Notes under the pieces: generated by a model
Seen by the model: only the letters and a program-made list of their open reading frames with translations
The model's database searches: none
What the model was told of the DNA's origin: nothing
Shown: in pieces, positions 1 through 61,800 of the stretch
How the letters are laid out: the number at the start of each line of letters is the position of its first letter
Numbering within the stretch: the stretch's first letter is position 1
Source: an uncultured Gammaproteobacteria bacterium
Lineage (GTDB): Bacteria; Pseudomonadota; Gammaproteobacteria; JAADHQ01
NCBI GenBank assembly: GCA_947258655.1
Contig: CAMYJD010000010.1
Coordinates: 1 to 61,800, forward strand
Direction: 5' to 3'
Length of the DNA: 61,800 nucleotides
Made by a program: the position numbers and the translations under genes

Positions 1-1079
1 GGCCTCACCAGGGTGTGCAGGATGTATTTGAAACGGTCAGTATTACTGTCACAGATTGACAGAATGAATGGTTGTATTCTTAGACACTGCAGGTAAGTTC
101 TGGCTGGTATCTCATCTCTCAGGCATAGGTCTAGCGCTTTGCGCCCAAGGGTGGCTATATCCGGGCTTTTAGCATCATCCAGGATGCTGTCCGGTACAGG
201 TGTCCGCAATAGCTCATGTGCTATCAGTAACGCCAGGTACAACATGCGTTGGCAGTGGCTGGACGCTGATTGTTGTATCAATGCCTCCCAGTCGATGTCC
301 GTTGTGCGTACAAGCCGATCAATGTCGCAAATCCACACAAGTTTACGCCACAAGTCCTTGTTAATATGCATGCATAGCAGCAACAGCATATCCTGTGGAG
401 AAATATATTCTATATCGCTCCCAGTCAGGGAGCTGTGCCAGGTACGCTTGAACAGTCCTTCCGGTTTCAGTTCGAAGGGAAAGCGCCGGGTGGAAAGTGC
501 CCAGTGCAGATCGATATATATCAATTGATCATCGCTGATAAATTCATGCTCATGGTCCATGTGGATAAATTCTCGTTCCCTGGCGGGAGACATGAGAGGG
601 ATCGTTCTGTTATAAGCCTGATTTATCAGCAATTCACAAGCCTGTTGTACATCTTCCGCAGCGATCAGGATATCCAGGTCTCCGAACTGGCGTAAGCCAA
701 GATGCCCATATATGGATACTGTTAATGTTGGTCCTTTATATGCGAGTGCTGTAATGCCATGAGACTTGAACAGATCCAGGATTCTGTTGAGTTCTTGTGC
801 GAGCATGCGATTTCTCAATTCGTTGGCTCGATACATATCATGTAGTTTGTCTAGAATGCCTTCAGGGATATCGGTGCTGTGAAATCGGCGTAGATATTCG
901 TATAACAATGGTGTGAGTCCATGGTTTTCTGACATATCGAGCAGGTGGTCCCAGTCGATATTGGTTTTGTCGCTGATACGACTGCATGTGCCAGCTTCAT
1001 CCTGGATCAGCATTGCATGTAAGAGTATGTCATGCTCGGGTTGTTGTATCGTGATCGATTTGTCAATGATGTCAGTCAT
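1..1079 (-). CDS. Nucleotidyltransferase family protein (PF14907-like), 3' end cut by window edge
   Basis: The minus strand is open from an ATG at 1079 to the window edge, about 359 codons with no stop. Around residues 114-139 the protein has YKGP followed by GLRQFGDLDILI, the G-x-D-x-D metal-binding signature of the uncharacterised nucleotidyltransferase family (NTP_transf_5). The surrounding sequence is rich in polar helices, with no signal peptide or membrane span. Members of this family are often found in exopolysaccharide or exosortase loci of proteobacteria, but the neighbours beyond the left edge are not visible, so no substrate can be named. A promoter should lie in the 355 bases between it and xthA. 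The family call is good; the function is open. Confidence 0.8.
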   Translation of the reverse strand, partial: MTDIIDKSITIQQPEHDILLHAMLIQDEAGTCSRISDKTNIDWDHLLDMSENHGLTPLLYEYLRRFHSTDIPEGILDKLHDMYRANELRNRMLAQELNRILDLFKSHGITALAYKGPTLTVSIYGHLGLRQFGDLDILIAAEDVQQACELLINQAYNRTIPLMSPAREREFIHMDHEHEFISDDQLIYIDLHWALSTRRFPFELKPEGLFKRTWHSSLTGSDIEYISPQDMLLLLCMHINKDLWRKLVWICDIDRLVRTTDIDWEALIQQSASSHCQRMLYLALLIAHELLRTPVPDSILDDAKSPDIATLGRKALDLCLRDEIPARTYLQCLRIQPFILSICDSNTDRFKYILHTLVR

Positions 1080-1434
1080 GGAGTTAATCTATGCGGAATG
1101 TCTGTTTTTTTACTGCTAAATATTGCTTGAGATATAAAAGCATCAGAAGGCTTAAATTGTCTGGCAAACTGGAAAACAGTGCCATTGTCGATGGATTATC
1201 TTTTTATCGGCAAGGTGCTTGGGGGCTATAGGATATGCCAGTTGAATGTCGGATATGCTTTTCATGTATGTGCATAAGTTGAGTATTCCCGGAAATCGGC
1301 ACATTTTTTTCATGCGCATGCGCGCACCATGCTTGTTATATTGGTTTTAAGCGGATTGTGCGTGACGTAAATCGCCGCCCTGTAGCATGAATGTTGCATG
1401 GTAATGAAGCAATACTCCGACCGGCAAGCCCATT
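1080..1434. other. Intergenic region without a recognisable gene
   Basis: This 355-base gap separates xthA from the nucleotidyltransferase, both read leftward. It is AT-rich with scattered purine/pyrimidine runs. I found no credible open frame, tRNA or strong hairpin terminator. It presumably holds the promoter of the nucleotidyltransferase, but no convincing -35/-10 or -24/-12 pair was found. Confidence 0.5.
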
Positions 1435-2214
1435 TCAGGGATCTGTCTCGTAATCATATTCAATCGTCAGCGGCGCATGATCAGAGAAACGTTTGTTTTT
1501 ATATATTGATGCCTTGCTGATCCTGTCCTTGAGTCCTGGTGTGACGATCTGATAATCGATGCGCCAGCCAACGTTCTTGTCCCATGCCTGACCGCGGTTT
1601 GACCACCAGGTATACTGCTCGGCCTGTTGATTGACGACGCGAAACGCATCGACGAAACCGATAGGGCCGAAGACCTCGTCGAGCCAGGCGTGTTCCTCGG
1701 GGGTGCAGCCCGAGTTTTTCTGGTTGCTTTTCCAGTTTTTAATATCGATCTCTTTATGCACGGTATTCAGGTCGCCGCAAATGATGAACTCCCTTTTTTG
1801 TTTGCGCATTTTTCTGAGTTCCGATGCGAAGCGCCGCATGAAATCGAGTTTGTTGGTGTGACGCTCTTCACTCGATGATCCAGAGGGCAGGTACAGAGAG
1901 GCCACGCTCAGTTTGCCAAAATCGGCCTGGATATAGCGGCCTTCTGTATCACAATGATCCCAGCCCAGGCCAAAATTGATGCGCTCGGGCTCTTGGCGAC
2001 AATACAATGCCGTACCACTGTAGCCTTTTTTCTCGGCATCATGGAAATAGACGTGGTAGCCCTTGGGGTGAAAGATCTTGTCAGTGAGCTGGTCTTCGTG
2101 AGCCTTGGTTTCCTGAATACAGATGACATCGGCCTGCTGGCGTTTCATCCACTCAAAGAACCCCTTTTTTGCTGCGGCACGAATGCCATTGAGGTTGGCG
2201 CTGATAATTTTCAT
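1435..2214 (-). CDS. xthA: Exodeoxyribonuclease III (Crc-type homologue with intact active site)
   Basis: Predicted 259-residue EEP-superfamily nuclease that removes nucleotides 3'-5' and cuts at abasic sites in base-excision repair. The catalytic signatures are all present: N7 in SANLNG, the metal-binding Glu in IQETKA (E35), GDLNTVH in the middle and SDHAPL near the C-terminus. Length and position next to pyrE match Pseudomonas crc, a catabolite regulator derived from the same fold, but Crc has lost these catalytic residues (from memory), so an active nuclease is the better call. The gene is divergent from pyrE across 223 bases containing pyrimidine-rich inverted repeats. The start ATG is the first residue of the conserved family N-terminus. 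Confidence 0.93.
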   Translation of the reverse strand: MKIISANLNGIRAAAKKGFFEWMKRQQADVICIQETKAHEDQLTDKIFHPKGYHVYFHDAEKKGYSGTALYCRQEPERINFGLGWDHCDTEGRYIQADFGKLSVASLYLPSGSSSEERHTNKLDFMRRFASELRKMRKQKREFIICGDLNTVHKEIDIKNWKSNQKNSGCTPEEHAWLDEVFGPIGFVDAFRVVNQQAEQYTWWSNRGQAWDKNVGWRIDYQIVTPGLKDRISKASIYKNKRFSDHAPLTIEYDYETDP

Positions 2215-2220
2215 GAAGGC

Positions 2221-2395
2221 AGGGTAAAGGGAAAAGATAAAAGTGTAAAGAGAAACACCTGCTCATCCTATTGCAATATAGCTGGCTGGTTAAGCGGGAA
2301 AGACTCAGTCAAGCGCTTTCTGATGATTTTCACCTTGTATCTTTACACTTTTACCTTTTCTCTGCCTTTACCCTTTTATCTTGTATCTGCCTTTA
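2221..2395. repeat. Purine/pyrimidine-rich imperfect inverted repeat between xthA and pyrE
   Basis: A purine block at 2221-2255 (runs of AAAGG, AAAAG and GTGTAAAG) is answered by a pyrimidine block at 2329-2395 with CTTTACACTTTTACC and CTTTACCCTTTTATC. The right block also repeats itself directly (TTGTATCTTTA and TTGTATCTGCCTTTA). The arms could pair as a long imperfect hairpin in the divergent promoter region. Such AAAGG-rich tracts may be dispersed elsewhere in the genome; I saw no second copy in this window. Confidence 0.5.
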
Positions 2396-2437
2396 GTATA
2401 TTATCGCTCCATTATTATCAGACCAGGGTGAGACAGC

Positions 2438-3079
2438 ATGCAGGACTACAAGCGGGATTTTCTCGAATTTGCTATTGATATTGGGGTGCTGCGTTTTGGT
2501 GAGTTTACGTTAAAGTCAGGGCGGGTTAGCCCGTATTTTTTCAATAGTGGTCTGTTTAATACTGGCGCCAGTCTGGCACGCCTGGGGCGCTATTACGCCG
2601 AAGCTATAATTGCCTCCGATATTGATTTCGACATGATCTTTGGTCCGGCCTACAAGGGTATCCCGTTGGCGGCCAGTACGGCGATTGCCCTGGCCGACCA
2701 TCATGGTCGCGATATTCCCTATGCCTTTAACCGCAAGGAGGCCAAGGAGCATGGTGAAGGTGGCAGTATTGTAGGCGCTCCATTGCAGGGCAAGGTCCTG
2801 GTCATCGATGATGTGATTACGGCGGGTACCGCGATCCGGGAATCGGTGGCGATACTGGATGCTGCCGACGCCGAACTCGCCGGTGTTGTTATTTCGCTGG
2901 ATCGCCAGGAAAAGGGGGCGGGGGATGTGTCGGCAATCCAGGAAGTCGAACAACAATACCGGATTTCGGTTGCAAATATCGTCAGTCTGGCCGATCTGCT
3001 TGATTATCTCGCCACCCTACCCGGGCAGCAACAGGCGTTGGAATCCATACATAAATACCGTGATAATTATGGGGTATAA
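2438..3079 (+). CDS. pyrE: Orotate phosphoribosyltransferase
   Basis: 213-residue enzyme that joins orotate and PRPP to give OMP in pyrimidine biosynthesis. The PRPP-binding loop [14 protein letters not shown] is intact, as is the FGPAYKGIP segment and the Lys/Glu-rich flexible loop around [11 protein letters not shown]. Length is the family norm. A GGTGAGA stretch lies ahead of the ATG. pyrE next to the crc/xthA homologue is a conserved gammaproteobacterial arrangement. The gene ends 26 bases before the convergent TauE-family gene, with no clear terminator between them. Confidence 0.96.
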
Positions 3080-3105
3080 ATGGCTTACTGGTCGCTTTTG
3101 TGCGC

Positions 3106-3873
3106 CTAGCCGATAATCAGCTTGATGCCGACCAAAAGGGTAATAATCTCAAAGGAGCGCTTGATCAGCCTATTGCCTTTTGTGATGGATAGGTGGGCAC
3201 CGATATAACCACCCAATAGGGAACCGAGCAATAAGGCCGGTAGCCAGTCCCACTGGATCGTACTCAGTATACCGAGTGTCAATGCGCCGGTGCCGTTCCA
3301 GAACAGACCGACCAGGACCAGGGTATAAGCGACGGCACGTTTATAATCCAGGCCAAACCAACGTACCAGCCATAGCGTAACAAACAGCCCGGTACCGGAA
3401 GTCAGGGAGCCATTAAGCACACCTATAAAGAACAGCGCCAGCGCGCCGATACAATAACCATAGAAATTACGATGATGGGGCAGGTAGTGTTGGCCGAGCT
3501 CCCGGTTCAGGCTGGAGTAGATACCCAGGCCCATAATGAGTATGCCCAGCGCAATCCTCGCATGTTGATCAGGGACTGTGAGAATGATGTTGGCGCCGAC
3601 AATGACGCCGGGTAGACCGGCAGACAGTATAAACAGTGTAAAACGGCGCTCCAGTGTATTTTCCCTGAGGTGGCGCAGGGTAGCGCCTACTCCCAGTGCC
3701 ACACTGGCGACCTTGTGGGTGGCCAGGGCAACACTGAAGGGCAGGCCAAGAAACAGTAATACAGGTAGCTGGATAAGGCCGGCGCCGCCACCTGAAAAGG
3801 CCGAGAAGATATTGGCGACCAGGGATATGAGGAATAAAAGCAGTTGTGAAGTATAGTCCATGTTATATTGCAT
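3106..3873 (-). CDS. Sulfite exporter TauE/SafE-family membrane protein
   Basis: 255 residues with about eight hydrophobic helices and the family N-terminus (FSGGGAGLIQLPVLLFLGLPFS), where Gly-rich loops and a conserved LP pair mark PF01925. Members export or import small organosulfur or sulfur oxyanions such as sulfite, taurine or sulfoacetate across the inner membrane; the substrate cannot be read from sequence. It sits alone between pyrE and a divergent DUF4124 gene, so the context adds little. In a likely sulfur oxidiser, sulfite export is reasonable but remains inference. Confidence 0.85.
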   Translation of the reverse strand: MQYNMDYTSQLLLFLISLVANIFSAFSGGGAGLIQLPVLLFLGLPFSVALATHKVASVALGVGATLRHLRENTLERRFTLFILSAGLPGVIVGANIILTVPDQHARIALGILIMGLGIYSSLNRELGQHYLPHHRNFYGYCIGALALFFIGVLNGSLTSGTGLFVTLWLVRWFGLDYKRAVAYTLVLVGLFWNGTGALTLGILSTIQWDWLPALLLGSLLGGYIGAHLSITKGNRLIKRSFEIITLLVGIKLIIG

Positions 3874-3904
3874 GCATTGTGAGATATAATTTTCAGCTGA
3901 TAAA

Positions 3905-4540
3905 ATGAATTATATGAGCCAGAGTTTGTCTGCTATGAGAGTGTTTGTATACATTTTTGTGTTTCTGCTGATCTTGCCTGGTATGGGGCAGGCGGCCCTG
4001 TACCGTTGGGTGGATTCCAATGGCAAGGTGCATTATGGTGACCATGTACCTCCCGAGTATGCCGCCCAGGAGAAGAAAAAGCTGGATGAATCCGGTCGGA
4101 CCATCGAGACAATCGAACGCAGCAAGACCCAGCAAGAACTGGAAGAGCTGAGGCAGCTGCAGAAAATGCGTGAAGAAAAGAGAAGGCAGGAAGCCTTGCG
4201 CCAGTCCCGGGATCGCATGCTGCTGCTGACCTATCAGAGCGTCGAAGAGATCGTAGCTGCTCGAAAAGCCAAGGTAGCGACTCTCGAAACCTCGATTCAG
4301 CACGCGCTTGGTAACCGTAAATCGCAGGTCGCCAGACTCCGGGAAGCACGTAACACTGCTGCAGACTATGAAAGGACATCACGGCCGATCCCGCAAAATG
4401 TGCTGGATCAGATAAAGGCCCTGAATGGGCAAATAGCCCAAACAGATAATTATATCGACAGAAAAAGGGATGAGCAGCAACAGATTCGTGATGAATTTGC
4501 CAGGTACATCAGCCGTTACAAGAAACTGACGGAAGAATAA
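3905..4540 (+). CDS. Exported DUF4124-domain protein with coiled-coil tail
   Basis: 211 residues. A hydrophobic signal segment (roughly residues 12-30, ending GMGQA) precedes the DUF4124 signature LYRWVDSNGKVHYGDHVP (about 32-50). The remainder is charged and helical with heptad-like Glu/Lys/Gln spacing, so probably coiled coil. Translation may instead begin at the second Met cluster (MRVF, residue 12), which gives a more usual signal peptide. DUF4124 proteins are common periplasmic proteins of unknown role in Gammaproteobacteria. The gene is divergent from the TauE-type gene (31 bases) and convergent with argB. Confidence 0.8.
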   Translation: MNYMSQSLSAMRVFVYIFVFLLILPGMGQAALYRWVDSNGKVHYGDHVPPEYAAQEKKKLDESGRTIETIERSKTQQELEELRQLQKMREEKRRQEALRQSRDRMLLLTYQSVEEIVAARKAKVATLETSIQHALGNRKSQVARLREARNTAADYERTSRPIPQNVLDQIKALNGQIAQTDNYIDRKRDEQQQIRDEFARYISRYKKLTEE

Positions 4541-4587
4541 TAAGCTGATGACATGCGCCATCAAAGCAGCGGACAATGCTGCCAGTA

Positions 4588-5499
<912 letters not shown>

Positions 5500-5621
5500 C
5501 TAGTTTTAATGTTTATATTATGAACTGTAATTGACTCCCGGAACAGCTCTGCCTGGAATCGGCAGGCAGGCACCGCGTGTTTTACGTTCACGTACTCGCA
5601 TACTGCAGTTGCAGACAGGCG

Positions 5622-8198
5622 CTAGAACGGCAGATCGAGATCAGGGGCAATCGATGATAGCTGTGAACGGATCATATCCTGGATTCTGCTCAATGCGGCC
5701 GCATCATTTGCCTCAAATCGCAGTACCAGAGAAGGTGTCGTATTTGAAGCGCGTACCAGCGCCCAGCCATCTTCGAATTCCAGCCGCATACCGTCGATAT
5801 CGATCAGGCGGGCCCCCGGGAAATGGGCGCTGGATTTGAGTTTCTCCATCAGCCTGAAGTGTTCCTCATCATGCATTTTGATACTGAGTTCAGGTGTGCT
5901 GACGCTCTCCGGAAGCGATGTAAACATTTTACTACTGCCTTCGCTCTCCGAAGATACAATTTCAAGCAGGCGCGCCCCGGCATACAGGGCGTCATCAAAT
6001 CCGAGCCAGCGCTCCTTGAAAAAGACATGACCGCTCATTTCACCGGCCAGTTGTGCGCCGCTCTCCTGCATTTTTGCCTTGATCAGAGAATGGCCGGATT
6101 TCCACATCAAGGGTTGCCCGCCGTGATCGGAAATAATTTTCTCAAGATGATTGGTGCATTTCACATCATAAATGATCTGTGCTCCAGGTTGTCTTGTTAG
6201 TACGTCAATCGCCATCAGCATTAGATAACGGTCGGGCCAGATGATCTTGCCTGCCGAGTCGATAACACCGAGACGATCGCCGTCGCCATCAAACGCGAGG
6301 CCAAGATCGGCACCCTGTTCAGTGACTGCTCGTGCCAGTGGCATCATGTTTTCAGGTTTGCTTGGGTCAGGATGGTGGTTGGGGAAATTACCGTCCACTT
6401 CACAAAACATGTCAATGACTTCGCAACCCAGGGCTCTGTACAGTTGCGGTGCAACTTCGCCAGCGACGCCATTGCCGCAATCGATGACAATTTTCAATGG
6501 GCGCTCAAGGCGAACATCGCTGGTGACCCGTTCGATATAACTGGGGACAACATCAAGGGTCTGCACGCTGCCTTCAGCATTCTGCACGCTGCCTTCAGCA
6601 TTGATCAGTCTGTTGCTTTCAATGCGTTCCTTAAGTGCCATGATGGCCTCCCCATGCAGGGTATCGCCACATAACATCATTTTCATGCCATTGTATTCGG
6701 GTGGATTATGGCTGCCGGTTAACATAATGCCGGAACCATTACCGAGGTAGTGACTGGCAAAATACAATACCGGGGTAGGTACTCTGCCAATATCGACGAC
6801 TTCCCTGCCCGATTGCTGCAGGCCGGCGATCAGTGCCTCGCTGAGTTCCGGGCCGGACAGGCGACCGTCACGGGCAACGACTATCTTGAGCTGGCCACGG
6901 TCCTGCGCCTCACTGCCAATAGCCTGTCCTATCTTGCGGGTGATCTCGGCTGTCAGGGTCTTGTTGACAATACCGCGTATATCATAGGCCTTGAATATGG
7001 ACGGGGTCACCTCGCCACTGTGGTCCTTGGCTGTAAGCTCGCGTACTTCGAGTGCATCGGTGCTGGCGCCGAAATTAAAGTCGGATGCCTCAGCGCTCGC
7101 CTCTGTTGCAAGGGCGCTCGGACTTGCCATCTCCTTGTTTTTCTCGCGCAGCCCTGTCATGTCGCCCGCAATCATGCGCAATTGCTCCATCGCACCCAGG
7201 CAATTTTTCAGAGAGATAGGATACTTGTTACTAATGCTGCCCTGCTGGATGTCCTTGACCAGTTTGATGACCATGACCTGGTCATTCAATAGTGCCTTGT
7301 TGGTCTTGCGGTACATTAGTAATAGTATCAGGCTGAAGATCAACCACACTGCGGCAACGACACCCCAGTAGAACAAGGCTTCATTATTGGCCACACCGCC
7401 AGCAGTAGAATCCGGCCAGTAATCTATTTTTAGCAATGTGTTTCTAATTGGTACTGAGACAAGTGCCTGGCCTGATTTACTGACATTGTCGCCACGGCTG
7501 GCTATCGTAATAGTTTGACCGCGACTATTGGTTTGCTGTAATTCCAATAGGCCATCAGAGGCCTTCATTTGTTTGAAGACCTGCTTTACTGTCTGCACAG
7601 GAAGTGTTAACAGCAGATTACCCAGGGTTACATTATTATTGCCGCGAATATTTCGTGCTATGTCTATATGCTGTTCGGGCTTGCCAAGCAGGTGGACCTC
7701 AACTATCGAGCTGTCACCCGAACGCGATTTGTGTAACAGGTCAAGGCATGAATAACTGATGGGCGGGTTTATGCTGTTATCCGGTTTATCAAACTCGGGT
7801 GGCAGAATGCGGATTCGCAGTGCGGCCGGAAACATGTACGCAAGCAGTGATTCTCGCTTGTGCAGTAATTCCTCGTCGTTGTTGCGCAAGGCATGCATAA
7901 GACCGGGCTCCTTGACGGTCAGGTCCATGACATCGATGTATTGTTTCATGATCTGTTCGATTTGCAGGGCATAGCTCTCGACAAGCAGGCGCTTGTTCTG
8001 GTCGATGTTGGTGGACATTTTACTCTGTAGCGTCTGATAGATGTAAAGCGAGCCTGTAAACAGCAGAACCGATAGCGTAATAAACAATGTCAAAAAAATG
8101 GTTTCGAGACTGGTCGTGCCCGTTTTAGGTTTTAGCGTGCCCTTGGCAATTTTTTTCTGCTTTTTGTTTTTACGACCGGACTTCGATGCTGACTTCAT
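5622..8198 (-). CDS. algC: Phosphomannomutase/phosphoglucomutase, long form with N-terminal membrane sensor-like region
   Basis: 858 residues. The C-terminal ~460 residues are a phosphohexomutase: KAYDIRGIV start, active-site serine loop TGSHNPPEYNG, metal loop AFDGDGDRLG, sugar-binding GEMSGHVF and a phosphate-binding RASNTTPSL near the end. It interconverts mannose/glucose 6- and 1-phosphates for surface polysaccharides. Ahead of it is a basic Lys-rich start, a membrane span (about residues 32-53), a ~220-residue extracytoplasmic domain and a second span (about 275-298), as in the long Pseudomonas AlgC reading. A 21-base tandem duplication (6561-6602) adds a second NAEGSVQ heptapeptide inside the catalytic part. 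It lies between dut and argB, and can supply sugar phosphates for the glycan locus at 50-61 kb. Confidence 0.93.
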   Translation of the reverse strand: MKSASKSGRKNKKQKKIAKGTLKPKTGTTSLETIFLTLFITLSVLLFTGSLYIYQTLQSKMSTNIDQNKRLLVESYALQIEQIMKQYIDVMDLTVKEPGLMHALRNNDEELLHKRESLLAYMFPAALRIRILPPEFDKPDNSINPPISYSCLDLLHKSRSGDSSIVEVHLLGKPEQHIDIARNIRGNNNVTLGNLLLTLPVQTVKQVFKQMKASDGLLELQQTNSRGQTITIASRGDNVSKSGQALVSVPIRNTLLKIDYWPDSTAGGVANNEALFYWGVVAAVWLIFSLILLLMYRKTNKALLNDQVMVIKLVKDIQQGSISNKYPISLKNCLGAMEQLRMIAGDMTGLREKNKEMASPSALATEASAEASDFNFGASTDALEVRELTAKDHSGEVTPSIFKAYDIRGIVNKTLTAEITRKIGQAIGSEAQDRGQLKIVVARDGRLSGPELSEALIAGLQQSGREVVDIGRVPTPVLYFASHYLGNGSGIMLTGSHNPPEYNGMKMMLCGDTLHGEAIMALKERIESNRLINAEGSVQNAEGSVQTLDVVPSYIERVTSDVRLERPLKIVIDCGNGVAGEVAPQLYRALGCEVIDMFCEVDGNFPNHHPDPSKPENMMPLARAVTEQGADLGLAFDGDGDRLGVIDSAGKIIWPDRYLMLMAIDVLTRQPGAQIIYDVKCTNHLEKIISDHGGQPLMWKSGHSLIKAKMQESGAQLAGEMSGHVFFKERWLGFDDALYAGARLLEIVSSESEGSSKMFTSLPESVSTPELSIKMHDEEHFRLMEKLKSSAHFPGARLIDIDGMRLEFEDGWALVRASNTTPSLVLRFEANDAAALSRIQDMIRSQLSSIAPDLDLPF
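6561..6602. repeat. Perfect 21-base tandem duplication inside algC
   Basis: 6561-6581 is repeated exactly at 6582-6602. The unit is a multiple of three, so the frame of algC is kept and the heptapeptide NAEGSVQ appears twice in a surface-loop position between two mutase domains. Perfect identity suggests a recent slippage event or a variable-number site. Confidence 0.9.
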
Positions 8199-8313
8199 GT
8201 TTTGATTTATCCTGATTCAGTAATCAATCTGTATGTTGCATTCTTGCAGTTTAGTGTAAATGCCTGGCTGGGTGAAATGATGGCGAGTAATCTCACTTGT
8301 CATCGCGTATGTA

Positions 8314-8769
8314 TTACCGTCGTCCAGTATGTCCGAATCCACCTGTGCCACGCTGTGATTCGGTAAACTCCTCAACCCGTTCAAAATGTGCGCGTACTAC
8401 AGGGACTATGACCATTTGCGCAATACGTTCGCCGATTTCAATTGTAAAAGACTCGTGACCGCGATTCCAGCAGGATACGAACAATTGCCCCTGGTAGTCG
8501 GAGTCAATGAGGCCGACCAGATTCCCGAGTACTATGCCGTGTTTATGGCCGAGGCCCGAGCGTGGCAATAGCATTGCACAAAGGGAAGGGTCTTCAATGT
8601 AGATAGATATACCGGTAGGAATCAAATGGGTCTCTCCGGCCTGTATCAGTAGCGGCTCATCCAGGCATGCGCGCAGATCCAGTCCGGCCGAACCATCAGT
8701 AGCGTAATCTGGTAGTGGGATGTCCCTGCCCAGTCTGTCATCCAGTATTTTCAGTTGTATCGATTGCAT
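8314..8769 (-). CDS. dut: dUTP diphosphatase
   Basis: 151-residue trimeric dUTPase that hydrolyses dUTP to dUMP, keeping uracil out of DNA and feeding dTMP synthesis. Motifs seen in order: [41 protein letters not shown] and the C-terminal arm [11 protein letters not shown]. The first codons overlap the end of coaBC by 32 bases, so the two are translationally linked. A 115-base gap follows before algC. Confidence 0.96.
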
Positions 8770-9955
8770 GAGCTCTCTCGGCGATTATAGTTATCAGTTT
8801 TCTGGCGAGTGTTTTTTTACTGTTCAGATCAAGATGAATATGACCATTTGGCCACAAAATATCAAGTTCATTTGTATCCTGGTCAAAACCGCGTGTCGGG
8901 CCTACCGGGTTGGCGACAATCATGTTGAGATTCTTGCGCTCCATCTTGCTGCGTGCATACTCAAGCAGTTTGTCTGTTTCGGCTGCGAAACCAACCGTAA
9001 ACGGGGCCTTTGCCAACGCCGCTACTGCAGCGAGGATATCATGGGTTTTGACCAGTTTAAGTTGCATTTCATCGGCTTGCTTCTTGATTTTGTTGACCGC
9101 CTGCAGTCCCGGACGATAGTCGGCAACAGCAGCGGTGGCGATAAAAATGTCACAGGCACCGGCATGCTTGAGGACTGCCTGCTGCATTTGACTGGCAGTC
9201 TCGACATCCACACGTGTTACCCGCTCAGGCGTGTCCAGTTGTACCGGACCTGCAATCAGGGTAACGTCGGCGCCGGCCTCTATAGCGGCCTCGGCTATCG
9301 CAAAACCCATTTTTCCTGAGCTGCGGTTGCTGATGTAACGGACAGGATCAATCGGCTCACGCGTCGGTCCGGCCGTGATCAGTACGTGTTGTCCGGACAT
9401 CAATCCACTCTGGAAAAGATTATTGCATATCTTTAGCAGTTGCTCGGGCTCGAGCATACGACCTGGACCGGTTTCTCCGCAGGCCTGCGAACCCTGTGCG
9501 GGTCCGAGGATGGACACTTCGCGTTGTTTGAGCGTGGCAATATTGGCCTGGGTAGCGGCATTGTCCCACATGGCCTGGTTCATGGCCGGGGCGATGGCGA
9601 GCTGGGTCTGACTGGCCAGACATATTGCGCTCAGCAGATCATTGGCATGACCGCCTGACAGGCGCGCAATAAAATCCGCACTCGCCGGTGCGATCAGGAT
9701 CAAATCGGCCCAGCGTGCCAGTTCAATATGTCCCATAGCCGCTTCGGCATCGGCGTCCATTAATTCCGTATGCACCGCCCTGCCAGACAAGGCCTGCAGC
9801 GTCAAAGGTGTAATAAATTCCATTGCCGAGCGGGTCATCACTACCCGGACATCTGCACCGGCATCACGCAGGCGTCGGGTTAGCTCGGCACTTTTATAGG
9901 CTGCGATACTGCCGCTGATGCCGACAATAATGCGCTTGTTATATAAGGTGTCCAT
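8738..9955 (-). CDS. coaBC: Bifunctional phosphopantothenoylcysteine decarboxylase/phosphopantothenate-cysteine ligase
   Basis: 405 residues for two steps of coenzyme A synthesis. The N-terminal flavin-dependent CoaC half has [11 protein letters not shown] and the FMN/active-site segments APAMNQAMW and [13 protein letters not shown]. The C-terminal CoaB half has [25 protein letters not shown] and GFAAETD. It is the first gene of the minus-strand group coaBC-dut-algC-argB and is divergent from radC across 245 bases, the order known from Pseudomonas. Confidence 0.96.
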
Positions 9956-10091
9956 CGATGAAAGTGTAACATTACATGGGCGCTAACAGTAGTCGGCCAT
10001 TTGTCACAGCGGTAAGCGGATATTCATACGCGCGCCAGCCAGGCGTTTGCCGCATGGCAATATCGGTATGTGCTACCGAATAAACAAGTAT

Positions 10092-10119
10092 TTGATTATA
10101 AAGCGATATATGCTATAAA
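10092..10119 (+). promoter_or_regulatory. Candidate sigma-70 promoter of radC
   Basis: TTGATT at 10092-10097 and TATAAA at 10114-10119 are separated by 16 bases, a fair sigma-70 match, giving a leader of about 75 bases before the radC ATG. Spacing and position support it; no experimental support. Confidence 0.5.
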
Positions 10120-10200
10120 CTTGTGATCGAAGGCTTGCCGGGTGTGGATGCACAGGCGCAGGCACCAACAACAGATACGCGTACATGCTAAGGAGGGTAT

Positions 10201-10875
10201 ATGGCGATCACGGACTGGCCGAGGTCCGAAAGGCCCCGGGAAAAACTGCTGCAACAAGGGCCAGGTGCATTATCAGATGCCGAACTACTGGCTATTTTTC
10301 TGCGCACCGGCATTCCTGGCAAAACAGCTGTCGACCTGGCGCGGGATTTGATCACACATTACGGTGGCCTGCGGCCGTTGTTGCAGGCCGATTTTAACGC
10401 GTTTTGCCGTGCGCCCGGATTAGGGCTGGCCAAATATACGCAGTTACAGGCCATTCTGGAAATGTCGCGTCGACATCTGCGCGAGACCCTGCAACGCGGT
10501 ACGGTTCTGGAAAATCCGCAACAAACCCGCGATTACCTGAGCACTGAGTTGCGTGGTTACGAGTATGAGGTCTTTTCCTGTCTGTTCCTGGATAACCGCC
10601 ATCGGGTATTGCAGTTTGAGAAGCTGTTCTTCGGGACTATTAACAGTGCTACTGTGCATCCGCGTGAGGTTGTCAAGCGGGCATTGAAACACAATGCGGC
10701 TGCTGTGATCCTGTCCCACAACCACCCTTCGGGCGTGTCCGAACCCAGCCAGGCCGATATCCATATCACCAGGCATCTGAAAGAGGCCCTCGGCCTCGTG
10801 GATATACGCTTGCTGGACCACTTTATTATTGGTGACGGCGAGCTCGTTTCGCTTGCCGAAAGGGGGCTTGTTTGA
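10201..10875 (+). CDS. radC: RadC-family JAMM-domain protein
   Basis: 224 residues of the RadC/YicR family. An N-terminal helix-hairpin-helix-like part (about residues 10-90) is followed by a JAMM/MPN+ metalloprotease-like domain with the motif SHNHPSG and downstream D-x-x-x-T ([12 protein letters not shown]). The start is fixed by a strong AAGGAGG ribosome site 7-10 bases before the ATG. Despite the name its DNA-repair role is doubtful; the biochemical activity is not settled. It lies between coaBC and rpmB as in Pseudomonas. Confidence 0.93.
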
Positions 10876-11003
10876 GACTGTGCTGCATAAGCCTTTGTTT
10901 TATAAATAGGTAGACATCGGTGCTTGTATATCGATGCGTTAATCTGTACAATTGCCCGCCTTCATCTTGTGATGAATGGATCTAGTGTTGGAGAGATAGA
11001 GTC

Positions 11004-11240
11004 ATGTCCAAAGTATGTCAGGTAACAGGCAAGCGGCCGATGAGCGGAAACAATGTTTCCCATGCAAAAAACAGAACCAGAAGGCGTTTCCTGCCCAATC
11101 TTCATACCCATCGATTCTGGGTTGAAAGCGAAAACCGTTTTATACGCCTGCGTCTTTCATCCAAGGGTATGCGTATTATCGATAAAGTAGGTATCGAGGC
11201 CGTGCTGGCCGACATACGTGCCCGTGGCGAGAAGGTATAA
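11004..11240 (+). CDS. rpmB: 50S ribosomal protein L28
   Basis: 78 residues, beginning [20 protein letters not shown], the classic L28 start, with the [13 protein letters not shown] core. A GGAGAGA ribosome site precedes the ATG. It is followed 11 bases later by rpmG, the usual pair, and both are likely read from one promoter in the 128 bases after radC. Confidence 0.98.
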
Positions 11241-11251
11241 GGAGTCCAATT

Positions 11252-11407
11252 ATGCGTGACAAGATCAGACTCGTGTCCAGTGCCGGAACAGGTCACTTTT
11301 ATACGACCACCAAAAACAAACGTACAATGCCCGACAAGATGGAGATCAAGAAATTTGATCCTGTGGTACGCCAGCATGTGATGTACAAAGAGGCCAAGAT
11401 TAAATAA
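11252..11407 (+). CDS. rpmG: 50S ribosomal protein L33
   Basis: A 51-residue frame starting [20 protein letters not shown] and ending YKEAKIK, unmistakable L33. A TAAGGAG ribosome site overlaps the rpmB stop, indicating coupled translation. It lacks the two CxxC zinc motifs, so it is the zinc-independent form. A strong hairpin terminator follows 20 bases later. Confidence 0.98.
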
Positions 11408-11423
11408 GCTGAAATTCAGCAGG

Positions 11424-11455
11424 CAAAAACCCGCCATGACATGGCGGGTTTTTTT
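11424..11455 (+). terminator. Rho-independent terminator after rpmBG
   Basis: CCCGCCAT and ATGGCGGG form an 8-bp stem with a 3-base loop, preceded by an A run and followed by seven T. It ends the rpmB-rpmG transcript. Confidence 0.9.
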
Positions 11456-11608
11456 ATGTCCGGATTTCACCGTTTCGTGCTGCCCAGTAACTACACCTAT
11501 TTCTATAATATATATATGGGATTAGGGGAAAATGTGACGCACTCATCCTTTTATTGCATACCCCTTAAAATTACGCCGCTTGCAGCCGTTATATCTCTAT
11601 ATGCGGCT

Positions 11609-11624
11609 AGTGAATTAATTCACA
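11609..11624. promoter_or_regulatory. CRP/FNR-superfamily-like operator upstream of the giant cNMP/rhodanese gene
   Basis: AGTGA-ATTAAT-TCACA matches the CRP consensus TGTGA-N6-TCACA at 9 of 10 conserved positions and contains a perfect 14-base palindrome. It lies about 110 bases before the ATG at 11733 in a 325-base gap (11408-11732) that otherwise holds only the rpmG terminator and AT-rich sequence. Which regulator would bind is unknown. Confidence 0.5.
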
Positions 11625-11732
11625 CCTTTCCCCGTGTATTGGATACATACACTGTACAAAACTGATCGTTATGAATTGACCTCTATTCCCATATAGGTAA
11701 TAAGGTTATAGTAGACTGGGCTGGAATCCTAC

Positions 11733-14700
11733 ATGAGTGCATTGCCAAAACTGGCTGATAAGAAATCGCTTAAGAACCTGGTGCCATTGAATGGCCTGTC
11801 GCCGACTCATTTCGAGGAATTGGCGAAGAAGGCTACTGTGCTTGAACTGAAGCCAGGCAAATACCTGTTCAAAAAGGGCGAGCGTGACAATTCCACGTGT
11901 TTTGTGCTCGAGGGTGAGATAGCCCTTGTGGATGGTAGCGATATTAAATTGACGATCGAGGGTGGTACGGCAGAGGCCAGGCATCCGATCGCAGCACAAC
12001 AGCCCAGACAGCTCGGAGCACGCGCCAAGACCCATTGTACGATAGTCAGTATTGATTCCGGCCTGCTCGACGTGATGCTGGCATGGGAGCAGTCTTCAGG
12101 TTATGAAGTGGATGAGTTCGAGTCCGACGATGAGGACTGGATGACGCGCATGATGCAGTCGGATTTGATGCAGAAGCTTCCTGCCAATAATCTGCAACAG
12201 TTGTTCATGCGCATGCAGGAGGTCGATGTCAAGGGTGGCGACGTCGTCGTCAATCAGGACGATGAGGGTGACTATTATTACATTATCAAGCAAGGCAAAT
12301 GTGTCGTCAGTCGCAAGCCCTCTGCCAATGCCAGGGAAGTGAAGCTTGCTGAACTGAAAGATGGCGACAGCTTCGGTGAAGAGTCATTATTGTCCGGTGC
12401 CAAGCGCAATGCCTCGGTGACCATGCTGACCAATGGCAAGTTAATGCGGTTATCGAAAAACGATTTTAATGAATTATTGAAAACACCATTATTGAGTCAG
12501 CTCGGTTATGGAGAAGCGAAGCAGATGGTCGAAGAGGGTGCTGTATTTCTGGATGTACGTTTGCCGGGTGAATACAATAATGCCCATCTGCAGGACAGTA
12601 TCAATATGCCATTGGCGGCGATACGTAGCGAAATAAGCTCAATTGATCGCGATAAGGATTATATCGTCTACTGTGATACGGGCAGGCGTAGTACCAGTGC
12701 CGTGTTTCTGTTGGGTCAGTTTGGTATCGATGCACATGTGCTCAAAGATGGTCTGAGCAATGTACCCCTGGAGGACTATAATCCGGTCGAAGGAAAAGGG
12801 GCGGAGAGCGCAGAAATAATCGACATCAACAGGGACAAGTCGGAAAGCAGCGCTCAGCAAGTAGATGCCGCGGAACTGCAGGCAATAGACGCAGAAAAGT
12901 CGCAACTGGAAAATAATGTAAAAAAACTCGTTGCAGAAGTGGCCAGCCTGAAAGAGCAGATTAGTGATGCGGAGCAGAAAATAGCGCAGCATGAGAGTGA
13001 GCTACAGGAAACGCAGGCTGCAGTGAAGCAAGAGCAGGCAAATGTCAGGAGCATGGAGGATGAACTGCAAGGTTTGCGTGATCTGGAGATAGAATCAGAC
13101 AAGCTCAAGGAGAAGCTGGAAAAAGCACAGGTTGCAGCCGATGAACAAGGCAAGCTACTGATAACTGCGCGGCAATCAGATGAAAGTGCACAGAAAAAGC
13201 TGTTGTCCCAACAGGCCGAAATGGAAAGGCTTGAGAAAGATCTGCGAGCAGCCGTGTCCAGAGCTGCAGAGGCGGAAGAGCTTCATGAAACCAATATCAG
13301 GGAGCTTGAGTCATTGCACGCCAAGATGGAAGTGTTGCAATCCGAAAAAGATGCTCTTGGTGAAAGACTGCTCAGTGTCGAACGGGAAAAGGATGCACTG
13401 GGTAAGGGTGTTGATGCCAGTGTGACAGCGCTGAACGAGGAAATTACGTCATTACGTGCGTCACTGGAGGAGATCCAGGCGAACAAGGCAGGCCTTGAGG
13501 AGGATCTGCAGCAAGGCCGTCAACAGCAGGAATCCCTGCAGCAACAATTACAGAATAAGAGCCTGGAGCAAGGGTCGCTCGAGCAAAAGATCGCTGAATT
13601 GAATCAGACGCTTGATGCAGAACGTAAACATGCGCAACAACTGCAATCAGAAAATGCCGAGCGGATTGAAGAGCTGCGAGGATTACAGGAAAAGCTGGAA
13701 CAACAGAATCAGTCGAGTGATCAGCAAAGTGCAAGCCTGCAACAACAGTTACAAGATAAAAGTGCCGAACAGCAGGTGCTCGAGAACAGGATTGCCGAAC
13801 TGAGCGCGGTGCTCGATGAAGAGCAGTCACGTGCCAGGCAGTTACAGTCCGATAATGCAGAGCGGCTACAAGAGCTGCAAGCGCTAGAGGGAAAACTGCA
13901 ACAACAGAACCAATCAAGTGATCAGCATAATGTAAAACTGCAGACACATATAGAGGAACTGGAACAGCACAAGACGAAACTGGAGCAGGATATGCAAGCT
14001 TCGCTTGCGCGCATTGATTCACTCGAGTCCGAGCTTCAGCAGCAGTCTACCGAAAAGCAGTCAATCCTCTCTGATAGTGAGCAGAATAATCAGCAACTGC
14101 AAGCGAAGTTGGAGGAGGCGCAACAACAGCGGCAGCAACAGGAATCCGAGATCGGTGAACTCAAGACCCGGCTGCAGGAGAGCGAGTCGAGTCTTGCCAG
14201 CCTCATGGAAGCGCGAAAACAGGAAAAAGGCGACGGTCTTGATAGAATAAAGACGTTGGAGTCAGGGCTGGAACAAGCCGCACGTGAACATGGTGAGCAA
14301 GTGTCGGCGATGCAGGCACAGTTGTCAGACTATGAGGAGCAACAGCGCCACCTGCAGGCCGAGATCCAGAAGCTGACGGAACAGTCGGCGCAGGAAACCT
14401 CCAGATATGAAAATGAAAAGGCTTCCTTTGAACAGCAGGTCAGCGCCGGTCAGGAAACAATCAAGGCATTGAAAGCCGAGTTGGAAACATCTGTTAATGA
14501 CAGTGAAGCACGTGAGTCGGAGCTGTTGGCGCAATTAGCCGAGTTCGGTGATAACCGTCGACAAATGGAAGCTGAATTAAAGTCTCTGCGGGACAGGTCG
14601 GCTGAAAATGAATCCATGTTTGCCAGTGAAAGGCAAATCCTCGAACAACAGAACCTGAGCAATCAGGAAGCCGTTAAAACCCTGAAGGCAGAACTGGAGG

Positions 14701-17315
14701 AATTATCGCGCCAGAAAAGTGAGCGTGAGTCCGAATTACAGCAAAGCCTGTCCACATCCGAAGTTGCACGGCAACAACTGACGAAGGAAATAGAAGAGCT
14801 TACAAGCAGAATAAATGAATCCGAGGCCAGCCTGACAAGCGCCAGGGAGGATGCAGAGCGACAAAATAACCTGAGCCAGGCCAGAATCAGTGCACTGGAG
14901 TCGGAGCTGGAGGGTGTAGGTAGCGAGACAGCAGCGCTGCTGCAAGCTCGGCAGGAGCTGCAAGAGTCTGCCGAGAAATATCAGCAGGAAATTGATCAGG
15001 GCAGGGAAGATAGGCAGCAACTGGAATCTCAGCTTGAGGCTCTAAATCGTGACCTGGAAGACCTGCGAACAGCGCAGAACGTATCCGAACAGGAACAGGA
15101 AAAACAGGTCATAGAATACCGGCAACAGCTGGAGCTGCAGAAAATAGAGAATGCTGCAGTTGACGAAAGATATCAACGGGCACAGAAACGCATCGATGAA
15201 TTGATTCAGGTCAATACGCAACTGGAATCGGGTGTGGGTGATGAAGCCTTGCATAATGAAATACAGGGTCTCAGAGGTACACTGGATGAGGCCGAGCAAA
15301 AGTTACAGGACAATGCGAGCCTGCTTGCACAGAAAACACATGAAAGCGATGAAATACGCAAGGAACTAGCGGCCTTGCGCGCGGTGTATGTGCAAAAGGA
15401 ATCCGAATTCACAGAGTTGCAGAATAAACTGGAGAGTGCGGCGCAGACGATTTCCGATTTTCATCAGCAGGATGATGATTCAAACAAGGGTAAGCAGGCG
15501 GCAGAAGAAGAGCTGAAGCTTGTGCGAGAAAGGTTTGAGCAGTCAGAAATCGAAAGCAAGGAAATCATTACAGGTCTGCAAAAAGAGCTGCAGGAGAAAG
15601 ACAGTCTGATCGATGAATATAACGATCAGGCGAGTCAGGCCAATGCATTGCGCACTGACGCCGAGTCTGCTTTCAAAGTCATGGAAGAGGAAGTTAATAC
15701 ACTACGCAATGAATCTGATCAATATCAGCAATCCCTGCACAATAGTCATGAACAATTGCAAGCGTTGCAGCAGGAGCTGGACAAGCTAAGAGAAGAGCAG
15801 AAGAACTGGCGTATTACCGAAGAGGATATGGTCAAGGCAAACGAGCTGGAGATGTCGCAAGCTCGAGTCAAGGAGCTGGAGGCCGAGTTGCAGCAGAGCA
15901 GTAAACATATCGATGCAGCCAGGGAAAAAATAGCGCAACTGGAAAACAGTGTGCAAAAGAATGACCGTTCGAAGCTGGAGCATGAGCTGCAAGGAAAAAT
16001 AGAACAATTGAAGCATGACATGGAAGGTCAACTGGAGCGATATAAATCCGACCTGGATGATGAATCGGGCAGGTTGAGGAAGGAAAACGACAAACTGCGT
16101 GACGAACTGCAGAATGCCTACAAGGAACAGGAAATCGCTATTCAGACGGGTCGTCCGGTTACCAAGGGTCAACAGCCGCAGCAGGTGGAAGAGGCGGGTA
16201 CTGCATCTGTTGTGGAAGACCATGCCGCCCTGTTCAATCTTCCTGATATTGACAAGAATCTTTTTAATACCAATACAGACAGGCCTGCATCAAAAAGTAA
16301 TACATTGATGATGGTTGTGCTGGTATTGCTATTTTCTTTGTTATCTGCGGGTGGTGTCTACTGGTATTTTGTTATGCATAAGGGTGCTCAGGCTACCTCT
16401 GCACCGTCGGCAAATACCACAGACAAAACTTCAGATGTGTTATCCGGAAAAGTATCGCAAACTCAAATTGCTGATGCGGGCACTATTCAGGCCAGCCCTG
16501 CGCGTGAAACCACGCCCCGGAAACCGGTAAAAGCAACGCCTAAGACGGTCAAGGCCAGTACGGCTATCAAGGGCCAGCTTAAACCTACTCGTGTATTCAG
16601 TGATTTTCTCGAGTCTGGAGGTAGTGGGCCAGTTATGGTCGGTGTGCCCGGAGGTATCTTCACAATGGGTAGCCCGGTCAATTCCACCTATTTTAACGAA
16701 AGGCCCCAACACAAGGTATCGATCAGGAAATTTACGATCTCTAAATACGAGGTCAGTTTTGACGACTATGATCGTTTCGCCGAAGATAGTGGTCGTCCGC
16801 GTCCTGCGGATAATGGCTGGGGTCGTGGCAAACGTCCTGTTATCAATGTTAGCTGGGAAGATGCCGTTGCCTATACCCAATGGCTGTCCAAGCAGACCGG
16901 GCATCAATACAGGTTGCCAAGTGAGGCCGAGTGGGAATATTCCGCGCGCGCGGGCAGCAAGGAAAAGTACTGGTGGGGTGCCCAGTACGAAAACAATCGT
17001 GCGAATTGCTTTAATTGCGGCAGTCGTTGGGATCGTGTCAGTTCTGCACCTGTTGGTAGTTTTTCACCGAGTTCCCTGGGGCTGCACGATATGTCCGGGA
17101 ATGTTATGGAATGGGTCTCGGATTGCTATCACCAGAATTATGATGGCGCGCCAATCGATGGCACGATCTGGTCACAGGGTGCCTGTAGCCAGCGGGTCGT
17201 CAGAGGCGGTTCTTTTCACAGTCCTGTCGAGGATATCAGGGTCAGCAAACGTAGTGCGTTTGATGCCGGCACTGCCGTAGACCAGATTGGTTTCCGTGTC
17301 GTGCGTGTGCGCTAA
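11733..17315 (+). CDS. Giant membrane-anchored protein: two cNMP-binding domains, rhodanese, long coiled coil, C-terminal FGE-like domain
   Basis: 1,860 residues. In order: a cyclic-nucleotide-binding-like beta-roll (about 20-115); a second, better conserved one (145-250) with the phosphate-cassette-like DGDSFGEESLLSGAKRNASV; a rhodanese domain (258-345) with the loop YCDTGRRS, catalytic Cys314 present; about 1,100 residues of Glu/Gln/Lys-rich coiled coil, including a 67-residue tandem repeat; one membrane helix (1525-1549); and a C-terminal formylglycine-generating-enzyme/SUMF1-like domain (about 1632-1860) with GGIFTMGSP, LPSEAEWEY and GNVMEWVSDC. The membrane helix should place the N-terminal parts in the cytoplasm and the FGE-like domain in the periplasm. 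The FGE domain lacks the paired cysteines expected after RGGS, so it is probably a binding or structural module. No close named homologue is recognised. The ATG at 11733 has only a weak ribosome site. Confidence 0.85.
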   Translation: MSALPKLADKKSLKNLVPLNGLSPTHFEELAKKATVLELKPGKYLFKKGERDNSTCFVLEGEIALVDGSDIKLTIEGGTAEARHPIAAQQPRQLGARAKTHCTIVSIDSGLLDVMLAWEQSSGYEVDEFESDDEDWMTRMMQSDLMQKLPANNLQQLFMRMQEVDVKGGDVVVNQDDEGDYYYIIKQGKCVVSRKPSANAREVKLAELKDGDSFGEESLLSGAKRNASVTMLTNGKLMRLSKNDFNELLKTPLLSQLGYGEAKQMVEEGAVFLDVRLPGEYNNAHLQDSINMPLAAIRSEISSIDRDKDYIVYCDTGRRSTSAVFLLGQFGIDAHVLKDGLSNVPLEDYNPVEGKGAESAEIIDINRDKSESSAQQVDAAELQAIDAEKSQLENNVKKLVAEVASLKEQISDAEQKIAQHESELQETQAAVKQEQANVRSMEDELQGLRDLEIESDKLKEKLEKAQVAADEQGKLLITARQSDESAQKKLLSQQAEMERLEKDLRAAVSRAAEAEELHETNIRELESLHAKMEVLQSEKDALGERLLSVEREKDALGKGVDASVTALNEEITSLRASLEEIQANKAGLEEDLQQGRQQQESLQQQLQNKSLEQGSLEQKIAELNQTLDAERKHAQQLQSENAERIEELRGLQEKLEQQNQSSDQQSASLQQQLQDKSAEQQVLENRIAELSAVLDEEQSRARQLQSDNAERLQELQALEGKLQQQNQSSDQHNVKLQTHIEELEQHKTKLEQDMQASLARIDSLESELQQQSTEKQSILSDSEQNNQQLQAKLEEAQQQRQQQESEIGELKTRLQESESSLASLMEARKQEKGDGLDRIKTLESGLEQAAREHGEQVSAMQAQLSDYEEQQRHLQAEIQKLTEQSAQETSRYENEKASFEQQVSAGQETIKALKAELETSVNDSEARESELLAQLAEFGDNRRQMEAELKSLRDRSAENESMFASERQILEQQNLSNQEAVKTLKAELEELSRQKSERESELQQSLSTSEVARQQLTKEIEELTSRINESEASLTSAREDAERQNNLSQARISALESELEGVGSETAALLQARQELQESAEKYQQEIDQGREDRQQLESQLEALNRDLEDLRTAQNVSEQEQEKQVIEYRQQLELQKIENAAVDERYQRAQKRIDELIQVNTQLESGVGDEALHNEIQGLRGTLDEAEQKLQDNASLLAQKTHESDEIRKELAALRAVYVQKESEFTELQNKLESAAQTISDFHQQDDDSNKGKQAAEEELKLVRERFEQSEIESKEIITGLQKELQEKDSLIDEYNDQASQANALRTDAESAFKVMEEEVNTLRNESDQYQQSLHNSHEQLQALQQELDKLREEQKNWRITEEDMVKANELEMSQARVKELEAELQQSSKHIDAAREKIAQLENSVQKNDRSKLEHELQGKIEQLKHDMEGQLERYKSDLDDESGRLRKENDKLRDELQNAYKEQEIAIQTGRPVTKGQQPQQVEEAGTASVVEDHAALFNLPDIDKNLFNTNTDRPASKSNTLMMVVLVLLFSLLSAGGVYWYFVMHKGAQATSAPSANTTDKTSDVLSGKVSQTQIADAGTIQASPARETTPRKPVKATPKTVKASTAIKGQLKPTRVFSDFLESGGSGPVMVGVPGGIFTMGSPVNSTYFNERPQHKVSIRKFTISKYEVSFDDYDRFAEDSGRPRPADNGWGRGKRPVINVSWEDAVAYTQWLSKQTGHQYRLPSEAEWEYSARAGSKEKYWWGAQYENNRANCFNCGSRWDRVSSAPVGSFSPSSLGLHDMSGNVMEWVSDCYHQNYDGAPIDGTIWSQGACSQRVVRGGSFHSPVEDIRVSKRSAFDAGTAVDQIGFRVVRVR
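13539..13940 (+). repeat. Tandem 201-base repeat (67 residues x 2) in the coiled-coil region
   Basis: Residues 603-669 and 670-736 of the giant protein align without gaps: QQQLQ(N/D)KS at each start, IAEL, QLQS(E/D)NAER and QQNQSSDQ at the same offsets. The DNA copies (13539-13739 and 13740-13940) have diverged but remain recognisable, showing that the rod grew by duplication. Confidence 0.85.
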
Positions 17316-17558
17316 GCGCCATACTGTCTGCTGTCTCCCTTGCTCCATAGCATGCAGGTAGCGCGAGTTGCCTGGCATTTTATGTGCATGAGTTGTTATT
17401 TAATAATGTACACGCATAACAAATACTAGCGTATTGCCGCCCTCAGGTCTGTGTCGCATGTTTCTGTTTGTAACAACAAAAATGCGGAATGCTGTTGACA
17501 TCGTCCATGACCCTGACAAAATAGCATGCCTGTTCCGGGTATTAATCAAGACACAGTT

Positions 17559-18431
17559 ATGAGTAATATTCTTGCAGTCGGTATTGCAACTGTCGACATC
17601 ATCCACACGGTAGCGCATTATCCCGGCGCTGACGATGAAGTACGCGCACTAGCACAATCGGTGCAAAGGGGGGGTAATGCCAGTAACACACTGGTGTTAT
17701 TATCGGCAATGGGCCACCAGTGCAGTTGGGCCGGCGTGCTGGCCGATGATATGTACGCTACATATATACGTAGCGATTTGCTTAATAATGGTATCGGACT
17801 GGACAATGCTGTAGAACAGGCTAATTCAAAATCACCACTGTCCTGTATTACACTCAGTCAGGATTCGGGTACACGCTGTATTGTACATTACCGAGATCTG
17901 CGTGAATTCAGTTGCGCAGACTTTGATCATATTGATATTCATGCTTACGACTGGTTGCATTTTGAAGGGCGTAATGTCGAACAGAGTATACTTATGTTGC
18001 GACGAATACGTGAGTCACAGTACCAGCGCCCGGTTTCAATCGAAATCGAAAAGCCGCGGATGGATATAGAGCGACTGTTCGCTTTTGCAGATATACTGAT
18101 GTTCTCGAAAGTGTTTGCCCGCCATGCCGGCTTTAACAATCCATCTGCTTTTCTTCAGGATATGCACATAAAGCATCCGCATATTGTGCATTATTGCGCA
18201 TGGGGTGAGAGCGGTGCATATGCCATTGATCAACATGGCACAATATATCATGCAGCGGCGCTCGGGGGCATAGACGTGGTCGATACGGTTGGGGCAGGGG
18301 ATGTATTCAATGCAGCGCTCATAGACGCAGAAATCAACGGGCTGGATTTGCAGGAAGGTTTGCAACAGGCCTGCAAACTGGCAGGCAGAAAGTGCAGTCA
18401 ATATGGTTTCTCTGGCGTGGTTGGAGAGTAG
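17559..18431 (+). CDS. PfkB-family carbohydrate kinase (ketohexokinase-like)
   Basis: About 290 residues of the ribokinase/PfkB fold. N-terminal ILAVGIATVDIIH, the Gly-rich GGNASNTLVLLSAMG substrate segment and the C-terminal anion-hole/catalytic motif DTVGAGDVFNAAL are all present. The pattern is closest to ketohexokinase-like members that phosphorylate sugars at the expense of ATP; the actual sugar is unknown. An in-frame ATG at 17526 would add 11 residues; neither start has a strong ribosome site, and 17559 was chosen because it matches the usual family N-terminus. The stop lies two bases before the Rieske gene, so the pair is probably co-translated. Confidence 0.87.
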   Translation: MSNILAVGIATVDIIHTVAHYPGADDEVRALAQSVQRGGNASNTLVLLSAMGHQCSWAGVLADDMYATYIRSDLLNNGIGLDNAVEQANSKSPLSCITLSQDSGTRCIVHYRDLREFSCADFDHIDIHAYDWLHFEGRNVEQSILMLRRIRESQYQRPVSIEIEKPRMDIERLFAFADILMFSKVFARHAGFNNPSAFLQDMHIKHPHIVHYCAWGESGAYAIDQHGTIYHAAALGGIDVVDTVGAGDVFNAALIDAEINGLDLQEGLQQACKLAGRKCSQYGFSGVVGE

Positions 18432-18433
18432 AA

Positions 18434-18796
18434 ATGAAATCGGCAACGGTATTATTCAGTACTGATGAGATAATAGATCGCCAATGCAGGACGTTCAGGA
18501 TAGCTGATGGAGCATTTACACAGGAAATCTTCGTAGTATTCAAAGGCGATAAGTTTTATGTTTACCAAAACAGCTGTCCGCATACCGGCGCCCCATTGGA
18601 CTGGATGCCCGATCAATTCCTGAATCTCGATAAAACACATATCCAGTGTTCCACGCACCATGCCTTATTCAGGATCGAGGATGGCTTCTGTGTAGCAGGG
18701 CCATGCGCAGGCCAGTCATTGAAAAAGGTACCGGTCAGGGTGGAAGGAGAGCATGTAATTGCCGAAATTGAAGGGAATAGGAACTCATCGGCCTGA
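18434..18796 (+). CDS. Rieske [2Fe-2S] ferredoxin-like protein
   Basis: 120 residues with the two cluster-binding boxes CPHTGAPLD and CSTHHALF (C-x-H and C-x2-H), separated by about 25 residues and followed by the usual PCAGQSLKKVPVRV strand. It is a soluble single-domain Rieske protein, likely a small electron carrier. The ATG at 18434 is preceded by GGAGAG inside the end of the PfkB gene; a longer reading from 18392 overlaps that gene and adds nothing conserved. Its electron partners are not evident here. Confidence 0.92.
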   Translation: MKSATVLFSTDEIIDRQCRTFRIADGAFTQEIFVVFKGDKFYVYQNSCPHTGAPLDWMPDQFLNLDKTHIQCSTHHALFRIEDGFCVAGPCAGQSLKKVPVRVEGEHVIAEIEGNRNSSA

Positions 18797-18853
18797 ATAA
18801 TATATGGCCAGGCAACTGCCTCGTCTGGGCTGGCATTGCGCCAGTCCCCGCTT

Positions 18854-19072
18854 TTATTTCATGTTTTTGATGAAATCTCCTGCGTTGATGCCCAGCAAGT
18901 GTTGTGGCAGGGTATCGCTGGAATCGGGGGCTTCCATTGCAATTTCCTGAAGTTGCAGTTCAGGCGCATAGACGGTTTCGTGTGACTCCACCTGCTGTAT
19001 GCTTTGCGTTTGACGACCTTCTTCGAACTCCTTTCGAAGGTTGCCTGATGTCATATCATAGACTGTGATCAT
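18854..19072 (-). CDS. Small hypothetical protein
   Basis: 72 residues, beginning MITVYDMTSGNL and ending LLGINAGDFIKNMK, acidic in the middle, no signal peptide or membrane span. A GGAGGT ribosome site lies five bases before the ATG, and an intrinsic terminator at 19318-19346 separates it from the gene upstream, both favouring a real gene. I do not recognise a family. Confidence 0.6.
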   Translation of the reverse strand: MITVYDMTSGNLRKEFEEGRQTQSIQQVESHETVYAPELQLQEIAMEAPDSSDTLPQHLLGINAGDFIKNMK

Positions 19073-19317
19073 GCCTTACCTCCAAATTAATCTACATCCA
19101 TATAGTTTATAGCGGCGGCCTTGCCTGAAAATTTAGAACCTGCAAAACGCCTGCAGTTCAGTACTTTTGTATCATAATTTGAATAAATTTGGAAATTCTA
19201 ATATGGAGCTAGCATAAAACCCTTATTAAATAGATAGATAGGGTGCGTTATGCGTTTAATGGAAACTGACGCAACATTGGAATAACACTGCTTTGATGGG
19301 GGCGGGCATAGAATAAT

Positions 19318-19346
19318 AAACAGAGCCAGTGGTGCTGGCTCTGTTT
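19318..19346. terminator. Bidirectional-type hairpin terminator
   Basis: AAACAGAGCCAG and CTGGCTCTGTTT form a perfect 12-bp stem with a 5-base loop. It lies downstream of the minus-strand gene at 19374-19883 and probably ends its transcript. The flanking gap 19073-19373 has no other recognised element. Confidence 0.75.
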
Positions 19347-19373
19347 ACAGGACTGTCGAGGATGGGTAATCGA

Positions 19374-19883
19374 TCAGGGGAACGCTGGTATGGTCGGGTC
19401 GACCTGTTCGTGATGCGCCTCCGGGTGATGACTTTTCACCATCTGGGTGATTGTTTCGATATCATCTTTGGGTACGTCGATCATCAGTAAAAATTCACCT
19501 TTTTCGATCGCATCTTCAAACGGCTTTACCCGGCTATTGATGACATCGCTGCCAATCATGCCCGAGGCCCATGCGCCGATAGCCGCGCCTGCGAGTGCAC
19601 AGGCCAGTATCAGGCCGCCGCCGCCAAGACCGATGGTCGGTAACAAGGTGGCAATGACGCCTGCAATGATGCCGGTGAAGCCTCCAATTAATAGTCCCTT
19701 TTCAAGACCATAGACGAGATCGCTTTTTTGCATGATGTCCGCTTCGGGCAGCCCGCTCATGGCCGTTCCGGATCGGGCCATGACATGGATATGACCGATA
19801 TCGATCCTTGCCAGTAATAATTCATTAACGATTTCGCGCGTGGTTTTGCTGTCGGGTAACAAAAAGTACAGTCTTCTTCTCAT
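19374..19883 (-). CDS. DUF1269-like membrane protein with glycine-rich core
   Basis: 169 residues. The N-terminus (RRLYFLLPDSKTTREIVNEL) and C-terminal strand (GEFLLMIDVPKDDIETITQMV) flank two Gly/Ala-rich hydrophobic helices (about 65-110) containing GGFTGIIAGVIATLLP and AGAAIGAWASGMIGS, the layout of DUF1269 / general-stress-17M-like proteins. The glycine-zipper helices suggest membrane association. Function is unknown; relatives are often stress-induced. A Shine-Dalgarno-like GGAGG lies just before the ATG. Confidence 0.75.
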   Translation of the reverse strand: MRRRLYFLLPDSKTTREIVNELLLARIDIGHIHVMARSGTAMSGLPEADIMQKSDLVYGLEKGLLIGGFTGIIAGVIATLLPTIGLGGGGLILACALAGAAIGAWASGMIGSDVINSRVKPFEDAIEKGEFLLMIDVPKDDIETITQMVKSHHPEAHHEQVDPTIPAFP

Positions 19884-20113
19884 GCTAGCCTCCTGATCTG
19901 GAAATGATCCAAAATCTGCTTGTTATTGAGAAAGTTGTATACTGATAGATTCAGTATAGTTGAGATGAAAGCAGATCAAGAAAATGACGCGAGATATTAT
20001 GTGTTTTTATGATAGAGAATTTTTATCAAGAGTAATTTCAGCTATTATTTTGACCTGATTATTAATCGAGTTTATTATTGGGCCGTATTTGCTATAAGTT
20101 GTATTTATCGATA

Positions 20114-20407
20114 TTACTGTTCGTCGAAGGTGTCCAGTGGGTTTTCAATGCTCAGGTGGTAATTTTCCTCCAGATCAACACCGTAATCCTGCTTTTCTAT
20201 ATCCAGCGAGCCTGACCAGTCTTCGGGGGGTTCGATCGCAACCATCATCTGCTCGTACCAGGTGTCCGTATCAAGTTCTTCAACGGTGCCATCGAAATAC
20301 TGGATCTCGATCAGCCCCTGGCTTGAATCGTAGGCGACGATTTCGAAGGATTCCCCACTGGTATTCTGGTACCAGTCACCCACGTTGGGCGTTATTTCCA
20401 GATTCAT
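20114..20407 (-). CDS. Small acidic hypothetical protein (DUF6763-like)
   Basis: 97 residues with the pattern VGDWYQNTSGESFEIVAYD, IEIQYFDGTVEELD and PPEDWSGSLD, typical of a short conserved gammaproteobacterial family of unknown function (I believe DUF6763, from memory). It is strongly acidic and predicted mainly beta-strand, soluble and without a signal peptide. It stands alone between the DUF1269 gene and prkB. Confidence 0.7.
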   Translation of the reverse strand: MNLEITPNVGDWYQNTSGESFEIVAYDSSQGLIEIQYFDGTVEELDTDTWYEQMMVAIEPPEDWSGSLDIEKQDYGVDLEENYHLSIENPLDTFDEQ

Positions 20408-20739
20408 GATGTATACCTGTTCACTAAACGTTTGTGTGCACTATGTGTAGTAATTCATTGTTCTTCTCTTAATGTATAGAAGCAAGTCATCCAGTCTTCA
20501 AGTGTAATATTTAAAAAAACTGTATAGCTTATACCCCATTATTTGGGTCAGGTTATTGTGTTAATAACAGGCCAGAACTCAGGTATCATGAGTCGATGTT
20601 TTAGTGTGTAGCCTACGCTATTGAATAAGCTGGATTTAATCTTTGTTACGGTATCGTGCTTGAGTATGGCCGTTGAAACTACCTTGAACATGCTGTTTAT
20701 GAGATATCCGCGGTTAGCAGTATCGGAAATGGCAGGTAT
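20408..20739. other. Intergenic region without a recognisable gene
   Basis: About 330 AT-rich bases between the acidic small gene and the prkB terminator. The longest plus-strand frame here (from 20621) runs antisense into prkB, has no family features and is rejected. No tRNA or further hairpin was seen. Confidence 0.5.
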
Positions 20740-20769
20740 AAAAAAAGGGCTGCGATTGCAGCCCTTTTT
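20740..20769 (-). terminator. Rho-independent terminator of prkB
   Basis: GGGCTGC and GCAGCCC form a 7-bp stem with a 4-base loop, extended by A-T pairs. On the minus strand a run of seven T follows, about 15 bases after the prkB stop. Confidence 0.9.
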
Positions 20770-20784
20770 AAAGGTTAGCGCTAT

Positions 20785-21678
20785 TTACGCATTGCGTTTA
20801 TCATGCAGTATTTGCTCGATGATCGGCGCCAGGATAATCTCCATCGCGAAGCCCATCTTGCTACCGGGTACGACAATGGTATTGCGTCTGGACATGAACG
20901 AATTGTCGAGCATGCTAAGCAGGTATGGGAAGTCGACACTGAACTTGGCAGGATCACGAAAGCGAATGACGACAAAGCTTTCGTCCGGCGTCGGTATATC
21001 ACGTGCAATAAACGGGTTGGAGGTATCGACCGTAGGTACGCGCTGGAAGTTAATGTCGGTACGCGAAAACTGCGGAGTAATATAATTGACGTAGTCCGGC
21101 ATGCGGCGCAGGATCGTATCGACTATGGCCTCGGCGCTGTAACCACGCTGCGCATTGTCGCGGAATATTTTCTGGATCCATTCGAGATTGACGATCGGTA
21201 CGACACCAATCAGCAGGTCGACATACTTGGCTACATTGGCATCCTCGGTAACAACGCCACCATGCAGGCCTTCATAGAACAGCAGGTCACTACCTGCCGA
21301 AATATCTTCCCAGGGGGTGAACTGGCCTGGACCCAGGTCGGTGTTGAGGCGGGCGTTATGTTCATCGGCCTCTTCATCACTATGAAGATAGTAACGCTTC
21401 GCGCCAGTACCGGATTCACCATACTGCTTGAACAGCTCTTCGATCTTGTCGAACAGGTTGGAATCGGGGCCAAAGTGACTTAATTGCTTGCCTTTGGCGG
21501 TAAATTCCTCGATGGCACCTTTCATCGCAGCTCTGTCATATCGGTGAAAGCTGTCACCTTCCACAACGACAGGATTTATTCCCTCTCTTCTGAAGATGTG
21601 TTCGAATGCAACTTTGACGGTAGTAGTGCCTGCGCCGGATGAACCGGTGACCGCAACAACGGGATGTTTTTTGGACAT
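20785..21678 (-). CDS. prkB: Phosphoribulokinase (proteobacterial type)
   Basis: 297 residues. It phosphorylates ribulose 5-phosphate to ribulose 1,5-bisphosphate, the dedicated Calvin-cycle step. The P-loop GSSGAGTTT (residues 12-20), EGDSFHRYDR with the catalytic Asp, HSDEEADEHN and LLFYEGLHGG are all present, marking the short proteobacterial PRK. An AGGAG ribosome site precedes the ATG and a strong terminator follows. No RuBisCO or other cbb gene lies nearby, so it is a solitary prk as in many sulfur-oxidising gammaproteobacteria. It is the main evidence here for autotrophy. Confidence 0.96.
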   Translation of the reverse strand: MSKKHPVVAVTGSSGAGTTTVKVAFEHIFRREGINPVVVEGDSFHRYDRAAMKGAIEEFTAKGKQLSHFGPDSNLFDKIEELFKQYGESGTGAKRYYLHSDEEADEHNARLNTDLGPGQFTPWEDISAGSDLLFYEGLHGGVVTEDANVAKYVDLLIGVVPIVNLEWIQKIFRDNAQRGYSAEAIVDTILRRMPDYVNYITPQFSRTDINFQRVPTVDTSNPFIARDIPTPDESFVVIRFRDPAKFSVDFPYLLSMLDNSFMSRRNTIVVPGSKMGFAMEIILAPIIEQILHDKRNA

Positions 21679-22135
21679 TCCAAACTCCTAAGCATAAAAA
21701 ATAATAAATAAATCTTTATAGGTAATGACCAGTGCCATTACCGCTAGTATGTCGTTTTTTGTGAATGAAACCGCTAGATACTCTGTCCTGAAATGACAGA
21801 CCGGAACCCGTTTCATCCTGGGATGTGTGCCCAGTGGGCCACAAGATTGCGTATTGAACCATTTTTTACCGTATCCAGACAAGGAAAAGTGGTGTTATTT
21901 TAAGTGGAATTGAGCGAGCCAGGTCCGCGCGCTTTATTAAAACTAGTAATAACAACGAGTTAGCCTAATAGGCGGGTGTGGGCGATCAATTTAACCATAT
22001 AATATAAAAGGTAAATAATAAGGCCAGATATGCAGACGGAGACACTGTTCACGATTACGGCAGGGACTATTCAGAATTACACCAACTGGGCCGTTATCAT
22101 CAGTAAATACTACATAACAACAAGGTGTTTGAACT
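21679..22135. other. Divergent intergenic region between prkB and the HD-GYP gene
   Basis: 457 bases, AT-rich, carrying the promoters of both flanking genes. A TATAAT box at 21998-22003 may serve the HD-GYP gene, though no good -35 lies ahead of it. CTAGCGGT-like half-repeats flank 21735-21775 on the prkB side. A 64-residue minus frame and a ~51-codon plus frame starting at 22030 show no family features and are not called. Confidence 0.5.
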
Positions 22136-23275
22136 GTGTTAAAAAATCTGTTCGATTACCAGGACAGTCTGGCGGTTTTGAATAATGATGGTTCGCTGCA
22201 GGACAAGCTTACCAGTATCCACGAAGTCATTACAGCCACCTTCGATTTTATCGATCGTATCGCCATTGCGGTATACGAGCAAAGCAGCGATGAATTGAAA
22301 ACCTTTGTTGCCAGTTGTCATGGCGAGAACATACTTCGGCATTACCGTGCCTGTCTGCAGGATTCACCATCACTGCTCGAGATCCTGAAGCAAGGCAGGC
22401 CCCGAGTAGTCAATAACCTGGAAATTTTTTCTGCCGGCCAACATGCGCACACCAGAAAGATTGCAGAAATGAAATTTGCAGCCAGTTATACCATGCCGGT
22501 ATACCAGCATGGCAGGCTCTTCGGTTTTGTGTTTTTCAATTCGAATTGCGCTGATGTATTCGAGGAAAAAGTCCTGCATCAAATGGACCTGTTTGGTCAT
22601 ATGATTTCATTAATGGTTATGAACGAACTAAGTAGTGCATATGCGTTAACAGCGGCCCTTAAAACAACCGGGGACATTGTTCAGCAACGTGATCCCGAGA
22701 CAGGTTCGCATATAGACAGAATGTCCAGATATGCACGTCTGATAGCGATACAACTCGCCGATAGTTACAACCTCAGTGATGAGTATATCGAAAAGATAAG
22801 CATGTTCTCGCCGTTGCATGATATCGGCAAGGTCGGCATACCTGATAGTATCCTGCTCAAGGAAGACAGGTTAACGGAGAGTGAATTCGAGACGATGAAA
22901 AGCCATACTGTTCTGGGCAGGGAAATGATTGACCGCCTGCTTGAAAATTTTGGCTTTGAAGGAAACAACTATGTCGAAGTGCTGCGTAATATTACTGAAT
23001 ACCATCATGAAGCGATCAATGGCAGTGGTTATCCACAAGGACTCGAAGGCGATCAGATCCCGCTTGAGGCACGTATTGTTGCGGTGGCCGATATCTTTGA
23101 TGCTCTGACCAGTCGGCGTCCATACAAGCAGGCCTGGTCAAATGACGAGGCATTCAAATGGATGACAAAGATGGTTGGCAGCAAGCTCGATGAGGATTGT
23201 GTGCGCGCGCTAATGGATAATCTGGCCGATATCGAGGCCATCCAGCAGCAGTTCAGCGAAGATCCGTATGGCTAA
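22136..23275 (+). CDS. GAF-like/HD-GYP cyclic-di-GMP phosphodiesterase
   Basis: 379 residues. An N-terminal GAF-like sensor region (about 20-165) precedes a full HD-GYP domain (about 175-370): HDIGK at 228-232, HHE at 290-292, GSGYP at 296-300 and VADIFDALTSRRPY at 317-330. The conserved metal ligands and GYP are intact, so it is predicted to degrade c-di-GMP to pGpG/GMP in the cytoplasm. The start is a GTG preceded by AAGGTG. It is monocistronic and convergent with trmB. It is the only c-di-GMP enzyme in the window and may act on the glycan locus with the MshEN-GT2 synthase, though 30 kb apart. Confidence 0.93.
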   Translation: MLKNLFDYQDSLAVLNNDGSLQDKLTSIHEVITATFDFIDRIAIAVYEQSSDELKTFVASCHGENILRHYRACLQDSPSLLEILKQGRPRVVNNLEIFSAGQHAHTRKIAEMKFAASYTMPVYQHGRLFGFVFFNSNCADVFEEKVLHQMDLFGHMISLMVMNELSSAYALTAALKTTGDIVQQRDPETGSHIDRMSRYARLIAIQLADSYNLSDEYIEKISMFSPLHDIGKVGIPDSILLKEDRLTESEFETMKSHTVLGREMIDRLLENFGFEGNNYVEVLRNITEYHHEAINGSGYPQGLEGDQIPLEARIVAVADIFDALTSRRPYKQAWSNDEAFKWMTKMVGSKLDEDCVRALMDNLADIEAIQQQFSEDPYG

Positions 23276-23293
23276 TGTTTGACTGATTTACTG

Positions 23294-23992
23294 TTATTGT
23301 TTTTGTTGACCGTCAGTTTTCCTGAAAACAAGATCCCATACGCCGTGCCCCAGCCGTAGCCCGCGACGCTCATACTTGGTTTCGGGGCGCTGACCGCGTG
23401 CGGCGAAGTGTTTCGCTCCGGCCGTGTTGCAAAAGCCAGGTACGGTTGCCATGACATTTAGCATGTAATCTGCGTAATCCTTCCAATCTGTCGCCATATG
23501 GAATATGCCGCCGGGTTTAAGGCAGCGGTATACCTGTTCTATAAAGGTAGGCTGTACAATACGACGCTTGTGGTGTTTCTTTTTCGGCCACGGGTCCGGG
23601 AAGAACAGAAAAATGCCATTCAGGCTATTGTCGGGTATGGCCTGTTTCAATACGGCGACAGCATCGTGGTTAATGACCTTGAGGTTGTGCAGTTGTTGTT
23701 CATCGGCCCTTATCAGCATACTACCGACTCCGGGTCGATGCACCTCGATACCCAGGTAGTCATTATCGGGATTGTCCACGGCCATCGCAATTAAAGAGGC
23801 GCCCATACCAAAACCGATTTCCAGGTAGCGCGGTGCGCGGCGTGGAAACAGCGCATCCAGATCAATACAGGTCTCGATGTCTTCTATGCCATACAGCGGC
23901 AACAGTTCCTCGAGTGCGCGTTGTTGCGCCTGTGTCATGCGACCTTCACGCTTGACGAAGCTGCGGATGGGACGATGCCTGGATTGATTCAT
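23294..23992 (-). CDS. trmB: tRNA (guanine-N7-)-methyltransferase
   Basis: 232-residue Rossmann-fold methyltransferase that makes m7G46 in tRNA using S-adenosylmethionine. Diagnostic segments are LEIGFGMGASL, GIEVHRPGVGS, FLFFPDPWPKKKHHKRR and TKYERRG. The basic N-terminus (RSFVKREGRMT) is family typical. It converges on the HD-GYP gene with an 18-base gap. The 236 bases upstream contain an imperfect CCCCTTTCCTC/GAGGCGAGGGG hairpin of unknown role near 24067-24093. Confidence 0.96.
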   Translation of the reverse strand: MNQSRHRPIRSFVKREGRMTQAQQRALEELLPLYGIEDIETCIDLDALFPRRAPRYLEIGFGMGASLIAMAVDNPDNDYLGIEVHRPGVGSMLIRADEQQLHNLKVINHDAVAVLKQAIPDNSLNGIFLFFPDPWPKKKHHKRRIVQPTFIEQVYRCLKPGGIFHMATDWKDYADYMLNVMATVPGFCNTAGAKHFAARGQRPETKYERRGLRLGHGVWDLVFRKTDGQQKQ

Positions 23993-24228
23993 AATGGTTG
24001 TTTGCCCTCGATGCCCTGATTGTTCATGTTTTTACCACAAAGGCATGATGAAATTTCAATATACACTCCCCTTTCCTCTCAGGAGGCGAGGGGGCAAAAA
24101 GATTTATAATGATTTCGTGGTAATGCGCATCAGGATTTTTTAGCAAAACTCAATTGCTTTGAACAGGTATTGTTATCCAATGATGCATCCGTTCCGATCT
24201 TGAGGAGGCTGATGCAGGCTGGATGATT

Positions 24229-25065
24229 CTAGAAGAACAAACCATCCACGGGCGAAGAGGCCGTCGCATAGCGTTTCTTCGGGATACGCCCGGCATGATA
24301 GGCCTCGCGTCCGGCCTGCACGGCCTTTTTCATGGCCGATGCCATTAATATCGGGTCCTTGGCGCCAGCGATAGCGGTCTGCATCAGCAGGCCATCACAG
24401 CCAAGTTCCATCGCAATTGCAGCATCTGAAGCGGTACCGACACCGGCATCGACCAGGATCGGGACCGTGGCGTTCTCGACGATCGTGGCGATATTATAAG
24501 GATTGCGGATACCGAGGCCGGAACCGATCGGTGCGGCCAGTGGCATAACGGCTACGCAGCCCATCTCTTCGAGACGTTTGGCAGCTATCGGGTCGTCGTT
24601 GGTATAGACCATGATCCTGAAGCCTTCCTTGATCAGGATGTCCGCAGCCCTGAAGGTCTCGGCGACATCCGGAAACAGGGTTTTTTCATCACCTAGCACT
24701 TCCAGTTTGACTAGGTTGTGACCGTCAAGCAGTTCGCGTGCCAGACGGCAGGTGCGTACCGCGTCATCGGCGCTGTAGCAGCCAGCGGTATTGGGCAGGT
24801 AAGTATAGTCCTGTGGCGACAGGATATCGAGCAGGTTCGGTTCGCCGTCTTTCTGTCCAATGTTGGTTCGCCTGACCGCCATGGTAATAATCTCGGCACC
24901 ACTCATGTCGATGGCCTGTTTGGCCTGCTGCAAGTCCTCGTACTTGCCGGTACCGACCAGTAGGCGGGACTGGTATTCAATACCATCGATAACCAGGGGG
25001 TCATTGATGGGGCTGCTTTTCTGTTGTGTCTGTGTACTCATACGTCTGTGGTCCTGTGTCGTCAT
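24229..25065 (-). CDS. thiG: Thiazole synthase
   Basis: 278 residues; builds the thiazole phosphate of thiamine from deoxyxylulose phosphate, dehydroglycine and ThiS thiocarboxylate. Seen: [20 protein letters not shown]-type segment [19 protein letters not shown] carrying the imine-forming Lys, and the barrel end [18 protein letters not shown]. The ATG directly abuts the thiS stop. An internal ATG at 25041 would remove an eight-residue, poorly conserved leader. No thiamine riboswitch box was found upstream of the pair. Confidence 0.95.
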
Positions 25066-25266
25066 TTACCCGCCACCAATGGCGCCAACGATCTCGATAT
25101 TATCACCGTCCCTGATGACGTGCTCGGCGAATGTGCTGCGCGGGATGATTTCACGGTTGATTTCCATGGCCATGCGTTTGCCGGTTAAATCAAGTAAATC
25201 AACCAGCTGGGCCGCGGTGAAGTTATCCGGTATCTGGCGGTGCTCGCCATTCAGTGTTATATCCAT
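25066..25266 (-). CDS. thiS: Sulfur carrier protein ThiS
   Basis: 66-residue ubiquitin-like sulfur carrier ending in GAIGGG; the C-terminal glycine is adenylated by ThiF and converted to a thiocarboxylate for ThiG. The beginning MDITLNGEHRQI is family typical. Its stop codon touches the thiG start codon, so the two are one operon; thiF and other thi genes are not nearby. Confidence 0.95.
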   Translation of the reverse strand: MDITLNGEHRQIPDNFTAAQLVDLLDLTGKRMAMEINREIIPRSTFAEHVIRDGDNIEIVGAIGGG

Positions 25267-25453
25267 AATAAATAAAGGTGATCTAGTAAGATGGTTCAGG
25301 GCATTTTAGCATGCGAAATGGCAGGATTCATAATCGGACAATGATTGCCTACAGGCCTATATATCGCTTATGCGCTTGATATGTCATTGAAAATTGTACC
25401 GGGCAGCGGGTCTGGGCGCATGCAGGAGAGGCCATGCCGGGCATGGCGCGCGT

Positions 25454-25999
25454 CTATTCCATGATAAAGACCAGTGTGTCTGTGTCGATTTGCTCAAACA
25501 GTTCAATCACATCCGCATTGCGCATGCGAATACATCCATGTGAAACGGCTTGTCCGATCAGGCCTTCTTCGGGTGTGCCATGGATGTAGATATAGCGTTG
25601 TTGTGTGTCAACATCGCCGCCAAGATTTTTTCCGCTCTCGATACCCTTCAGCCACAGGATACGGCTGGTAATCAGATCGTCACCCGAGCTTTGTGCATGT
25701 TGGATAATCTCGGCCAGCCTGCCGGTATTACGGCGTGCCTTGAAGATTGTATTGGCCTGGCAATCCGCGCCGATTTTCTCGGCGACCCGGTGAGCACCGA
25801 GCGGCGTTTGCAGGCTGTCGATGCAGTTTCCGCTACCGCGTGCAGATGTCGATACCGGCCAGCTGTGCAGGCAGTTGTCATGCTGGTACAGGCTCAGTAA
25901 TTGCTTGCCGATATCGACAATGACAACCTGTCCCAATGGCGAGGGTCCGTAGCGTGCTGTTAGTGTCTGGCAGGGATTGTTCATGACTGTAGTTAACAT
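25454..25999 (-). CDS. L,D-transpeptidase (YkuD fold)
   Basis: 181 residues, almost all YkuD domain. The catalytic motif SHGCIRMRN is at 153-161 with Cys156, and IYIHGTPEE precedes it. There is no signal peptide or membrane span, unusual for an enzyme acting on peptidoglycan, so it may be exported in another way or have a cytoplasmic role; the first ATG could also be misplaced, but upstream sequence is hypE. Its start overlaps the hypE stop by seven bases, meaning it is co-transcribed with a hydrogenase maturation gene, an odd pairing. Confidence 0.88.
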   Translation of the reverse strand: MLTTVMNNPCQTLTARYGPSPLGQVVIVDIGKQLLSLYQHDNCLHSWPVSTSARGSGNCIDSLQTPLGAHRVAEKIGADCQANTIFKARRNTGRLAEIIQHAQSSGDDLITSRILWLKGIESGKNLGGDVDTQQRYIYIHGTPEEGLIGQAVSHGCIRMRNADVIELFEQIDTDTLVFIME

Positions 26000-26991
26000 A
26001 TTCGCGGTAATGGGTCGTCTTCCAGTTGTTCGAGTATGCGTTCACCTCCCAGAGGGGTCTCGAGGATAACATGCTGTCGTTCATCAACGGTGCCGATAAT
26101 AGCCGCATCACAGCCAGCGCCCATTCGAGTCCAGCATGCCAGCGCCTGCTGCGAACTGGATGGCTCAACGATGGCAACAACACGTCCCTCGCAGGCCAGA
26201 TAGAGAGGATCAAAGCCGAGCATCTCGCACACCGCATTGACCGGCTCACGTACCGGTATACACTGCTGTTGCACGCGTATACCCAGCCCTGTCGCCTGCT
26301 GAATTTCATGCAGCACTGAGGCCAGTCCTCCGCGGGTCGGATCGCGCATGAAATGTAAACCATCCACAGTGGCAAGTGCTTGCGTCAAAGGCAGGACGGA
26401 AGCTGCATCCGATTGCAGGTCACCGCGAATACCGAACTGTTCGCGTGCCAGCATCACCGCAGTGCCATGATCACCGACAGGTCCACTGACAAGAACATGA
26501 TCGCCCGGGCGTATTTTGTCCATCCCCAGATGCAGTATATCCCTGACGCCAATACCGGTGGTGGCAAGATAGAGGCCGCCGCCTTCCCCGCGCCTGACTA
26601 CCTTGGTATCGCCGGTAACCACAAAAACATTGGCCTGTCTGGCAGCAGTTGCCAGGCTGGCAATGATCCGTTCCAGTAATGCAAGTTCGAGTCCTTCTTC
26701 AATAAAGGCATTCAGGCTCAGATACAGTGGTCTTGCCCCCGCCACGGCCAGATCATTGATAGTGCCATGCACGGCAAGTGAGCCGATATCGCCGCCGGGA
26801 AACTCCAGTGGTTGCACACTGAAACCATCGGTGCTCATCATGATTTCACCATCGATATGCAACAGGTTAGCAGCGTCTGCATGTGTGTCCAGCTTCGGAT
26901 TGTCTAGGTGGCGGGTAAAGATTGCATCAATCAGTTCGCGCATCAGGCGCCCGCCATTGCCGTGGGCGAGGGTAATGTGGCTGTGTTCCAT
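25993..26991 (-). CDS. hypE: Hydrogenase maturation protein HypE
   Basis: 332 residues. HypE dehydrates the carbamoyl group placed by HypF on its C-terminal cysteine to give the cyanide ligands of the [NiFe] centre. The AIR-synthase-like domain shows HGNGGRLM, STDGFSVQPLEFPGGDIG, VVTGDTKVV and MRDPTRGGLASVL, and the protein ends PRIC with the essential terminal Cys. It is separated from hypCABDF by about 7 kb of opposite-strand genes. The following transpeptidase gene overlaps it by seven bases. Confidence 0.97.
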   Translation of the reverse strand: MEHSHITLAHGNGGRLMRELIDAIFTRHLDNPKLDTHADAANLLHIDGEIMMSTDGFSVQPLEFPGGDIGSLAVHGTINDLAVAGARPLYLSLNAFIEEGLELALLERIIASLATAARQANVFVVTGDTKVVRRGEGGGLYLATTGIGVRDILHLGMDKIRPGDHVLVSGPVGDHGTAVMLAREQFGIRGDLQSDAASVLPLTQALATVDGLHFMRDPTRGGLASVLHEIQQATGLGIRVQQQCIPVREPVNAVCEMLGFDPLYLACEGRVVAIVEPSSSQQALACWTRMGAGCDAAIIGTVDERQHVILETPLGGERILEQLEDDPLPRIC

Positions 26992-27076
26992 AGAGCAAGA
27001 TTAACATTTTTCATGCAGCGAAAGGCGTTCAATTGTAGCGTGTACGTAAGTTATTGGGGTAGACGTCAGCGCAGTT

Positions 27077-27094
27077 ATCGAAAATATTTTCGAT
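27077..27094. promoter_or_regulatory. Perfect 18-base palindrome between hypE and a chemoreceptor gene
   Basis: ATCGAAAATATTTTCGAT is a perfect inverted repeat in the divergent gap, 86 bases from the hypE start and about 180 from the chemoreceptor ATG. Size and symmetry suit a dimeric repressor or activator site. It does not match the FNR, Fur or CRP consensus closely. Confidence 0.45.
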
Positions 27095-27273
27095 GGCGGA
27101 CGGGATAATGGCTAAAGATTCCAAATCCAGAGACGTTATGGACTAATATAATATACATTTTCACTACGGTAATATTATAACTTATTGTTTATATTTAGAT
27201 AATTATGGATGTATCAGGAGTCACAGGCAACGGATGATAGCAGCAATCATGCAATTGTAGGGGACGATCAATT

Positions 27274-28848
27274 ATGAAAATTAACATGCCCGTCAGTGGG
27301 AATGAGCACAAATTCAGTGCTGACGAGGATCTGATAACGACCACTGACCTTAAAGGCGCGATTACGTCCTTCAACCAAAACTTTCTTAAAATCAGTGGAT
27401 TTGAAGAGGATGAATTGCTGCACATGAATCATAATGTGGTGCGGCATCCGGATATGCCGCCAGCGGCATTCGCGGACTTGTGGGGCACACTCAAATCCGG
27501 CAAGCAATGGATGGGTATCGTCAAGAACCGTAGTAAAAATGGCGATCACTATTACGTCGATGCCTTTGTATCGCCGGTCAGCAAGGATGGGCAGGTGGTA
27601 GAGTACCAGTCCGTGCGCACGGTCCCGGATAGAAAAACCGTCGCCAGGGCCGAGTCCCTGTATGCGCGTATTCGCGCTGGTAATGCGGCAATCAGGCCCT
27701 GGCAACGTTTCGGCCTGCTTAGCAAGCTGATGGCGGGTTTCACATCCATGCTGTCGTTGTTGTTGGTGTACATGATGGCGACATCAGAGCAATCCATGTT
27801 GAACCTGGGTATCGCGTTTGCAGCAGGCCTGGGCATTTCTTATGGCCTTAGCCGTGCCATCGCCAAACCGATACAGAAACTGGCCGCTGAGACAAGGTCT
27901 TCGATCGATAATGAGCTGGCACGATATGTATATGGGGGTGCACAGGACGAGCTTGCACAGATTCGTCTGGCCTTGCGCATGAAGGAGCTTGAGCTTAACA
28001 GTGTGGTTGCACGCATTAATGACAGCGCTAATCATTCGTTGGGTATCACGCAACAGACGACACAGATGTCCCAGCAAACCAGTGACAGTATCCTCGGCCA
28101 ACAGGCAGAGATCGAGCAACTGGCTACCGCAATGAACGAGGTGTCATCGACAGTGCAGGAAGTTGCCCGGAGCACAGCAGATGCGGCCGAGGCCGCGCAA
28201 AGTGCGGATCAGGAGGTGGCCTTGGGTAAACAGGAGGTTATGACTACGGTTCAGTCTATTTCTCAGCTCGCAGATGATGTCAGGCAGGCCGCCGTTGTCG
28301 TTTCCAAGCTGCAGGAAGAAAGTAACAATATCGGTACTGTGCTGGATGTCATTCGCGGCATCGCCGAACAGACCAACCTGCTGGCCCTGAATGCTGCTAT
28401 CGAGGCAGCGCGCGCAGGCGAGCAGGGTCGCGGCTTTGCCGTCGTTGCGGACGAGGTCAGGTCCCTGGCAAAACGTACACAGGAATCCACGCAGGAAATA
28501 CAATCCATGATCGAGAGTATGCAGTCGGGTGCTGCCGATGCGGTCGGTGCCATGGAGAACGGCAGTCGCCAGGTGGATGGCAGTGTCGAACAGGCGCATA
28601 AAGCCGGTCAATCACTGGACAAGATTGCTGATATTGTCGGCACGATATCCAATATGAATATTCAGATAGCCAGTGCGACCGAGGAACAAAGCTCGGTTAG
28701 TGAGGAGATGAATCGCAATGTCATCAATATCAGCCAGGCTGCCGAACAGAATGCCTCGCGCAGTCAGGAAGGTCTGACTATGGTTGATGAGCTCGGAAAT
28801 ATTATGCATGAACTGCAATCACTGGTTGTTCAATTCAAGCGTAACTGA
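27274..28848 (+). CDS. Aer-like methyl-accepting chemotaxis protein with PAS domain
   Basis: 524 residues. An N-terminal PAS domain (about 15-115) with [29 protein letters not shown] and the aromatic-rich [18 protein letters not shown] pattern resembles Aer-type redox sensors that hold FAD. Two closely spaced membrane helices (about 153-190) anchor it with no periplasmic domain. The cytoplasmic signalling domain (about 240-520) contains the hairpin-tip sequence [20 protein letters not shown]. It should report cell redox or energy state to CheA and lies opposite hypE, so sensing tied to hydrogen or oxygen is conceivable but is inference. Confidence 0.9.
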
Positions 28849-28880
28849 AGCGAAATACTATTTAAGTCCTGGCGCTAACT

Positions 28881-28913
28881 ATGCCACATCATAATGGTGT
28901 GGCATTTTTTTTG
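28881..28913 (+). terminator. Rho-independent terminator after the chemoreceptor gene
   Basis: ATGCCACATC and GGTGTGGCAT form a 10-bp stem (one G-T pair) with a 5-base loop, followed by eight or more T. Confidence 0.9.
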
Positions 28914-29046
28914 TGCAGGCCCGGGTTCGGGTTTGCTTTGTCTGTTGATGTATCCGCTATATACAAGGTGGTCGCAATATAGCATTGCCTGTGGCGGTCA
29001 ACGGGGATACTATCAATAGTTGATGTTGCTGATTCCCGAGAGCACC

Positions 29047-29607
29047 ATGATCGCTAAATTGTTCGGCCTCTTTTGCCTGGCGTTATTTCACTTGTCAGTA
29101 TTCGCTGAGGTGGAGCATCATGTGAATCCCGTCTCTGGCCTGTCTACATGGAAAGCAACAGAGCAGGATTTCAGTCTCGAGCTGGTGCAGGTACATGCAG
29201 ATTATGTCCGTGCCGTGTTCGCTGCGCGTGGTCTACCCGATGAAGTCGTCGAGGATATCAGCCGTTATTGTGTGTTCGGCACAATCGTCAAGAATCGTTC
29301 CCAAGCCCCGGTCTCCTATCGCCTGGCTGACTGGCGCTTCGTTACAGACGACGGTAATACCCACAAACTGAAGTTAAAATCCGCATGGGTCAAGGAATGG
29401 AGTACAAAGGGCGTTGGTTTTCGTTGGTTATTGCTGGCAGATGCGCAGAGTTTCGATGAGGGTGACTGGATCCAGGGTTTCTCCACGATCAGCTTGGCGC
29501 CCGGACGCAGATTCGATCTGTATTACTCATGGAGCCGGCAAGGCAAGACCTATCACAATGAAATAAAGGGGATGCAATGTGCGCCTGTTAAGCCAGCGAC
29601 ACGCTAA
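29047..29607 (+). CDS. Exported hypothetical protein
   Basis: 186 residues. A signal peptide of about 20 residues (MIAKLFGLFCLALFHLSVFA) is followed by a beta-rich domain with NRSQAPVSYRLADWRFV and a LAPGRRFDLYYSW stretch. No family recognised. An upstream TTG at 29020 gives a longer N-terminus but the ATG at 29047 yields a proper signal sequence. The last 29 bases overlap the start of the TlpA-like gene, so the two form an operon and may act together in the periplasm. Confidence 0.75.
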   Translation: MIAKLFGLFCLALFHLSVFAEVEHHVNPVSGLSTWKATEQDFSLELVQVHADYVRAVFAARGLPDEVVEDISRYCVFGTIVKNRSQAPVSYRLADWRFVTDDGNTHKLKLKSAWVKEWSTKGVGFRWLLLADAQSFDEGDWIQGFSTISLAPGRRFDLYYSWSRQGKTYHNEIKGMQCAPVKPATR

Positions 29608-30130
29608 ACATTATTTGGTCATGCTGTTGGTTGTGGTGTTGCCAATAAATATTTGTGCTGCAGAACAGCAGGCTGATCCGAGTGATTACAAGCTCAAGCG
29701 GCTCGCCAGGCCAATGCCAGCCCCGGATTTCACCCTCGAAGATATGGATGGGAAAAAGCATTCGTTAACAGAGTACCGGGGCAAGGTCGTGCTAATCAAT
29801 TTCTGGGCAAGCTGGTGCCCGCCCTGTATTCGTGAAATGCCGTCAATGGAGCAACTTTATCAGAATCTCAAGGACCAGCCTTTTGTTTTACTCGCTATCA
29901 ATCAATGGGAGGATGAAGAACGCGTATTTGAGTTCATGGGTCAGTTGCAGACGATCCCTACATTTCCTATTCTGTTTGATCCGCAAAGCAAGGTGTCTGC
30001 TGCTTTTGAAGTTCAGGGACTGCCATCCAGCTTCATTATCGACACTAATGGGCGAATAGTCTTTCGTGCCAAAGGGGGCAGGGACTTTAACCATCCGCAG
30101 ATCGTACGCACGATCAGGTCCCTGTTCTGA
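29579..30130 (+). CDS. TlpA-family thiol-disulfide oxidoreductase
   Basis: 183 residues. An N-terminal signal sequence (about 10-28, ending CAA) and a thioredoxin fold with the active site WCPPC (Cys80 and Cys83) and the cis-proline segment GLPSSFIID. TlpA/ResA-like proteins reduce or shuffle disulfides in exported proteins, often for cytochrome maturation. The GTG start is read from a GGGGAT-like site within the end of the upstream exported gene. Confidence 0.9.
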   Translation: MRLLSQRHAKHYLVMLLVVVLPINICAAEQQADPSDYKLKRLARPMPAPDFTLEDMDGKKHSLTEYRGKVVLINFWASWCPPCIREMPSMEQLYQNLKDQPFVLLAINQWEDEERVFEFMGQLQTIPTFPILFDPQSKVSAAFEVQGLPSSFIIDTNGRIVFRAKGGRDFNHPQIVRTIRSLF

Positions 30131-30170
30131 ATATATGCGGCAGCGGGTATTGCGGATAAAGACCTGATAT

Positions 30171-32927
30171 ATGACGAATGTGCCACCAGGTGACAAGGAA
30201 ACAGACGCCTCTCCATATGAGTCAGAGTGGGGAAATGTCAATCCATTGATTGCACCCCATGCAGCCGCGACCGCTGTAGTGTTTTCTGCGCTGCATACAT
30301 CCACCCACGGATTGAGCGTAAGCGAGGCCGCAGATCGTTTACATCGCAATGGGCCGAATACCTTACCCAGGGCCAGGCCGCCCGGTATCGGCAGGATATT
30401 CCTGCATCAATTCGCCAGTCCGTTAATCTATGTGCTGTTGGCTGCAGCGCTGTTGTCTGTTGCAATCCAGGAGTGGTCAGATGCGGGTTTTATTACCGCA
30501 GTGCTTTTTGTAAATGCCATTATTGGAACCTTTCAGGAATATTCGGCACAACAGGCGGCCGAAGCACTGCGTAAACTGGTGACATCCAGGAGCCGTGTTT
30601 TACGTGACGGTGAAACCTATGAAATAAGATCCGATGAATTGGTAGTTGGCGATATTGTGTTGCTGGAATCGGGAGATAAAGTTCCTGCAGACCTGCGCCT
30701 GTTTGTTAGTCATGATCTCGAAGTCGATGAGTCCTTGCTGACTGGTGAATCGCTGCCGGTGACCAAGGATGCGGGCAAGGTATTGGCGGCGAATGCAGGT
30801 CTGGGAGACCGACTCAATATGCTCTTTACCGGGACATTGGTCAGCCGTGGACGTGCACAGGCGGTGGTTATGGCCACGGCGCTTGATACAGTGCTGGGCC
30901 ATATCGCTGCGGATGTATTGTTCAGACCGTCACCGAAGGCACCCTTGCAGGCGCGTATGGAGCAGTTCACGCACAGGGTGGCCATATTAGTTGGACTAGC
31001 GGCAGTGATGATGTTTCTTGTCGCGATAATGCGTGGCACCGAACTGGGTGAGATGTTCCTGTTGGCCGTTGCGCTCGCCGTATCGGTTATACCAGAAGGC
31101 CTGCCTGTTGCACTGACGGTGGCATTGGCCATTGGTATGGGCAAGATGGCCAGGCGCAATGTCATTGTACGTCGATTACTGGCGATGGAGGCCCTGGGTT
31201 CCTGTACCTGTATTGCCACAGACAAGACCGGTACCCTTACCATGAACCAGTTGACCGTGCGGCGTATGGTCTTTCCAGGTAGAGCTGCATGGGATGTCAG
31301 TGGCGAGGGAATTGTGCCGCAAGGGGAAGTACGTACCCCGCAAGGCGTCCCCACCGCAGCTGAGCAACAGTTGATAGTCCGTATGTGCCAGGCATCGGTA
31401 TTGAACAATGAGGGTTTTCTTGGGCGCAGTGACAGTGGCTGGACCCATCAGGGCGATGCCGTAGACGTGGCCTTTCTGGTACTGGCGCATAAACTGGGTG
31501 TGGGCATCGCTGAAACGCTTAATACTTTTCCGGCAATAGACAATATACCGTTCGAGTCGGAGCGCCTTTTTTCAGCCAGTCTAAATAATGCCAATGGCGT
31601 CAATTATGCCTTTGTCAAAGGGGCGATAGAACGCCTGTTGCCTATGTGTACGCATATGGCAACAGCGGATGGGGACGTTGCGCTGATGCCAGGCGAACTG
31701 GAGCAGCAGGCTGTGATCCTGGCCAGCGAGGGCTATCGTGTATTGGCACTGGCTGCCGGTGAGATTCATATGGACGAGGATGAAGCATTCAACGAGAAGC
31801 ATTTGCAAGGCCTGGTGTTCATCGGTTTGGTCGGTATTATCGATCCATTACGCCCCGAGGCCAGGGATGCGATAGCTACTTGCAAGCAGGCCGGTATCAA
31901 GGTCGCGATGGTGACAGGTGACCACCCCGTGACGGCGCTTGCTATTGCCAGAGAGCTCGGCCTGGCTCAGGATCCCGAGCAAGTCGTTAGTGGGCCGGAA
32001 CTGAGTCAGGCATTCGATGATGGCTACATGGACACGGTGGTGAACAAGGCGCAGGTGTTCGCCCGTGTAGGTCCGCACCAGAAGCTGGATATTGTACAGT
32101 CGTTGCAAAATAATGGACATTTTGTCGCGGTCAGTGGCGATGGTGCTAACGACGCACCGGCCCTGCGTGCCGCGCAGGTTGGCGTGGCGATGGGGAAAAG
32201 TGGTACCGATGTAGCCAGGGAGACGGCCGACATTATTATTACCGACGATAATTTTGCCTCTATTGTCGCCGGGGTGGAGGAAGGGCGGATTGCCTACGCC
32301 AATGTACGCAAGGTCATCTTTCTACTGATCTCGACCGGCGCAGCGGAGCTGGTGTTGTTTACACTCGCCTTGCTGACCGCGTTGCCGCTACCATTGCTGG
32401 CGGTGCAATTGTTGTGGCTGAATCTGGTCACCAATGGTATCCAGGATATCGCCCTGGCTTTCGAGCCTGCCGAAGGCGATGAGCTCAAACACGGGCCGCG
32501 ACCGCCCAGGGAGCCGATCTTTAATCGCCTGATGATCGAGCGGGTACTGATATCGGCAGTGACAATCGGTATCCTCGCCTTCGTCGTCTTCCAGTGGTTG
32601 TTACAGCGTGGCTTTAGCCTGGATGAGGCACGCAATGGTACCTTGCTGTTGATGGTGTTGTTCGAGAATGTACATGTCTTTAATTGTCGCTCAGAAACGC
32701 GTTCGATATTCCGCATGAATTTTTTCGCTAATCCAATCCTGTTGATCGGTACCGTAGCGGCACAGTTGGTGCATATTGGCGCAATGTATACGCCGTGGAT
32801 CAGCGATGTGTTGAATATCCACCCGGTCTCGCCAACGCACTGGCTGGAACTGATGGGAGTGGCCCTGGCTGTGTTGTTGACGATGGAATTGCACAAGCTG
32901 TTGCGCCTGCGGCTTGCTGCAGATTAA
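30171..32927 (+). CDS. P-type cation-transporting ATPase (P2-like)
   Basis: 918 residues. An N-terminal cation-ATPase domain (LSVSEAADRLHRNGPN), actuator motif LLTGES, M4 motif VIPEGLPV, phosphorylation site DKTGTLTMNQL, hinge GDGANDAPALR and M6 NLVTNGIQDIALAFEP are seen in order. PEGLP together with this M6 places it with bacterial PacL/PMR-like P2 pumps, but the NGIQD in M6 differs from the Ca2+-ATPase D-x-x-P pattern I would expect, so the ion (Ca2+, Mn2+, Na+ or K+) is uncertain. It begins 40 bases after the TlpA gene. Confidence 0.92.
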   Translation: MTNVPPGDKETDASPYESEWGNVNPLIAPHAAATAVVFSALHTSTHGLSVSEAADRLHRNGPNTLPRARPPGIGRIFLHQFASPLIYVLLAAALLSVAIQEWSDAGFITAVLFVNAIIGTFQEYSAQQAAEALRKLVTSRSRVLRDGETYEIRSDELVVGDIVLLESGDKVPADLRLFVSHDLEVDESLLTGESLPVTKDAGKVLAANAGLGDRLNMLFTGTLVSRGRAQAVVMATALDTVLGHIAADVLFRPSPKAPLQARMEQFTHRVAILVGLAAVMMFLVAIMRGTELGEMFLLAVALAVSVIPEGLPVALTVALAIGMGKMARRNVIVRRLLAMEALGSCTCIATDKTGTLTMNQLTVRRMVFPGRAAWDVSGEGIVPQGEVRTPQGVPTAAEQQLIVRMCQASVLNNEGFLGRSDSGWTHQGDAVDVAFLVLAHKLGVGIAETLNTFPAIDNIPFESERLFSASLNNANGVNYAFVKGAIERLLPMCTHMATADGDVALMPGELEQQAVILASEGYRVLALAAGEIHMDEDEAFNEKHLQGLVFIGLVGIIDPLRPEARDAIATCKQAGIKVAMVTGDHPVTALAIARELGLAQDPEQVVSGPELSQAFDDGYMDTVVNKAQVFARVGPHQKLDIVQSLQNNGHFVAVSGDGANDAPALRAAQVGVAMGKSGTDVARETADIIITDDNFASIVAGVEEGRIAYANVRKVIFLLISTGAAELVLFTLALLTALPLPLLAVQLLWLNLVTNGIQDIALAFEPAEGDELKHGPRPPREPIFNRLMIERVLISAVTIGILAFVVFQWLLQRGFSLDEARNGTLLLMVLFENVHVFNCRSETRSIFRMNFFANPILLIGTVAAQLVHIGAMYTPWISDVLNIHPVSPTHWLELMGVALAVLLTMELHKLLRLRLAAD

Positions 32928-33129
32928 GCCCCGACAGCAGAATTGCATAAATGTGTCTGGAACTTGGTGTATTTAATCGTCCTCGAATATGACAAAAACC
33001 GGAACATTGCATATCGCGGTTTCTAGAAGACAATAAAAATCACTCCAGTTTTCAGTTGAATATGCTCTCAAGAAAGCTTGTTACCTGCCGCAAAGGTGGC
33101 TATACAGGATTTATATATGAGGATATGAC

Positions 33130-33849
33130 ATGAAAACATTAATGCGAATATTTGCAATGGCTCTGCTTGCTCTGGTAATAGCCGGATGTGGTGCAAATAA
33201 AGTGACAGTACGTCCGGAAGCAACGTCCCATGTGCGCACCATTGCATTGATCAAGGTTGTTGAACCCAAGGCCTATGTGGCGCAGGATTTTGGCAACCCG
33301 GGCATGATGTTTGGTGTAGTCGGCGGAGTCATCGCGGGCAATTCTTCTGCCAATGCCGGCAAGAGTGTTAACCAGATAGCCTCAGAAGCCAGTTTCTCGG
33401 CTGGGCAGCGTTTAACCACTCTATTACAACAGGAGCTTACTGCTGCAGGCTATCAGGTGAAACTGGTTGAAGTTACACGTGAGAAAGGGCATGAATTGTT
33501 GCCGCAGTATGATGCAGTGGATGTGGCAGGAGCTGATGCGATTCTGGATATTGCCATTGTCAGCGTCGGTTATGCTACCGAGCATCCAATGCTGTCACCG
33601 CATTGGCGTCCGGCCTCACAGATCAAGGTGGCCATGATTGACAGTCGTAATCACAGTACTGTTTTCGCCGATAAATACATGTATGGTTACCATAATCCCT
33701 TTATGTCAGGCACAGATCTCGATGCGCCCAAGGCTTATCATTTCGATGATAAGGACGCACTATTTATGGATAGCAACAAACTGCTGGACGGTATGGAGCA
33801 GAGTCTGGTGGCAGTGGCCGAGCAGATAGCAGAGACGTTAAAGAAATAA
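33130..33849 (+). CDS. Lipoprotein of unknown function
   Basis: 239 residues with a lipoprotein signal peptide and lipobox LVIAGC, so lipid-anchored, probably to the outer membrane. The body has a glycine-rich hydrophobic stretch (FGVVGGVIAGNSSANAG) and a beta-alpha pattern (ALIKVVEPKAYV, ADAILDIAIVSVGYA). No named family recognised. A GAGGA ribosome site precedes the ATG and a strong terminator follows. Confidence 0.75.
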   Translation: MKTLMRIFAMALLALVIAGCGANKVTVRPEATSHVRTIALIKVVEPKAYVAQDFGNPGMMFGVVGGVIAGNSSANAGKSVNQIASEASFSAGQRLTTLLQQELTAAGYQVKLVEVTREKGHELLPQYDAVDVAGADAILDIAIVSVGYATEHPMLSPHWRPASQIKVAMIDSRNHSTVFADKYMYGYHNPFMSGTDLDAPKAYHFDDKDALFMDSNKLLDGMEQSLVAVAEQIAETLKK

Positions 33850-33875
33850 ATTATTATTTACAGGATCTACAAATC

Positions 33876-33907
33876 GCCCGTGATGACAAGTCATTGCGGG
33901 CTTTTTT
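33876..33907 (+). terminator. Rho-independent terminator after the lipoprotein gene
   Basis: GCCCGTGATGAC and GTCATTGCGGGC form a 12-bp stem with one G-T pair and a two-base apex, then six T. It also stands between the convergent lipoprotein and hypF transcripts. Confidence 0.88.
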
Positions 33908-33920
33908 CTGATTGCTATTT

Positions 33921-36197
33921 TTATACTGCTGTTATTGCCTCCATAATCTGACCGGCGCACAGTCCGCCATCATTACAGGGTATTGATTGATTGTAACAAA
34001 CCCTGAATCCCTCACTTTCAAGCTCGGCAATGACAAATTCAGTCAGTCTTTTGTTCTGAAACACACCGCCGGCAAGGCCGACCTGAAAGTCACCGTAGCG
34101 CTGGCGGGCGAGACTGGCCTGTTCGACCAGGGTGGCTGCCAGTGTTGCATGAAAGTGATTGCAACGCTGTGGCAGACTTATTGTGTGGTCCATTAATATC
34201 GGTAATAAAGGTTTCCAGTCGGCTTGCAGAATATCGTCACGCTCCGAGATCGGTAGCGCTTGTAGCTGTTGCAGTCGGGTTGAGTTGGCTTCCAGCAACA
34301 TCGGCCCCTGACCCTCATAGCTGGCCTGTTGCAGGAGTCCGGTCAATGCCGCGGCCGCATCGAACAGGCGGCCAACGGCGCTGGTATTGGCGCAGTTGAT
34401 GTTATTCTCCCATGCATGCCTGACCAGCTTGTGTTCCTGTGGGGCCTTGTAATCGAGGCCTGCGTGCCAGCACAGCGCGGCTGCGCTGCGCCAGGGCTGG
34501 CGTGCACCACGTTCGGCCCCGGGAATGCGGAATGGCCTGAAACTGGCGACGCGTTGCCAGCTTCCTGGTCGCCCCAGCAGTGCCTCACCACCCCACAGGG
34601 AATTATCCTCGCCATAACCGACGCCATCCCAGGTGAAAACGAGCCAGGGTGTTTGCTGCGGGTATTCAAGCTCCAGCGTTGCAGCATGGGCATGATGATG
34701 GAATACCGGGATGACTGCCAATCCGCATTGATATGCCCAGCGATGCGATGCATAGCCGTGATGTGCGTCACAGACGACCCGTTCGGCTCTGACTTCATAG
34801 AGCTGCTGCAGGTCGGTGATGATCTGTTCGAATATTGCCTGGCTACGGGGTGAATCGAGGTCGCCAATATGCGGCGCTATGACCATGCGTGTGGACCATG
34901 CCAGGGCAATGGTATTTTTCATATGCCCGCCTACGGCCAGTGTCGGTCTTGCTATTGCATACGGTAGCGTCAGTTCCATTGGTGCCATACCACGGCCGCT
35001 TCGTAACAGTCTTGCGTGCCCGGAGATGATGCGAACAAGACTGTCATCTGCCGGACGCGCAATCGCGCGGTTGTGGTGCAGGAAGGCGTCGCTGATATGA
35101 GACAGGCGCTGTTGCACTTCCTGTTGTTCGCTTAACAATGGTTCGCCGCTGATATTGGCCGACGTTGCCACGACGGGCCGCGCGAATGATTGCAGCAATA
35201 GATGATGCAGGGGGCTGTAGGGTAAAAAGACGCCGATCTGTTGCAGGCCCGGGGCGATATGACTCGATAGGCCGGTATCGGATTTTTTATCGACAATGAC
35301 AATCGGTCGCGCCGGGCTGCGTATCAATGCGGCTTCGTCGGCTGACAATACGGCTGCCTGTCGTATCAGTTCCAGTTCGTCTTCACCTGCCGACGGAAAC
35401 ATGACTGCCAGCGGTTTGTCTGGACGTGGTTTGTGTGTGCGCAAGCTGATGATGGCATCGTCATTACCCGCATCACACAACAAGTGATAGCCGCCGATGC
35501 CCTTGACGGCAATGATCTGTCCATCCTGTAATGCCTTGATGGATCGCTGCAGGGCCAGGTCAGAATCTTCGATGGTGTCTGCTTTATCGCGGTATTGCAA
35601 TTGCGGGCCACAATCGGCACAGGCTATTGGTTCGGCATGAAAGCGGCGCTCGAGTGGATCGTTATATTCACGCTGACACTTCTCGCACAGTGTAAATATC
35701 GACATTGTGGTGTTGTTGCGGTCGTAGGGCAGTGCCCGGATCAGCGTATAACGCGGCCCGCATTGGGTGCAATTGATGAATGGATAGCGGTAACGCCGGT
35801 TATCGTGGTCGTTCAGTTCACGCAGGCAATCGCGGCAAGTAAAATAATCCAGGGGTATATGGATATGTGCCGGTGTGGACGCATCACTCGTGCGTATTTC
35901 AAAGTGCTGCATATATTCACAGTCGACAGTCTTGCTATCAATGATATGTGGCCGCGCTATCGCCGGTGCCCGTTGTATCAGGTCCCGGGTAAATGTGCCT
36001 ACCACCTGTGGCTTACCCTCTATATGAATCAGGACATTGCCTTTCTGGTTCAGAGTCCATCCACTGGCGCCGAGGGAATGCGCGAGCCGGTAAACAAACG
36101 GGCGGAAACCGACCCCCTGGACCCGGCCGCCAATACGGAGCAGCCTGGCGGTAATGTGATTTGTCGATGCCGGGTTCAGAAGCTGGCTCGGCGTCAG
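33921..36197 (-). CDS. hypF: Carbamoyltransferase HypF (non-standard start codon)
   Basis: About 758 residues when read from a CTG at 36197. HypF makes the carbamoyl group used by HypE for the cyanide ligands. In order: an acylphosphatase domain (GRVQGVGFRPFVYRLA, GASGWTLN), two zinc-finger pairs (CRDC, CTQC, CEKC, CADC), a YrdC-like domain and a Kae1-like domain with VFHHHAHAATLE and GGVFQNKRLT. The first standard start in this frame is the GTG at 36005, which would remove nearly all of the acylphosphatase domain. The frame upstream is open back to a TAA at 36198-36200, directly before the CTG. That CTG overlaps the hypD stop as CTGA, the position where ATGA would be expected. Start by CTG (36197 or 36179), a base error, or loss of the domain in vivo are the alternatives. 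Confidence 0.88.
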   Translation of the reverse strand: MTPSQLLNPASTNHITARLLRIGGRVQGVGFRPFVYRLAHSLGASGWTLNQKGNVLIHIEGKPQVVGTFTRDLIQRAPAIARPHIIDSKTVDCEYMQHFEIRTSDASTPAHIHIPLDYFTCRDCLRELNDHDNRRYRYPFINCTQCGPRYTLIRALPYDRNNTTMSIFTLCEKCQREYNDPLERRFHAEPIACADCGPQLQYRDKADTIEDSDLALQRSIKALQDGQIIAVKGIGGYHLLCDAGNDDAIISLRTHKPRPDKPLAVMFPSAGEDELELIRQAAVLSADEAALIRSPARPIVIVDKKSDTGLSSHIAPGLQQIGVFLPYSPLHHLLLQSFARPVVATSANISGEPLLSEQQEVQQRLSHISDAFLHHNRAIARPADDSLVRIISGHARLLRSGRGMAPMELTLPYAIARPTLAVGGHMKNTIALAWSTRMVIAPHIGDLDSPRSQAIFEQIITDLQQLYEVRAERVVCDAHHGYASHRWAYQCGLAVIPVFHHHAHAATLELEYPQQTPWLVFTWDGVGYGEDNSLWGGEALLGRPGSWQRVASFRPFRIPGAERGARQPWRSAAALCWHAGLDYKAPQEHKLVRHAWENNINCANTSAVGRLFDAAAALTGLLQQASYEGQGPMLLEANSTRLQQLQALPISERDDILQADWKPLLPILMDHTISLPQRCNHFHATLAATLVEQASLARQRYGDFQVGLAGGVFQNKRLTEFVIAELESEGFRVCYNQSIPCNDGGLCAGQIMEAITAV

Positions 36198-37318
36198 TTA
36201 TTGCCAGTTGCGGTTTGAGTACGGGCGCCCGCGCGTGCGCCACTCGACCACCAGATACGGCAGGCACCTTCATCCGATACCATACACGGTCCGATCGGCT
36301 GACGCGGTGTGCATGCCGCGCCAAACAGACGGCACTGGTCGGGATGGATCTTGCCGAGCACGACCCTGCTACAGTCGCAGCCCGGTGGCATCTCGCCAAG
36401 GCGGCGGCGCTGCGGATTGCCGTGATCGGGAAACTGCAGGCGTGCATCATGGTCGGCATAGGCCGGCTTCAGGGCGTAACCGGAAGCTGGAATCATGCCG
36501 ATTCCACGCCAGTTGCTGTCGACAACATCCAGCGTCTGTTGCAAAAAACGTTGCGCCGTTGGATTTCCACCGCTATGCGCCACCTGTGTATAGCAATTGT
36601 CGAGAAACAGTCTGTTTTCCAGTCGTTGTCGTAGCAGCGAATACAATGCCGCCAGCAGGCTGTCTGCCTCGAAGCCGGCCACGGCGGCCGGTAGCCGATG
36701 TTTATCGACGACAAATTGCCATTGCTCGGGTCCCATGACTGTGGACACATGGCCGGGTGCGACGAGCGCATCGAAGCCAGGTTTGCCGGATTCGAGTAAC
36801 ATGGCCACGGCAGGCCAGGTCAGGCGTCCGGATAACAGCAGGAACAGGTTATCGGGCAGACCCTGCGCGACCATTGCGGCAACCGGTGCTGTCGTGGTCT
36901 CGAATCCTGCGGCAAAAAATACCACTGCCTGTTGCGGATTGGCGCGCGCAATCTGCAATGCCTCCAGTGGCGACGCAATCGCGCGCACATCGGCGCCCTG
37001 CGCGGTGGCCTGTTGCAAGCTGCGCGCCTCGCTTCGGGGGGTGTTGACCGGTACGCGTAACATGTCACCGAAGGCGACCAGGATTAGGTCTTCATGCAGG
37101 GCCAGCTGCATGGCCTGGTAGATATCCTCTTCGGGGCAAATGCAGACCGGGCAGCCCGGGCCCGCTATCAGTTCGATGTTTTGCGGCAACAGGCTGCGAA
37201 TGCCGGCCATGCTGATGGTACGTTCATGCCCGCCACAGACATTCATGATCCTGATATGCCTGTCCACAGGCAGTTCACGAATTTGTTGTAGCCAGAAACT
37301 GGCGTCGTGTTTGTTCAT
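36194..37318 (-). CDS. hypD: Hydrogenase maturation protein HypD
   Basis: 374 residues; with HypC it forms the scaffold on which the Fe(CN)2CO unit is built. It carries the conserved CGGHE and GPGCPVCICP cysteine motifs, GFETTTAP, and near the C-terminus GCDCSRVVLGKIHP and GPCMVSDEGAC, the iron-sulfur-binding region. A short Ala/Thr-rich tail follows. It lies between hypB (8-base gap) and hypF (overlap at the stop). Confidence 0.97.
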   Translation of the reverse strand: MNKHDASFWLQQIRELPVDRHIRIMNVCGGHERTISMAGIRSLLPQNIELIAGPGCPVCICPEEDIYQAMQLALHEDLILVAFGDMLRVPVNTPRSEARSLQQATAQGADVRAIASPLEALQIARANPQQAVVFFAAGFETTTAPVAAMVAQGLPDNLFLLLSGRLTWPAVAMLLESGKPGFDALVAPGHVSTVMGPEQWQFVVDKHRLPAAVAGFEADSLLAALYSLLRQRLENRLFLDNCYTQVAHSGGNPTAQRFLQQTLDVVDSNWRGIGMIPASGYALKPAYADHDARLQFPDHGNPQRRRLGEMPPGCDCSRVVLGKIHPDQCRLFGAACTPRQPIGPCMVSDEGACRIWWSSGARAGARTQTATGNN

Positions 37319-37326
37319 GGTCGCTG

Positions 37327-38154
37327 TTATCGTGTCTGCCTCTCGGCATGCATGCGTGCCCCGTCAACCTGGATGGCTGGTCTGCGTGTCTGTCCCTGGC
37401 GGGTGCGTTCGCGGTGTTGCTGTTGTTGTTGTTGCAACCATTCCACCCATTTCTGGATGCCGCATTGTGTGCGTGCCGACAGTTGCAAGACCGTGGCGTT
37501 ACTGGCCAGTCTGCGCAGATTGTTTTCGGCCTGCGCGGGAACAAAGTCATCGAGCACCTCGAGCAAGTCGGTCTTGGTCAGTAGCATCAGGTCGGCGGCA
37601 CGGAACATGACCGGGTATTTGCTGGGTTTGTCATCCCCCTCGGTCACCGATAACAATGTAACATTCAGGTGTTGGCCGAGGTCGAAACTGGCCGGGCATA
37701 CAAGGTTGCCGACGTTTTCGATAAAAACGATATCCAGATCGTCCAGTGATAGTTGATGCAGCGCATCATGCACCATGTGTGCATCCAGATGGCAGGCATT
37801 GCCGGTGCTGATCTGTATGGCTGTTATTCCTTTTTGGCGAATACGTTCGGCATCGTTTTCGGTTTCCAGGTCACCTTCGATGACCGCAACCCGGAAACGT
37901 CCGGCGAGTGCATCGAGCGTGGCCTCCAGTAATGCCGTCTTGCCGGAGCCGGGTGACGACATCAGGTTGATCGCCAGTACATCATGTTTGTCGAAGTGGC
38001 TGCGATTATGTGCTGCGATATGATCATTCTCCGACAGCAGGTCCTGGAGCACGCTGATGGCTTCATGACCTGCAGTGGTGCGATGGAATTTTCCACCTGC
38101 ATCGAGCAGATGACGGTTCGCTTCGGTTACGTTGCAACCGCAGGTGTCACACAT
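37327..38154 (-). CDS. hypB: Nickel-insertion GTPase HypB
   Basis: 275 residues. N-terminal nickel site MCDTCGCN, P-loop MSSPGSGKTALLE, EGDLETENDAERI and the nucleotide-specificity segment LTKTDLLE. Works with HypA to place nickel in the large subunit. Instead of a long N-terminal histidine tract it has a modest linker, and it carries a C-terminal extension of about 40 residues with six consecutive Gln and many Arg (from about residue 238), coded by CAA/CAG repeats; that tail is not part of the usual fold. Overlaps hypA by 8 bases. Confidence 0.97.
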   Translation of the reverse strand: MCDTCGCNVTEANRHLLDAGGKFHRTTAGHEAISVLQDLLSENDHIAAHNRSHFDKHDVLAINLMSSPGSGKTALLEATLDALAGRFRVAVIEGDLETENDAERIRQKGITAIQISTGNACHLDAHMVHDALHQLSLDDLDIVFIENVGNLVCPASFDLGQHLNVTLLSVTEGDDKPSKYPVMFRAADLMLLTKTDLLEVLDDFVPAQAENNLRRLASNATVLQLSARTQCGIQKWVEWLQQQQQQHRERTRQGQTRRPAIQVDGARMHAERQTR

Positions 38155-38515
38155 GTGTTGTCTCCTGGTTTTTCCTGCTCAGCTCGAGGCCGATCAGTAA
38201 CAATTCATCGCCGCTCAGTAATTGCGTATGATAATCGCCACAATTAGCACATGACAGATCATTCGTTCTGGCATCGGTCTCACTGCCACATTGGCCACAG
38301 CGAACACGTACAGGCATGGACTCAATGAGTAGCTGTGCTTTTTCAGCAACGCTGCCGCTTGCGGCGAATGGAAACGCCTGCTTTAACAGATGTGATTCCA
38401 CTCCCGATAAAGGCCCGATGCGCACGCTTATGCTGGCAACGGATAGCGCATCATTGGCAGCAGCGATCTGGGTTACCTGTTTTAACATTTGCCGGCAGAT
38501 TGCGAGTTCATGCAT
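38147..38515 (-). CDS. hypA: Hydrogenase nickel-incorporation protein HypA
   Basis: 122 residues starting MHELAICRQML, with the nickel-binding MHE at the N-terminus and the zinc site CGQCG-x-CANCG. Delivers nickel with HypB. The ATG at 38515 overlaps the hypC stop by eight bases; a longer in-frame reading runs into hypC and is discarded. Middle gene of the overlapping hypC-A-B series. Confidence 0.96.
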   Translation of the reverse strand: MHELAICRQMLKQVTQIAAANDALSVASISVRIGPLSGVESHLLKQAFPFAASGSVAEKAQLLIESMPVRVRCGQCGSETDARTNDLSCANCGDYHTQLLSGDELLLIGLELSRKNQETTHV

Positions 38516-38747
38516 CGTTAATGCCCTTTTCTGCCTGCATCTCGTCAAATAACTCCCAGGAAGAATGCGCGTCCTGTTTGCTGACTTTTTGGATGGCATA
38601 GCCGACGTGTACCATGACGTAATCATGAACTGTCACTGATTCATCCTGTAGCATAAACAGGCTGACATCCCGCTCTATGCCCTTGGCATGGCAGCGCGCC
38701 ATAAAGCCGTCTATGTGTACAATTTGCATAGGTATGGCGAGACACAT
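38508..38747 (-). CDS. hypC: Hydrogenase assembly chaperone HypC
   Basis: 79 residues beginning MCLAIPMQIVHI; Cys2 binds the iron being assembled with HypD and contacts the large-subunit precursor. The conserved DYVMVHVGYAIQKV is present. The ATG at 38747 was chosen because Cys must follow Met directly; a longer frame lacks that. First gene of hypC-A-B-D-F. Confidence 0.97.
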   Translation of the reverse strand: MCLAIPMQIVHIDGFMARCHAKGIERDVSLFMLQDESVTVHDYVMVHVGYAIQKVSKQDAHSSWELFDEMQAEKGINDA

Positions 38748-38780
38748 AATGATATCGCTAACAAAATACTGACACAGACC

Positions 38781-38809
38781 AGTAAACACCCGCAAAAAGT
38801 TGCTGTCAA
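38781..38809 (-). promoter_or_regulatory. Sigma-70-like promoter of the hypCABDF operon
   Basis: On the minus strand, TTGACA (38809-38804) and TTTACT (38786-38781) are 17 bases apart, ending 34 bases before the hypC ATG. The -35 is perfect, the -10 matches four of six. Confidence 0.55.
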
Positions 38810-39043
38810 GCTTGCAGGCCATTCCGTTAACCCCTATCTTACTATTGCTATGTACTTGTTTTGCATAAGTACTGTATTCAAGCGCATTATGATCCGATCA
38901 TGCATTGATATGGCCATTCATGTGCGAGCATATGGATAACTCATTTCTGCTAGCGCAAATTACGGCCATAACCAGAATCTATAATATTAATCATGAATGA
39001 CTCGAGCCACTGTCAATGAAAAGATCTATCGAAACAATGTAAG

Positions 39044-40426
39044 TTGTGGATTTTTTTGCTGGTGGCTTTGTTTATGGCTTCGTCGGTGCAGGCGGCCACC
39101 GAGGGGCATGTGGACCCGATCGCGCCTGTCATTCTGGGCGTGACCGGTATCCTGTTTTTTGCAGTGCTCGGCAGGTTTGCCGCGCGCCGTTTCAAGCAAC
39201 CCTCGGTACTGGGTGAACTGTTAATGGGTATTGCGTTGGGCAACGTCGGTTACTGGCTTGGAATTGAGTTCATCGAGGTCTTGCGCCATGGGCCAGCTAT
39301 CTTCGAGATGATTGACCTGGCATTATCCGGTGAGCCCTTACAGTCGACGGCCGTGCATGCCCTGGGGCAGGCAGATGGCATCAGGGTACTGGGAATTCTG
39401 CAAGGACCGGGCGGACCGGCATTAACGCAGGTGGCGCACACGGTAGATGTGTTTTCACGTTATGGCGTTATCTTTATGTTGTTTCTGATTGGTCTGGAGA
39501 CCAGTATCGAGGAAATGCGTCAGGTTGGCGGGCCATCCCTGCGTGTGGCACTTGTAGGTGTAATCGCACCGTTTGTACTGGGCTTTATGGCGGCGCGCCT
39601 ATTGATGCCTGAATTATCCATTGACGTCGACCTGTTTGTTGCCGCAACACTGGGCGCTACCAGTGTTGGCATTACGGCACGCGTTATGACCGAACTGCAA
39701 GTCATGCATTGCCATGAGTCTCGCATTATCCTGGGGGCGGCGGTTATCGATGATATCCTTGGTCTGGTCATGCTGGCCATCGTCTCCGGTATTATCGTAT
39801 CCGGGCAGTTCGAGCTGATGAACAGTTTAATGGTTATCGGGCTCGCCATATTGTTTTTGTGGATCAGCTTCAGGCTTGGTCCATATTTTCTAAAATTTGC
39901 AGTCAATCTGGTTCGTCATCTGGACATTGGTGAAGCAAAGATGTTTATCTCTTTCCTGTTTGTCATGGTGCTTGCATGGACGGCCAACCTGGTCGGCCTG
40001 GCGACGATAGTCGGCGCCTTTGCGGCCGGCATGATTTTACACGATGCCTATTTTCATCACTGGGGTGAAATACATGAGCATCCGGTCAGTATCAGGGATC
40101 TCATTTCACCATTGGAAGTCATCCTGGTGCCGATATTCTTTGTGTTAATGGGAGTCCAGGTCAAGCTGGAAACGATGTACGATCCGTATATGCTGTTCAT
40201 GGCTGCAGGTCTGACTATTGCGGCTATTGTGGGTAAATTTGTCAGTGGTTTTGCGGCCGGAAGAGGCATCCGGGCGCTACCGATCGGTGTGGGCATGATA
40301 CCATGCGGCGAAGTGGGGCTGGTATTTGCGTCGATAGGTAAAAGCCTGGACGTCATTAACGATGAGCTTTTTTCTGCGCTGGTCATGATGGTGATCGTGA
40401 CGACCTTGCTGACACCTCCGGTCTAG
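39044..40426 (+). CDS. CPA2-family cation/proton antiporter
   Basis: 460 residues, about 12 membrane helices after an N-terminal signal-like stretch ending SVQA. Family features: RRFKQPSVLGELLMGIALG, IFMLFLIGLETS, AVIDDILGLVMLAI (the paired Asp of ion exchangers) and GEVGLVFASIG. It lacks C-terminal TrkA-N/RCK domains. Exchange of Na+ or K+ for H+ is expected. The start is a TTG at 39044; an ATG at 39037 is one base out of frame (ATG-T-AAGTTGTGG) and, without that T, would give a textbook signal sequence. An eight-codon ATG frame ends just before the TTG. An internal ATG at 39074 would cut the signal. Confidence 0.87.
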   Translation: MWIFLLVALFMASSVQAATEGHVDPIAPVILGVTGILFFAVLGRFAARRFKQPSVLGELLMGIALGNVGYWLGIEFIEVLRHGPAIFEMIDLALSGEPLQSTAVHALGQADGIRVLGILQGPGGPALTQVAHTVDVFSRYGVIFMLFLIGLETSIEEMRQVGGPSLRVALVGVIAPFVLGFMAARLLMPELSIDVDLFVAATLGATSVGITARVMTELQVMHCHESRIILGAAVIDDILGLVMLAIVSGIIVSGQFELMNSLMVIGLAILFLWISFRLGPYFLKFAVNLVRHLDIGEAKMFISFLFVMVLAWTANLVGLATIVGAFAAGMILHDAYFHHWGEIHEHPVSIRDLISPLEVILVPIFFVLMGVQVKLETMYDPYMLFMAAGLTIAAIVGKFVSGFAAGRGIRALPIGVGMIPCGEVGLVFASIGKSLDVINDELFSALVMMVIVTTLLTPPV

Positions 40427-40734
40427 AAATATGCCTTTTCTTATTGTGTGCGAAAGGCACCGGACAGCTGATATCTTCACTGTCGGGTGATTGCATGGCG
40501 GTACTATGAGCCGCTGTGAGTTCCGCGATCGTATATTGAAAATAAGTATATTTTGGTTAAAATAAAGCCTGAAAAAAAATGATATAATTAACGATGCGCA
40601 AAAATCCTGCAATACCAGGATCGAGCTGACATGCAAATCGAATCCACGAACGCTTCAGCCATGATCGATTTTTTGGTCCAGGATTTCTAGCAACATGAGC
40701 ATTAGTGGTTTCAATCCACACAGCGGGGACGAAT
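40427..40734. other. Intergenic region upstream of the FHA gene
   Basis: 308 bases, AT-rich after 40530. TTGAAA (40536-40541) and TAAAAT (40558-40563) with a 16-base gap form a possible promoter, and a TATAAT lies at 40583-40588. A 19-codon frame from ATG 40631 to the TAG near 40688 has no clear ribosome site and is not called. Confidence 0.45.
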
Positions 40735-41313
40735 ATGTCAAAACTGATAGTCACAATTGACGGGAATAAAGCAGATGAAATAGCCGTGGAATACGGAGAT
40801 ATTACTATTGGGCGTAGCAAGCATAATGATATCAGGCTCAATGATGCAACGGTAAGTGCTCACCACGCAAAAATAGTGACCTTTTTCGAGCCCACCTATA
40901 TTGAGGATCTGAGCAGTACTAACGGCACCTATATAAACGAGCATCGTATCCTGAAGCGAACCCTGCGTGATGGTGATGTCATTACCATTGGAAAGTACCA
41001 GCTGGTTTACGAGTTCAGTAAGGATGACTCAATTGCAGGCGATGACGACAAAACCCGGATTCTCAATTCTGTGGAATTGGAGAAACTTCTTAAAAATGCG
41101 TCTGGCGAGAAAATCAGGGAAATTGCCGACAAGAGTCTGTTGCCCGATGACGTAAAATGGGTCGCCCAGGACAACGATGGAATGTGGTGGGGGTTTTCCA
41201 GCAAGCCATCTGAAGAGGCGCATGGCTGGAGAGCGGAGGCCAGTGAGTCCATGCATCAACTTCTGCAAGCCAGCGCGAATGACAACTGGAAAAATACCCT
41301 GCGTAAACTATAA
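40735..41313 (+). CDS. FHA-domain protein
   Basis: 192 residues. The N-terminal forkhead-associated domain (about 1-95) has GRSKHNDI, SAHHAKI and DLSSTNGTYIN, the phosphothreonine-binding set, intact. The C-terminal half (about 105-192) is helical and acidic, with WVAQDNDGMWWGFSSKP, and is not a family I recognise. No Ser/Thr kinase of the Hanks type lies in the window. Start at 40735 follows GCGGGGACGAAT; an ATG 30 bases earlier is less likely. Confidence 0.87.
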   Translation: MSKLIVTIDGNKADEIAVEYGDITIGRSKHNDIRLNDATVSAHHAKIVTFFEPTYIEDLSSTNGTYINEHRILKRTLRDGDVITIGKYQLVYEFSKDDSIAGDDDKTRILNSVELEKLLKNASGEKIREIADKSLLPDDVKWVAQDNDGMWWGFSSKPSEEAHGWRAEASESMHQLLQASANDNWKNTLRKL

Positions 41314-41821
41314 CGGCCCAGCAGTCCACGACCCGCTTTTATCGGGGCGGTAACTGTGAATTCTTGGCCAGTTCTACCTGTATGACGTTTTCGGAATAAA
41401 ATCTCGCCTGATTAACATCCAGAGCCTGCTTGCACAGGCATAATAGTCCCGATGAGAGGGGTGTATATTATTCCTTGTGTGATGGAACCACGGGGCGCCT
41501 GGCCTGTCTACCTGTCGGCAGCGATCTGTAATATTATCCGCAGCGGACACGTTAATAGCGCATGTGGTAAGGCGCTGGCGTGGATATGAGATACTTTGTT
41601 TAACAATGCTAGATGTCAGTGGCATATCTGCCAGACGAGGCCGTTGTGTAATAAGCTGACTCATTATCAATTGATGCGCTGAGTACTGCCTGTTCTCAAA
41701 TTAAACCTTGGTTTAGCCGGTTTCAGCCATCCGCACAGTCGCTATTTGGCAACAACTGTATTATTGTATGGCCAGAACGATCCCTAGTGGATCACGCCCT
41801 CAAAAAAAATAGGAAGTCAAA
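41314..41821. other. Intergenic region without a recognisable gene
   Basis: 508 bases between the FHA and FKBP genes. The longest minus frame (98 codons, 41374-41670) has no family features, no good ribosome site and a skewed composition, so it is rejected. It may contain a decayed gene or small RNA, but nothing specific is visible. Confidence 0.45.
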
Positions 41822-42517
41822 ATGTTAGTAAAAATTAAAACTATTGCCGTAATATCACTGCTATTTGGCTACAGCCTGTCATCTCTGGCTGAAGATAGCC
41901 AGAAATCGCAGAAGGACAAGGTCAGCTACAGCATTGGCGTCAATCTTGGTACCCAGTTGGGAAGGACCAGGGACGATATCGACCTGGACAAGCTTATTGA
42001 GGGCGTGAAAGATGCCTTTGCAGACAAAAAACTCAAGCTCAGTTCAGAGGAAATGCAACAAGCCCTGACAAGCTTTCGCGAAAATCAACAAAAGAAGAAA
42101 CAGGAAAAGCGCCAGGCATTGGCTAACAAGAACAAGGCAGAAGGCGATGCCTTTCTGACTGAAAACAAGAAGAAAAAAGGCGTCACAACACTGCCTAGCG
42201 GGCTGCAATACAAGGTTGTTAGCTCGGGTAAAGGCGCCAGTCCCAAGGCATCAGACACAGTCGTGACGCATTATCACGGTACTTTGATAGATGGTACGGT
42301 ATTCGACAGCTCCGTTGAGCGCGGCCAGCCGGCAACGTTCCCGGTATCCGGGGTCATCAAGGGATGGACGGAAGCACTGCAAAAAATGAAGGTGGGCGAC
42401 AAGTGGAAGGTATTCGTGCCCTCCCAGCTTGCCTATGGCCCTAATGGTGCAGGTGACAGGATCGGCCCGAACACGACCCTGATATTCGATATCGAGTTGC
42501 TGGAAATCAAAAAATAA
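41822..42517 (+). CDS. FKBP-type peptidyl-prolyl isomerase, FkpA/Mip-like
   Basis: 231 residues. Signal peptide (about 1-23, ending SLA), an N-terminal dimerisation helix domain (DKVSYSIGVNLGTQL ... KKQEKRQALANKNKAEGDAFL) and a C-terminal FKBP domain (about 125-231) with VVTHYHGTLIDGTVFDSS, IKGWTEALQKMKVGDKW and AYGPNGAGDRIGPNTTLIFDIELL. Folding helper in the periplasm or outer membrane. The AGGAAG site precedes the ATG; a hairpin terminator follows. Confidence 0.95.
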   Translation: MLVKIKTIAVISLLFGYSLSSLAEDSQKSQKDKVSYSIGVNLGTQLGRTRDDIDLDKLIEGVKDAFADKKLKLSSEEMQQALTSFRENQQKKKQEKRQALANKNKAEGDAFLTENKKKKGVTTLPSGLQYKVVSSGKGASPKASDTVVTHYHGTLIDGTVFDSSVERGQPATFPVSGVIKGWTEALQKMKVGDKWKVFVPSQLAYGPNGAGDRIGPNTTLIFDIELLEIKK

Positions 42518-42567
42518 GCGGATAATCCACTCGCCTGATCAGTAAAATATTGCGTTAATCCGATCAA

Positions 42568-42602
42568 GACCGGGCCAGGTAATACCTGCCCCGGTCCATA
42601 TT
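42568..42602 (+). terminator. Probable terminator after the FKBP gene
   Basis: GACCGGGCCAGGT and ACCTGCCCCGGTC form a 13-bp stem with one mismatch and a three-base loop; a short T run follows (ATATTTT). Confidence 0.65.
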
Positions 42603-42736
42603 TTCTAGTTAGTTATAATCAATCCATTTTGAGATATGAGAATTCTGTTCTCCTTCGGCAGTAAGTTTTCGCAGTTTGTCAGTTTATGCCGCCATTTTAG
42701 GTCAGGCATCATGATTGTTACCTGAACCAACAGGCG

Positions 42737-42943
42737 TCAACGCCTGAACAGGTTAATCAGGATTGTCACTACGATGCTGACGATGATCATGGATGTGATC
42801 GGAATAAATATTTTTCCGCGTTCTGACTCGATACGTATATCGCCGGGTAATTTGCCAAACCAGTTTAGCAGCCACGGTGCGTAGTGCAATGCCGCGCCTG
42901 TTACCAGCAGTATAACTCCGACGATCATTAACCAGCGTGCCAT
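42737..42943 (-). CDS. DUF2905 membrane protein
   Basis: 68 residues with two membrane helices (about 5-27 and 47-65) flanking the signature WFGKLPGDIRIE. DUF2905 is a conserved small inner-membrane protein of unknown function. It lies after the hydrogenase operon on the same strand, 45 bases downstream of the protease gene, and may be read with it by chance. Confidence 0.9.
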   Translation of the reverse strand: MARWLMIVGVILLVTGAALHYAPWLLNWFGKLPGDIRIESERGKIFIPITSMIIVSIVVTILINLFRR

Positions 42944-42988
42944 GCCTGTCCCGATTGCCTGTTTTGTTGTCAGTGAAAGCTGTGCATG

Positions 42989-43444
42989 CTAATGCTGTAA
43001 TGCGAGATGAAACTCACGAACTGCCTGCTGCACAGCAGGTAGTGCTATTGGTGAAACTTCAGTGGCATCCTGCGTTGCGTCTACAACACTGATACCCAGA
43101 ATTTTCACTGCGGCAGGTAACTGATCGAGTGCCCGGGCCAGTTCGAGGGCCTCGCTGATACCGAAACCATGGCTGGAATGGCGGCTGCATGAGCGGGTTC
43201 CAAGTTCGTGCATGTCGAGTGCTATGACCTGGCCGGCACTTTGTCCTGTTATCACGGTATCCAGCACGATCGCACTATCACAGTCACGTAGTAGCTCGGG
43301 TAACTGTGCGGGCGTACGGCAGGGGTGGATGTCGATGGTCTGCGGCCATTGCATGTCATTGAGCTGATCGCATAACAGCCAGCCAAGCCGGTCGGCTCCA
43401 TGGTGTGAACCAATGCCGATAATACGCGTGCTTATTCGTGTCAT
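42989..43444 (-). CDS. [NiFe]-hydrogenase maturation endopeptidase (M52-like)
   Basis: About 151 residues from ATG 43444 (a start at 43471 would overlap the large-subunit gene). The M52 fold is suggested by IIGIGSHHGADRLGW, where the family normally has GNPxRxDDGxG, by the central Asp in IVLDTVITG, and by SSHGFGISEAL with the metal-binding His. It should cut the C-terminal tail from the large subunit after nickel is placed. The altered glycine/aspartate motif is divergent but typical of proteases paired with group 3b enzymes. Last gene of the structural operon. Confidence 0.85.
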   Translation of the reverse strand: MTRISTRIIGIGSHHGADRLGWLLCDQLNDMQWPQTIDIHPCRTPAQLPELLRDCDSAIVLDTVITGQSAGQVIALDMHELGTRSCSRHSSHGFGISEALELARALDQLPAAVKILGISVVDATQDATEVSPIALPAVQQAVREFHLALQH

Positions 43445-43454
43445 CGGTATTGAT

Positions 43455-44753
43455 TCAATCCCGTTGTACATTCAGGCGCAGGAAGTGTGTGGCGCAGGAA
43501 ATGCACGGGTCGTAGTTACGGATCACGGTTTCTGCGTGCAGGCGCAGGGCATCTTCGTCATGATTCAGGCCAAAGGCCTGCAGGGATTGTTTGATGTCCT
43601 GTTCAATGCGCGCCTGATTCTGACTGGTGGGAGGCACGATTTGCGCGTCGCGGACGAGACCCTGCTCATCGAGGCTATAACGGTGCCATAATAATCCACG
43701 TGGGGCTTCGGTGGCTGCCGTGGCGATGCCGGCCCTGGGTTTCCACGCCACAGACGGCTGCTGTGGTAGCGTATAATTTTCAAGCAGGCGGATGGCCTCA
43801 TCAATGACCAGGCAAATTTCAGCTGCGCGCGCAATGATACTGTGGAACATATTATCGCTGGGAAAGCGGATCTTCAGATCATTGAGCTGCGCCAGTATTT
43901 CCTGTGGCAGGCATTCGTGATTGAGGTTCATGCGCGCCAATGGTCCAACCAGGTAGACCTGTTCATGTAGCAGCGAATACAGCGCAGTGGAGTGGGCAAT
44001 CTGGAATTCGCGGAAATGATCATTATACTCACATGCATCGATATCGAGCCCCGCGCTCGAGACGATGCGCCCTGCATTCATCGGGTATTCATGCTCATGG
44101 TGCAAGGATACACTGATGAAGTCCTGGTGATCGTCGGGTAGTGGCAGGCTGGCAGTCCAGCTTAACAGGGCGCTGGCATCCTCTCTGGCATCCTGTAGTC
44201 GTGCCAGGATCTTGTTGACGCTGTCGACATCAGGGGCATGATAGAAGCCACCTGTGCGTGCACCCACTGGATGTACGGAGCGGGCGCCAAATAATGCAAT
44301 CAGGTCGTTGCCGAGTGTTTGCAGGCGCAGCCCACGGCGCACTTCTGCGGCATGCCGGGTCGCCATTTCAGTGACACTGTTGAAGCCGAGAAAATCCGGT
44401 GCGGCCAGCAGATGAATATGCAGGGAATGGCTCTGCAACCACTCGCCACAATAAAATGCCCGGCGCATGTCGCGGATCCAGGGGCTCACTTCGGTTTCGA
44501 ACAGGTGTTCGAAAGCATGCACGGCCGTCATCTGGTAAGCGACCGGGCAGATGCCACAGATACGCGCAACCATATCGATGACCTGGTCGGTTTCACGTTT
44601 CTCAAGAAACTTTTCGAACAGGCGCGGGGGCTCAAAAATCGTCAGTTTCAGGTCTTCTATCAGTCCGTCCTTGATGTGCAGATCAAGCGCGCCCTCACCT
44701 TCGACACGCGCGAGTACCGGTACATGGATAGAGATGTTACGTTGGTCGCTCAT
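43455..44753 (-). CDS. hydA: [NiFe]-hydrogenase large subunit, group 3b-like
   Basis: 432 residues. The L1 motif RICGICPVAYQM and the C-terminal L2 motif DPCISCATH carry the four cysteine ligands of the nickel-iron centre; nine residues after the His are the tail removed by the endopeptidase. The four-gene order HydB-HydG-HydD-HydA is that of cytosolic NAD(P)-linked group 3b hydrogenases (sulfhydrogenases such as Pyrococcus hydrogenase I). These enzymes oxidise or evolve H2, and some reduce sulfur. The ATG overlaps the small-subunit stop as ATGA, with GAGGAA ahead. Confidence 0.95.
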   Translation of the reverse strand: MSDQRNISIHVPVLARVEGEGALDLHIKDGLIEDLKLTIFEPPRLFEKFLEKRETDQVIDMVARICGICPVAYQMTAVHAFEHLFETEVSPWIRDMRRAFYCGEWLQSHSLHIHLLAAPDFLGFNSVTEMATRHAAEVRRGLRLQTLGNDLIALFGARSVHPVGARTGGFYHAPDVDSVNKILARLQDAREDASALLSWTASLPLPDDHQDFISVSLHHEHEYPMNAGRIVSSAGLDIDACEYNDHFREFQIAHSTALYSLLHEQVYLVGPLARMNLNHECLPQEILAQLNDLKIRFPSDNMFHSIIARAAEICLVIDEAIRLLENYTLPQQPSVAWKPRAGIATAATEAPRGLLWHRYSLDEQGLVRDAQIVPPTSQNQARIEQDIKQSLQAFGLNHDEDALRLHAETVIRNYDPCISCATHFLRLNVQRD

Positions 44754-45538
44754 GATTCCTCGTTCCATCCCTGACCAGTACAGGCAAAGGCCTGTTCATT
44801 GCTATAGATAGACAGGTAACGGTTGCTGATCTGTGTGGACAACAGACCTACACCATCGAATCGCTGCCCCAGGGCGCTGGCATTGGTGTTCTCGGCAGGG
44901 CCATAGCAACCATAACAGTCGCGGCCGAAAGCTGGGCATAGTGCACCGCAGCCGCTGCGGGTTAGTGGGCCCATGCAGGGACTGCCTTTGGTCACCATGA
45001 CGCAGGCATGTTGTTGACGCTTGCATTGCATGCACAGCTTGTCGGTTTCCTCGAACGGCAATACACCGAGTGACAGGCTGTTGACCAGAGCGATTAGCTG
45101 GTTTTTGTTGATCGGGCATCCCCATAGTTCGAAGTCAACATGCACATGTTCACGCACCGGCGAGACCTTGTCGAGCGTATCGATATGTTCCGGATTCGTG
45201 TAGATGGCCTGAACCCAGTCATCCGATTTTGCCAGATTACGCAAGGCTTGCAGCCCACCCGCTGTGGCGCAGGCACCGATGGTAATCAGATAGCGGCTAT
45301 GTTCGCGGATATTACGGATGCGTTGGGCATCCTTGGCTGTGGAAATGCTGCCTTCGACAAAGGCAATGTCAACCTCAGCCGACTCATTCATCATGCCGGC
45401 CTCGGCAAAAAATACGATGTCGAGGCGCTCAGTCAATGCCAGCAGGTCTTCGCCGAGGTTCAGGAACGCAAGCTGGCAGCCGTCACAGGAGCTGAATTTA
45501 TGCACGGCAACACGTGGCTGTTGATGTTGTTCACTCAT
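44750..45538 (-). CDS. hydD: [NiFe]-hydrogenase small subunit, group 3b-like
   Basis: 262 residues. HKFSSCDGCQLAFLNL supplies proximal-cluster cysteines; further Cys are at GACATAGG, WGCPI and CMQCKRQQHAC, and the C-terminal part has SPCMGPLTRSGCGALCPAFGRDCYGC in conserved spacing. Binds three iron-sulfur clusters that wire the active site to the flavin subunit. No twin-arginine signal, so cytoplasmic. Starts one base after the hydG stop. Confidence 0.95.
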   Translation of the reverse strand: MSEQHQQPRVAVHKFSSCDGCQLAFLNLGEDLLALTERLDIVFFAEAGMMNESAEVDIAFVEGSISTAKDAQRIRNIREHSRYLITIGACATAGGLQALRNLAKSDDWVQAIYTNPEHIDTLDKVSPVREHVHVDFELWGCPINKNQLIALVNSLSLGVLPFEETDKLCMQCKRQQHACVMVTKGSPCMGPLTRSGCGALCPAFGRDCYGCYGPAENTNASALGQRFDGVGLLSTQISNRYLSIYSNEQAFACTGQGWNEES

Positions 45539-45539
45539 A

Positions 45540-46373
45540 TCACAGGCCCCTCCTGCTTAGTCTGTGCTGCACATCTGCATAGTTGAAAACGGGGCCGTCC
45601 CTGCAGACAAAGTCCGGCCCGAACTGGCAGTGACCGCACAGGCCGACGGCACATTGCATATTGCGTTCCATGCTGAGCCATATCTGATCTGCCTTAGCTT
45701 TACTTTCCAGCAGCATTTGTGCGGTTGCGTGCATCATCATTTCCGGCCCACATAGCATCGTCGCGGCCTGACTGATGTCGAGTTCTACCTGTGGCAGCAA
45801 TTCCGTGACCAGGCCGATATGCCAGGGCCAGCCGTGGGTTGCGACATCGGCGGCCAGTAATACTTGGGTGTCCGGCTGTTGCATCCATTGCTGATAATGA
45901 TCATGCCAGATCAGGTCTTCACTGTGTTTGACGCCCTGTACGATCGCGAGGCGGCCAAATTGCTCGCGTCGTAACATGATGTAGTTAATGATCGAAACAG
46001 ACGGGGCGCAGCCGAGTCCGCCGGTAACTACGAGGATGTCGCGATGCTGCAATGTCTGCAGTGGCCAGCCGCGGCCGAATGGCCCGCGTATACCCAGTCG
46101 ATCGCCAGGTTGGAGTTGCTCAAGGATCTGGGTGACCCGTCCGACGGTGCGTATCGTGTGGATAAATTCATCGCTGCCTTGTGGATCAGACACAATCGAT
46201 ATCGGCACCTCGCCAATGCCGAATACATAAAGCATGTTGAACTGTCCGGGTTGAAAGCGATACTGTTTGTTCAATTCTTCATCAGTGAATTGCAGTCCGA
46301 TTGAGAAAATGCTGCGAGATTCCTGTGTGCGGCTGATGACGACGGCTTCATGCGGTATCTGGCTGTCATGCAT
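45540..46373 (-). CDS. hydG: Hydrogenase FAD/NAD(P)-binding subunit, group 3b-like
   Basis: 277 residues. Ferredoxin-NADP-reductase-type: FAD segment [13 protein letters not shown](P) segment [10 protein letters not shown], and a C-terminal [2Fe-2S] site [18 protein letters not shown] with C-x4-C-x2-C spacing. Exchanges electrons with NAD(P)(H). Overlaps hydB by eight bases. Confidence 0.95.
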
Positions 46374-47475
46374 TGTTGTATTCCTCAGTCAGACCCTGTA
46401 ATTCTTCGGTAACATCGATGCCGACCGGACACCAGGTGATGCAACGCCCGCAACCGACACAGCCGCTGCGTCCGTATTGCCGGATCCAGCCGGCAAATTT
46501 ATGTGTCAGCCATTGCCGGTAACGAAAGCGTGTCTCGTTGCGGATGACCAGGCCATGAATATAGCTATGGCCCTGGGTAAAACAGGAGTCCCATTGGCGA
46601 ACATGCGTGGATGTGATGCCGTCAGCGGCAGGTACATCATGCTGGCTATGGCAAAAACAGCTGGGGCAAACCGAGGTGCAATTGCCACATGACAGGCAAC
46701 GTTCGGCAATATCCTGCCAGCGTCCTGATTCCTGCAGCGTGTTCAATACCTGCTCGAGATCGGTTGCGGGTAAATGCCGTGTCTGTTGTTCGGCTGCGTG
46801 TCGGTTGGCGTTGTCGATTTCATTCAGCTGTGATGGTTGTAGCGGCTCCAGTGATAATTGCTGTACGATTTGTTCACCCGTTGCGCCACTGCAACGTACT
46901 GCAAAGCCATGATCCAGTTCGTCCAGCAACAGGTCATAGTCCTGGTCGACTTCGGGCCCGTCGCCGGTCGCATGACAAAAACAGCTTGCAGATGGATGGG
47001 TGCAGTTGACTGCAATCAGTATCAATTGCCGCCGGCGACTGGCATAACTGGCATCCTGTCCCTGCGGATGTAAAAAATGCTGATCCTGCAAGGCCAGTGC
47101 TGCCAGATCGCAGGCGCGCACGCCAATAACCGCCGTTAATGGCATTTGCGCGGCATCTGTTGTGAAGGCAATGGTGCCGGTCGCATTGCGCTCACTACGC
47201 CACAGGATTTCCTCAGGCGCAAACACCAGTGGCTTTAGTGCCTGGGGACCATTTGCCCATGCAAACCAGCGCGCATCGGTAGTGGGTGTTAGTCTGTAAC
47301 TACCAGGCTCTTGCTGGTCTGTGACTTTGTGTGGAAATTGGGCGGATGAGCTGAGATGTGCATAGGTGATAGCGCCTTCTTTTACAGTAGGGCCGATGCA
47401 CTGTGCGCCAATCTTGTGCAATATGCTGAACAAGGTATCAAAGCGCTCTCGTGGTAGAAATCCACGGAATGACAT
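46366..47475 (-). CDS. hydB: Hydrogenase 4Fe-4S subunit, group 3b-like
   Basis: 369 residues. Two C-terminal cluster motifs, [16 protein letters not shown] and [16 protein letters not shown], follow a domain with [19 protein letters not shown] and [12 protein letters not shown]. It is the electron-transfer partner of the flavin subunit in 3b enzymes. First gene of the operon; a GGAGGG stretch lies about 12 bases before the ATG. Confidence 0.94.
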
Positions 47476-47915
47476 AGCAGCTCACGCCCTCCGAATAGTA
47501 TTGATCTGGTTCCATTAAATCACAACGGCCTGGATTTGAGAAGACTTTTAAATGCAGCGTTCACGCTTGTGTGGTGATAGCAAATCTATCGCAAAATGTA
47601 GTGTGAATATGCAGCGCAATACCCGCTATCGTTATATTGTTGATATAAAATCACAAATGCAAAAGTCGGCGACAGCCTGGAATTATGGTTAGATTGTTCG
47701 TGGTTGTTGATATTTGTTGATCCTGCCTGTACGTATCAAGGTAGCAGATTTTCGTAGATTAGAGCGGGGCGGGTTGTTAGCGGTGGAATTGAGTATTCCC
47801 TTGTGTTTTCATTGTATCAGTCAGGATTCCGTTATCCCCGGCAGAATATCTTCAATGAGTGGTATATAGTGATTAATTCAATGTTCTATACACAACAAAA
47901 GGCTTGCATGCATTC
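47476..47915. other. Divergent intergenic region between hydB and the L,D-transpeptidase gene
   Basis: 440 bases. Should hold the hydrogenase promoter. TTGATATAAAATCA near 47640 resembles an FNR half-site pair but with imperfect symmetry. No open frame with family features was seen. Confidence 0.45.
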
Positions 47916-49532
47916 ATGGGCAGGCTGATATTGCAGCCATTTTTTTATGCCGTTTTATTTGCGGTTTTGTGCATGAATTCGCATGCACAGGAGGGTGACT
48001 CTGACGCGCCGCAAGGGAGTTTTGCCGCTTACTTGCAGCACAACAGACTCACTGGCCAGGATGCAATATCAGTACAGATACAGCGTTATTATGAAAGCCA
48101 TCAATATCGGCCGCTATGGATGAACGAGCACGGATTGCTGCCACGTGCCTACGTACTCTATCGTTTCTTGCAGTTTGCAGAGCGTATAGGACTTGAATCC
48201 GGGGATTACGATCTTGAGCGCATAAGACGTGACTGGAAAAAACAGCAGGTGAATGACTTTGCGCTTGAGGTTATGCTGACAAAAGCGTTCATACACTTCA
48301 GTCGTGATTTGTTCCAGGGTCGATTCGATCCCCGTATAGTCGAACCTGACTGGCATATCTATCCCGGCACACTGGATATTCAGGCGCACCTGGATCTACT
48401 CGACACTGGGAAGGACCTGGAGAAACTGCTGCATGATCTGGAACCACAACATCCATCTTATGTGCAGTTACGTCAGCAGTTGCAGCGTTACAGGAAAATT
48501 GCCCAACAGGGCGGTTGGCCATTAATTCCGGATGGGCCGGTCCTGCGGCCAGGCATGCGCCATATGCAGATGCCATTGATTCGTACCCGCTTACGCATCA
48601 GTGGAGATCTGGTCAGCGGTTCACTGTCCGCTTCCAACCGTTATGATGCGGTACTGGCAGAAGCAGTCATGCGTTTTCAGGCCAGGCATGGTCTGGCGAT
48701 CGATGGGCATATCGGCGATAAAACCCGTGCCGCGATGAACGTCCCTGTGCTGCAACGTGTGCAGCAGATCCTGGTCAATATGGAACGCTGGCGCTGGTTG
48801 CCGCGCCAACTCGGGGAGCGTTATTTGCTCGTGAATATGACCGGTTTTGAATTGTATGCCGAGGAAAACGGCAAGGTCGTACTGGCGATGCCGATTATTA
48901 TAGGCAAGAAATATCGCGCTACTCCCAGCTTTAGCAGCAAGGTCCGCTATCTGGAAATCAATCCGTACTGGACCATACCTAAAAAGATTGTCCTTGAAGA
49001 CCTGATCCCGCAGCAGTTACGCCAGACGGATTATTTTGCCCGCAAGCATATCCGGGTGTTTGACGGTTGGGATGCCGACGCCCAGGAGGTCGATATTTCC
49101 ACTGTGCCATTGGAAAAACTGCGCAAGGATTATTTCCCTTATCGTTTCAGGCAGGATCCGGGTCCCGAAAACAGTCTGGGACGCATCAAGTTCATGTTCC
49201 CGAATCCCTATGACATTTATCTGCATGATACACCGCACAAGTATCTGTTTGAGCGCCGTGTGCGTACCTTCAGTTCCGGGTGTATCCGTGTCGCCGATCC
49301 TATTCGCCTGACGGCCTACCTGCTGGATGCGCCGACACATGCACGCGAGGAGCGCGTGCTCAGTCTGATCTACAGGGATCAGCACCGCAGTGTTTCACTG
49401 CTCAGGCCGATCCCGATATACCTGATTTACGCAACGGCCTGGGCCGATCGCACAGGCAATATGCATTTCAGAGAGGATATTTATCAACGTGACAGGCTGA
49501 TTCTGGAATACCTGGATACAGGTCGGATATGA
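47916..49532 (+). CDS. L,D-transpeptidase, YcbB-like
   Basis: About 538 residues from ATG 47916. Signal peptide (ending SHA), an N-terminal scaffold region (YYESHQYRPLWMNEHGLLP), a peptidoglycan-binding repeat (VMRFQARHGLAIDGHIGDKT) and the YkuD catalytic domain with HDTPHKYLFERR and TFSSGCIRV. Forms 3-3 cross-links in peptidoglycan. The pair with the next YcbK-like gene repeats the E. coli ycbB-ycbK order. An earlier TTG at 47904 adds four residues. Confidence 0.92.
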   Translation: MGRLILQPFFYAVLFAVLCMNSHAQEGDSDAPQGSFAAYLQHNRLTGQDAISVQIQRYYESHQYRPLWMNEHGLLPRAYVLYRFLQFAERIGLESGDYDLERIRRDWKKQQVNDFALEVMLTKAFIHFSRDLFQGRFDPRIVEPDWHIYPGTLDIQAHLDLLDTGKDLEKLLHDLEPQHPSYVQLRQQLQRYRKIAQQGGWPLIPDGPVLRPGMRHMQMPLIRTRLRISGDLVSGSLSASNRYDAVLAEAVMRFQARHGLAIDGHIGDKTRAAMNVPVLQRVQQILVNMERWRWLPRQLGERYLLVNMTGFELYAEENGKVVLAMPIIIGKKYRATPSFSSKVRYLEINPYWTIPKKIVLEDLIPQQLRQTDYFARKHIRVFDGWDADAQEVDISTVPLEKLRKDYFPYRFRQDPGPENSLGRIKFMFPNPYDIYLHDTPHKYLFERRVRTFSSGCIRVADPIRLTAYLLDAPTHAREERVLSLIYRDQHRSVSLLRPIPIYLIYATAWADRTGNMHFREDIYQRDRLILEYLDTGRI

Positions 49533-49676
49533 TGAAATTGTGTGAAACAGATCAAAAATCGCAGTTTTATTGCATAAAGGCCTTTAAATCTCAATAAAAA
49601 GTCCGATATAGTATATGAAGTGTAAAAAACTGTTACGTTTATTTTTAAGCTGTTAAATCAAGGTTGCGTTTATTTT

Positions 49677-50240
49677 ATGAAAGAGTCAGTTTTAGACAAA
49701 CATCTGCTTAGTCGCAGGGGATTTCTGGGTACTTTAGTTGGGGTTTCTGGTGGGCTTGTCATGCCTCAGGCCTTTGCCTCCACTGTTCCGGCGGCCGACA
49801 GGGCGCTGACTTTTTATAATACCCATACCGGTGAAAGTCTGACCTCTACTTACTGGTCCGAGGGGCAGTATCATCTTGAAAGTCTTAAGGAAATTGGCTG
49901 GTTATTGCGCGATCACCGTGCCGATGAAGCGCATGCGATGGATCCCAAGCTATTGGATTTATTGCATTCCTTGCAGGCCCGCATCGGTAAGCAGGATGCG
50001 CCATTCCATATCATCTCCGGGTACCGCTCACCACAAACCAATGCCAAGCTACGGAGTAAATCCTCGGGTGTAGCGAAGAAAAGCTATCACATGCAGGGCA
50101 AGGCGATCGATATACGTGTTCCCGGTCATGATATCGCCCGGTTACGCCGCGCTGCAGTGTCACTGAAGGCCGGTGGTGTCGGATATTATCCCAAATCGAA
50201 CTTTATTCACCTCGATACCGGCAGACCGCGCGCCTGGTAA
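49677..50240 (+). CDS. Tat-exported DUF882/M15-family protein, YcbK-like
   Basis: 187 residues. Twin-arginine signal (SRRGFLGTLVG) and a D-Ala-D-Ala carboxypeptidase-like fold: HIISGYRSPQTNAKLR, YHMQGKAIDIRVPG and FIHLDTGRPRAW with the metal ligands in place. Likely trims peptidoglycan in the periplasm. It is 144 bases downstream of the YcbB-like gene. Confidence 0.92.
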   Translation: MKESVLDKHLLSRRGFLGTLVGVSGGLVMPQAFASTVPAADRALTFYNTHTGESLTSTYWSEGQYHLESLKEIGWLLRDHRADEAHAMDPKLLDLLHSLQARIGKQDAPFHIISGYRSPQTNAKLRSKSSGVAKKSYHMQGKAIDIRVPGHDIARLRRAAVSLKAGGVGYYPKSNFIHLDTGRPRAW

Positions 50241-50608
50241 GCGCGTTTTTTCATCAAGTTCGGCTTGTTTGGGCCTGGACAGCTGTTAAACACATCAAAT
50301 CAGCGTCAAAAAAACGTCAGGGCAATCAAGTGCTTGCAATGCCTTGCGCGTTAATCACATAATCAAATCCGTTTCCCTGTATATCTTGCTTGATTCAGTA
50401 TTAAAGTTTTCTTTACAATAGTCGAAATATTGTCTTGAAAAATCATTGTGTTAAATCTATCCGTTGCGCAGTAATTGATTAATGACAATGGACTAAGGGT
50501 TTTTCAGTGTAAGACTTGTCAAAAATACTATAGTCTTTGCTAACAATAATATGAAGACCTGGAAATAATAAAAATGGGCAGGGGGGCCTGCCGTCACAAG
50601 GAGCTATC
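50241..50608. other. Leader region of the glycan locus
   Basis: 368 AT-rich bases with no open frame of note. A GGCAGG/CCTGCC hairpin with a four-base loop (50576-50591) sits just before the AAGGAG ribosome site at 50598 of the next gene and could affect its access. I looked for a c-di-GMP riboswitch consensus and did not see one. Confidence 0.45.
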
Positions 50609-52807
50609 ATGGACCTATTCGACAGGACATTCACTAAGCTATTGTCTCTATTCACCGTGTGCATCTGTTTACTCGGTCTTTCCTGGCACAGTCATGCAGG
50701 TATCGGCGATTTCTACGAGGTCAGCAGGGATGGCGCACGCCTGCGTACCTTGCCGTCTACCAAGGGCGTCATCATCCAGCGTCTGCAACGCGGGGATACA
50801 GTCAAGGAGTTATTACGCAAGGGCAAATGGATCAGGATCAGGCTACAGGGGCAGAACAAGGCAGGTTGGATATTTCACACAAATCTCAGGGCTGCACACC
50901 CGGCTTCAACCTCTGTGGAGGGTAGCGCTGCACTGACATCAAGCCTGGCTGAACTCGGTTACAAGGACGGAGTGTTGTTCGAAGGCATAGCGGCAAACCA
51001 TGCGCGCAAATTATATTTTCAGGTACCGCAGGATATAACAACCCGACAGGGACTGTTGCGTATCCACTATCGCTTCTCGTCATTACTGGATAAGCATTCT
51101 AATATGCGTGTCTATGTCAATGGCTTACCCAGACGTATCGTTAGTCTCGGTGGTGATGTGCATAGCGGTTGGCTGGAAATCAGACTAAAGCCGGTGGATC
51201 TGCAGGAAGCGTTTGTGCAGGTCGAGATCAGGAGTGCGATGCTGATATCAAAGGACCGCTGTTTTGATGAACGTATTGGCGGGGCATTTTTACATATTCT
51301 GCCGGACACGACATTACGCTGGCAGTTACAGGGTAAAATCGCGACTATACGCAGCTATTGGCAGTTGTTGCCGAAACGGGTACAGGTCAGCCTGCCTGAA
51401 GGGGTACTGGAGGCCAGTGTATTTCAAAATGCCCTCGGTCTGAGCCAGCAGTTGCTACACAGCGGCCACCAGGTCAGCTTTACACGCTTGCCAAAACTTG
51501 GGGACATTGTTGTTGCTCCGCGTGCAAAGATCGAGGAATGGATACGTGCCCGGTACGAGGATGACGCAGCCGATAATTTCAGCAAGTCGATCGGCAAGAA
51601 AAATCTGGCGCTGGTGAATGTAAAGGACAGACAGTTCATGGTGGTGACGGGAATACATGACAGGAAGTCACTGCGATTCCTGTCTACAGACTGGTATAGT
51701 CTGGCAGCGGCGGGCGAATACCAGCTCTTTAGTGGATTGACGCCAACAGAGCTGGAAGACGATCGTTATGCGCTGAAATTGCAGCATCTGGGTGTTAACA
51801 CGACGGCCATCGAGATGGCCCGCCAGGCATCCTGGTCAACCACGATCAAGCCCTCGCAATTACCACCGGGTCATCGTCTCGACACGGTCCGCTTGCAGTT
51901 GATTTCAGCGCCGAGCATCAACGACAGACCGTTGATGTTTTACAGTTACCTGAATGGTGTGCTGATCAATGCCGTGCGTCTCGTCGATAGCGGCGAGACG
52001 CAGGAGATTGTGCTGAAATTGCCGCAGGAACAGATGGAACGCGCCAATAACCTGCATTTTGTTGCACAACGTGACCTCTCCGATCTGGACAAGAACTGTG
52101 ACGGTGAACCTGCGCGCTTCCCGATCCAGATCAAACCAGACAGCATCGTGCAGACCAGTATCGATGATACTGCTCCGGAACGCTTTGCCGAGTTACCGGC
52201 CTACCTGTCCAGGGGGTACGACACCTATCTGCCGCAGGGCTATCTGCAGCAAGCGGAAAAATTATTGCCCTATGTGGCATCGATGATGGCCGACATGGAC
52301 TTGCCTTTGCAGACAGACCGTCTACGTTTCTATAAAGCCGAGGAAAAGATTGAACCCGAAAAGCCGTTCGTATTGCTTGGCCCGGCGCAGACGGCATTTG
52401 ATCGCCAGGGCGTGTATTTTGACAAAGGCCGTATGGATGTCGTTAATCAGCGTGGCGATGTGCTGCTGGCGGTAGACAGCCTGCCGGAAATCAGCATTGC
52501 CCAGATCGTTGCACGGGATGGTGTCTACGGTCTGTGGTTAATGCCACCGGAATCCGGGCAATTGTCGAGCATCGATGGTCTACATCTGAGCAAGGATGAT
52601 GTCGCTTTTGCCGACCAGCGCGGTGTGCTGTTGACGCTGGATAGCGACCAGCCCGGTCTATCGCGGATTGAGTATCCTGACAGTAACGGCTGGTTTGATT
52701 TATTCGGTGAATATCGTTTCTGGTATTTCGCACTTGGATGGCTGTTGTTAACCAGTCTTATCGTTTATATGTACAGACTGTCCCGCTCTCACCGTAAGAA
52801 AAAATAG
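50609..52807 (+). CDS. SH3-domain plus BcsB-like periplasmic polysaccharide-synthase partner
   Basis: 732 residues. Signal peptide (about 1-30, ending SHA), an SH3b domain (about 33-95: GARLRTLPSTKGVIIQRLQRGD ... GKWIRIRL), then a long region with BcsB-like jelly-roll and flavodoxin-like alternation (RIHYRFSSLLDKHSNMRVYVNG, GWLEIRLKP, VQVEIRSAM), and one C-terminal membrane helix (about 709-728) with a basic end. BcsB in cellulose systems guides the chain through the periplasm and holds the synthase; the same layout here, directly before the GT2 gene (47-base gap), supports that role. The N-terminal SH3 is not part of canonical BcsB and may bind peptidoglycan. Strong AAGGAG ribosome site. Confidence 0.8.
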   Translation: MDLFDRTFTKLLSLFTVCICLLGLSWHSHAGIGDFYEVSRDGARLRTLPSTKGVIIQRLQRGDTVKELLRKGKWIRIRLQGQNKAGWIFHTNLRAAHPASTSVEGSAALTSSLAELGYKDGVLFEGIAANHARKLYFQVPQDITTRQGLLRIHYRFSSLLDKHSNMRVYVNGLPRRIVSLGGDVHSGWLEIRLKPVDLQEAFVQVEIRSAMLISKDRCFDERIGGAFLHILPDTTLRWQLQGKIATIRSYWQLLPKRVQVSLPEGVLEASVFQNALGLSQQLLHSGHQVSFTRLPKLGDIVVAPRAKIEEWIRARYEDDAADNFSKSIGKKNLALVNVKDRQFMVVTGIHDRKSLRFLSTDWYSLAAAGEYQLFSGLTPTELEDDRYALKLQHLGVNTTAIEMARQASWSTTIKPSQLPPGHRLDTVRLQLISAPSINDRPLMFYSYLNGVLINAVRLVDSGETQEIVLKLPQEQMERANNLHFVAQRDLSDLDKNCDGEPARFPIQIKPDSIVQTSIDDTAPERFAELPAYLSRGYDTYLPQGYLQQAEKLLPYVASMMADMDLPLQTDRLRFYKAEEKIEPEKPFVLLGPAQTAFDRQGVYFDKGRMDVVNQRGDVLLAVDSLPEISIAQIVARDGVYGLWLMPPESGQLSSIDGLHLSKDDVAFADQRGVLLTLDSDQPGLSRIEYPDSNGWFDLFGEYRFWYFALGWLLLTSLIVYMYRLSRSHRKKK

Positions 52808-52854
52808 ATTATCAGGTATCGATATGATGACATGGATAATCAGGCAGGAGTAGC

Positions 52855-54750
52855 ATGGCGGATCACCAGGACACTGGCACGGACAGACCCGGGGAAGTGC
52901 CGCTGGGTACATTGCTCGTGGATAGCGGAGTACTCGAGCAGGATAAACTCGATCAGGCCCTGACCCTGCAGCAGCAATGGGGTACGCGGCTGGGTGACAT
53001 CCTGCTGGCCAAGGGTTGGGTGCGCGCAATTGATTTTTATCAGACTCTGGCCCGCCACAATAACCTGCCCTTCGTCAATCTGCTGAAGGAGCCGCTCGAA
53101 GCGGAGCTGCTGACCGAGGACGATATCGATTTATATACCGAATACCTTGTTGTGCCATGGCGCAGACACAATGGCCGCCTGACGGTTCTGATGGCCGATC
53201 CGGGCAAGAGAGCGATGGATTTTGCCCGGCAGCATTTTGGTAAGGATGTCGATTTTGCCGTTACCTCGAAGTTCGACATCATGTGGGAGTTGCAGCACAA
53301 TGAGGACGCCTACCTGAGCCATCAGGCGGTGTACGCCCTGTCGGAACATGATTTCGAGATGTCGGCGCGCCAGGTATTTACCGGTCCACAATTGCTGGTT
53401 ATCTATCTATTGCTGATGTTGCTATTGTTATCGCTGACCATGTTTCCTATCGCAACACTGGTTACGGTAAACATGCTGATTGCGGTTTTTCTGTTATTTA
53501 ATTTCGGTATGCGTGCAATTCTGACCTGGGTCGGAGGAGATCGGCATATCGATGTCAAGGTCACTGATAATACCGTCAAGACCCTGGATGACAAGGAGCT
53601 GCCGACCTACACAATTCTGGTGCCCATGTACAAGGAGCCCGAGGTTATCCAGTATCTGGCCGCTTCCCTGCGCCAGCTTGATTATCCGTTGTCGAAACTG
53701 GATATCAAGCTGATCCTGGAAGAGGACGATGAGGAGACGATCGAAGCGGCCAAAAAACTCGGTCTTGAGGGCATCTTCGAAATTATTCGTGTTCCGGATT
53801 CGTTGCCAAAGACGAAACCAAAGGCCTGCAACTACGCCCTGCACTTTGCCCGTGGAGAGTATGTCACAATCTATGATGCCGAAGACCGGCCCGAACCGGA
53901 CCAGTTGAAAAAGGTCATCGCAGCATTCAGGGCCGCCCCCGATAACACGGTATGCATACAGGCGCGACTGAATTATTTCAATGCCAATGAAAACTGGCTG
54001 ACGCGCATGTTCACGCTGGAATATTCGCTATGGTTCGATTTCTACCTCCCGGCCCTGGAGGCATTGAAAATACCGATTCCATTGGGAGGGACCTCGAATC
54101 ATTTCAAGATGGAAGTGTTGCGCGAGGTCGATGCCTGGGATCCATTTAATGTCACAGAGGACGCCGACCTGGGTGTGCGTATCACCCAGCTCGGTTACCG
54201 CGTCGGCGTAGTCAATTCGACCACATTCGAGGAAGCCAACAGCCGCTACGGTAACTGGATCAGACAACGCTCGCGCTGGATCAAGGGTTATATGCAGACC
54301 TACCTGGTGCATATGCGCAGTCCGATAGAGTTATACAGGAGTCTTGGTCACATCGGTTTCTGGGGCTTCCAGTTTTTCATAGGCGGGGCAGTACTCAGTA
54401 CATTACTGGCCCCCATCCTGTATTTCATGTATATCTTCTGGCTGGCAACCGATACCCATGCCTACGATATAGTATTCCCGCCACTGGTGCTGTATATCAG
54501 TCTTATTAATCTGTTGGTAGGTAATGGTTATCTTATTTACCTGTCAATGCTGGGCGCATTCAAGCGCCATCTTTATTACCTGATTCCGTTTGGATTGACC
54601 ATGCCGCTGTACTGGCTGATGATGTCAGTCGCTGCCTATAAGGCATTATGGCAGTTGATTCATAATCCGTTCTATTGGGAAAAGACCTTGCATGGTATAA
54701 CCAGCTATAATCCTGATAACAACGAGCACAAGGCCGAAGATCGTGCATAA
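52855..54750 (+). CDS. GT2 polysaccharide synthase with N-terminal MshEN-like (c-di-GMP) domain
   Basis: 631 residues. Residues 14-70 hold two 24-residue units separated by five residues (PLGTLLVDSG... and RLGDILLAKG...), the layout of the MshEN/T2SSE-N domain (PF05157) that binds c-di-GMP in MshE and in NfrB-type synthases. Two membrane helices (about 175-225) follow, then a processive GT2 domain with LILEEDDEE, DAEDRPEP (341-348), TEDADLG (434-440) and QRSRWIKG (471-478), and further C-terminal helices. The Q-x-x-R-W motif marks cellulose-synthase-like processive enzymes. The first unit has PLG where Arg-Leu-Gly is common, so binding needs testing. Its stop overlaps the next gene. Confidence 0.9.
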   Translation: MADHQDTGTDRPGEVPLGTLLVDSGVLEQDKLDQALTLQQQWGTRLGDILLAKGWVRAIDFYQTLARHNNLPFVNLLKEPLEAELLTEDDIDLYTEYLVVPWRRHNGRLTVLMADPGKRAMDFARQHFGKDVDFAVTSKFDIMWELQHNEDAYLSHQAVYALSEHDFEMSARQVFTGPQLLVIYLLLMLLLLSLTMFPIATLVTVNMLIAVFLLFNFGMRAILTWVGGDRHIDVKVTDNTVKTLDDKELPTYTILVPMYKEPEVIQYLAASLRQLDYPLSKLDIKLILEEDDEETIEAAKKLGLEGIFEIIRVPDSLPKTKPKACNYALHFARGEYVTIYDAEDRPEPDQLKKVIAAFRAAPDNTVCIQARLNYFNANENWLTRMFTLEYSLWFDFYLPALEALKIPIPLGGTSNHFKMEVLREVDAWDPFNVTEDADLGVRITQLGYRVGVVNSTTFEEANSRYGNWIRQRSRWIKGYMQTYLVHMRSPIELYRSLGHIGFWGFQFFIGGAVLSTLLAPILYFMYIFWLATDTHAYDIVFPPLVLYISLINLLVGNGYLIYLSMLGAFKRHLYYLIPFGLTMPLYWLMMSVAAYKALWQLIHNPFYWEKTLHGITSYNPDNNEHKAEDRA

Positions 54751-56245
54751 GGCAGACAGGCTGGAGAGTTTCCTTGTTTTTATCGTCGTGACGGTGTTGT
54801 TGTGTCTTTGCAGTATCTGGTTGCTGTCACATAATTATGTCAATGAATTTGCCATGAGTCGTTGGGCCAAGGTCCTCTCTGTGCTGGATTCCCCCGAGAT
54901 ACGTATCGAACACCTGGGGCTGATATACCCGCATTTTCCAGTGTATATCCTGATGCCGTTCTATTACTTGCCGGGTCTTGATTCCGGTGCCGCCCCCTAT
55001 TTCGCCTCGCTACTGGTTGGTGCGATATTGATTGGCACATGGAATTTTCATCTTGCTGAAAAAAAGTACAGTCTGCGTGTGCGCATATTATTGATCCTGT
55101 TCGTATGCAGTCATCCGTTTTTCCTCTGGGGTGTTTTGACCGGAGCGCAACATGCCCTGAGTCTGTTGATGTTCTATTGGTTGTATCTGGCCCTCGTACG
55201 TCTGGTCAATGTCCAGGATGTGCGTTCCTTCATCATGGTCGGCCTGGCGCTGGCGCTATATTTTTTCATTGATGAGCGTACCTTTTATCTGTTCATTGCA
55301 TTGCTGCCATTGATATCGATCATTGCGCCACAGCGTATGTTGTCGGAATCCACGTCCAGTGTGTATTTGATTATTGCGGCGCCGCTGGCGATCTCGGTCG
55401 CATCCTGGGCCTACCTGAACTGGATCTTTCATGATGATGCCGGCCTGTTCCTGAGTTCCGCAGATTCGTCTTTTCGTGGTGTGTGGCAGGATACACCCCA
55501 TGTGGACTGGCTCAGGGCCTATGGCGGCGACTTTATCGTGCCAACTCTGGTCACCGGATTGTATGCATTGCTGGCATACCCGGTGTTGCTGTGGTTGCTA
55601 TATCATGCCAAACGTCATCGAATCCTGCTGGGTAGCACGCTGGTTCTGTTGTTACATCCGGTGGTGGCATCGGGTCTCGCGACCGGCAACTATTTTCTGT
55701 CACATCCGATGGATATGATATTCCTGTTCAGTGCCGGAATTATGGCCGGTGTCGTACTGATTCCCAGAGAGACCAGGCGCGCGCGGATTAGCCTGATACT
55801 GCTATTGGCGTTAAGCAGCGTGACTGCATGGTTTGTATTTCCATGGTATCAGACAACGGATATGCAACGCTGGCGGACTGCAGTCATGGGGGAATCCCTG
55901 CAGGATACGAGCCCGGGCGATATCGAACTGGGGTTATGGCTGAAACAAAACCGGCAGCTTACATTGCTCGACGACAAGGCGGCTTACCGGGTAATCGTCG
56001 CCAGGGGTGATGCCAGACATCTGGTCCTGCCATTCTCAAGCGAATACAAGGTCAATCTGAAATATCAGTGGCCGAAGATTGAGCAGATAGCGGTTTCGGA
56101 GCCGGGGTATGTCCATGATGGCCAGGATTACCTGAACCAGCGTTTTCCCGAGCTATACGCAAACGGCATGCCGGGTTATACACTGGTGTATGATTATATG
56201 CACTGGCGAGTCTATCGTCGCCTGTCAATGAGGGCTGGTACATGA
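54743..56245 (+). CDS. Polytopic membrane protein, GT-C-like
   Basis: 500 residues with about ten hydrophobic helices and a hydrophilic C-terminal end (about 395-500). No clear catalytic Asp/Glu motif was identified, but size, helix pattern and place next to a GT2 synthase suggest a GT-C-type glycosyltransferase or polymer-modifying enzyme. The GTG start overlaps the GT2 stop by eight bases and the gene overlaps the next by four, showing tight coupling. Confidence 0.7.
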   Translation: MHKADRLESFLVFIVVTVLLCLCSIWLLSHNYVNEFAMSRWAKVLSVLDSPEIRIEHLGLIYPHFPVYILMPFYYLPGLDSGAAPYFASLLVGAILIGTWNFHLAEKKYSLRVRILLILFVCSHPFFLWGVLTGAQHALSLLMFYWLYLALVRLVNVQDVRSFIMVGLALALYFFIDERTFYLFIALLPLISIIAPQRMLSESTSSVYLIIAAPLAISVASWAYLNWIFHDDAGLFLSSADSSFRGVWQDTPHVDWLRAYGGDFIVPTLVTGLYALLAYPVLLWLLYHAKRHRILLGSTLVLLLHPVVASGLATGNYFLSHPMDMIFLFSAGIMAGVVLIPRETRRARISLILLLALSSVTAWFVFPWYQTTDMQRWRTAVMGESLQDTSPGDIELGLWLKQNRQLTLLDDKAAYRVIVARGDARHLVLPFSSEYKVNLKYQWPKIEQIAVSEPGYVHDGQDYLNQRFPELYANGMPGYTLVYDYMHWRVYRRLSMRAGT

Positions 56246-57258
56246 GTCGTATGCCGGCCACCATTCAGATGCTGATAAGTAGCGCATGCATGCTGTTGTC
56301 TTTATCAGGTGTATATGCACATCATGATGCTAGTAATTTTCAGGGAGTAAATTACCTGCAAACGACGACGGTATCGCTCAATTCCTTTGCCTCGATGCAA
56401 TCGCTACACAAAATAAAGGACAACGGAGCTGATACCGTTGCACTGATCGCATTCATGCAGCAGGACAAGCCTGCGTCGAGTCGGATTCAGCCATCAAATG
56501 CGGTGACCGATGATCAGCTGACGCAAGCCATTGCCGATGCCCATGACATCGGCCTGCGAGTCATCCTCAAGCCACAAATTCTGGTGCCCGGTTCGTGGGC
56601 AGGAGAAGTTAATCCGGGTACGGATGCCGGTTGGCGACAATGGTTTGAACATTATCAGAAACTGCTGCTGCGTTATGCGCAGATCGCACAACGCTATAAA
56701 GTTGAAAAGCTGGTGGTGGGCACGGAATTGCGGCATGCGGCTATACAGCCGCAGTTTCGCCAATTGATAATTGAAATACGCAAAATCTATTATGGTGAGC
56801 TTAGCTATGCAGCACATGGTACAGCCGGTTTCAAACAATTTCCATACTGGGATTTGCTCGACTCGACCAGTCTGACCTTATACCCGTCACTGGGAAACGA
56901 CTGGAGTATTGAGCATGTTACCCGGGTTATAACGGACAAGATTGCAGAAATCAAACAGCTGAGCGAGGCCATCGACAAGCCGTTCTGGGTGGCTGAAGTC
57001 GGCATTTCCTCTCGGCAGGGCAGTTACAGTCATCCGTGGCTGGTGGCGGACCGTCTACAAGGCGTACCGGATGCCAATATGCAGGCAAAGGTACTGTCCC
57101 TGTGGTTGAAGAATCTGCAGCATTCATGGATTCATGGTGTATTGATCTGGAGCTGGTTCAGTGATGTAGAGCAGGGTGGCCCGGCCGATACCGGCTTCAC
57201 GATACAGAACAAATCGGCTGAAGCGGTTGTAAGCTGTTACTGGAAAAAGAAATGCTGA
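56242..57258 (+). CDS. Exported clan GH-A TIM-barrel glycosidase-like protein (GH113-like)
   Basis: 338 residues with a signal peptide (about 1-26). Barrel features: GVNYLQ at strand 1, HDIGLRVILKPQI, VVGTELRH with a candidate acid/base Glu162, and FWVAEVGISS with a candidate nucleophile Glu252; then GVLIWSWFSD. The two glutamates sit on strands 4 and 7 as in clan GH-A. GH113 mannanases are the closest group I can name, without certainty. In this operon it may trim the glycan in the periplasm. Its stop lies three bases from the end of a convergent gene inside a hairpin. Confidence 0.82.
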   Translation: MSRMPATIQMLISSACMLLSLSGVYAHHDASNFQGVNYLQTTTVSLNSFASMQSLHKIKDNGADTVALIAFMQQDKPASSRIQPSNAVTDDQLTQAIADAHDIGLRVILKPQILVPGSWAGEVNPGTDAGWRQWFEHYQKLLLRYAQIAQRYKVEKLVVGTELRHAAIQPQFRQLIIEIRKIYYGELSYAAHGTAGFKQFPYWDLLDSTSLTLYPSLGNDWSIEHVTRVITDKIAEIKQLSEAIDKPFWVAEVGISSRQGSYSHPWLVADRLQGVPDANMQAKVLSLWLKNLQHSWIHGVLIWSWFSDVEQGGPADTGFTIQNKSAEAVVSCYWKKKC

Positions 57259-57277
57259 TGCCTATAAGGCATCAGCA
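57253..57277. repeat. Perfect hairpin across the two stop codons of convergent genes
   Basis: TGCTGATGCCT-ATA-AGGCATCAGCA is an exact 11-bp inverted repeat. It contains the stop codons and last sense codons of both the glycosidase gene (plus) and the phosphodiesterase gene (minus). There is no adjacent T run, so it may act as an RNA 3' end stabiliser or bidirectional attenuator. Confidence 0.8.
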
Positions 57278-58209
57278 CTGAATAATGTTTTGATGCGCTC
57301 AATGATGCGGCCATCCAGTCCCTTCGGGGCAGGGGTGTCCAGCAGGTACAGAATAGTAGGCGTTATGTCATAGATAGATACGTCGCTATCCGTACGAAGT
57401 TCGGGAGAAATGGCGGGGTGAACAACCATTAGCGGTATGCTCAGGTCCTCGGGGCGTTGGTGCCAATGAGTCGTATCCTTGCCGCCATGGTCCGAGGTTA
57501 CGATTAACAGGGTATTGTCGGCATAACGGCTGTTTTTGATGAGGTTGTATATGTGGCCTACGGCCTCATCGGCAGTCGTAACGGCCTGGTTGAGATATTC
57601 ATCGCTCATCCAGCCATGTTTATGTCCGGCGCTGTCGGGTTCGCGGATATGAATGAAACTCAGGGAGTAGTCCTGTGTTGTCCAGACGCGGGAAAATTCG
57701 GCGGCTACATTCGCGGCACGTGTCTGGTTGTAGTCTATGCCGTTGTGGCCCCGGCCATAGAGGTAGTTATGCGAGTCCGGTGGAAACAGGTACTTTAGTT
57801 TTTCCTTGGAAAACAGGGCGGCGGTGGTCTTGCCATGTTTTTTCAGGATCTGCATGACGGTAGGGTATTTTATATAGCTGGGCAGGGGTTTGTTTTTTGT
57901 GATCTTGTGTCGTTTGACATCAAGACCGGTCAGCATCGAGGTGTGACTGGGTAGTGTAACAGAACGTTTGATGGTCTGCGCATTCGGGAAATAGAGTCCG
58001 GCATGGCTCAGGGCGTACAGGTTTTTGGCATTTTTACTGTTGATCGCATCCGGCCTCAGGCCATCGATACTGATCAGTACTATGCGCTTTACCGATGCTT
58101 TACCGGATACGGAAGGGGCTATAAGTGTATTTGAACATGATGCTAATAGCGTCAGTACGAATGTATAGGCAAAGAAGCGCAGTAATTTATCAGTGATGAT
58201 TTTATGCAT
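57262..58209 (-). CDS. Lipoprotein type I phosphodiesterase / alkaline phosphatase-superfamily enzyme
   Basis: 315 residues with lipobox LLASC (Cys25). Metal and catalytic residues of the nucleotide pyrophosphatase/phosphodiesterase group: ISIDGLRPD with Asp49, SVTLPSHTSM with nucleophile Thr85, REPDSAGHKHG and SDHGGKD. Predicted to hydrolyse a phosphodiester in the periplasm; the substrate could be a phospholipid headgroup, nucleotide or phosphorylated glycan. It is convergent with the synthase operon and divergent from the barrel/CotH operon, with 84 bases between starts. Confidence 0.88.
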   Translation of the reverse strand: MHKIITDKLLRFFAYTFVLTLLASCSNTLIAPSVSGKASVKRIVLISIDGLRPDAINSKNAKNLYALSHAGLYFPNAQTIKRSVTLPSHTSMLTGLDVKRHKITKNKPLPSYIKYPTVMQILKKHGKTTAALFSKEKLKYLFPPDSHNYLYGRGHNGIDYNQTRAANVAAEFSRVWTTQDYSLSFIHIREPDSAGHKHGWMSDEYLNQAVTTADEAVGHIYNLIKNSRYADNTLLIVTSDHGGKDTTHWHQRPEDLSIPLMVVHPAISPELRTDSDVSIYDITPTILYLLDTPAPKGLDGRIIERIKTLFSADAL

Positions 58210-58293
58210 GGGAATTTACTTTAAGTCGTATCAGTTTGTGTATTCAGGAATATATTAGCACGAAATTCAGGTTTCTGTAGGGAATGGATAAAT

Positions 58294-59136
58294 ATGATAA
58301 TGTTTAATTCGATTAACAAATGGATGGCTGCTTGGGCCCGGTTTCTACTGATTTTCAGCATGCTTGTTACTTGTGTTAGCGCACAAGCAGGCGGTTGGTT
58401 GCGTTCGGAAGGCGAGCATCGTTATGGTGCCCACCTGCAAGGCTCGACTTCCGACAAGTCCTGGGACAGGGACGGAAATGACGAGATATCGAGCTGTACA
58501 TCGAAGAATCGATCATTAACGCATGATTATGAATACGGCTACTCCTATTACCGCACCCTGTTTGGCAGAATCAGCATGTCGAGCTCTGAGTGTGGTAACG
58601 ATAAGGTCAGCGGTTTTAGTGATCTCTACCTTGGTGTACGTGGCAGACTCAAACTGTATAAAAACGGATATGCATGGGAAGCTATACTTATCATACCTAG
58701 CGGTTATGATAGCGATCGCAGTAATCGTCTGGGTTATGGCGAAGTGGGCCTCGACCTGGGTATATATGGTACCAGCAAGATTTCACAGAAGTCTTCGATC
58801 AACTACGGTGGCAGTCTGCGTTTCTGGGCCGGCGCCCCGGCAGACCAACTGCGTACGAAGCTAAGATGGTCATACAGGCATAGCGATAAATGGTCATACA
58901 ATGCAGCTCTGGCCGGTAACTTTTCACTTAACAATAGCGATTCGGCGCCATTCAATTCCCTTACCGGGGATTTCGAATCCGAATTCGATGTGATTCGTGC
59001 CGAGATAGGGGTGCGCCGCCGCTTGAGCAGAAGACTGGGAGTGGGTGCCGGCGTATTCAAGACCCTGTGGGGTCGAGATACCAGTCAGCGTGAGGGTTTG
59101 TTTATTAATATGGGTTATGTGTGGGGTAGAAGATAA
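58294..59136 (+). CDS. Outer-membrane beta-barrel-like protein
   Basis: 280 residues. A signal peptide (ending SAQA) and alternating amphipathic strands rich in Tyr, Gly, Ser and Arg (YGYSYYRTLFGRISMSS, YGEVGLDLGIYGTSK, KLRWSYRHSDKWSYN), ending LFINMGYVWGRR, as expected for an outer-membrane barrel. No named family recognised. It could be a glycan-export or anchoring pore. It ends one base before the CotH ATG. Confidence 0.72.
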   Translation: MIMFNSINKWMAAWARFLLIFSMLVTCVSAQAGGWLRSEGEHRYGAHLQGSTSDKSWDRDGNDEISSCTSKNRSLTHDYEYGYSYYRTLFGRISMSSSECGNDKVSGFSDLYLGVRGRLKLYKNGYAWEAILIIPSGYDSDRSNRLGYGEVGLDLGIYGTSKISQKSSINYGGSLRFWAGAPADQLRTKLRWSYRHSDKWSYNAALAGNFSLNNSDSAPFNSLTGDFESEFDVIRAEIGVRRRLSRRLGVGAGVFKTLWGRDTSQREGLFINMGYVWGRR

Positions 59137-59137
59137 T

Positions 59138-60823
59138 ATGAGTGTAGGTAAATCGAATAAAGCTGTTGTTATGCTGTCGCTGTTCTGCGCCCTGTTCATG
59201 TACTGGAATGTATCCCATGCGCAGGACACGATTCCGGTCGTTTCGCTGCACCTGGAAATGAAGGCGCGTGACGCGGATGTGCTGTTCAAAAAAGAACCCT
59301 ACGACCGCTCGACATTTCCGGTCCAGTTGTTTCACGACGGTGAGCGCCTGTCCGGGCGGATAGAAGTCAAGGGCAGTTTCAGCAGGAATTTCGATAAAAA
59401 GTCACTGAAAATAAAACTCGATAAAGGACAGCTTTGGCGTGGCCAACGACGTATTGCCTTGAATGCCATGGCCACCGATGCATCGATGATGCGTGAGTGG
59501 CTTGCCTGGGACCTGGTGCATACACTGGGTATGGCCGCGCCCAGTGTCAATTTTACCCGCCTGTATATCAACCGGCGTTACATCGGTATGTTCTTGCATA
59601 TAGAGTGGATCGATCCCGATATGCTGGCGCGTTTCGGACTCGGCAACGACGGTGAATTTTTTCATCCGCGTGACAGTGGATTTTGTGGTGATCTGAGCAC
59701 GCAATCTGTCACTAAGCGCGAACGCTGTTGGCTGAAATTATCACCACGTGATCAGGACTTTTCAGCGCTCGAGCAATTAACCGAGCAGTTGCAGGAAATG
59801 GCGGTGGAAGATTTCGATACATTTCTGGAGCAGCATTTTGATGTAGACTCTGTCATCAACTGGATGGTGACGAATATAATCACCAGTAATGGTGATACCT
59901 ATAATAAAAACTATTTTATCTATTTCAGTCGTGACAAAGAGCGCTGGGTGATCATTCCATGGGATTTCGACCTGTCCTTTGGCAGAAACTGGGATGAATT
60001 CCTCAAATATCCGGACAATATACTGAATGATAATTTCCAGTATTACTATCCGCTTGAGCTAGGTCTGCCCAATCCGCTGAAAGACAAGCTGCTGAAGAAT
60101 CCGGTATTACTGAAGCGTCTAAAGCAGAAGCTCAGAGGGCTGATGGGTATGCCTGTCGAAGGCTACTCGGCGACCCCGGTGTGGTTTAAGCCATCGGTTA
60201 TGCACGACAGGATCGATGCGTTGACGGCCATGCTGGTCGGGGATTTGCATCGTGAACGTTATACCGCGACGAGCGAGCAGAAGTTGCGCGAACATGCACG
60301 GGCACTGAAAGACTATGCCAGCTTCCGTTATAATTACTTGCGCAAGACAGTCCTTGGCTCCACAGACTGGGTAGCAGATCGGGCCAGTGTGCATATCGAC
60401 AAGGCCGGCGACACCGAGTCCTGGGTGGATGGTTTTGGATTAACGTTGGGGAGCATGCAGGCACTAAGCCTGAATGGTGCGGCGGATATCAGTACCGAAG
60501 TCGAGAAGCTGGCCATACCGAGGTATGTACCCGGGGGTGTGGATGTACATCGCTGTATCAAGCGTACCTGGTTCCTGATCGATAAAACACCGAATAGCAA
60601 TATGAAGATAAACCTGTCCTGGCAATACCTGCAGGAGAATTCGAGAAGAAATGAAATTGGCAAGAAGCTGAAGGACGAAAGCAAACTCGAACTGTGGGTC
60701 CTGTATTATGATGAATGGAAGCGTCTGCCTACAAGCGTGAACCCGGTGTCGAATGTGATCTCAACCACTAATCTGGATATCAGGGGCGGCAGATATTATC
60801 GTTTCGTTGCCTGTCAGCGTTAA
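59138..60823 (+). CDS. Exported CotH-family protein kinase
   Basis: 561 residues. Signal peptide (ending SHA, about 1-28). The CotH domain (PF08757) shows KKSLKIKLDKG (nucleotide region), NAMATDASMMREWLAWDL, YIGMFLHIEWID, SNGDTYNKNYFIY (Asp253, Asn256) and IIPWDFDLSFGRNWDEF (Asp276, Asp278), the metal and catalytic set described for Bacillus CotH. A beta-rich C-terminal region (about 430-561) is unassigned. CotH proteins are ATP-dependent kinases of proteins such as CotB/CotG; here, in a Gram-negative glycan locus, the target is unknown. A longer frame into the barrel gene is discarded. Confidence 0.9.
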   Translation: MSVGKSNKAVVMLSLFCALFMYWNVSHAQDTIPVVSLHLEMKARDADVLFKKEPYDRSTFPVQLFHDGERLSGRIEVKGSFSRNFDKKSLKIKLDKGQLWRGQRRIALNAMATDASMMREWLAWDLVHTLGMAAPSVNFTRLYINRRYIGMFLHIEWIDPDMLARFGLGNDGEFFHPRDSGFCGDLSTQSVTKRERCWLKLSPRDQDFSALEQLTEQLQEMAVEDFDTFLEQHFDVDSVINWMVTNIITSNGDTYNKNYFIYFSRDKERWVIIPWDFDLSFGRNWDEFLKYPDNILNDNFQYYYPLELGLPNPLKDKLLKNPVLLKRLKQKLRGLMGMPVEGYSATPVWFKPSVMHDRIDALTAMLVGDLHRERYTATSEQKLREHARALKDYASFRYNYLRKTVLGSTDWVADRASVHIDKAGDTESWVDGFGLTLGSMQALSLNGAADISTEVEKLAIPRYVPGGVDVHRCIKRTWFLIDKTPNSNMKINLSWQYLQENSRRNEIGKKLKDESKLELWVLYYDEWKRLPTSVNPVSNVISTTNLDIRGGRYYRFVACQR

Positions 60824-60829
60824 GCGACC

Positions 60830-61800
60830 ATGACGGAATCCGCCAAACGGCTCACGCTGCTGGAGAAATTGATACGCCTGTTTACGCCGGTAAAACCCGG
60901 CGAAGGCAAGGCCGCATTGTTGTTGCTCGTGCAAGCCTTCATACTGTTGTTTGCGTATTACCTGTTGAAGCCGGCGCGTGAATCGCTGCTATTGGCGGAA
61001 AACAGTGCCGAGATCCGCAGCTATGCAGTCGCATTTCAGGCACTGGTGCTGCTGTTACTGATGCCTGCCTATAATGTGCTGTTTCGCCACTACAAACATA
61101 ATCGCAGCAGGATCTATATCTGGGTCACGTTATTCTTTGTCAGTAAAATCTGTTGTTGTTCTATGTGCTTGGGCATACAGATATCAAGCTCGGCATCGTG
61201 TTTTTTATCTGGCTTGGTGTGTTCAACGTCATGGTCGTGGCGCAGTTCTGGGCCTTTTGCGCCGACCTTTATAATGTCGAAAGCGGCCAGCGCTTGTTTG
61301 TCATTATCGCAGTCGGTGCATCACTGGGCGCCCTGATGGGCGCGAACTTTTCCAAGCAGGTCATCAATTATACAGGGCCATTGGGTCTGATGCTGCTGGC
61401 GATTGGCCTATTATGCGTGACCATTGTGCTGGGCCTGCTGGCGAGCAGTAAGCTGCCCAGAGAAGACCGTAGTCATAGTCGTTTGTCCAAGGAAGAGTCC
61501 ATGTGGATACCGGGTGGCTTTCGCCTGGTGCTGTCAGACCGCTACCTGCTGCTGATCGCATTATTTGTCGTGCTGCTGAACTGGATCAACAGTACCGGTG
61601 AGTTCATTCTGGCCAAGATGGTCGTCGATCACGCCGAGGCGTTGATTGCGGCTGGATCTGAACAGAGCAAGGGTAATCTTATCGGCGCCTTCTATGGCGA
61701 TTTCTATACCTGGGTGAACCTGTTCAGCCTGCTGTTTCAGTTGTTTCTGGTGTCGAGGATCTTCAAATACTTCGGGGTCAGGGCCGCGCTGTTTATCTTG
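60830..61800 (+). CDS. ADP/ATP-carrier-family (TLC-like NTP exchange) transporter, frameshifted, 3' end beyond window
   Basis: ATG at 60830, six bases after the CotH stop. The first ~105 codons give a hydrophobic carrier start (VKPGEGKAALLLLVQAFILL, YYLLKPARESLLL, the TLC-family opening). The frame then shifts at the A run 61145-61148: upstream frame reads VSKICCCS, while the frame displaced by one base reads LLLFYVLGHTD, IWLGVFNVMVVAQFWAFCADLY and onward, open to the window edge. One extra A would restore a continuous protein. A sequencing or assembly deletion is as likely as a real mutation. Relatives swap ATP for ADP or transport nucleotides. Confidence 0.83.

Follow-up and report, generated by a model that had tools for sequence, protein, structure and literature searches.

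A membrane-anchored gammaproteobacterial coiled-coil protein with a cyclic-nucleotide-binding and rhodanese tip and a PvdO-like head

The locus described here raises the question whether cyclic-nucleotide-binding (CNB) domains, a rhodanese, a very long coiled coil and a head of FGE fold belong to one membrane protein, and what such a protein would do. A sequence-only reading of the window, the whole stretch of 61,800 nucleotides that was analysed, had placed them in a single polypeptide. The features of this polypeptide, which we call the rod protein, are as follows.

11733..17315, + strand: whole rod gene, 1,860 amino acids (P0001); single uninterrupted frame, N-terminus aligned with the orthologues L025-L027
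11775..12092, + strand: CNB1, residues about 15-120, degenerate, with a QPR motif in place of the phosphate-binding cassette (comparison of fused proteins)
12165..12488, + strand: CNB2, residues about 145-252, with the intact cassette FGE(214-216)...R225-N-A227 (Pfam, profile comparison, 24 fused proteins)
12504..12767, + strand: rhodanese domain, loop CDTGRRS, catalytic Cys314 (Pfam; Cys in 23 of 24 fused proteins)
12813..16154, + strand: heptad coiled coil, residues about 361-1474, free of Pro and Cys, with about 20 changes of register, most of them stutters (periodicity, 7-state model)
13536..13937, + strand: tandem duplication of 67 residues within the coil (60 residues aligned at 63% identity, at most 32% in shuffles)
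16302..16358, + strand: single membrane helix, residues 1524-1542
16584..17306, + strand: head of FGE/PvdO fold, residues about 1618-1858, lacking the catalytic Cys pair of FGE (Pfam, structure model, fold search)
17007..17018, + strand: CxxC of the head, Cys1759 and Cys1762 (invariant in 24 of 24, likewise Cys1798 and Cys1818)

Pfam assigned cNMP_binding, Rhodanese and FGE-sulfatase to the protein, all above the curated cut-offs, and the order CNB1, CNB2, rhodanese, coil, one membrane helix and FGE-fold head lies within one frame of 1,860 codons, in agreement with the earlier reading. Relatives were collected from 274 sampled genomes of the class Gammaproteobacteria, in which the tip (CNB1-CNB2-rhodanese) and the outer head were searched apart with thresholds of E up to 1e-35 and E up to 1e-45, respectively, and fusions were called by pairing tip and head matches by hand on contig, strand and frame length. 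The tip was found in 127 of the 274 genomes and the head in 83, and both ends occupy one open frame, of 1,260-2,033 codons, in 23 genomes that represent 17 family-level groups. Six complete relatives from other genomes gave the same domain scan result, and L025 matches both rod ends by BLAST. Because 23 further fused proteins have this order, the architecture is neither a chance joining nor a mis-assembly. Both ends do exist as separate genes in other genomes, but the fused frame is also present in single-contig genomes, often with the same gene neighbourhood, and the chance that separate genes were wrongly joined here is practically negligible. An assembly error was looked for and not found, and the claim of a single polypeptide holds.

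In the tip, the cNMP_binding match covers two stretches (E 4.6e-25, best at residues 165-250), followed by Rhodanese at residues 261-342 (E 5.2e-14). Both CNB-like domains that had been read from the sequence are there, although only one is intact: the CNB2 cassette residues F214, G215, E216, R225 and A227 are kept in all 24 fused proteins, whereas CNB1 lacks the cyclic-nucleotide cassette and carries a conserved QPR-type motif instead. The tandem is closest to PKA and PKG by profile comparison, and the fold search concurs. It shares with the regulatory subunits of these kinases the paired CNB domains and the FGE...R cassette in the second of them, but differs in the loss of the first cassette and in its output, which is a rhodanese and a coil and no kinase. 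The rhodanese loop is of the CxxGxRS type, and domain and Cys together place it among the single-domain sulfurtransferases; the catalytic Cys had been predicted correctly, and a single fused protein (1/24) has Ser in its place. The structure model of the tip reached a pTM of 0.56 with uncertain relative domain placement, and therefore only the individual domain folds were used.

Pro is absent from residues 352 to 1474, and the coiled-coil analysis gives a Pro-free heptad stretch of about 1,115 residues, matching the coil of roughly 1,100 residues proposed earlier. At a period of 3.5 residues the hydrophobic power is 5.75, compared with 1.02 +/- 0.20 in the shuffled coil. An unsupervised cyclic 7-state model recovers the a/d heptad (two phases three apart are 65% hydrophobic, the others 11-22%) with a likelihood gain of 217 log units, compared with 69-85 for shuffles fitted identically. 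On five orthologues outside its training set the model clearly outscores shuffles, and it is negative on both end domains of the rod protein. Models of SMC proteins matched the coil only, with 81.5 and 74.6 bits against cut-offs of 729 and 567, and do not support an SMC/MukB-type ATPase. Matches to SMC and Rad50, like weak matches to defence-system models that again lay in the coil only, were treated as coiled-coil background. A T9SS PorK/GldK identity was likewise not supported, at 91.5 bits against an equivalog cut-off of 350.

Between tip and helix the fused proteins have about 365-1,290 residues, a range of about 3.5-fold, and a ruler of fixed length is rejected on these lengths. Coil identity with relatives is 26-50%, compared with 44-86% for the tip and 52-76% for the head, and the 67-residue duplication illustrates one route of coil growth. 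Since the coil is both divergent and variable in length, a tether is favoured over a ruler or precise spacer. A review describes spacer coils as divergent in sequence yet conserved in length, and golgins as parallel dimers of 50-600 nm (PMC5082667). Eukaryotic golgins such as giantin share with the rod protein the long divergent coil, the C-terminal membrane anchor and a binding tip far from the membrane, but they have other end domains, and the rod protein is bacterial and not conserved in length; the likeness is one of working mode, not of homology.

One membrane helix was found, as the sequence-only reading had it, and the head can be placed outside on two grounds. In 19 of the 24 fused proteins K and R are commoner before the helix, towards the coil, than after it, and in one they are rarer there, which supports a tip inside and a head outside. 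Independent support for this topology comes from the four invariant Cys of the head together with the Cys-free coil of the window protein. A paralogous head in another genome (G017, L062) starts with a signal-peptide-like segment.

The head carries FGE-sulfatase at residues 1633-1858 (E 2.2e-59), and its structure model has a mean pLDDT of 91.9 and a pTM of 0.90. By fold this model is best matched by PvdO (PDB 5hha; Z 34.8; 238 residues at an rmsd of 1.7), a protein of pyoverdine maturation that is also the nearest sequence match and has Cys aligned with Cys1798 and Cys1818; FGE structures such as SUMF1 are matched with Z about 29. What had been called a SUMF1-like domain is thus right as to fold and Pfam domain, but the FGE catalytic Cys pair is absent. 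This copper-binding pair, Cys336/Cys341 in SUMF1, follows a GGS motif, and no Cys is found in the 16-residue stretch after GGS in any of the 24 fused proteins. Because both catalytic Cys are missing throughout, the head is not a formylglycine-generating enzyme, despite its FGE fold. It also falls far short of the PvdO equivalog (NF051459), with 158 bits against a cut-off of 500, although the fold agrees. Furthermore, the head sits on a membrane-anchored rod and has an extra CxxC, which is missing from PvdO in the sequence alignment and present in the PP2C-linked heads described below. The outer head looks non-enzymatic and sensor-like.

Two genes lie downstream of the rod gene.

17559..18431, + strand: pfkB-family kinase gene (Pfam; locus comparison)
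18434..18796, + strand: Rieske [2Fe-2S] protein gene, 2 bases past the pfkB stop (Pfam; locus comparison)

Of 23 fused loci, 17 have a pfkB and/or Rieske gene downstream in the same orientation, in several of them as little as 2-50 bases away (L087 has a weak pfkB match, at 31%), and these recurrent neighbours mark the rod locus as a conserved cluster. A Rieske gene also stands downstream of a headless gene, L032:8001-11714 (+), a positional relative adjoining Rieske and radC that encodes tip and coil without membrane helix or head. The window has radC upstream of the rod gene, and also rpmB and rpmG, both identified from sequence reading; a sigma-70 promoter scan upstream of the rod gene found nothing. 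On the minus strand, positions 19374-19883 of the window encode a glycine-rich protein of 169 amino acids with a weak DUF1269 match, whose relatives lie close to the rod gene in several lineages.

In the tip tree one starred set (95%) holds 18 fused rows and two incomplete genes, and the other six fused rows are placed outside it; the fusion may have a single origin, and losses or later fusions are possible. The two ends co-occur in genomes without the fusion too (48/60 vs 56/191; odds ratio 9.6, kinship ignored). Many relatives have a stand-alone tip protein of about 355 amino acids, and the tip is also carried on shorter, headless coils. In the window's own genome a SulP permease-STAS protein (G000:C18, locus L042:1628-4471, +) ends in a CNB-CNB-rhodanese module with 37% identity to the rod tip, here C-terminal on a transporter and without rod or outer head; this permease looks as if cyclic nucleotide and sulfur state gate it. 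The outer head, in turn, is found in other genomes on PP2C phosphatases, with a membrane segment between the two, in L053:2856-4832 (-), L054:6156-8030 (+), L055:292-2193 (+) and L056:1589-3601 (-). These heads have the CxxC and 47-48% identity to the rod head, but their cytoplasmic part is the phosphatase and there is no long coil.

Several further variants were seen. PP2C-head proteins are widespread among genomes with the short tip protein. In L049:8667-12188 (+) tip, coil and membrane helix are followed by a short acidic, Pro/Ala-rich C-terminus that replaces the FGE-like head. Tip-bearing frames of 1,573-1,724 codons with no head match listed at the threshold occur in G066:C92, G149:C90 and G198:C69, and are possibly further rods that are headless or have a divergent head. 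In G031, two Hsp70-like genes, one with DUF3731, lie directly upstream of the tip-coil gene L050:3297-7957 (+).

The distribution of the fused form was compared with that of dsrA, which is present in 18 of 23 fused genomes and 74 of 251 others (odds ratio 8.6, kinship and genome size ignored), in 18/23 fused versus 49/104 unfused tip-bearing genomes (kinship ignored), and in 14/17 versus 45/151 with one vote per family (family totals counted by hand, deep phylogeny ignored). For Allochromatium vinosum, a sulfurtransferase of unknown identity upstream of DsrEFH was proposed in 2012 (PMC3397948). The window's own genome has dsrA, which was not detected in 5 of the 23 fused genomes. Other rhodanese and TusA proteins were named in later work for the sulfur step upstream of DsrEFH. 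The cyclase search covered class III, which was found in 115 of 127 tip genomes and 62 of 147 tip-less ones (kinship ignored), and the window's genome has six class III domains. The fused form alone shows no excess (17/23 vs 160/251), the class III search finding none in 6 of 23 fused genomes. Both links are associations to which genome size and phylogeny may contribute; as an association, the rod family is commonest in reverse-Dsr sulfur oxidisers.

The anatomy of the rod protein is well supported, and from it we infer a function. We tentatively propose, with a probability of about 0.35, that it is an inner-membrane tether, with a rhodanese tip under cyclic-nucleotide control on the cytoplasmic side and, on the periplasmic side, a PvdO-like head that bears Cys and serves as sensor or anchor. 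The C-terminal helix would fix the protein in the inner membrane with the head in the periplasm, and a dimeric coil would project into the cytoplasm with CNB1-CNB2-rhodanese at its tip; at full extension (1,115 residues x 0.1485 nm) this coil would reach about 165 nm. CNB2 would bind cAMP or cGMP and thereby switch the adjoining rhodanese or the partner binding of the tip, with CNB1 as a partner in structure or dimerisation. The rhodanese would handle or sense cytoplasmic persulfide sulfur, and the head may use its Cys to report a ligand or a thiol state, or may anchor the rod at a site.

This tether is supported by the residues kept at the ends (CNB2 24/24, rhodanese Cys 23/24, head Cys 24/24) beside a diverging stalk, by the 19-to-1 positive-inside bias and by the co-occurrence of the two ends without fusion. 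The pairings of tip with class III cyclase and of fusion with dsrA, the tip module on a SulP sulfate permease in the same genome, and the resemblance to golgins in long divergent coil and C-terminal anchor (PMC5082667) point the same way. Against it stand the fused genomes without detected dsrA (5/23) or class III cyclase (6/23) and the one protein with Ser for the rhodanese Cys; a rhodanese up to 165 nm off the membrane would also be an odd route for sulfur crossing it.

The same parts can be arranged differently. Chemoreceptors and other coiled-coil receptors transmit changes of register or rotation, and the head might bind a periplasmic ligand and pass such a change along the coil to the tip, to be integrated there with cyclic nucleotide. 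The invariant head Cys and the PP2C fusions, a typical receptor architecture, fit this, but a register signal carried so far across about 20 stutters would be unusual, and a stalk of 26-50% identity and 3.5-fold length range fits poorly; we regard such an outside-in receptor as rather unlikely. If the rod instead marked or filled a region of the cell (pole, septum or storage inclusion), its end domains only recruiting partners, the very long heptad coil, its variable length and its internal duplication would be accounted for. It is the ends, however, that are best conserved and keep their active-site residues, and no polar or cytoskeletal family matched the protein, which leaves a purely spatial role unlikely.

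Control might also run outwards, the tip setting the activity of a head that is a PvdO-like periplasmic oxidoreductase. The closeness of PvdO in fold and sequence is what suggests this, but the missed equivalog cut-off, the lost FGE Cys pair and the lack of any substrate pathway nearby make it quite improbable. We hold a more specific form of the tether to be just as doubtful, namely a two-sided sulfur and redox monitor in which the head CxxC would sense thiol or sulfane-sulfur state and, tethered to a cyclic-nucleotide-gated cytoplasmic rhodanese, would aid the mobilisation of stored periplasmic sulfur into the reverse-Dsr pathway.

No named family with the domain order of the rod protein was found in Pfam or NCBIfam, in line with the sequence-only reading, and open PMC papers, the scope of the literature search, held nothing relevant on the CNB-rhodanese-FGE-head order, the PP2C-head fusion or a link of sulfur globules or Dsr to CNB domains. 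Each domain is already known; as far as we found, their order in one membrane-anchored coiled-coil signalling or tethering protein is undescribed. The rod family, likewise undescribed as far as we found, is gammaproteobacterial, probably old and not peculiar to one genome. If its anatomy translates into function, Gammaproteobacteria would possess unnamed golgin-like rods uniting second-messenger and sulfur chemistry in one polypeptide, and the rod protein would be a candidate for passing stored periplasmic sulfur, or signalling its presence, to cytoplasmic sulfurtransferases.

Follow-up and report, generated by a model that had tools for sequence, protein, structure and literature searches.

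A Xag/Sfz-type polysaccharide synthase cluster with a predicted c-di-GMP input domain in an uncultured gammaproteobacterium

The cellulose synthase BcsAB combines a processive GT2 enzyme with a BcsB partner under c-di-GMP control, and the ydaJKLMN genes of B. subtilis and the pss genes of Listeria are possible analogues that also pair BcsB with a GT2. The NfrBA-YbcH system of E. coli, which makes the phage N4 receptor glycan NGR, has a GT2 fused to a MshEN domain and an outer-membrane barrel partner. In Xanthomonas, xagABCD is a biofilm operon (PMC3609779); the xag biofilm polysaccharide of X. campestris was called uncharacterised (PMC3528676), and a review gave the nature of the Xag polymer as ‘to be established’ (PMC8042644). 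A cluster of bcsB, xagB, xagC and xagD was reported to be common to stalk-forming iron oxidisers (Kato 2015, PMC4643136), and the cluster was named sfz1-6 in Mariprofundus, where its members were proposed as stalk genes (Koeksoy 2021, PMC8250860). In the sfz description, the N-terminus of Sfz2 was read as an EpsE-like secretion domain in which RxxD and RxxxR motifs were sought, Sfz4 was called a GH10 enzyme, and the functions of Sfz3 and Sfz5 were left as unknown (PMC8250860).

We analyzed a stretch of 61,800 nucleotides from an uncultured Gammaproteobacteria bacterium (GCA_947258655.1, CAMYJD010000010.1:1-61800; hereafter the window) and conclude that it almost certainly carries a member of the Xag/Sfz family of polysaccharide synthase clusters. 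All of sfz1 to sfz6 are present, in order. An ORF check of the sequence placed the first four on the plus strand at 50609-52807, 52855-54750, 54743-56245 and 56242-57258, with a 47-base gap between ORFs 1 and 2 and overlaps of 8 bases (ORFs 2/3) and 4 bases (ORFs 3/4), reproducing the tight four-gene operon described in the initial annotation. The interval proposed there, 50609-57258, contains the right four genes but ends too early, as the conserved cluster runs on to an outer-membrane protein (58294-59136, plus strand) and a CotH protein (59135-60823, plus strand). The combination of genes had also been regarded as one outside any named system, a view that must be abandoned given that the cluster is the xag/sfz cluster of Kato 2015 and Koeksoy 2021.

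The window shares with sfz1-6 of Mariprofundus the same six genes, their order and a TLC carrier neighbor, and with sfb1-4 of Ferriphaselus (PMC4643136) four genes in the same order. It differs from the sfz cluster by a gene for a lipoprotein-like AlkP-superfamily type I phosphodiesterase (57262-58209, minus strand; PF01663, E 2.2e-28), which is inserted between sfz4 and sfz5 on the opposite strand and converges on the glycosidase gene. At this position the sister genome has an ORF on the same strand and of about the same size; the phosphodiesterase had no match in the other related loci and was seen only in the genus of the window. Downstream of the cluster lies the start of a TLC-type ATP/ADP carrier (61153-61800, plus strand; weak TLC/MFS match) that is cut by the contig end. 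A full-length TLC is found at the same position in the related locus L013, and a 439-aa membrane protein in the sister genome; in Mariprofundus and its relatives, a TLC carrier likewise neighbors the sfz cluster (PMC8250860).

To place the cluster among its relatives, an alignment of the synthase was scanned over 84,980 named genomes and the neighbors were then compared. Such a search for MshEN-GT2 genes beside BcsB-like genes had been suggested in the initial annotation, and it recovered the gene set across several phyla. The same core was found in Mariprofundus, Ferriphaselus, Xanthomonas, Thiobacillus, many alphaproteobacteria, Synergistota, Aquificota, Thermodesulfobacteriota and others, and also on a Geobacillus plasmid. 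Because the same gene set recurs in several phyla, a chance arrangement is excluded by the sequence comparison. Six-gene colinearity extends to Mariprofundus PV-1, other zetaproteobacteria, L013 and the sister genome, and the synthase is approximately 57-62% identical to those of Mariprofundus, Ferriphaselus and Xanthomonas. Of 89 related loci, about 60 have a BcsB-like relative upstream of the synthase gene, about 70 a GT-C relative and 40 a GH113 gene; these counts are lower bounds, since some genes in GC-rich loci are missed when ORFs are picked greedily. A tree of the GT2 proteins joins the window to a Piscirickettsiaceae MAG, within a wider clade that contains the stalk formers Mariprofundus and Ferriphaselus. 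Within its own genus, the synthase is present in just one of three other genomes.

The comparison with Xanthomonas gave a synthase (XagB) 58-60% identical to that of the window, XagC (GT-C) and XagD (GH113) in the same order, and a relative of the outer-membrane protein of the window at the XagA position. However, xagABCD lacks an adjacent BcsB in nearly all loci and lacks CotH, and its outer-membrane protein gene comes first, whereas that of the window is fifth. NfrBA-YbcH differs in that the MshEN domain is C-terminal in NfrB and the system is without BcsB, GT-C, GH113 and CotH proteins. In place of the PilZ domain, the GH8 enzyme BcsZ and the TPR-barrel protein BcsC of the BcsAB system, the window has MshEN, GH113 and a small 12-strand barrel, and its GT-C and CotH proteins are extra.

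The first gene encodes an Sfz1-like periplasmic partner with a signal peptide and a C-terminal transmembrane helix. The SH3-BcsB composition proposed for it earlier was borne out by Pfam, which matched SH3_3 at residues 41-92 (PF08239; 28.5 bits, cut-off 27) and BcsB at residues 110-241 (PF03170; E 5.8e-11), and the Mariprofundus and Ferriphaselus copies of Sfz1 are likewise BcsB by Pfam; the assignment of the BcsB protein, as that of MshEN below, is one of profile evidence. In Mariprofundus, six SH3_3 stretches are carried on a CotH protein, whereas the SH3 domain of the window is on the BcsB protein. The Sfz6-like protein of the window is an exported protein of CotH kinase fold (PF08757, E 3.1e-60), whose ORF opens at 59045 and whose ATG, with a signal peptide, is at 59135. 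CotH relatives were found downstream of the outer-membrane protein in 12 other loci, as counted from a direct BLAST table, since an iterated CotH HMM was contaminated by BcsB rows.

The second gene encodes the Sfz2/XagB-like synthase, in which the predicted GT2, a processive enzyme of the inner membrane, was matched by Pfam (PF13632) with its catalytic motifs intact: a DxD-like DAED at 341-344, TED at 434-436 and QRSRW at 471-475. These motifs are retained in essentially all of the 89 relatives. Among solved chains, the GT2 domain is closest to cellulose synthase (BcsA). The protein scored 51 bits against the cellulose synthase equivalog TIGR03030, below the cut-off of 699. Membership of the NfrB equivalog was rejected on score (NF008411, 40.7 bits against a cut-off of 1170) and on domain order, the MshEN domain of the window synthase being N-terminal.

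The third gene (Sfz3/XagC-like) had no Pfam match. An AlphaFold2 model built from the family alignment (mean pLDDT 92, pTM 0.91) best matched ArnT (5f15; Z 18.3, rmsd 5.3 over 415 residues), with many GT-C enzymes ranking below, in agreement with the earlier guess of a GT-C protein. Residue E35 in the first periplasmic loop is a candidate catalytic acid; in the alignment, read by eye, an acid is found here in most rows of the CotH clade but in only approximately half of all rows. The product of the fifth gene (58294-59136) was modeled as a 12-strand outer-membrane beta-barrel (AlphaFold2 pLDDT 87), a candidate export channel whose best structural matches by Foldseek were the COG4313 channel 4rl8 (E 6e-11) and the FapF amyloid exporter. 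This amends the published reading of both proteins as unknown: Sfz3 is modeled as an ArnT-like GT-C fold and Sfz5 as an outer-membrane barrel. An HMM made from Sfz5-type proteins of the window's clade only matches the protein at the Xanthomonas XagA position (E 9e-13 to 3e-4), and therefore Mariprofundus Sfz5 and XagA are probably one family. No xagA was found in Ferriphaselus by Kato et al. (PMC4643136), and none was seen here at the Ferriphaselus R-1 locus.

The exported GH-A glycosidase proposed for the fourth gene was upheld and sharpened to GH113, a beta-mannanase family (PF22612; E 1.1e-43, 150 bits, cut-off 27). Residues E162 and E252 align with the catalytic glutamates of the solved beta-1,4-mannanases 5ylh, 4cd6 and 3civ, the solved proteins closest to this domain are beta-1,4-mannanases, and the glutamate pair is retained in 40 of 40 relatives. 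From Pfam and the solved structures, Sfz4 is a GH113 and not a GH10 enzyme, which corrects the published annotation.

In the mechanism that we propose, c-di-GMP would bind the two MshEN half-motifs and activate the GT2, which would polymerise a sugar nucleotide and extrude the product towards BcsB. In the periplasm, the GT-C protein would decorate or guide this chain; the GH113 enzyme would trim it, and the barrel (XagA/Sfz5) would export it to serve in adhesion, biofilms or fibres. The role given here to the GT-C protein is rather doubtful. We consider it rather probable that the cluster is a synthase-dependent exopolysaccharide system of Xag/Sfz type with a beta-linked mannan, or a glycan containing mannose, as the likeliest polymer and GDP-mannose as its precursor; for a mannose-based product as such, we judge the chances to be even. 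The product had been called not predictable in the initial annotation, with a glucose or hexosamine base as possibilities; the evidence now favors GDP-mannose and makes UDP-ManNAc unlikely, with a glucan kept as a rival.

Within 1.49 Mb of related loci, ManC, which serves GDP-mannose synthesis, was found beside the cluster in 8 loci from Bacillota, Synergistota, Aquificota and alpha-, beta- and zetaproteobacterial lineages, seven of them over the TIGR01479 cut-off; at an estimated density of roughly one or two such genes in every 4 Mb, fewer than one would be expected by chance. The same 1.49 Mb contained no GalU, no NDP-sugar dehydrogenase and a single WecB. A phosphomannose isomerase gene adjoins sfz in the zetaproteobacteria. 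In a phylum sample of 397 genomes, 17 had a close synthase, and 16 of these also had a strong GH113 match, as against 4 of the 380 others; the 17 genomes come from only four families and are mostly Mariprofundaceae. The host genome, which is 98.7% complete, has ManC and GalU and no match to WecB. The extracellular beta-1,4-mannanase ManA of X. campestris is implicated in biofilm dispersal and is regulated oppositely to xag (PMC3528676). Taken together, the ManC neighbors, the co-occurrence of GH113, the host ManC without WecB, the phosphomannose isomerase and the ManA dispersal favor a mannose backbone. Against a mannan, stalk fibrils were reported to be an acidic polysaccharide with carboxyl groups, and plain mannan is not acidic. 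The GH113 enzyme could act on another polymer, and the ManC genes in related loci could serve other exopolysaccharide genes nearby. The glucomannan synthase gene gmsA of R. leguminosarum was considered as a possible lead to a mannan product.

The rival that survives best is a glucan made from UDP-glucose, either cellulose-like or a beta-glucan of mixed linkage, in which case MshEN would simply stand in for PilZ. It draws on the likeness of the GT2 to cellulose synthase among solved chains, on GalU in the host and on a Nitrospinota relative with BcsG (cellulose phosphoethanolamine transferase) inside the cluster, from which it also follows that products may differ between lineages. We nevertheless consider a glucan unlikely: the related loci gave eight ManC and no GalU, the cluster has GH113 and no cellulase-type glycoside hydrolase, and the enzyme implicated in dispersal of Xanthomonas biofilm is a mannanase.

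At the N-terminus of the 631-aa synthase, two units of 24 residues are separated by five residues: PLGTLLVDSGVLEQDKLDQALTLQ (residues 16-39) and RLGDILLAKGWVRAIDFYQTLARH (residues 45-68). The MshEN domain claimed from these units in the initial annotation was confirmed in each respect: the units are exact, PF05157 and the NCBIfam c-di-GMP motif model NF053729 (54.9 bits, cut-off 38) were both passed for a domain at residues 16-151, and solved MshE, PilB and PilF domains match the region by sequence, most with E of 1e-6 to 1e-21. No PilZ domain was found in the Pfam scan of the synthase, in keeping with the earlier comparison to BcsA in which MshEN takes the place of PilZ, and the precedent cited for the fusion, E. 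coli NfrB, is indeed a GT2 joined to MshEN. By these profile and sequence matches, the N-terminus of Sfz2 is a MshEN c-di-GMP domain, which corrects the published reading and would explain c-di-GMP control directly. The host genome has about 40 GGDEF matches.

Gating of the synthase by c-di-GMP is, on the sequence of the domain, quite likely. The canonical motifs both begin with Arg, which stacks on guanine in MshE, and close with Gln as residue 24. Motif 1 of the window begins with Pro and closes with Gln, and motif 2 begins with Arg and closes with His, the His being the family norm (20 of the 35 proteins with both motifs). The Pro and His, together with clear erosion in many relatives, might indicate a domain that no longer binds c-di-GMP and is structural only. 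This seems improbable for the window, as every hydrophobic and Gly position of its motifs is preserved, the curated motif model was passed, and the relaxed published motif permits Pro at position 1, but not His at position 24 (PMC5013675). The motifs are eroded in most alphaproteobacterial relatives; in 27 alphaproteobacterial loci the GT-C gene is followed by that of a receiver protein, in some with a weak GGDEF domain, and input control may have been transferred there to the receiver protein.

A further possibility is that the organic matrix of an iron-oxyhydroxide twisted stalk is the product of this cluster, as proposed for sfz and sfb. The six sfz genes in order and the shared GT2 clade with Mariprofundus and Ferriphaselus are in its favor, but Cyc2 was not detected in the 98.7% complete host genome with either a Ferriphaselus or a Mariprofundus query, both of which find Cyc2 in zetaproteobacteria. 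A stalk-only role as the general function was rejected on the absent Cyc2 match with the two queries. The core in Xanthomonas, alphaproteobacteria, Geobacillus, Synergistota and Aquificota also argues against a stalk function, which we regard as decidedly improbable for the window, and its presence in such varied lineages makes stalks at most a special use. As the host has no detectable Cyc2 and so is not an iron oxidiser by this marker, the full sfz cluster is, by gene content, not confined to iron oxidisers.

A ManNAc-based polymer, as proposed for the characterised MshEN-GT2 NfrB of E. coli, which is thought to use UDP-ManNAc (PMC8669469, PMC8669472), is very improbable, since WecB, the maker of this substrate, has no match in the host and occurs in just one related locus, while MshEN lies at the opposite end from that of NfrB and the partner genes differ.

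The xag/sfz family was already known; this analysis adds GDP-mannose as a new inference and separates the sfz genes from iron oxidation. On these results, xag, sfz and the related clusters of other phyla form a single family, for which GDP-mannose is the predicted substrate, and sfz genes alone are unsafe markers of stalk-forming iron oxidisers. With the c-di-GMP input domain and the hydrolase family corrected, the Xag polymer and the chemistry of the stalk become simple biochemical questions. We tentatively suggest, at somewhat less than even chances, a family of mannan synthases that is gated by c-di-GMP and spread over several phyla, in which a MshEN-GT2 would act on GDP-mannose, BcsB and GT-C proteins would handle the chain in the periplasm, GH113 would trim it and a FapF-like 12-strand barrel would export it. 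If true, this would be a mannan counterpart of the BcsAB cellulose synthase, and would reveal what the Xag polymer in Xanthomonas biofilms is and what forms the backbone of the iron stalk.

Immediately upstream of the cluster, the window encodes an L,D-transpeptidase that carries a scaffold domain (47904-49532) and a DUF882/M15 peptidase (49677-50240); both are envelope genes that are not conserved along with the cluster. Between sfz4, the GH113 gene, and sfz5, the OMP gene, is inserted an AlkP-superfamily phosphodiesterase lipoprotein gene (57262-58209, minus strand), and a 13-bp terminator-like stem (57251-57279, minus strand) marks the point at which this gene and the GH113 gene run towards each other. 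The sister genome has an ORF matching this phosphodiesterase gene in approximate size and strand.

The bearer of the SH3 domain differs between Mariprofundus and the window. In Mariprofundus six SH3_3 stretches lie in the CotH protein Sfz6 (L016:14540-19447), but the window has its SH3 domain on the BcsB protein, as if the wall-binding module had moved between partner proteins.

A conjugative plasmid of Geobacillus stearothermophilus (L007) bears a unit of ManC, BcsB, MshEN-GT2 and a GT39-annotated protein (5516-12313), and the system therefore moves horizontally. The GT2 relatives on plasmids L008-L012 (Frigoribacterium, Neorhizobium, Nonomuraea, Mycobacterium and Pseudorhodobacter) are more distant (33-46% identity) and lack the full two-motif MshEN pattern, and the remaining cluster genes are mostly absent from these plasmids.

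In the Nitrospinota MAG L060, BcsB and a BcsG-type phosphoethanolamine transferase (PF11658) share a single cluster (880-8192) with an unknown gene, the OMP and MshEN-GT2, which suggests that the glycan of this lineage is modified. A receiver protein is encoded 3' of the GT-C gene in 27 loci, mostly alphaproteobacterial (for example L038:12391-13356 and L044:12316-13290), and in some of them it carries a weakly matching GGDEF domain. The MshEN motifs of the synthase are often eroded in these loci; control may have shifted to the separate receiver protein.
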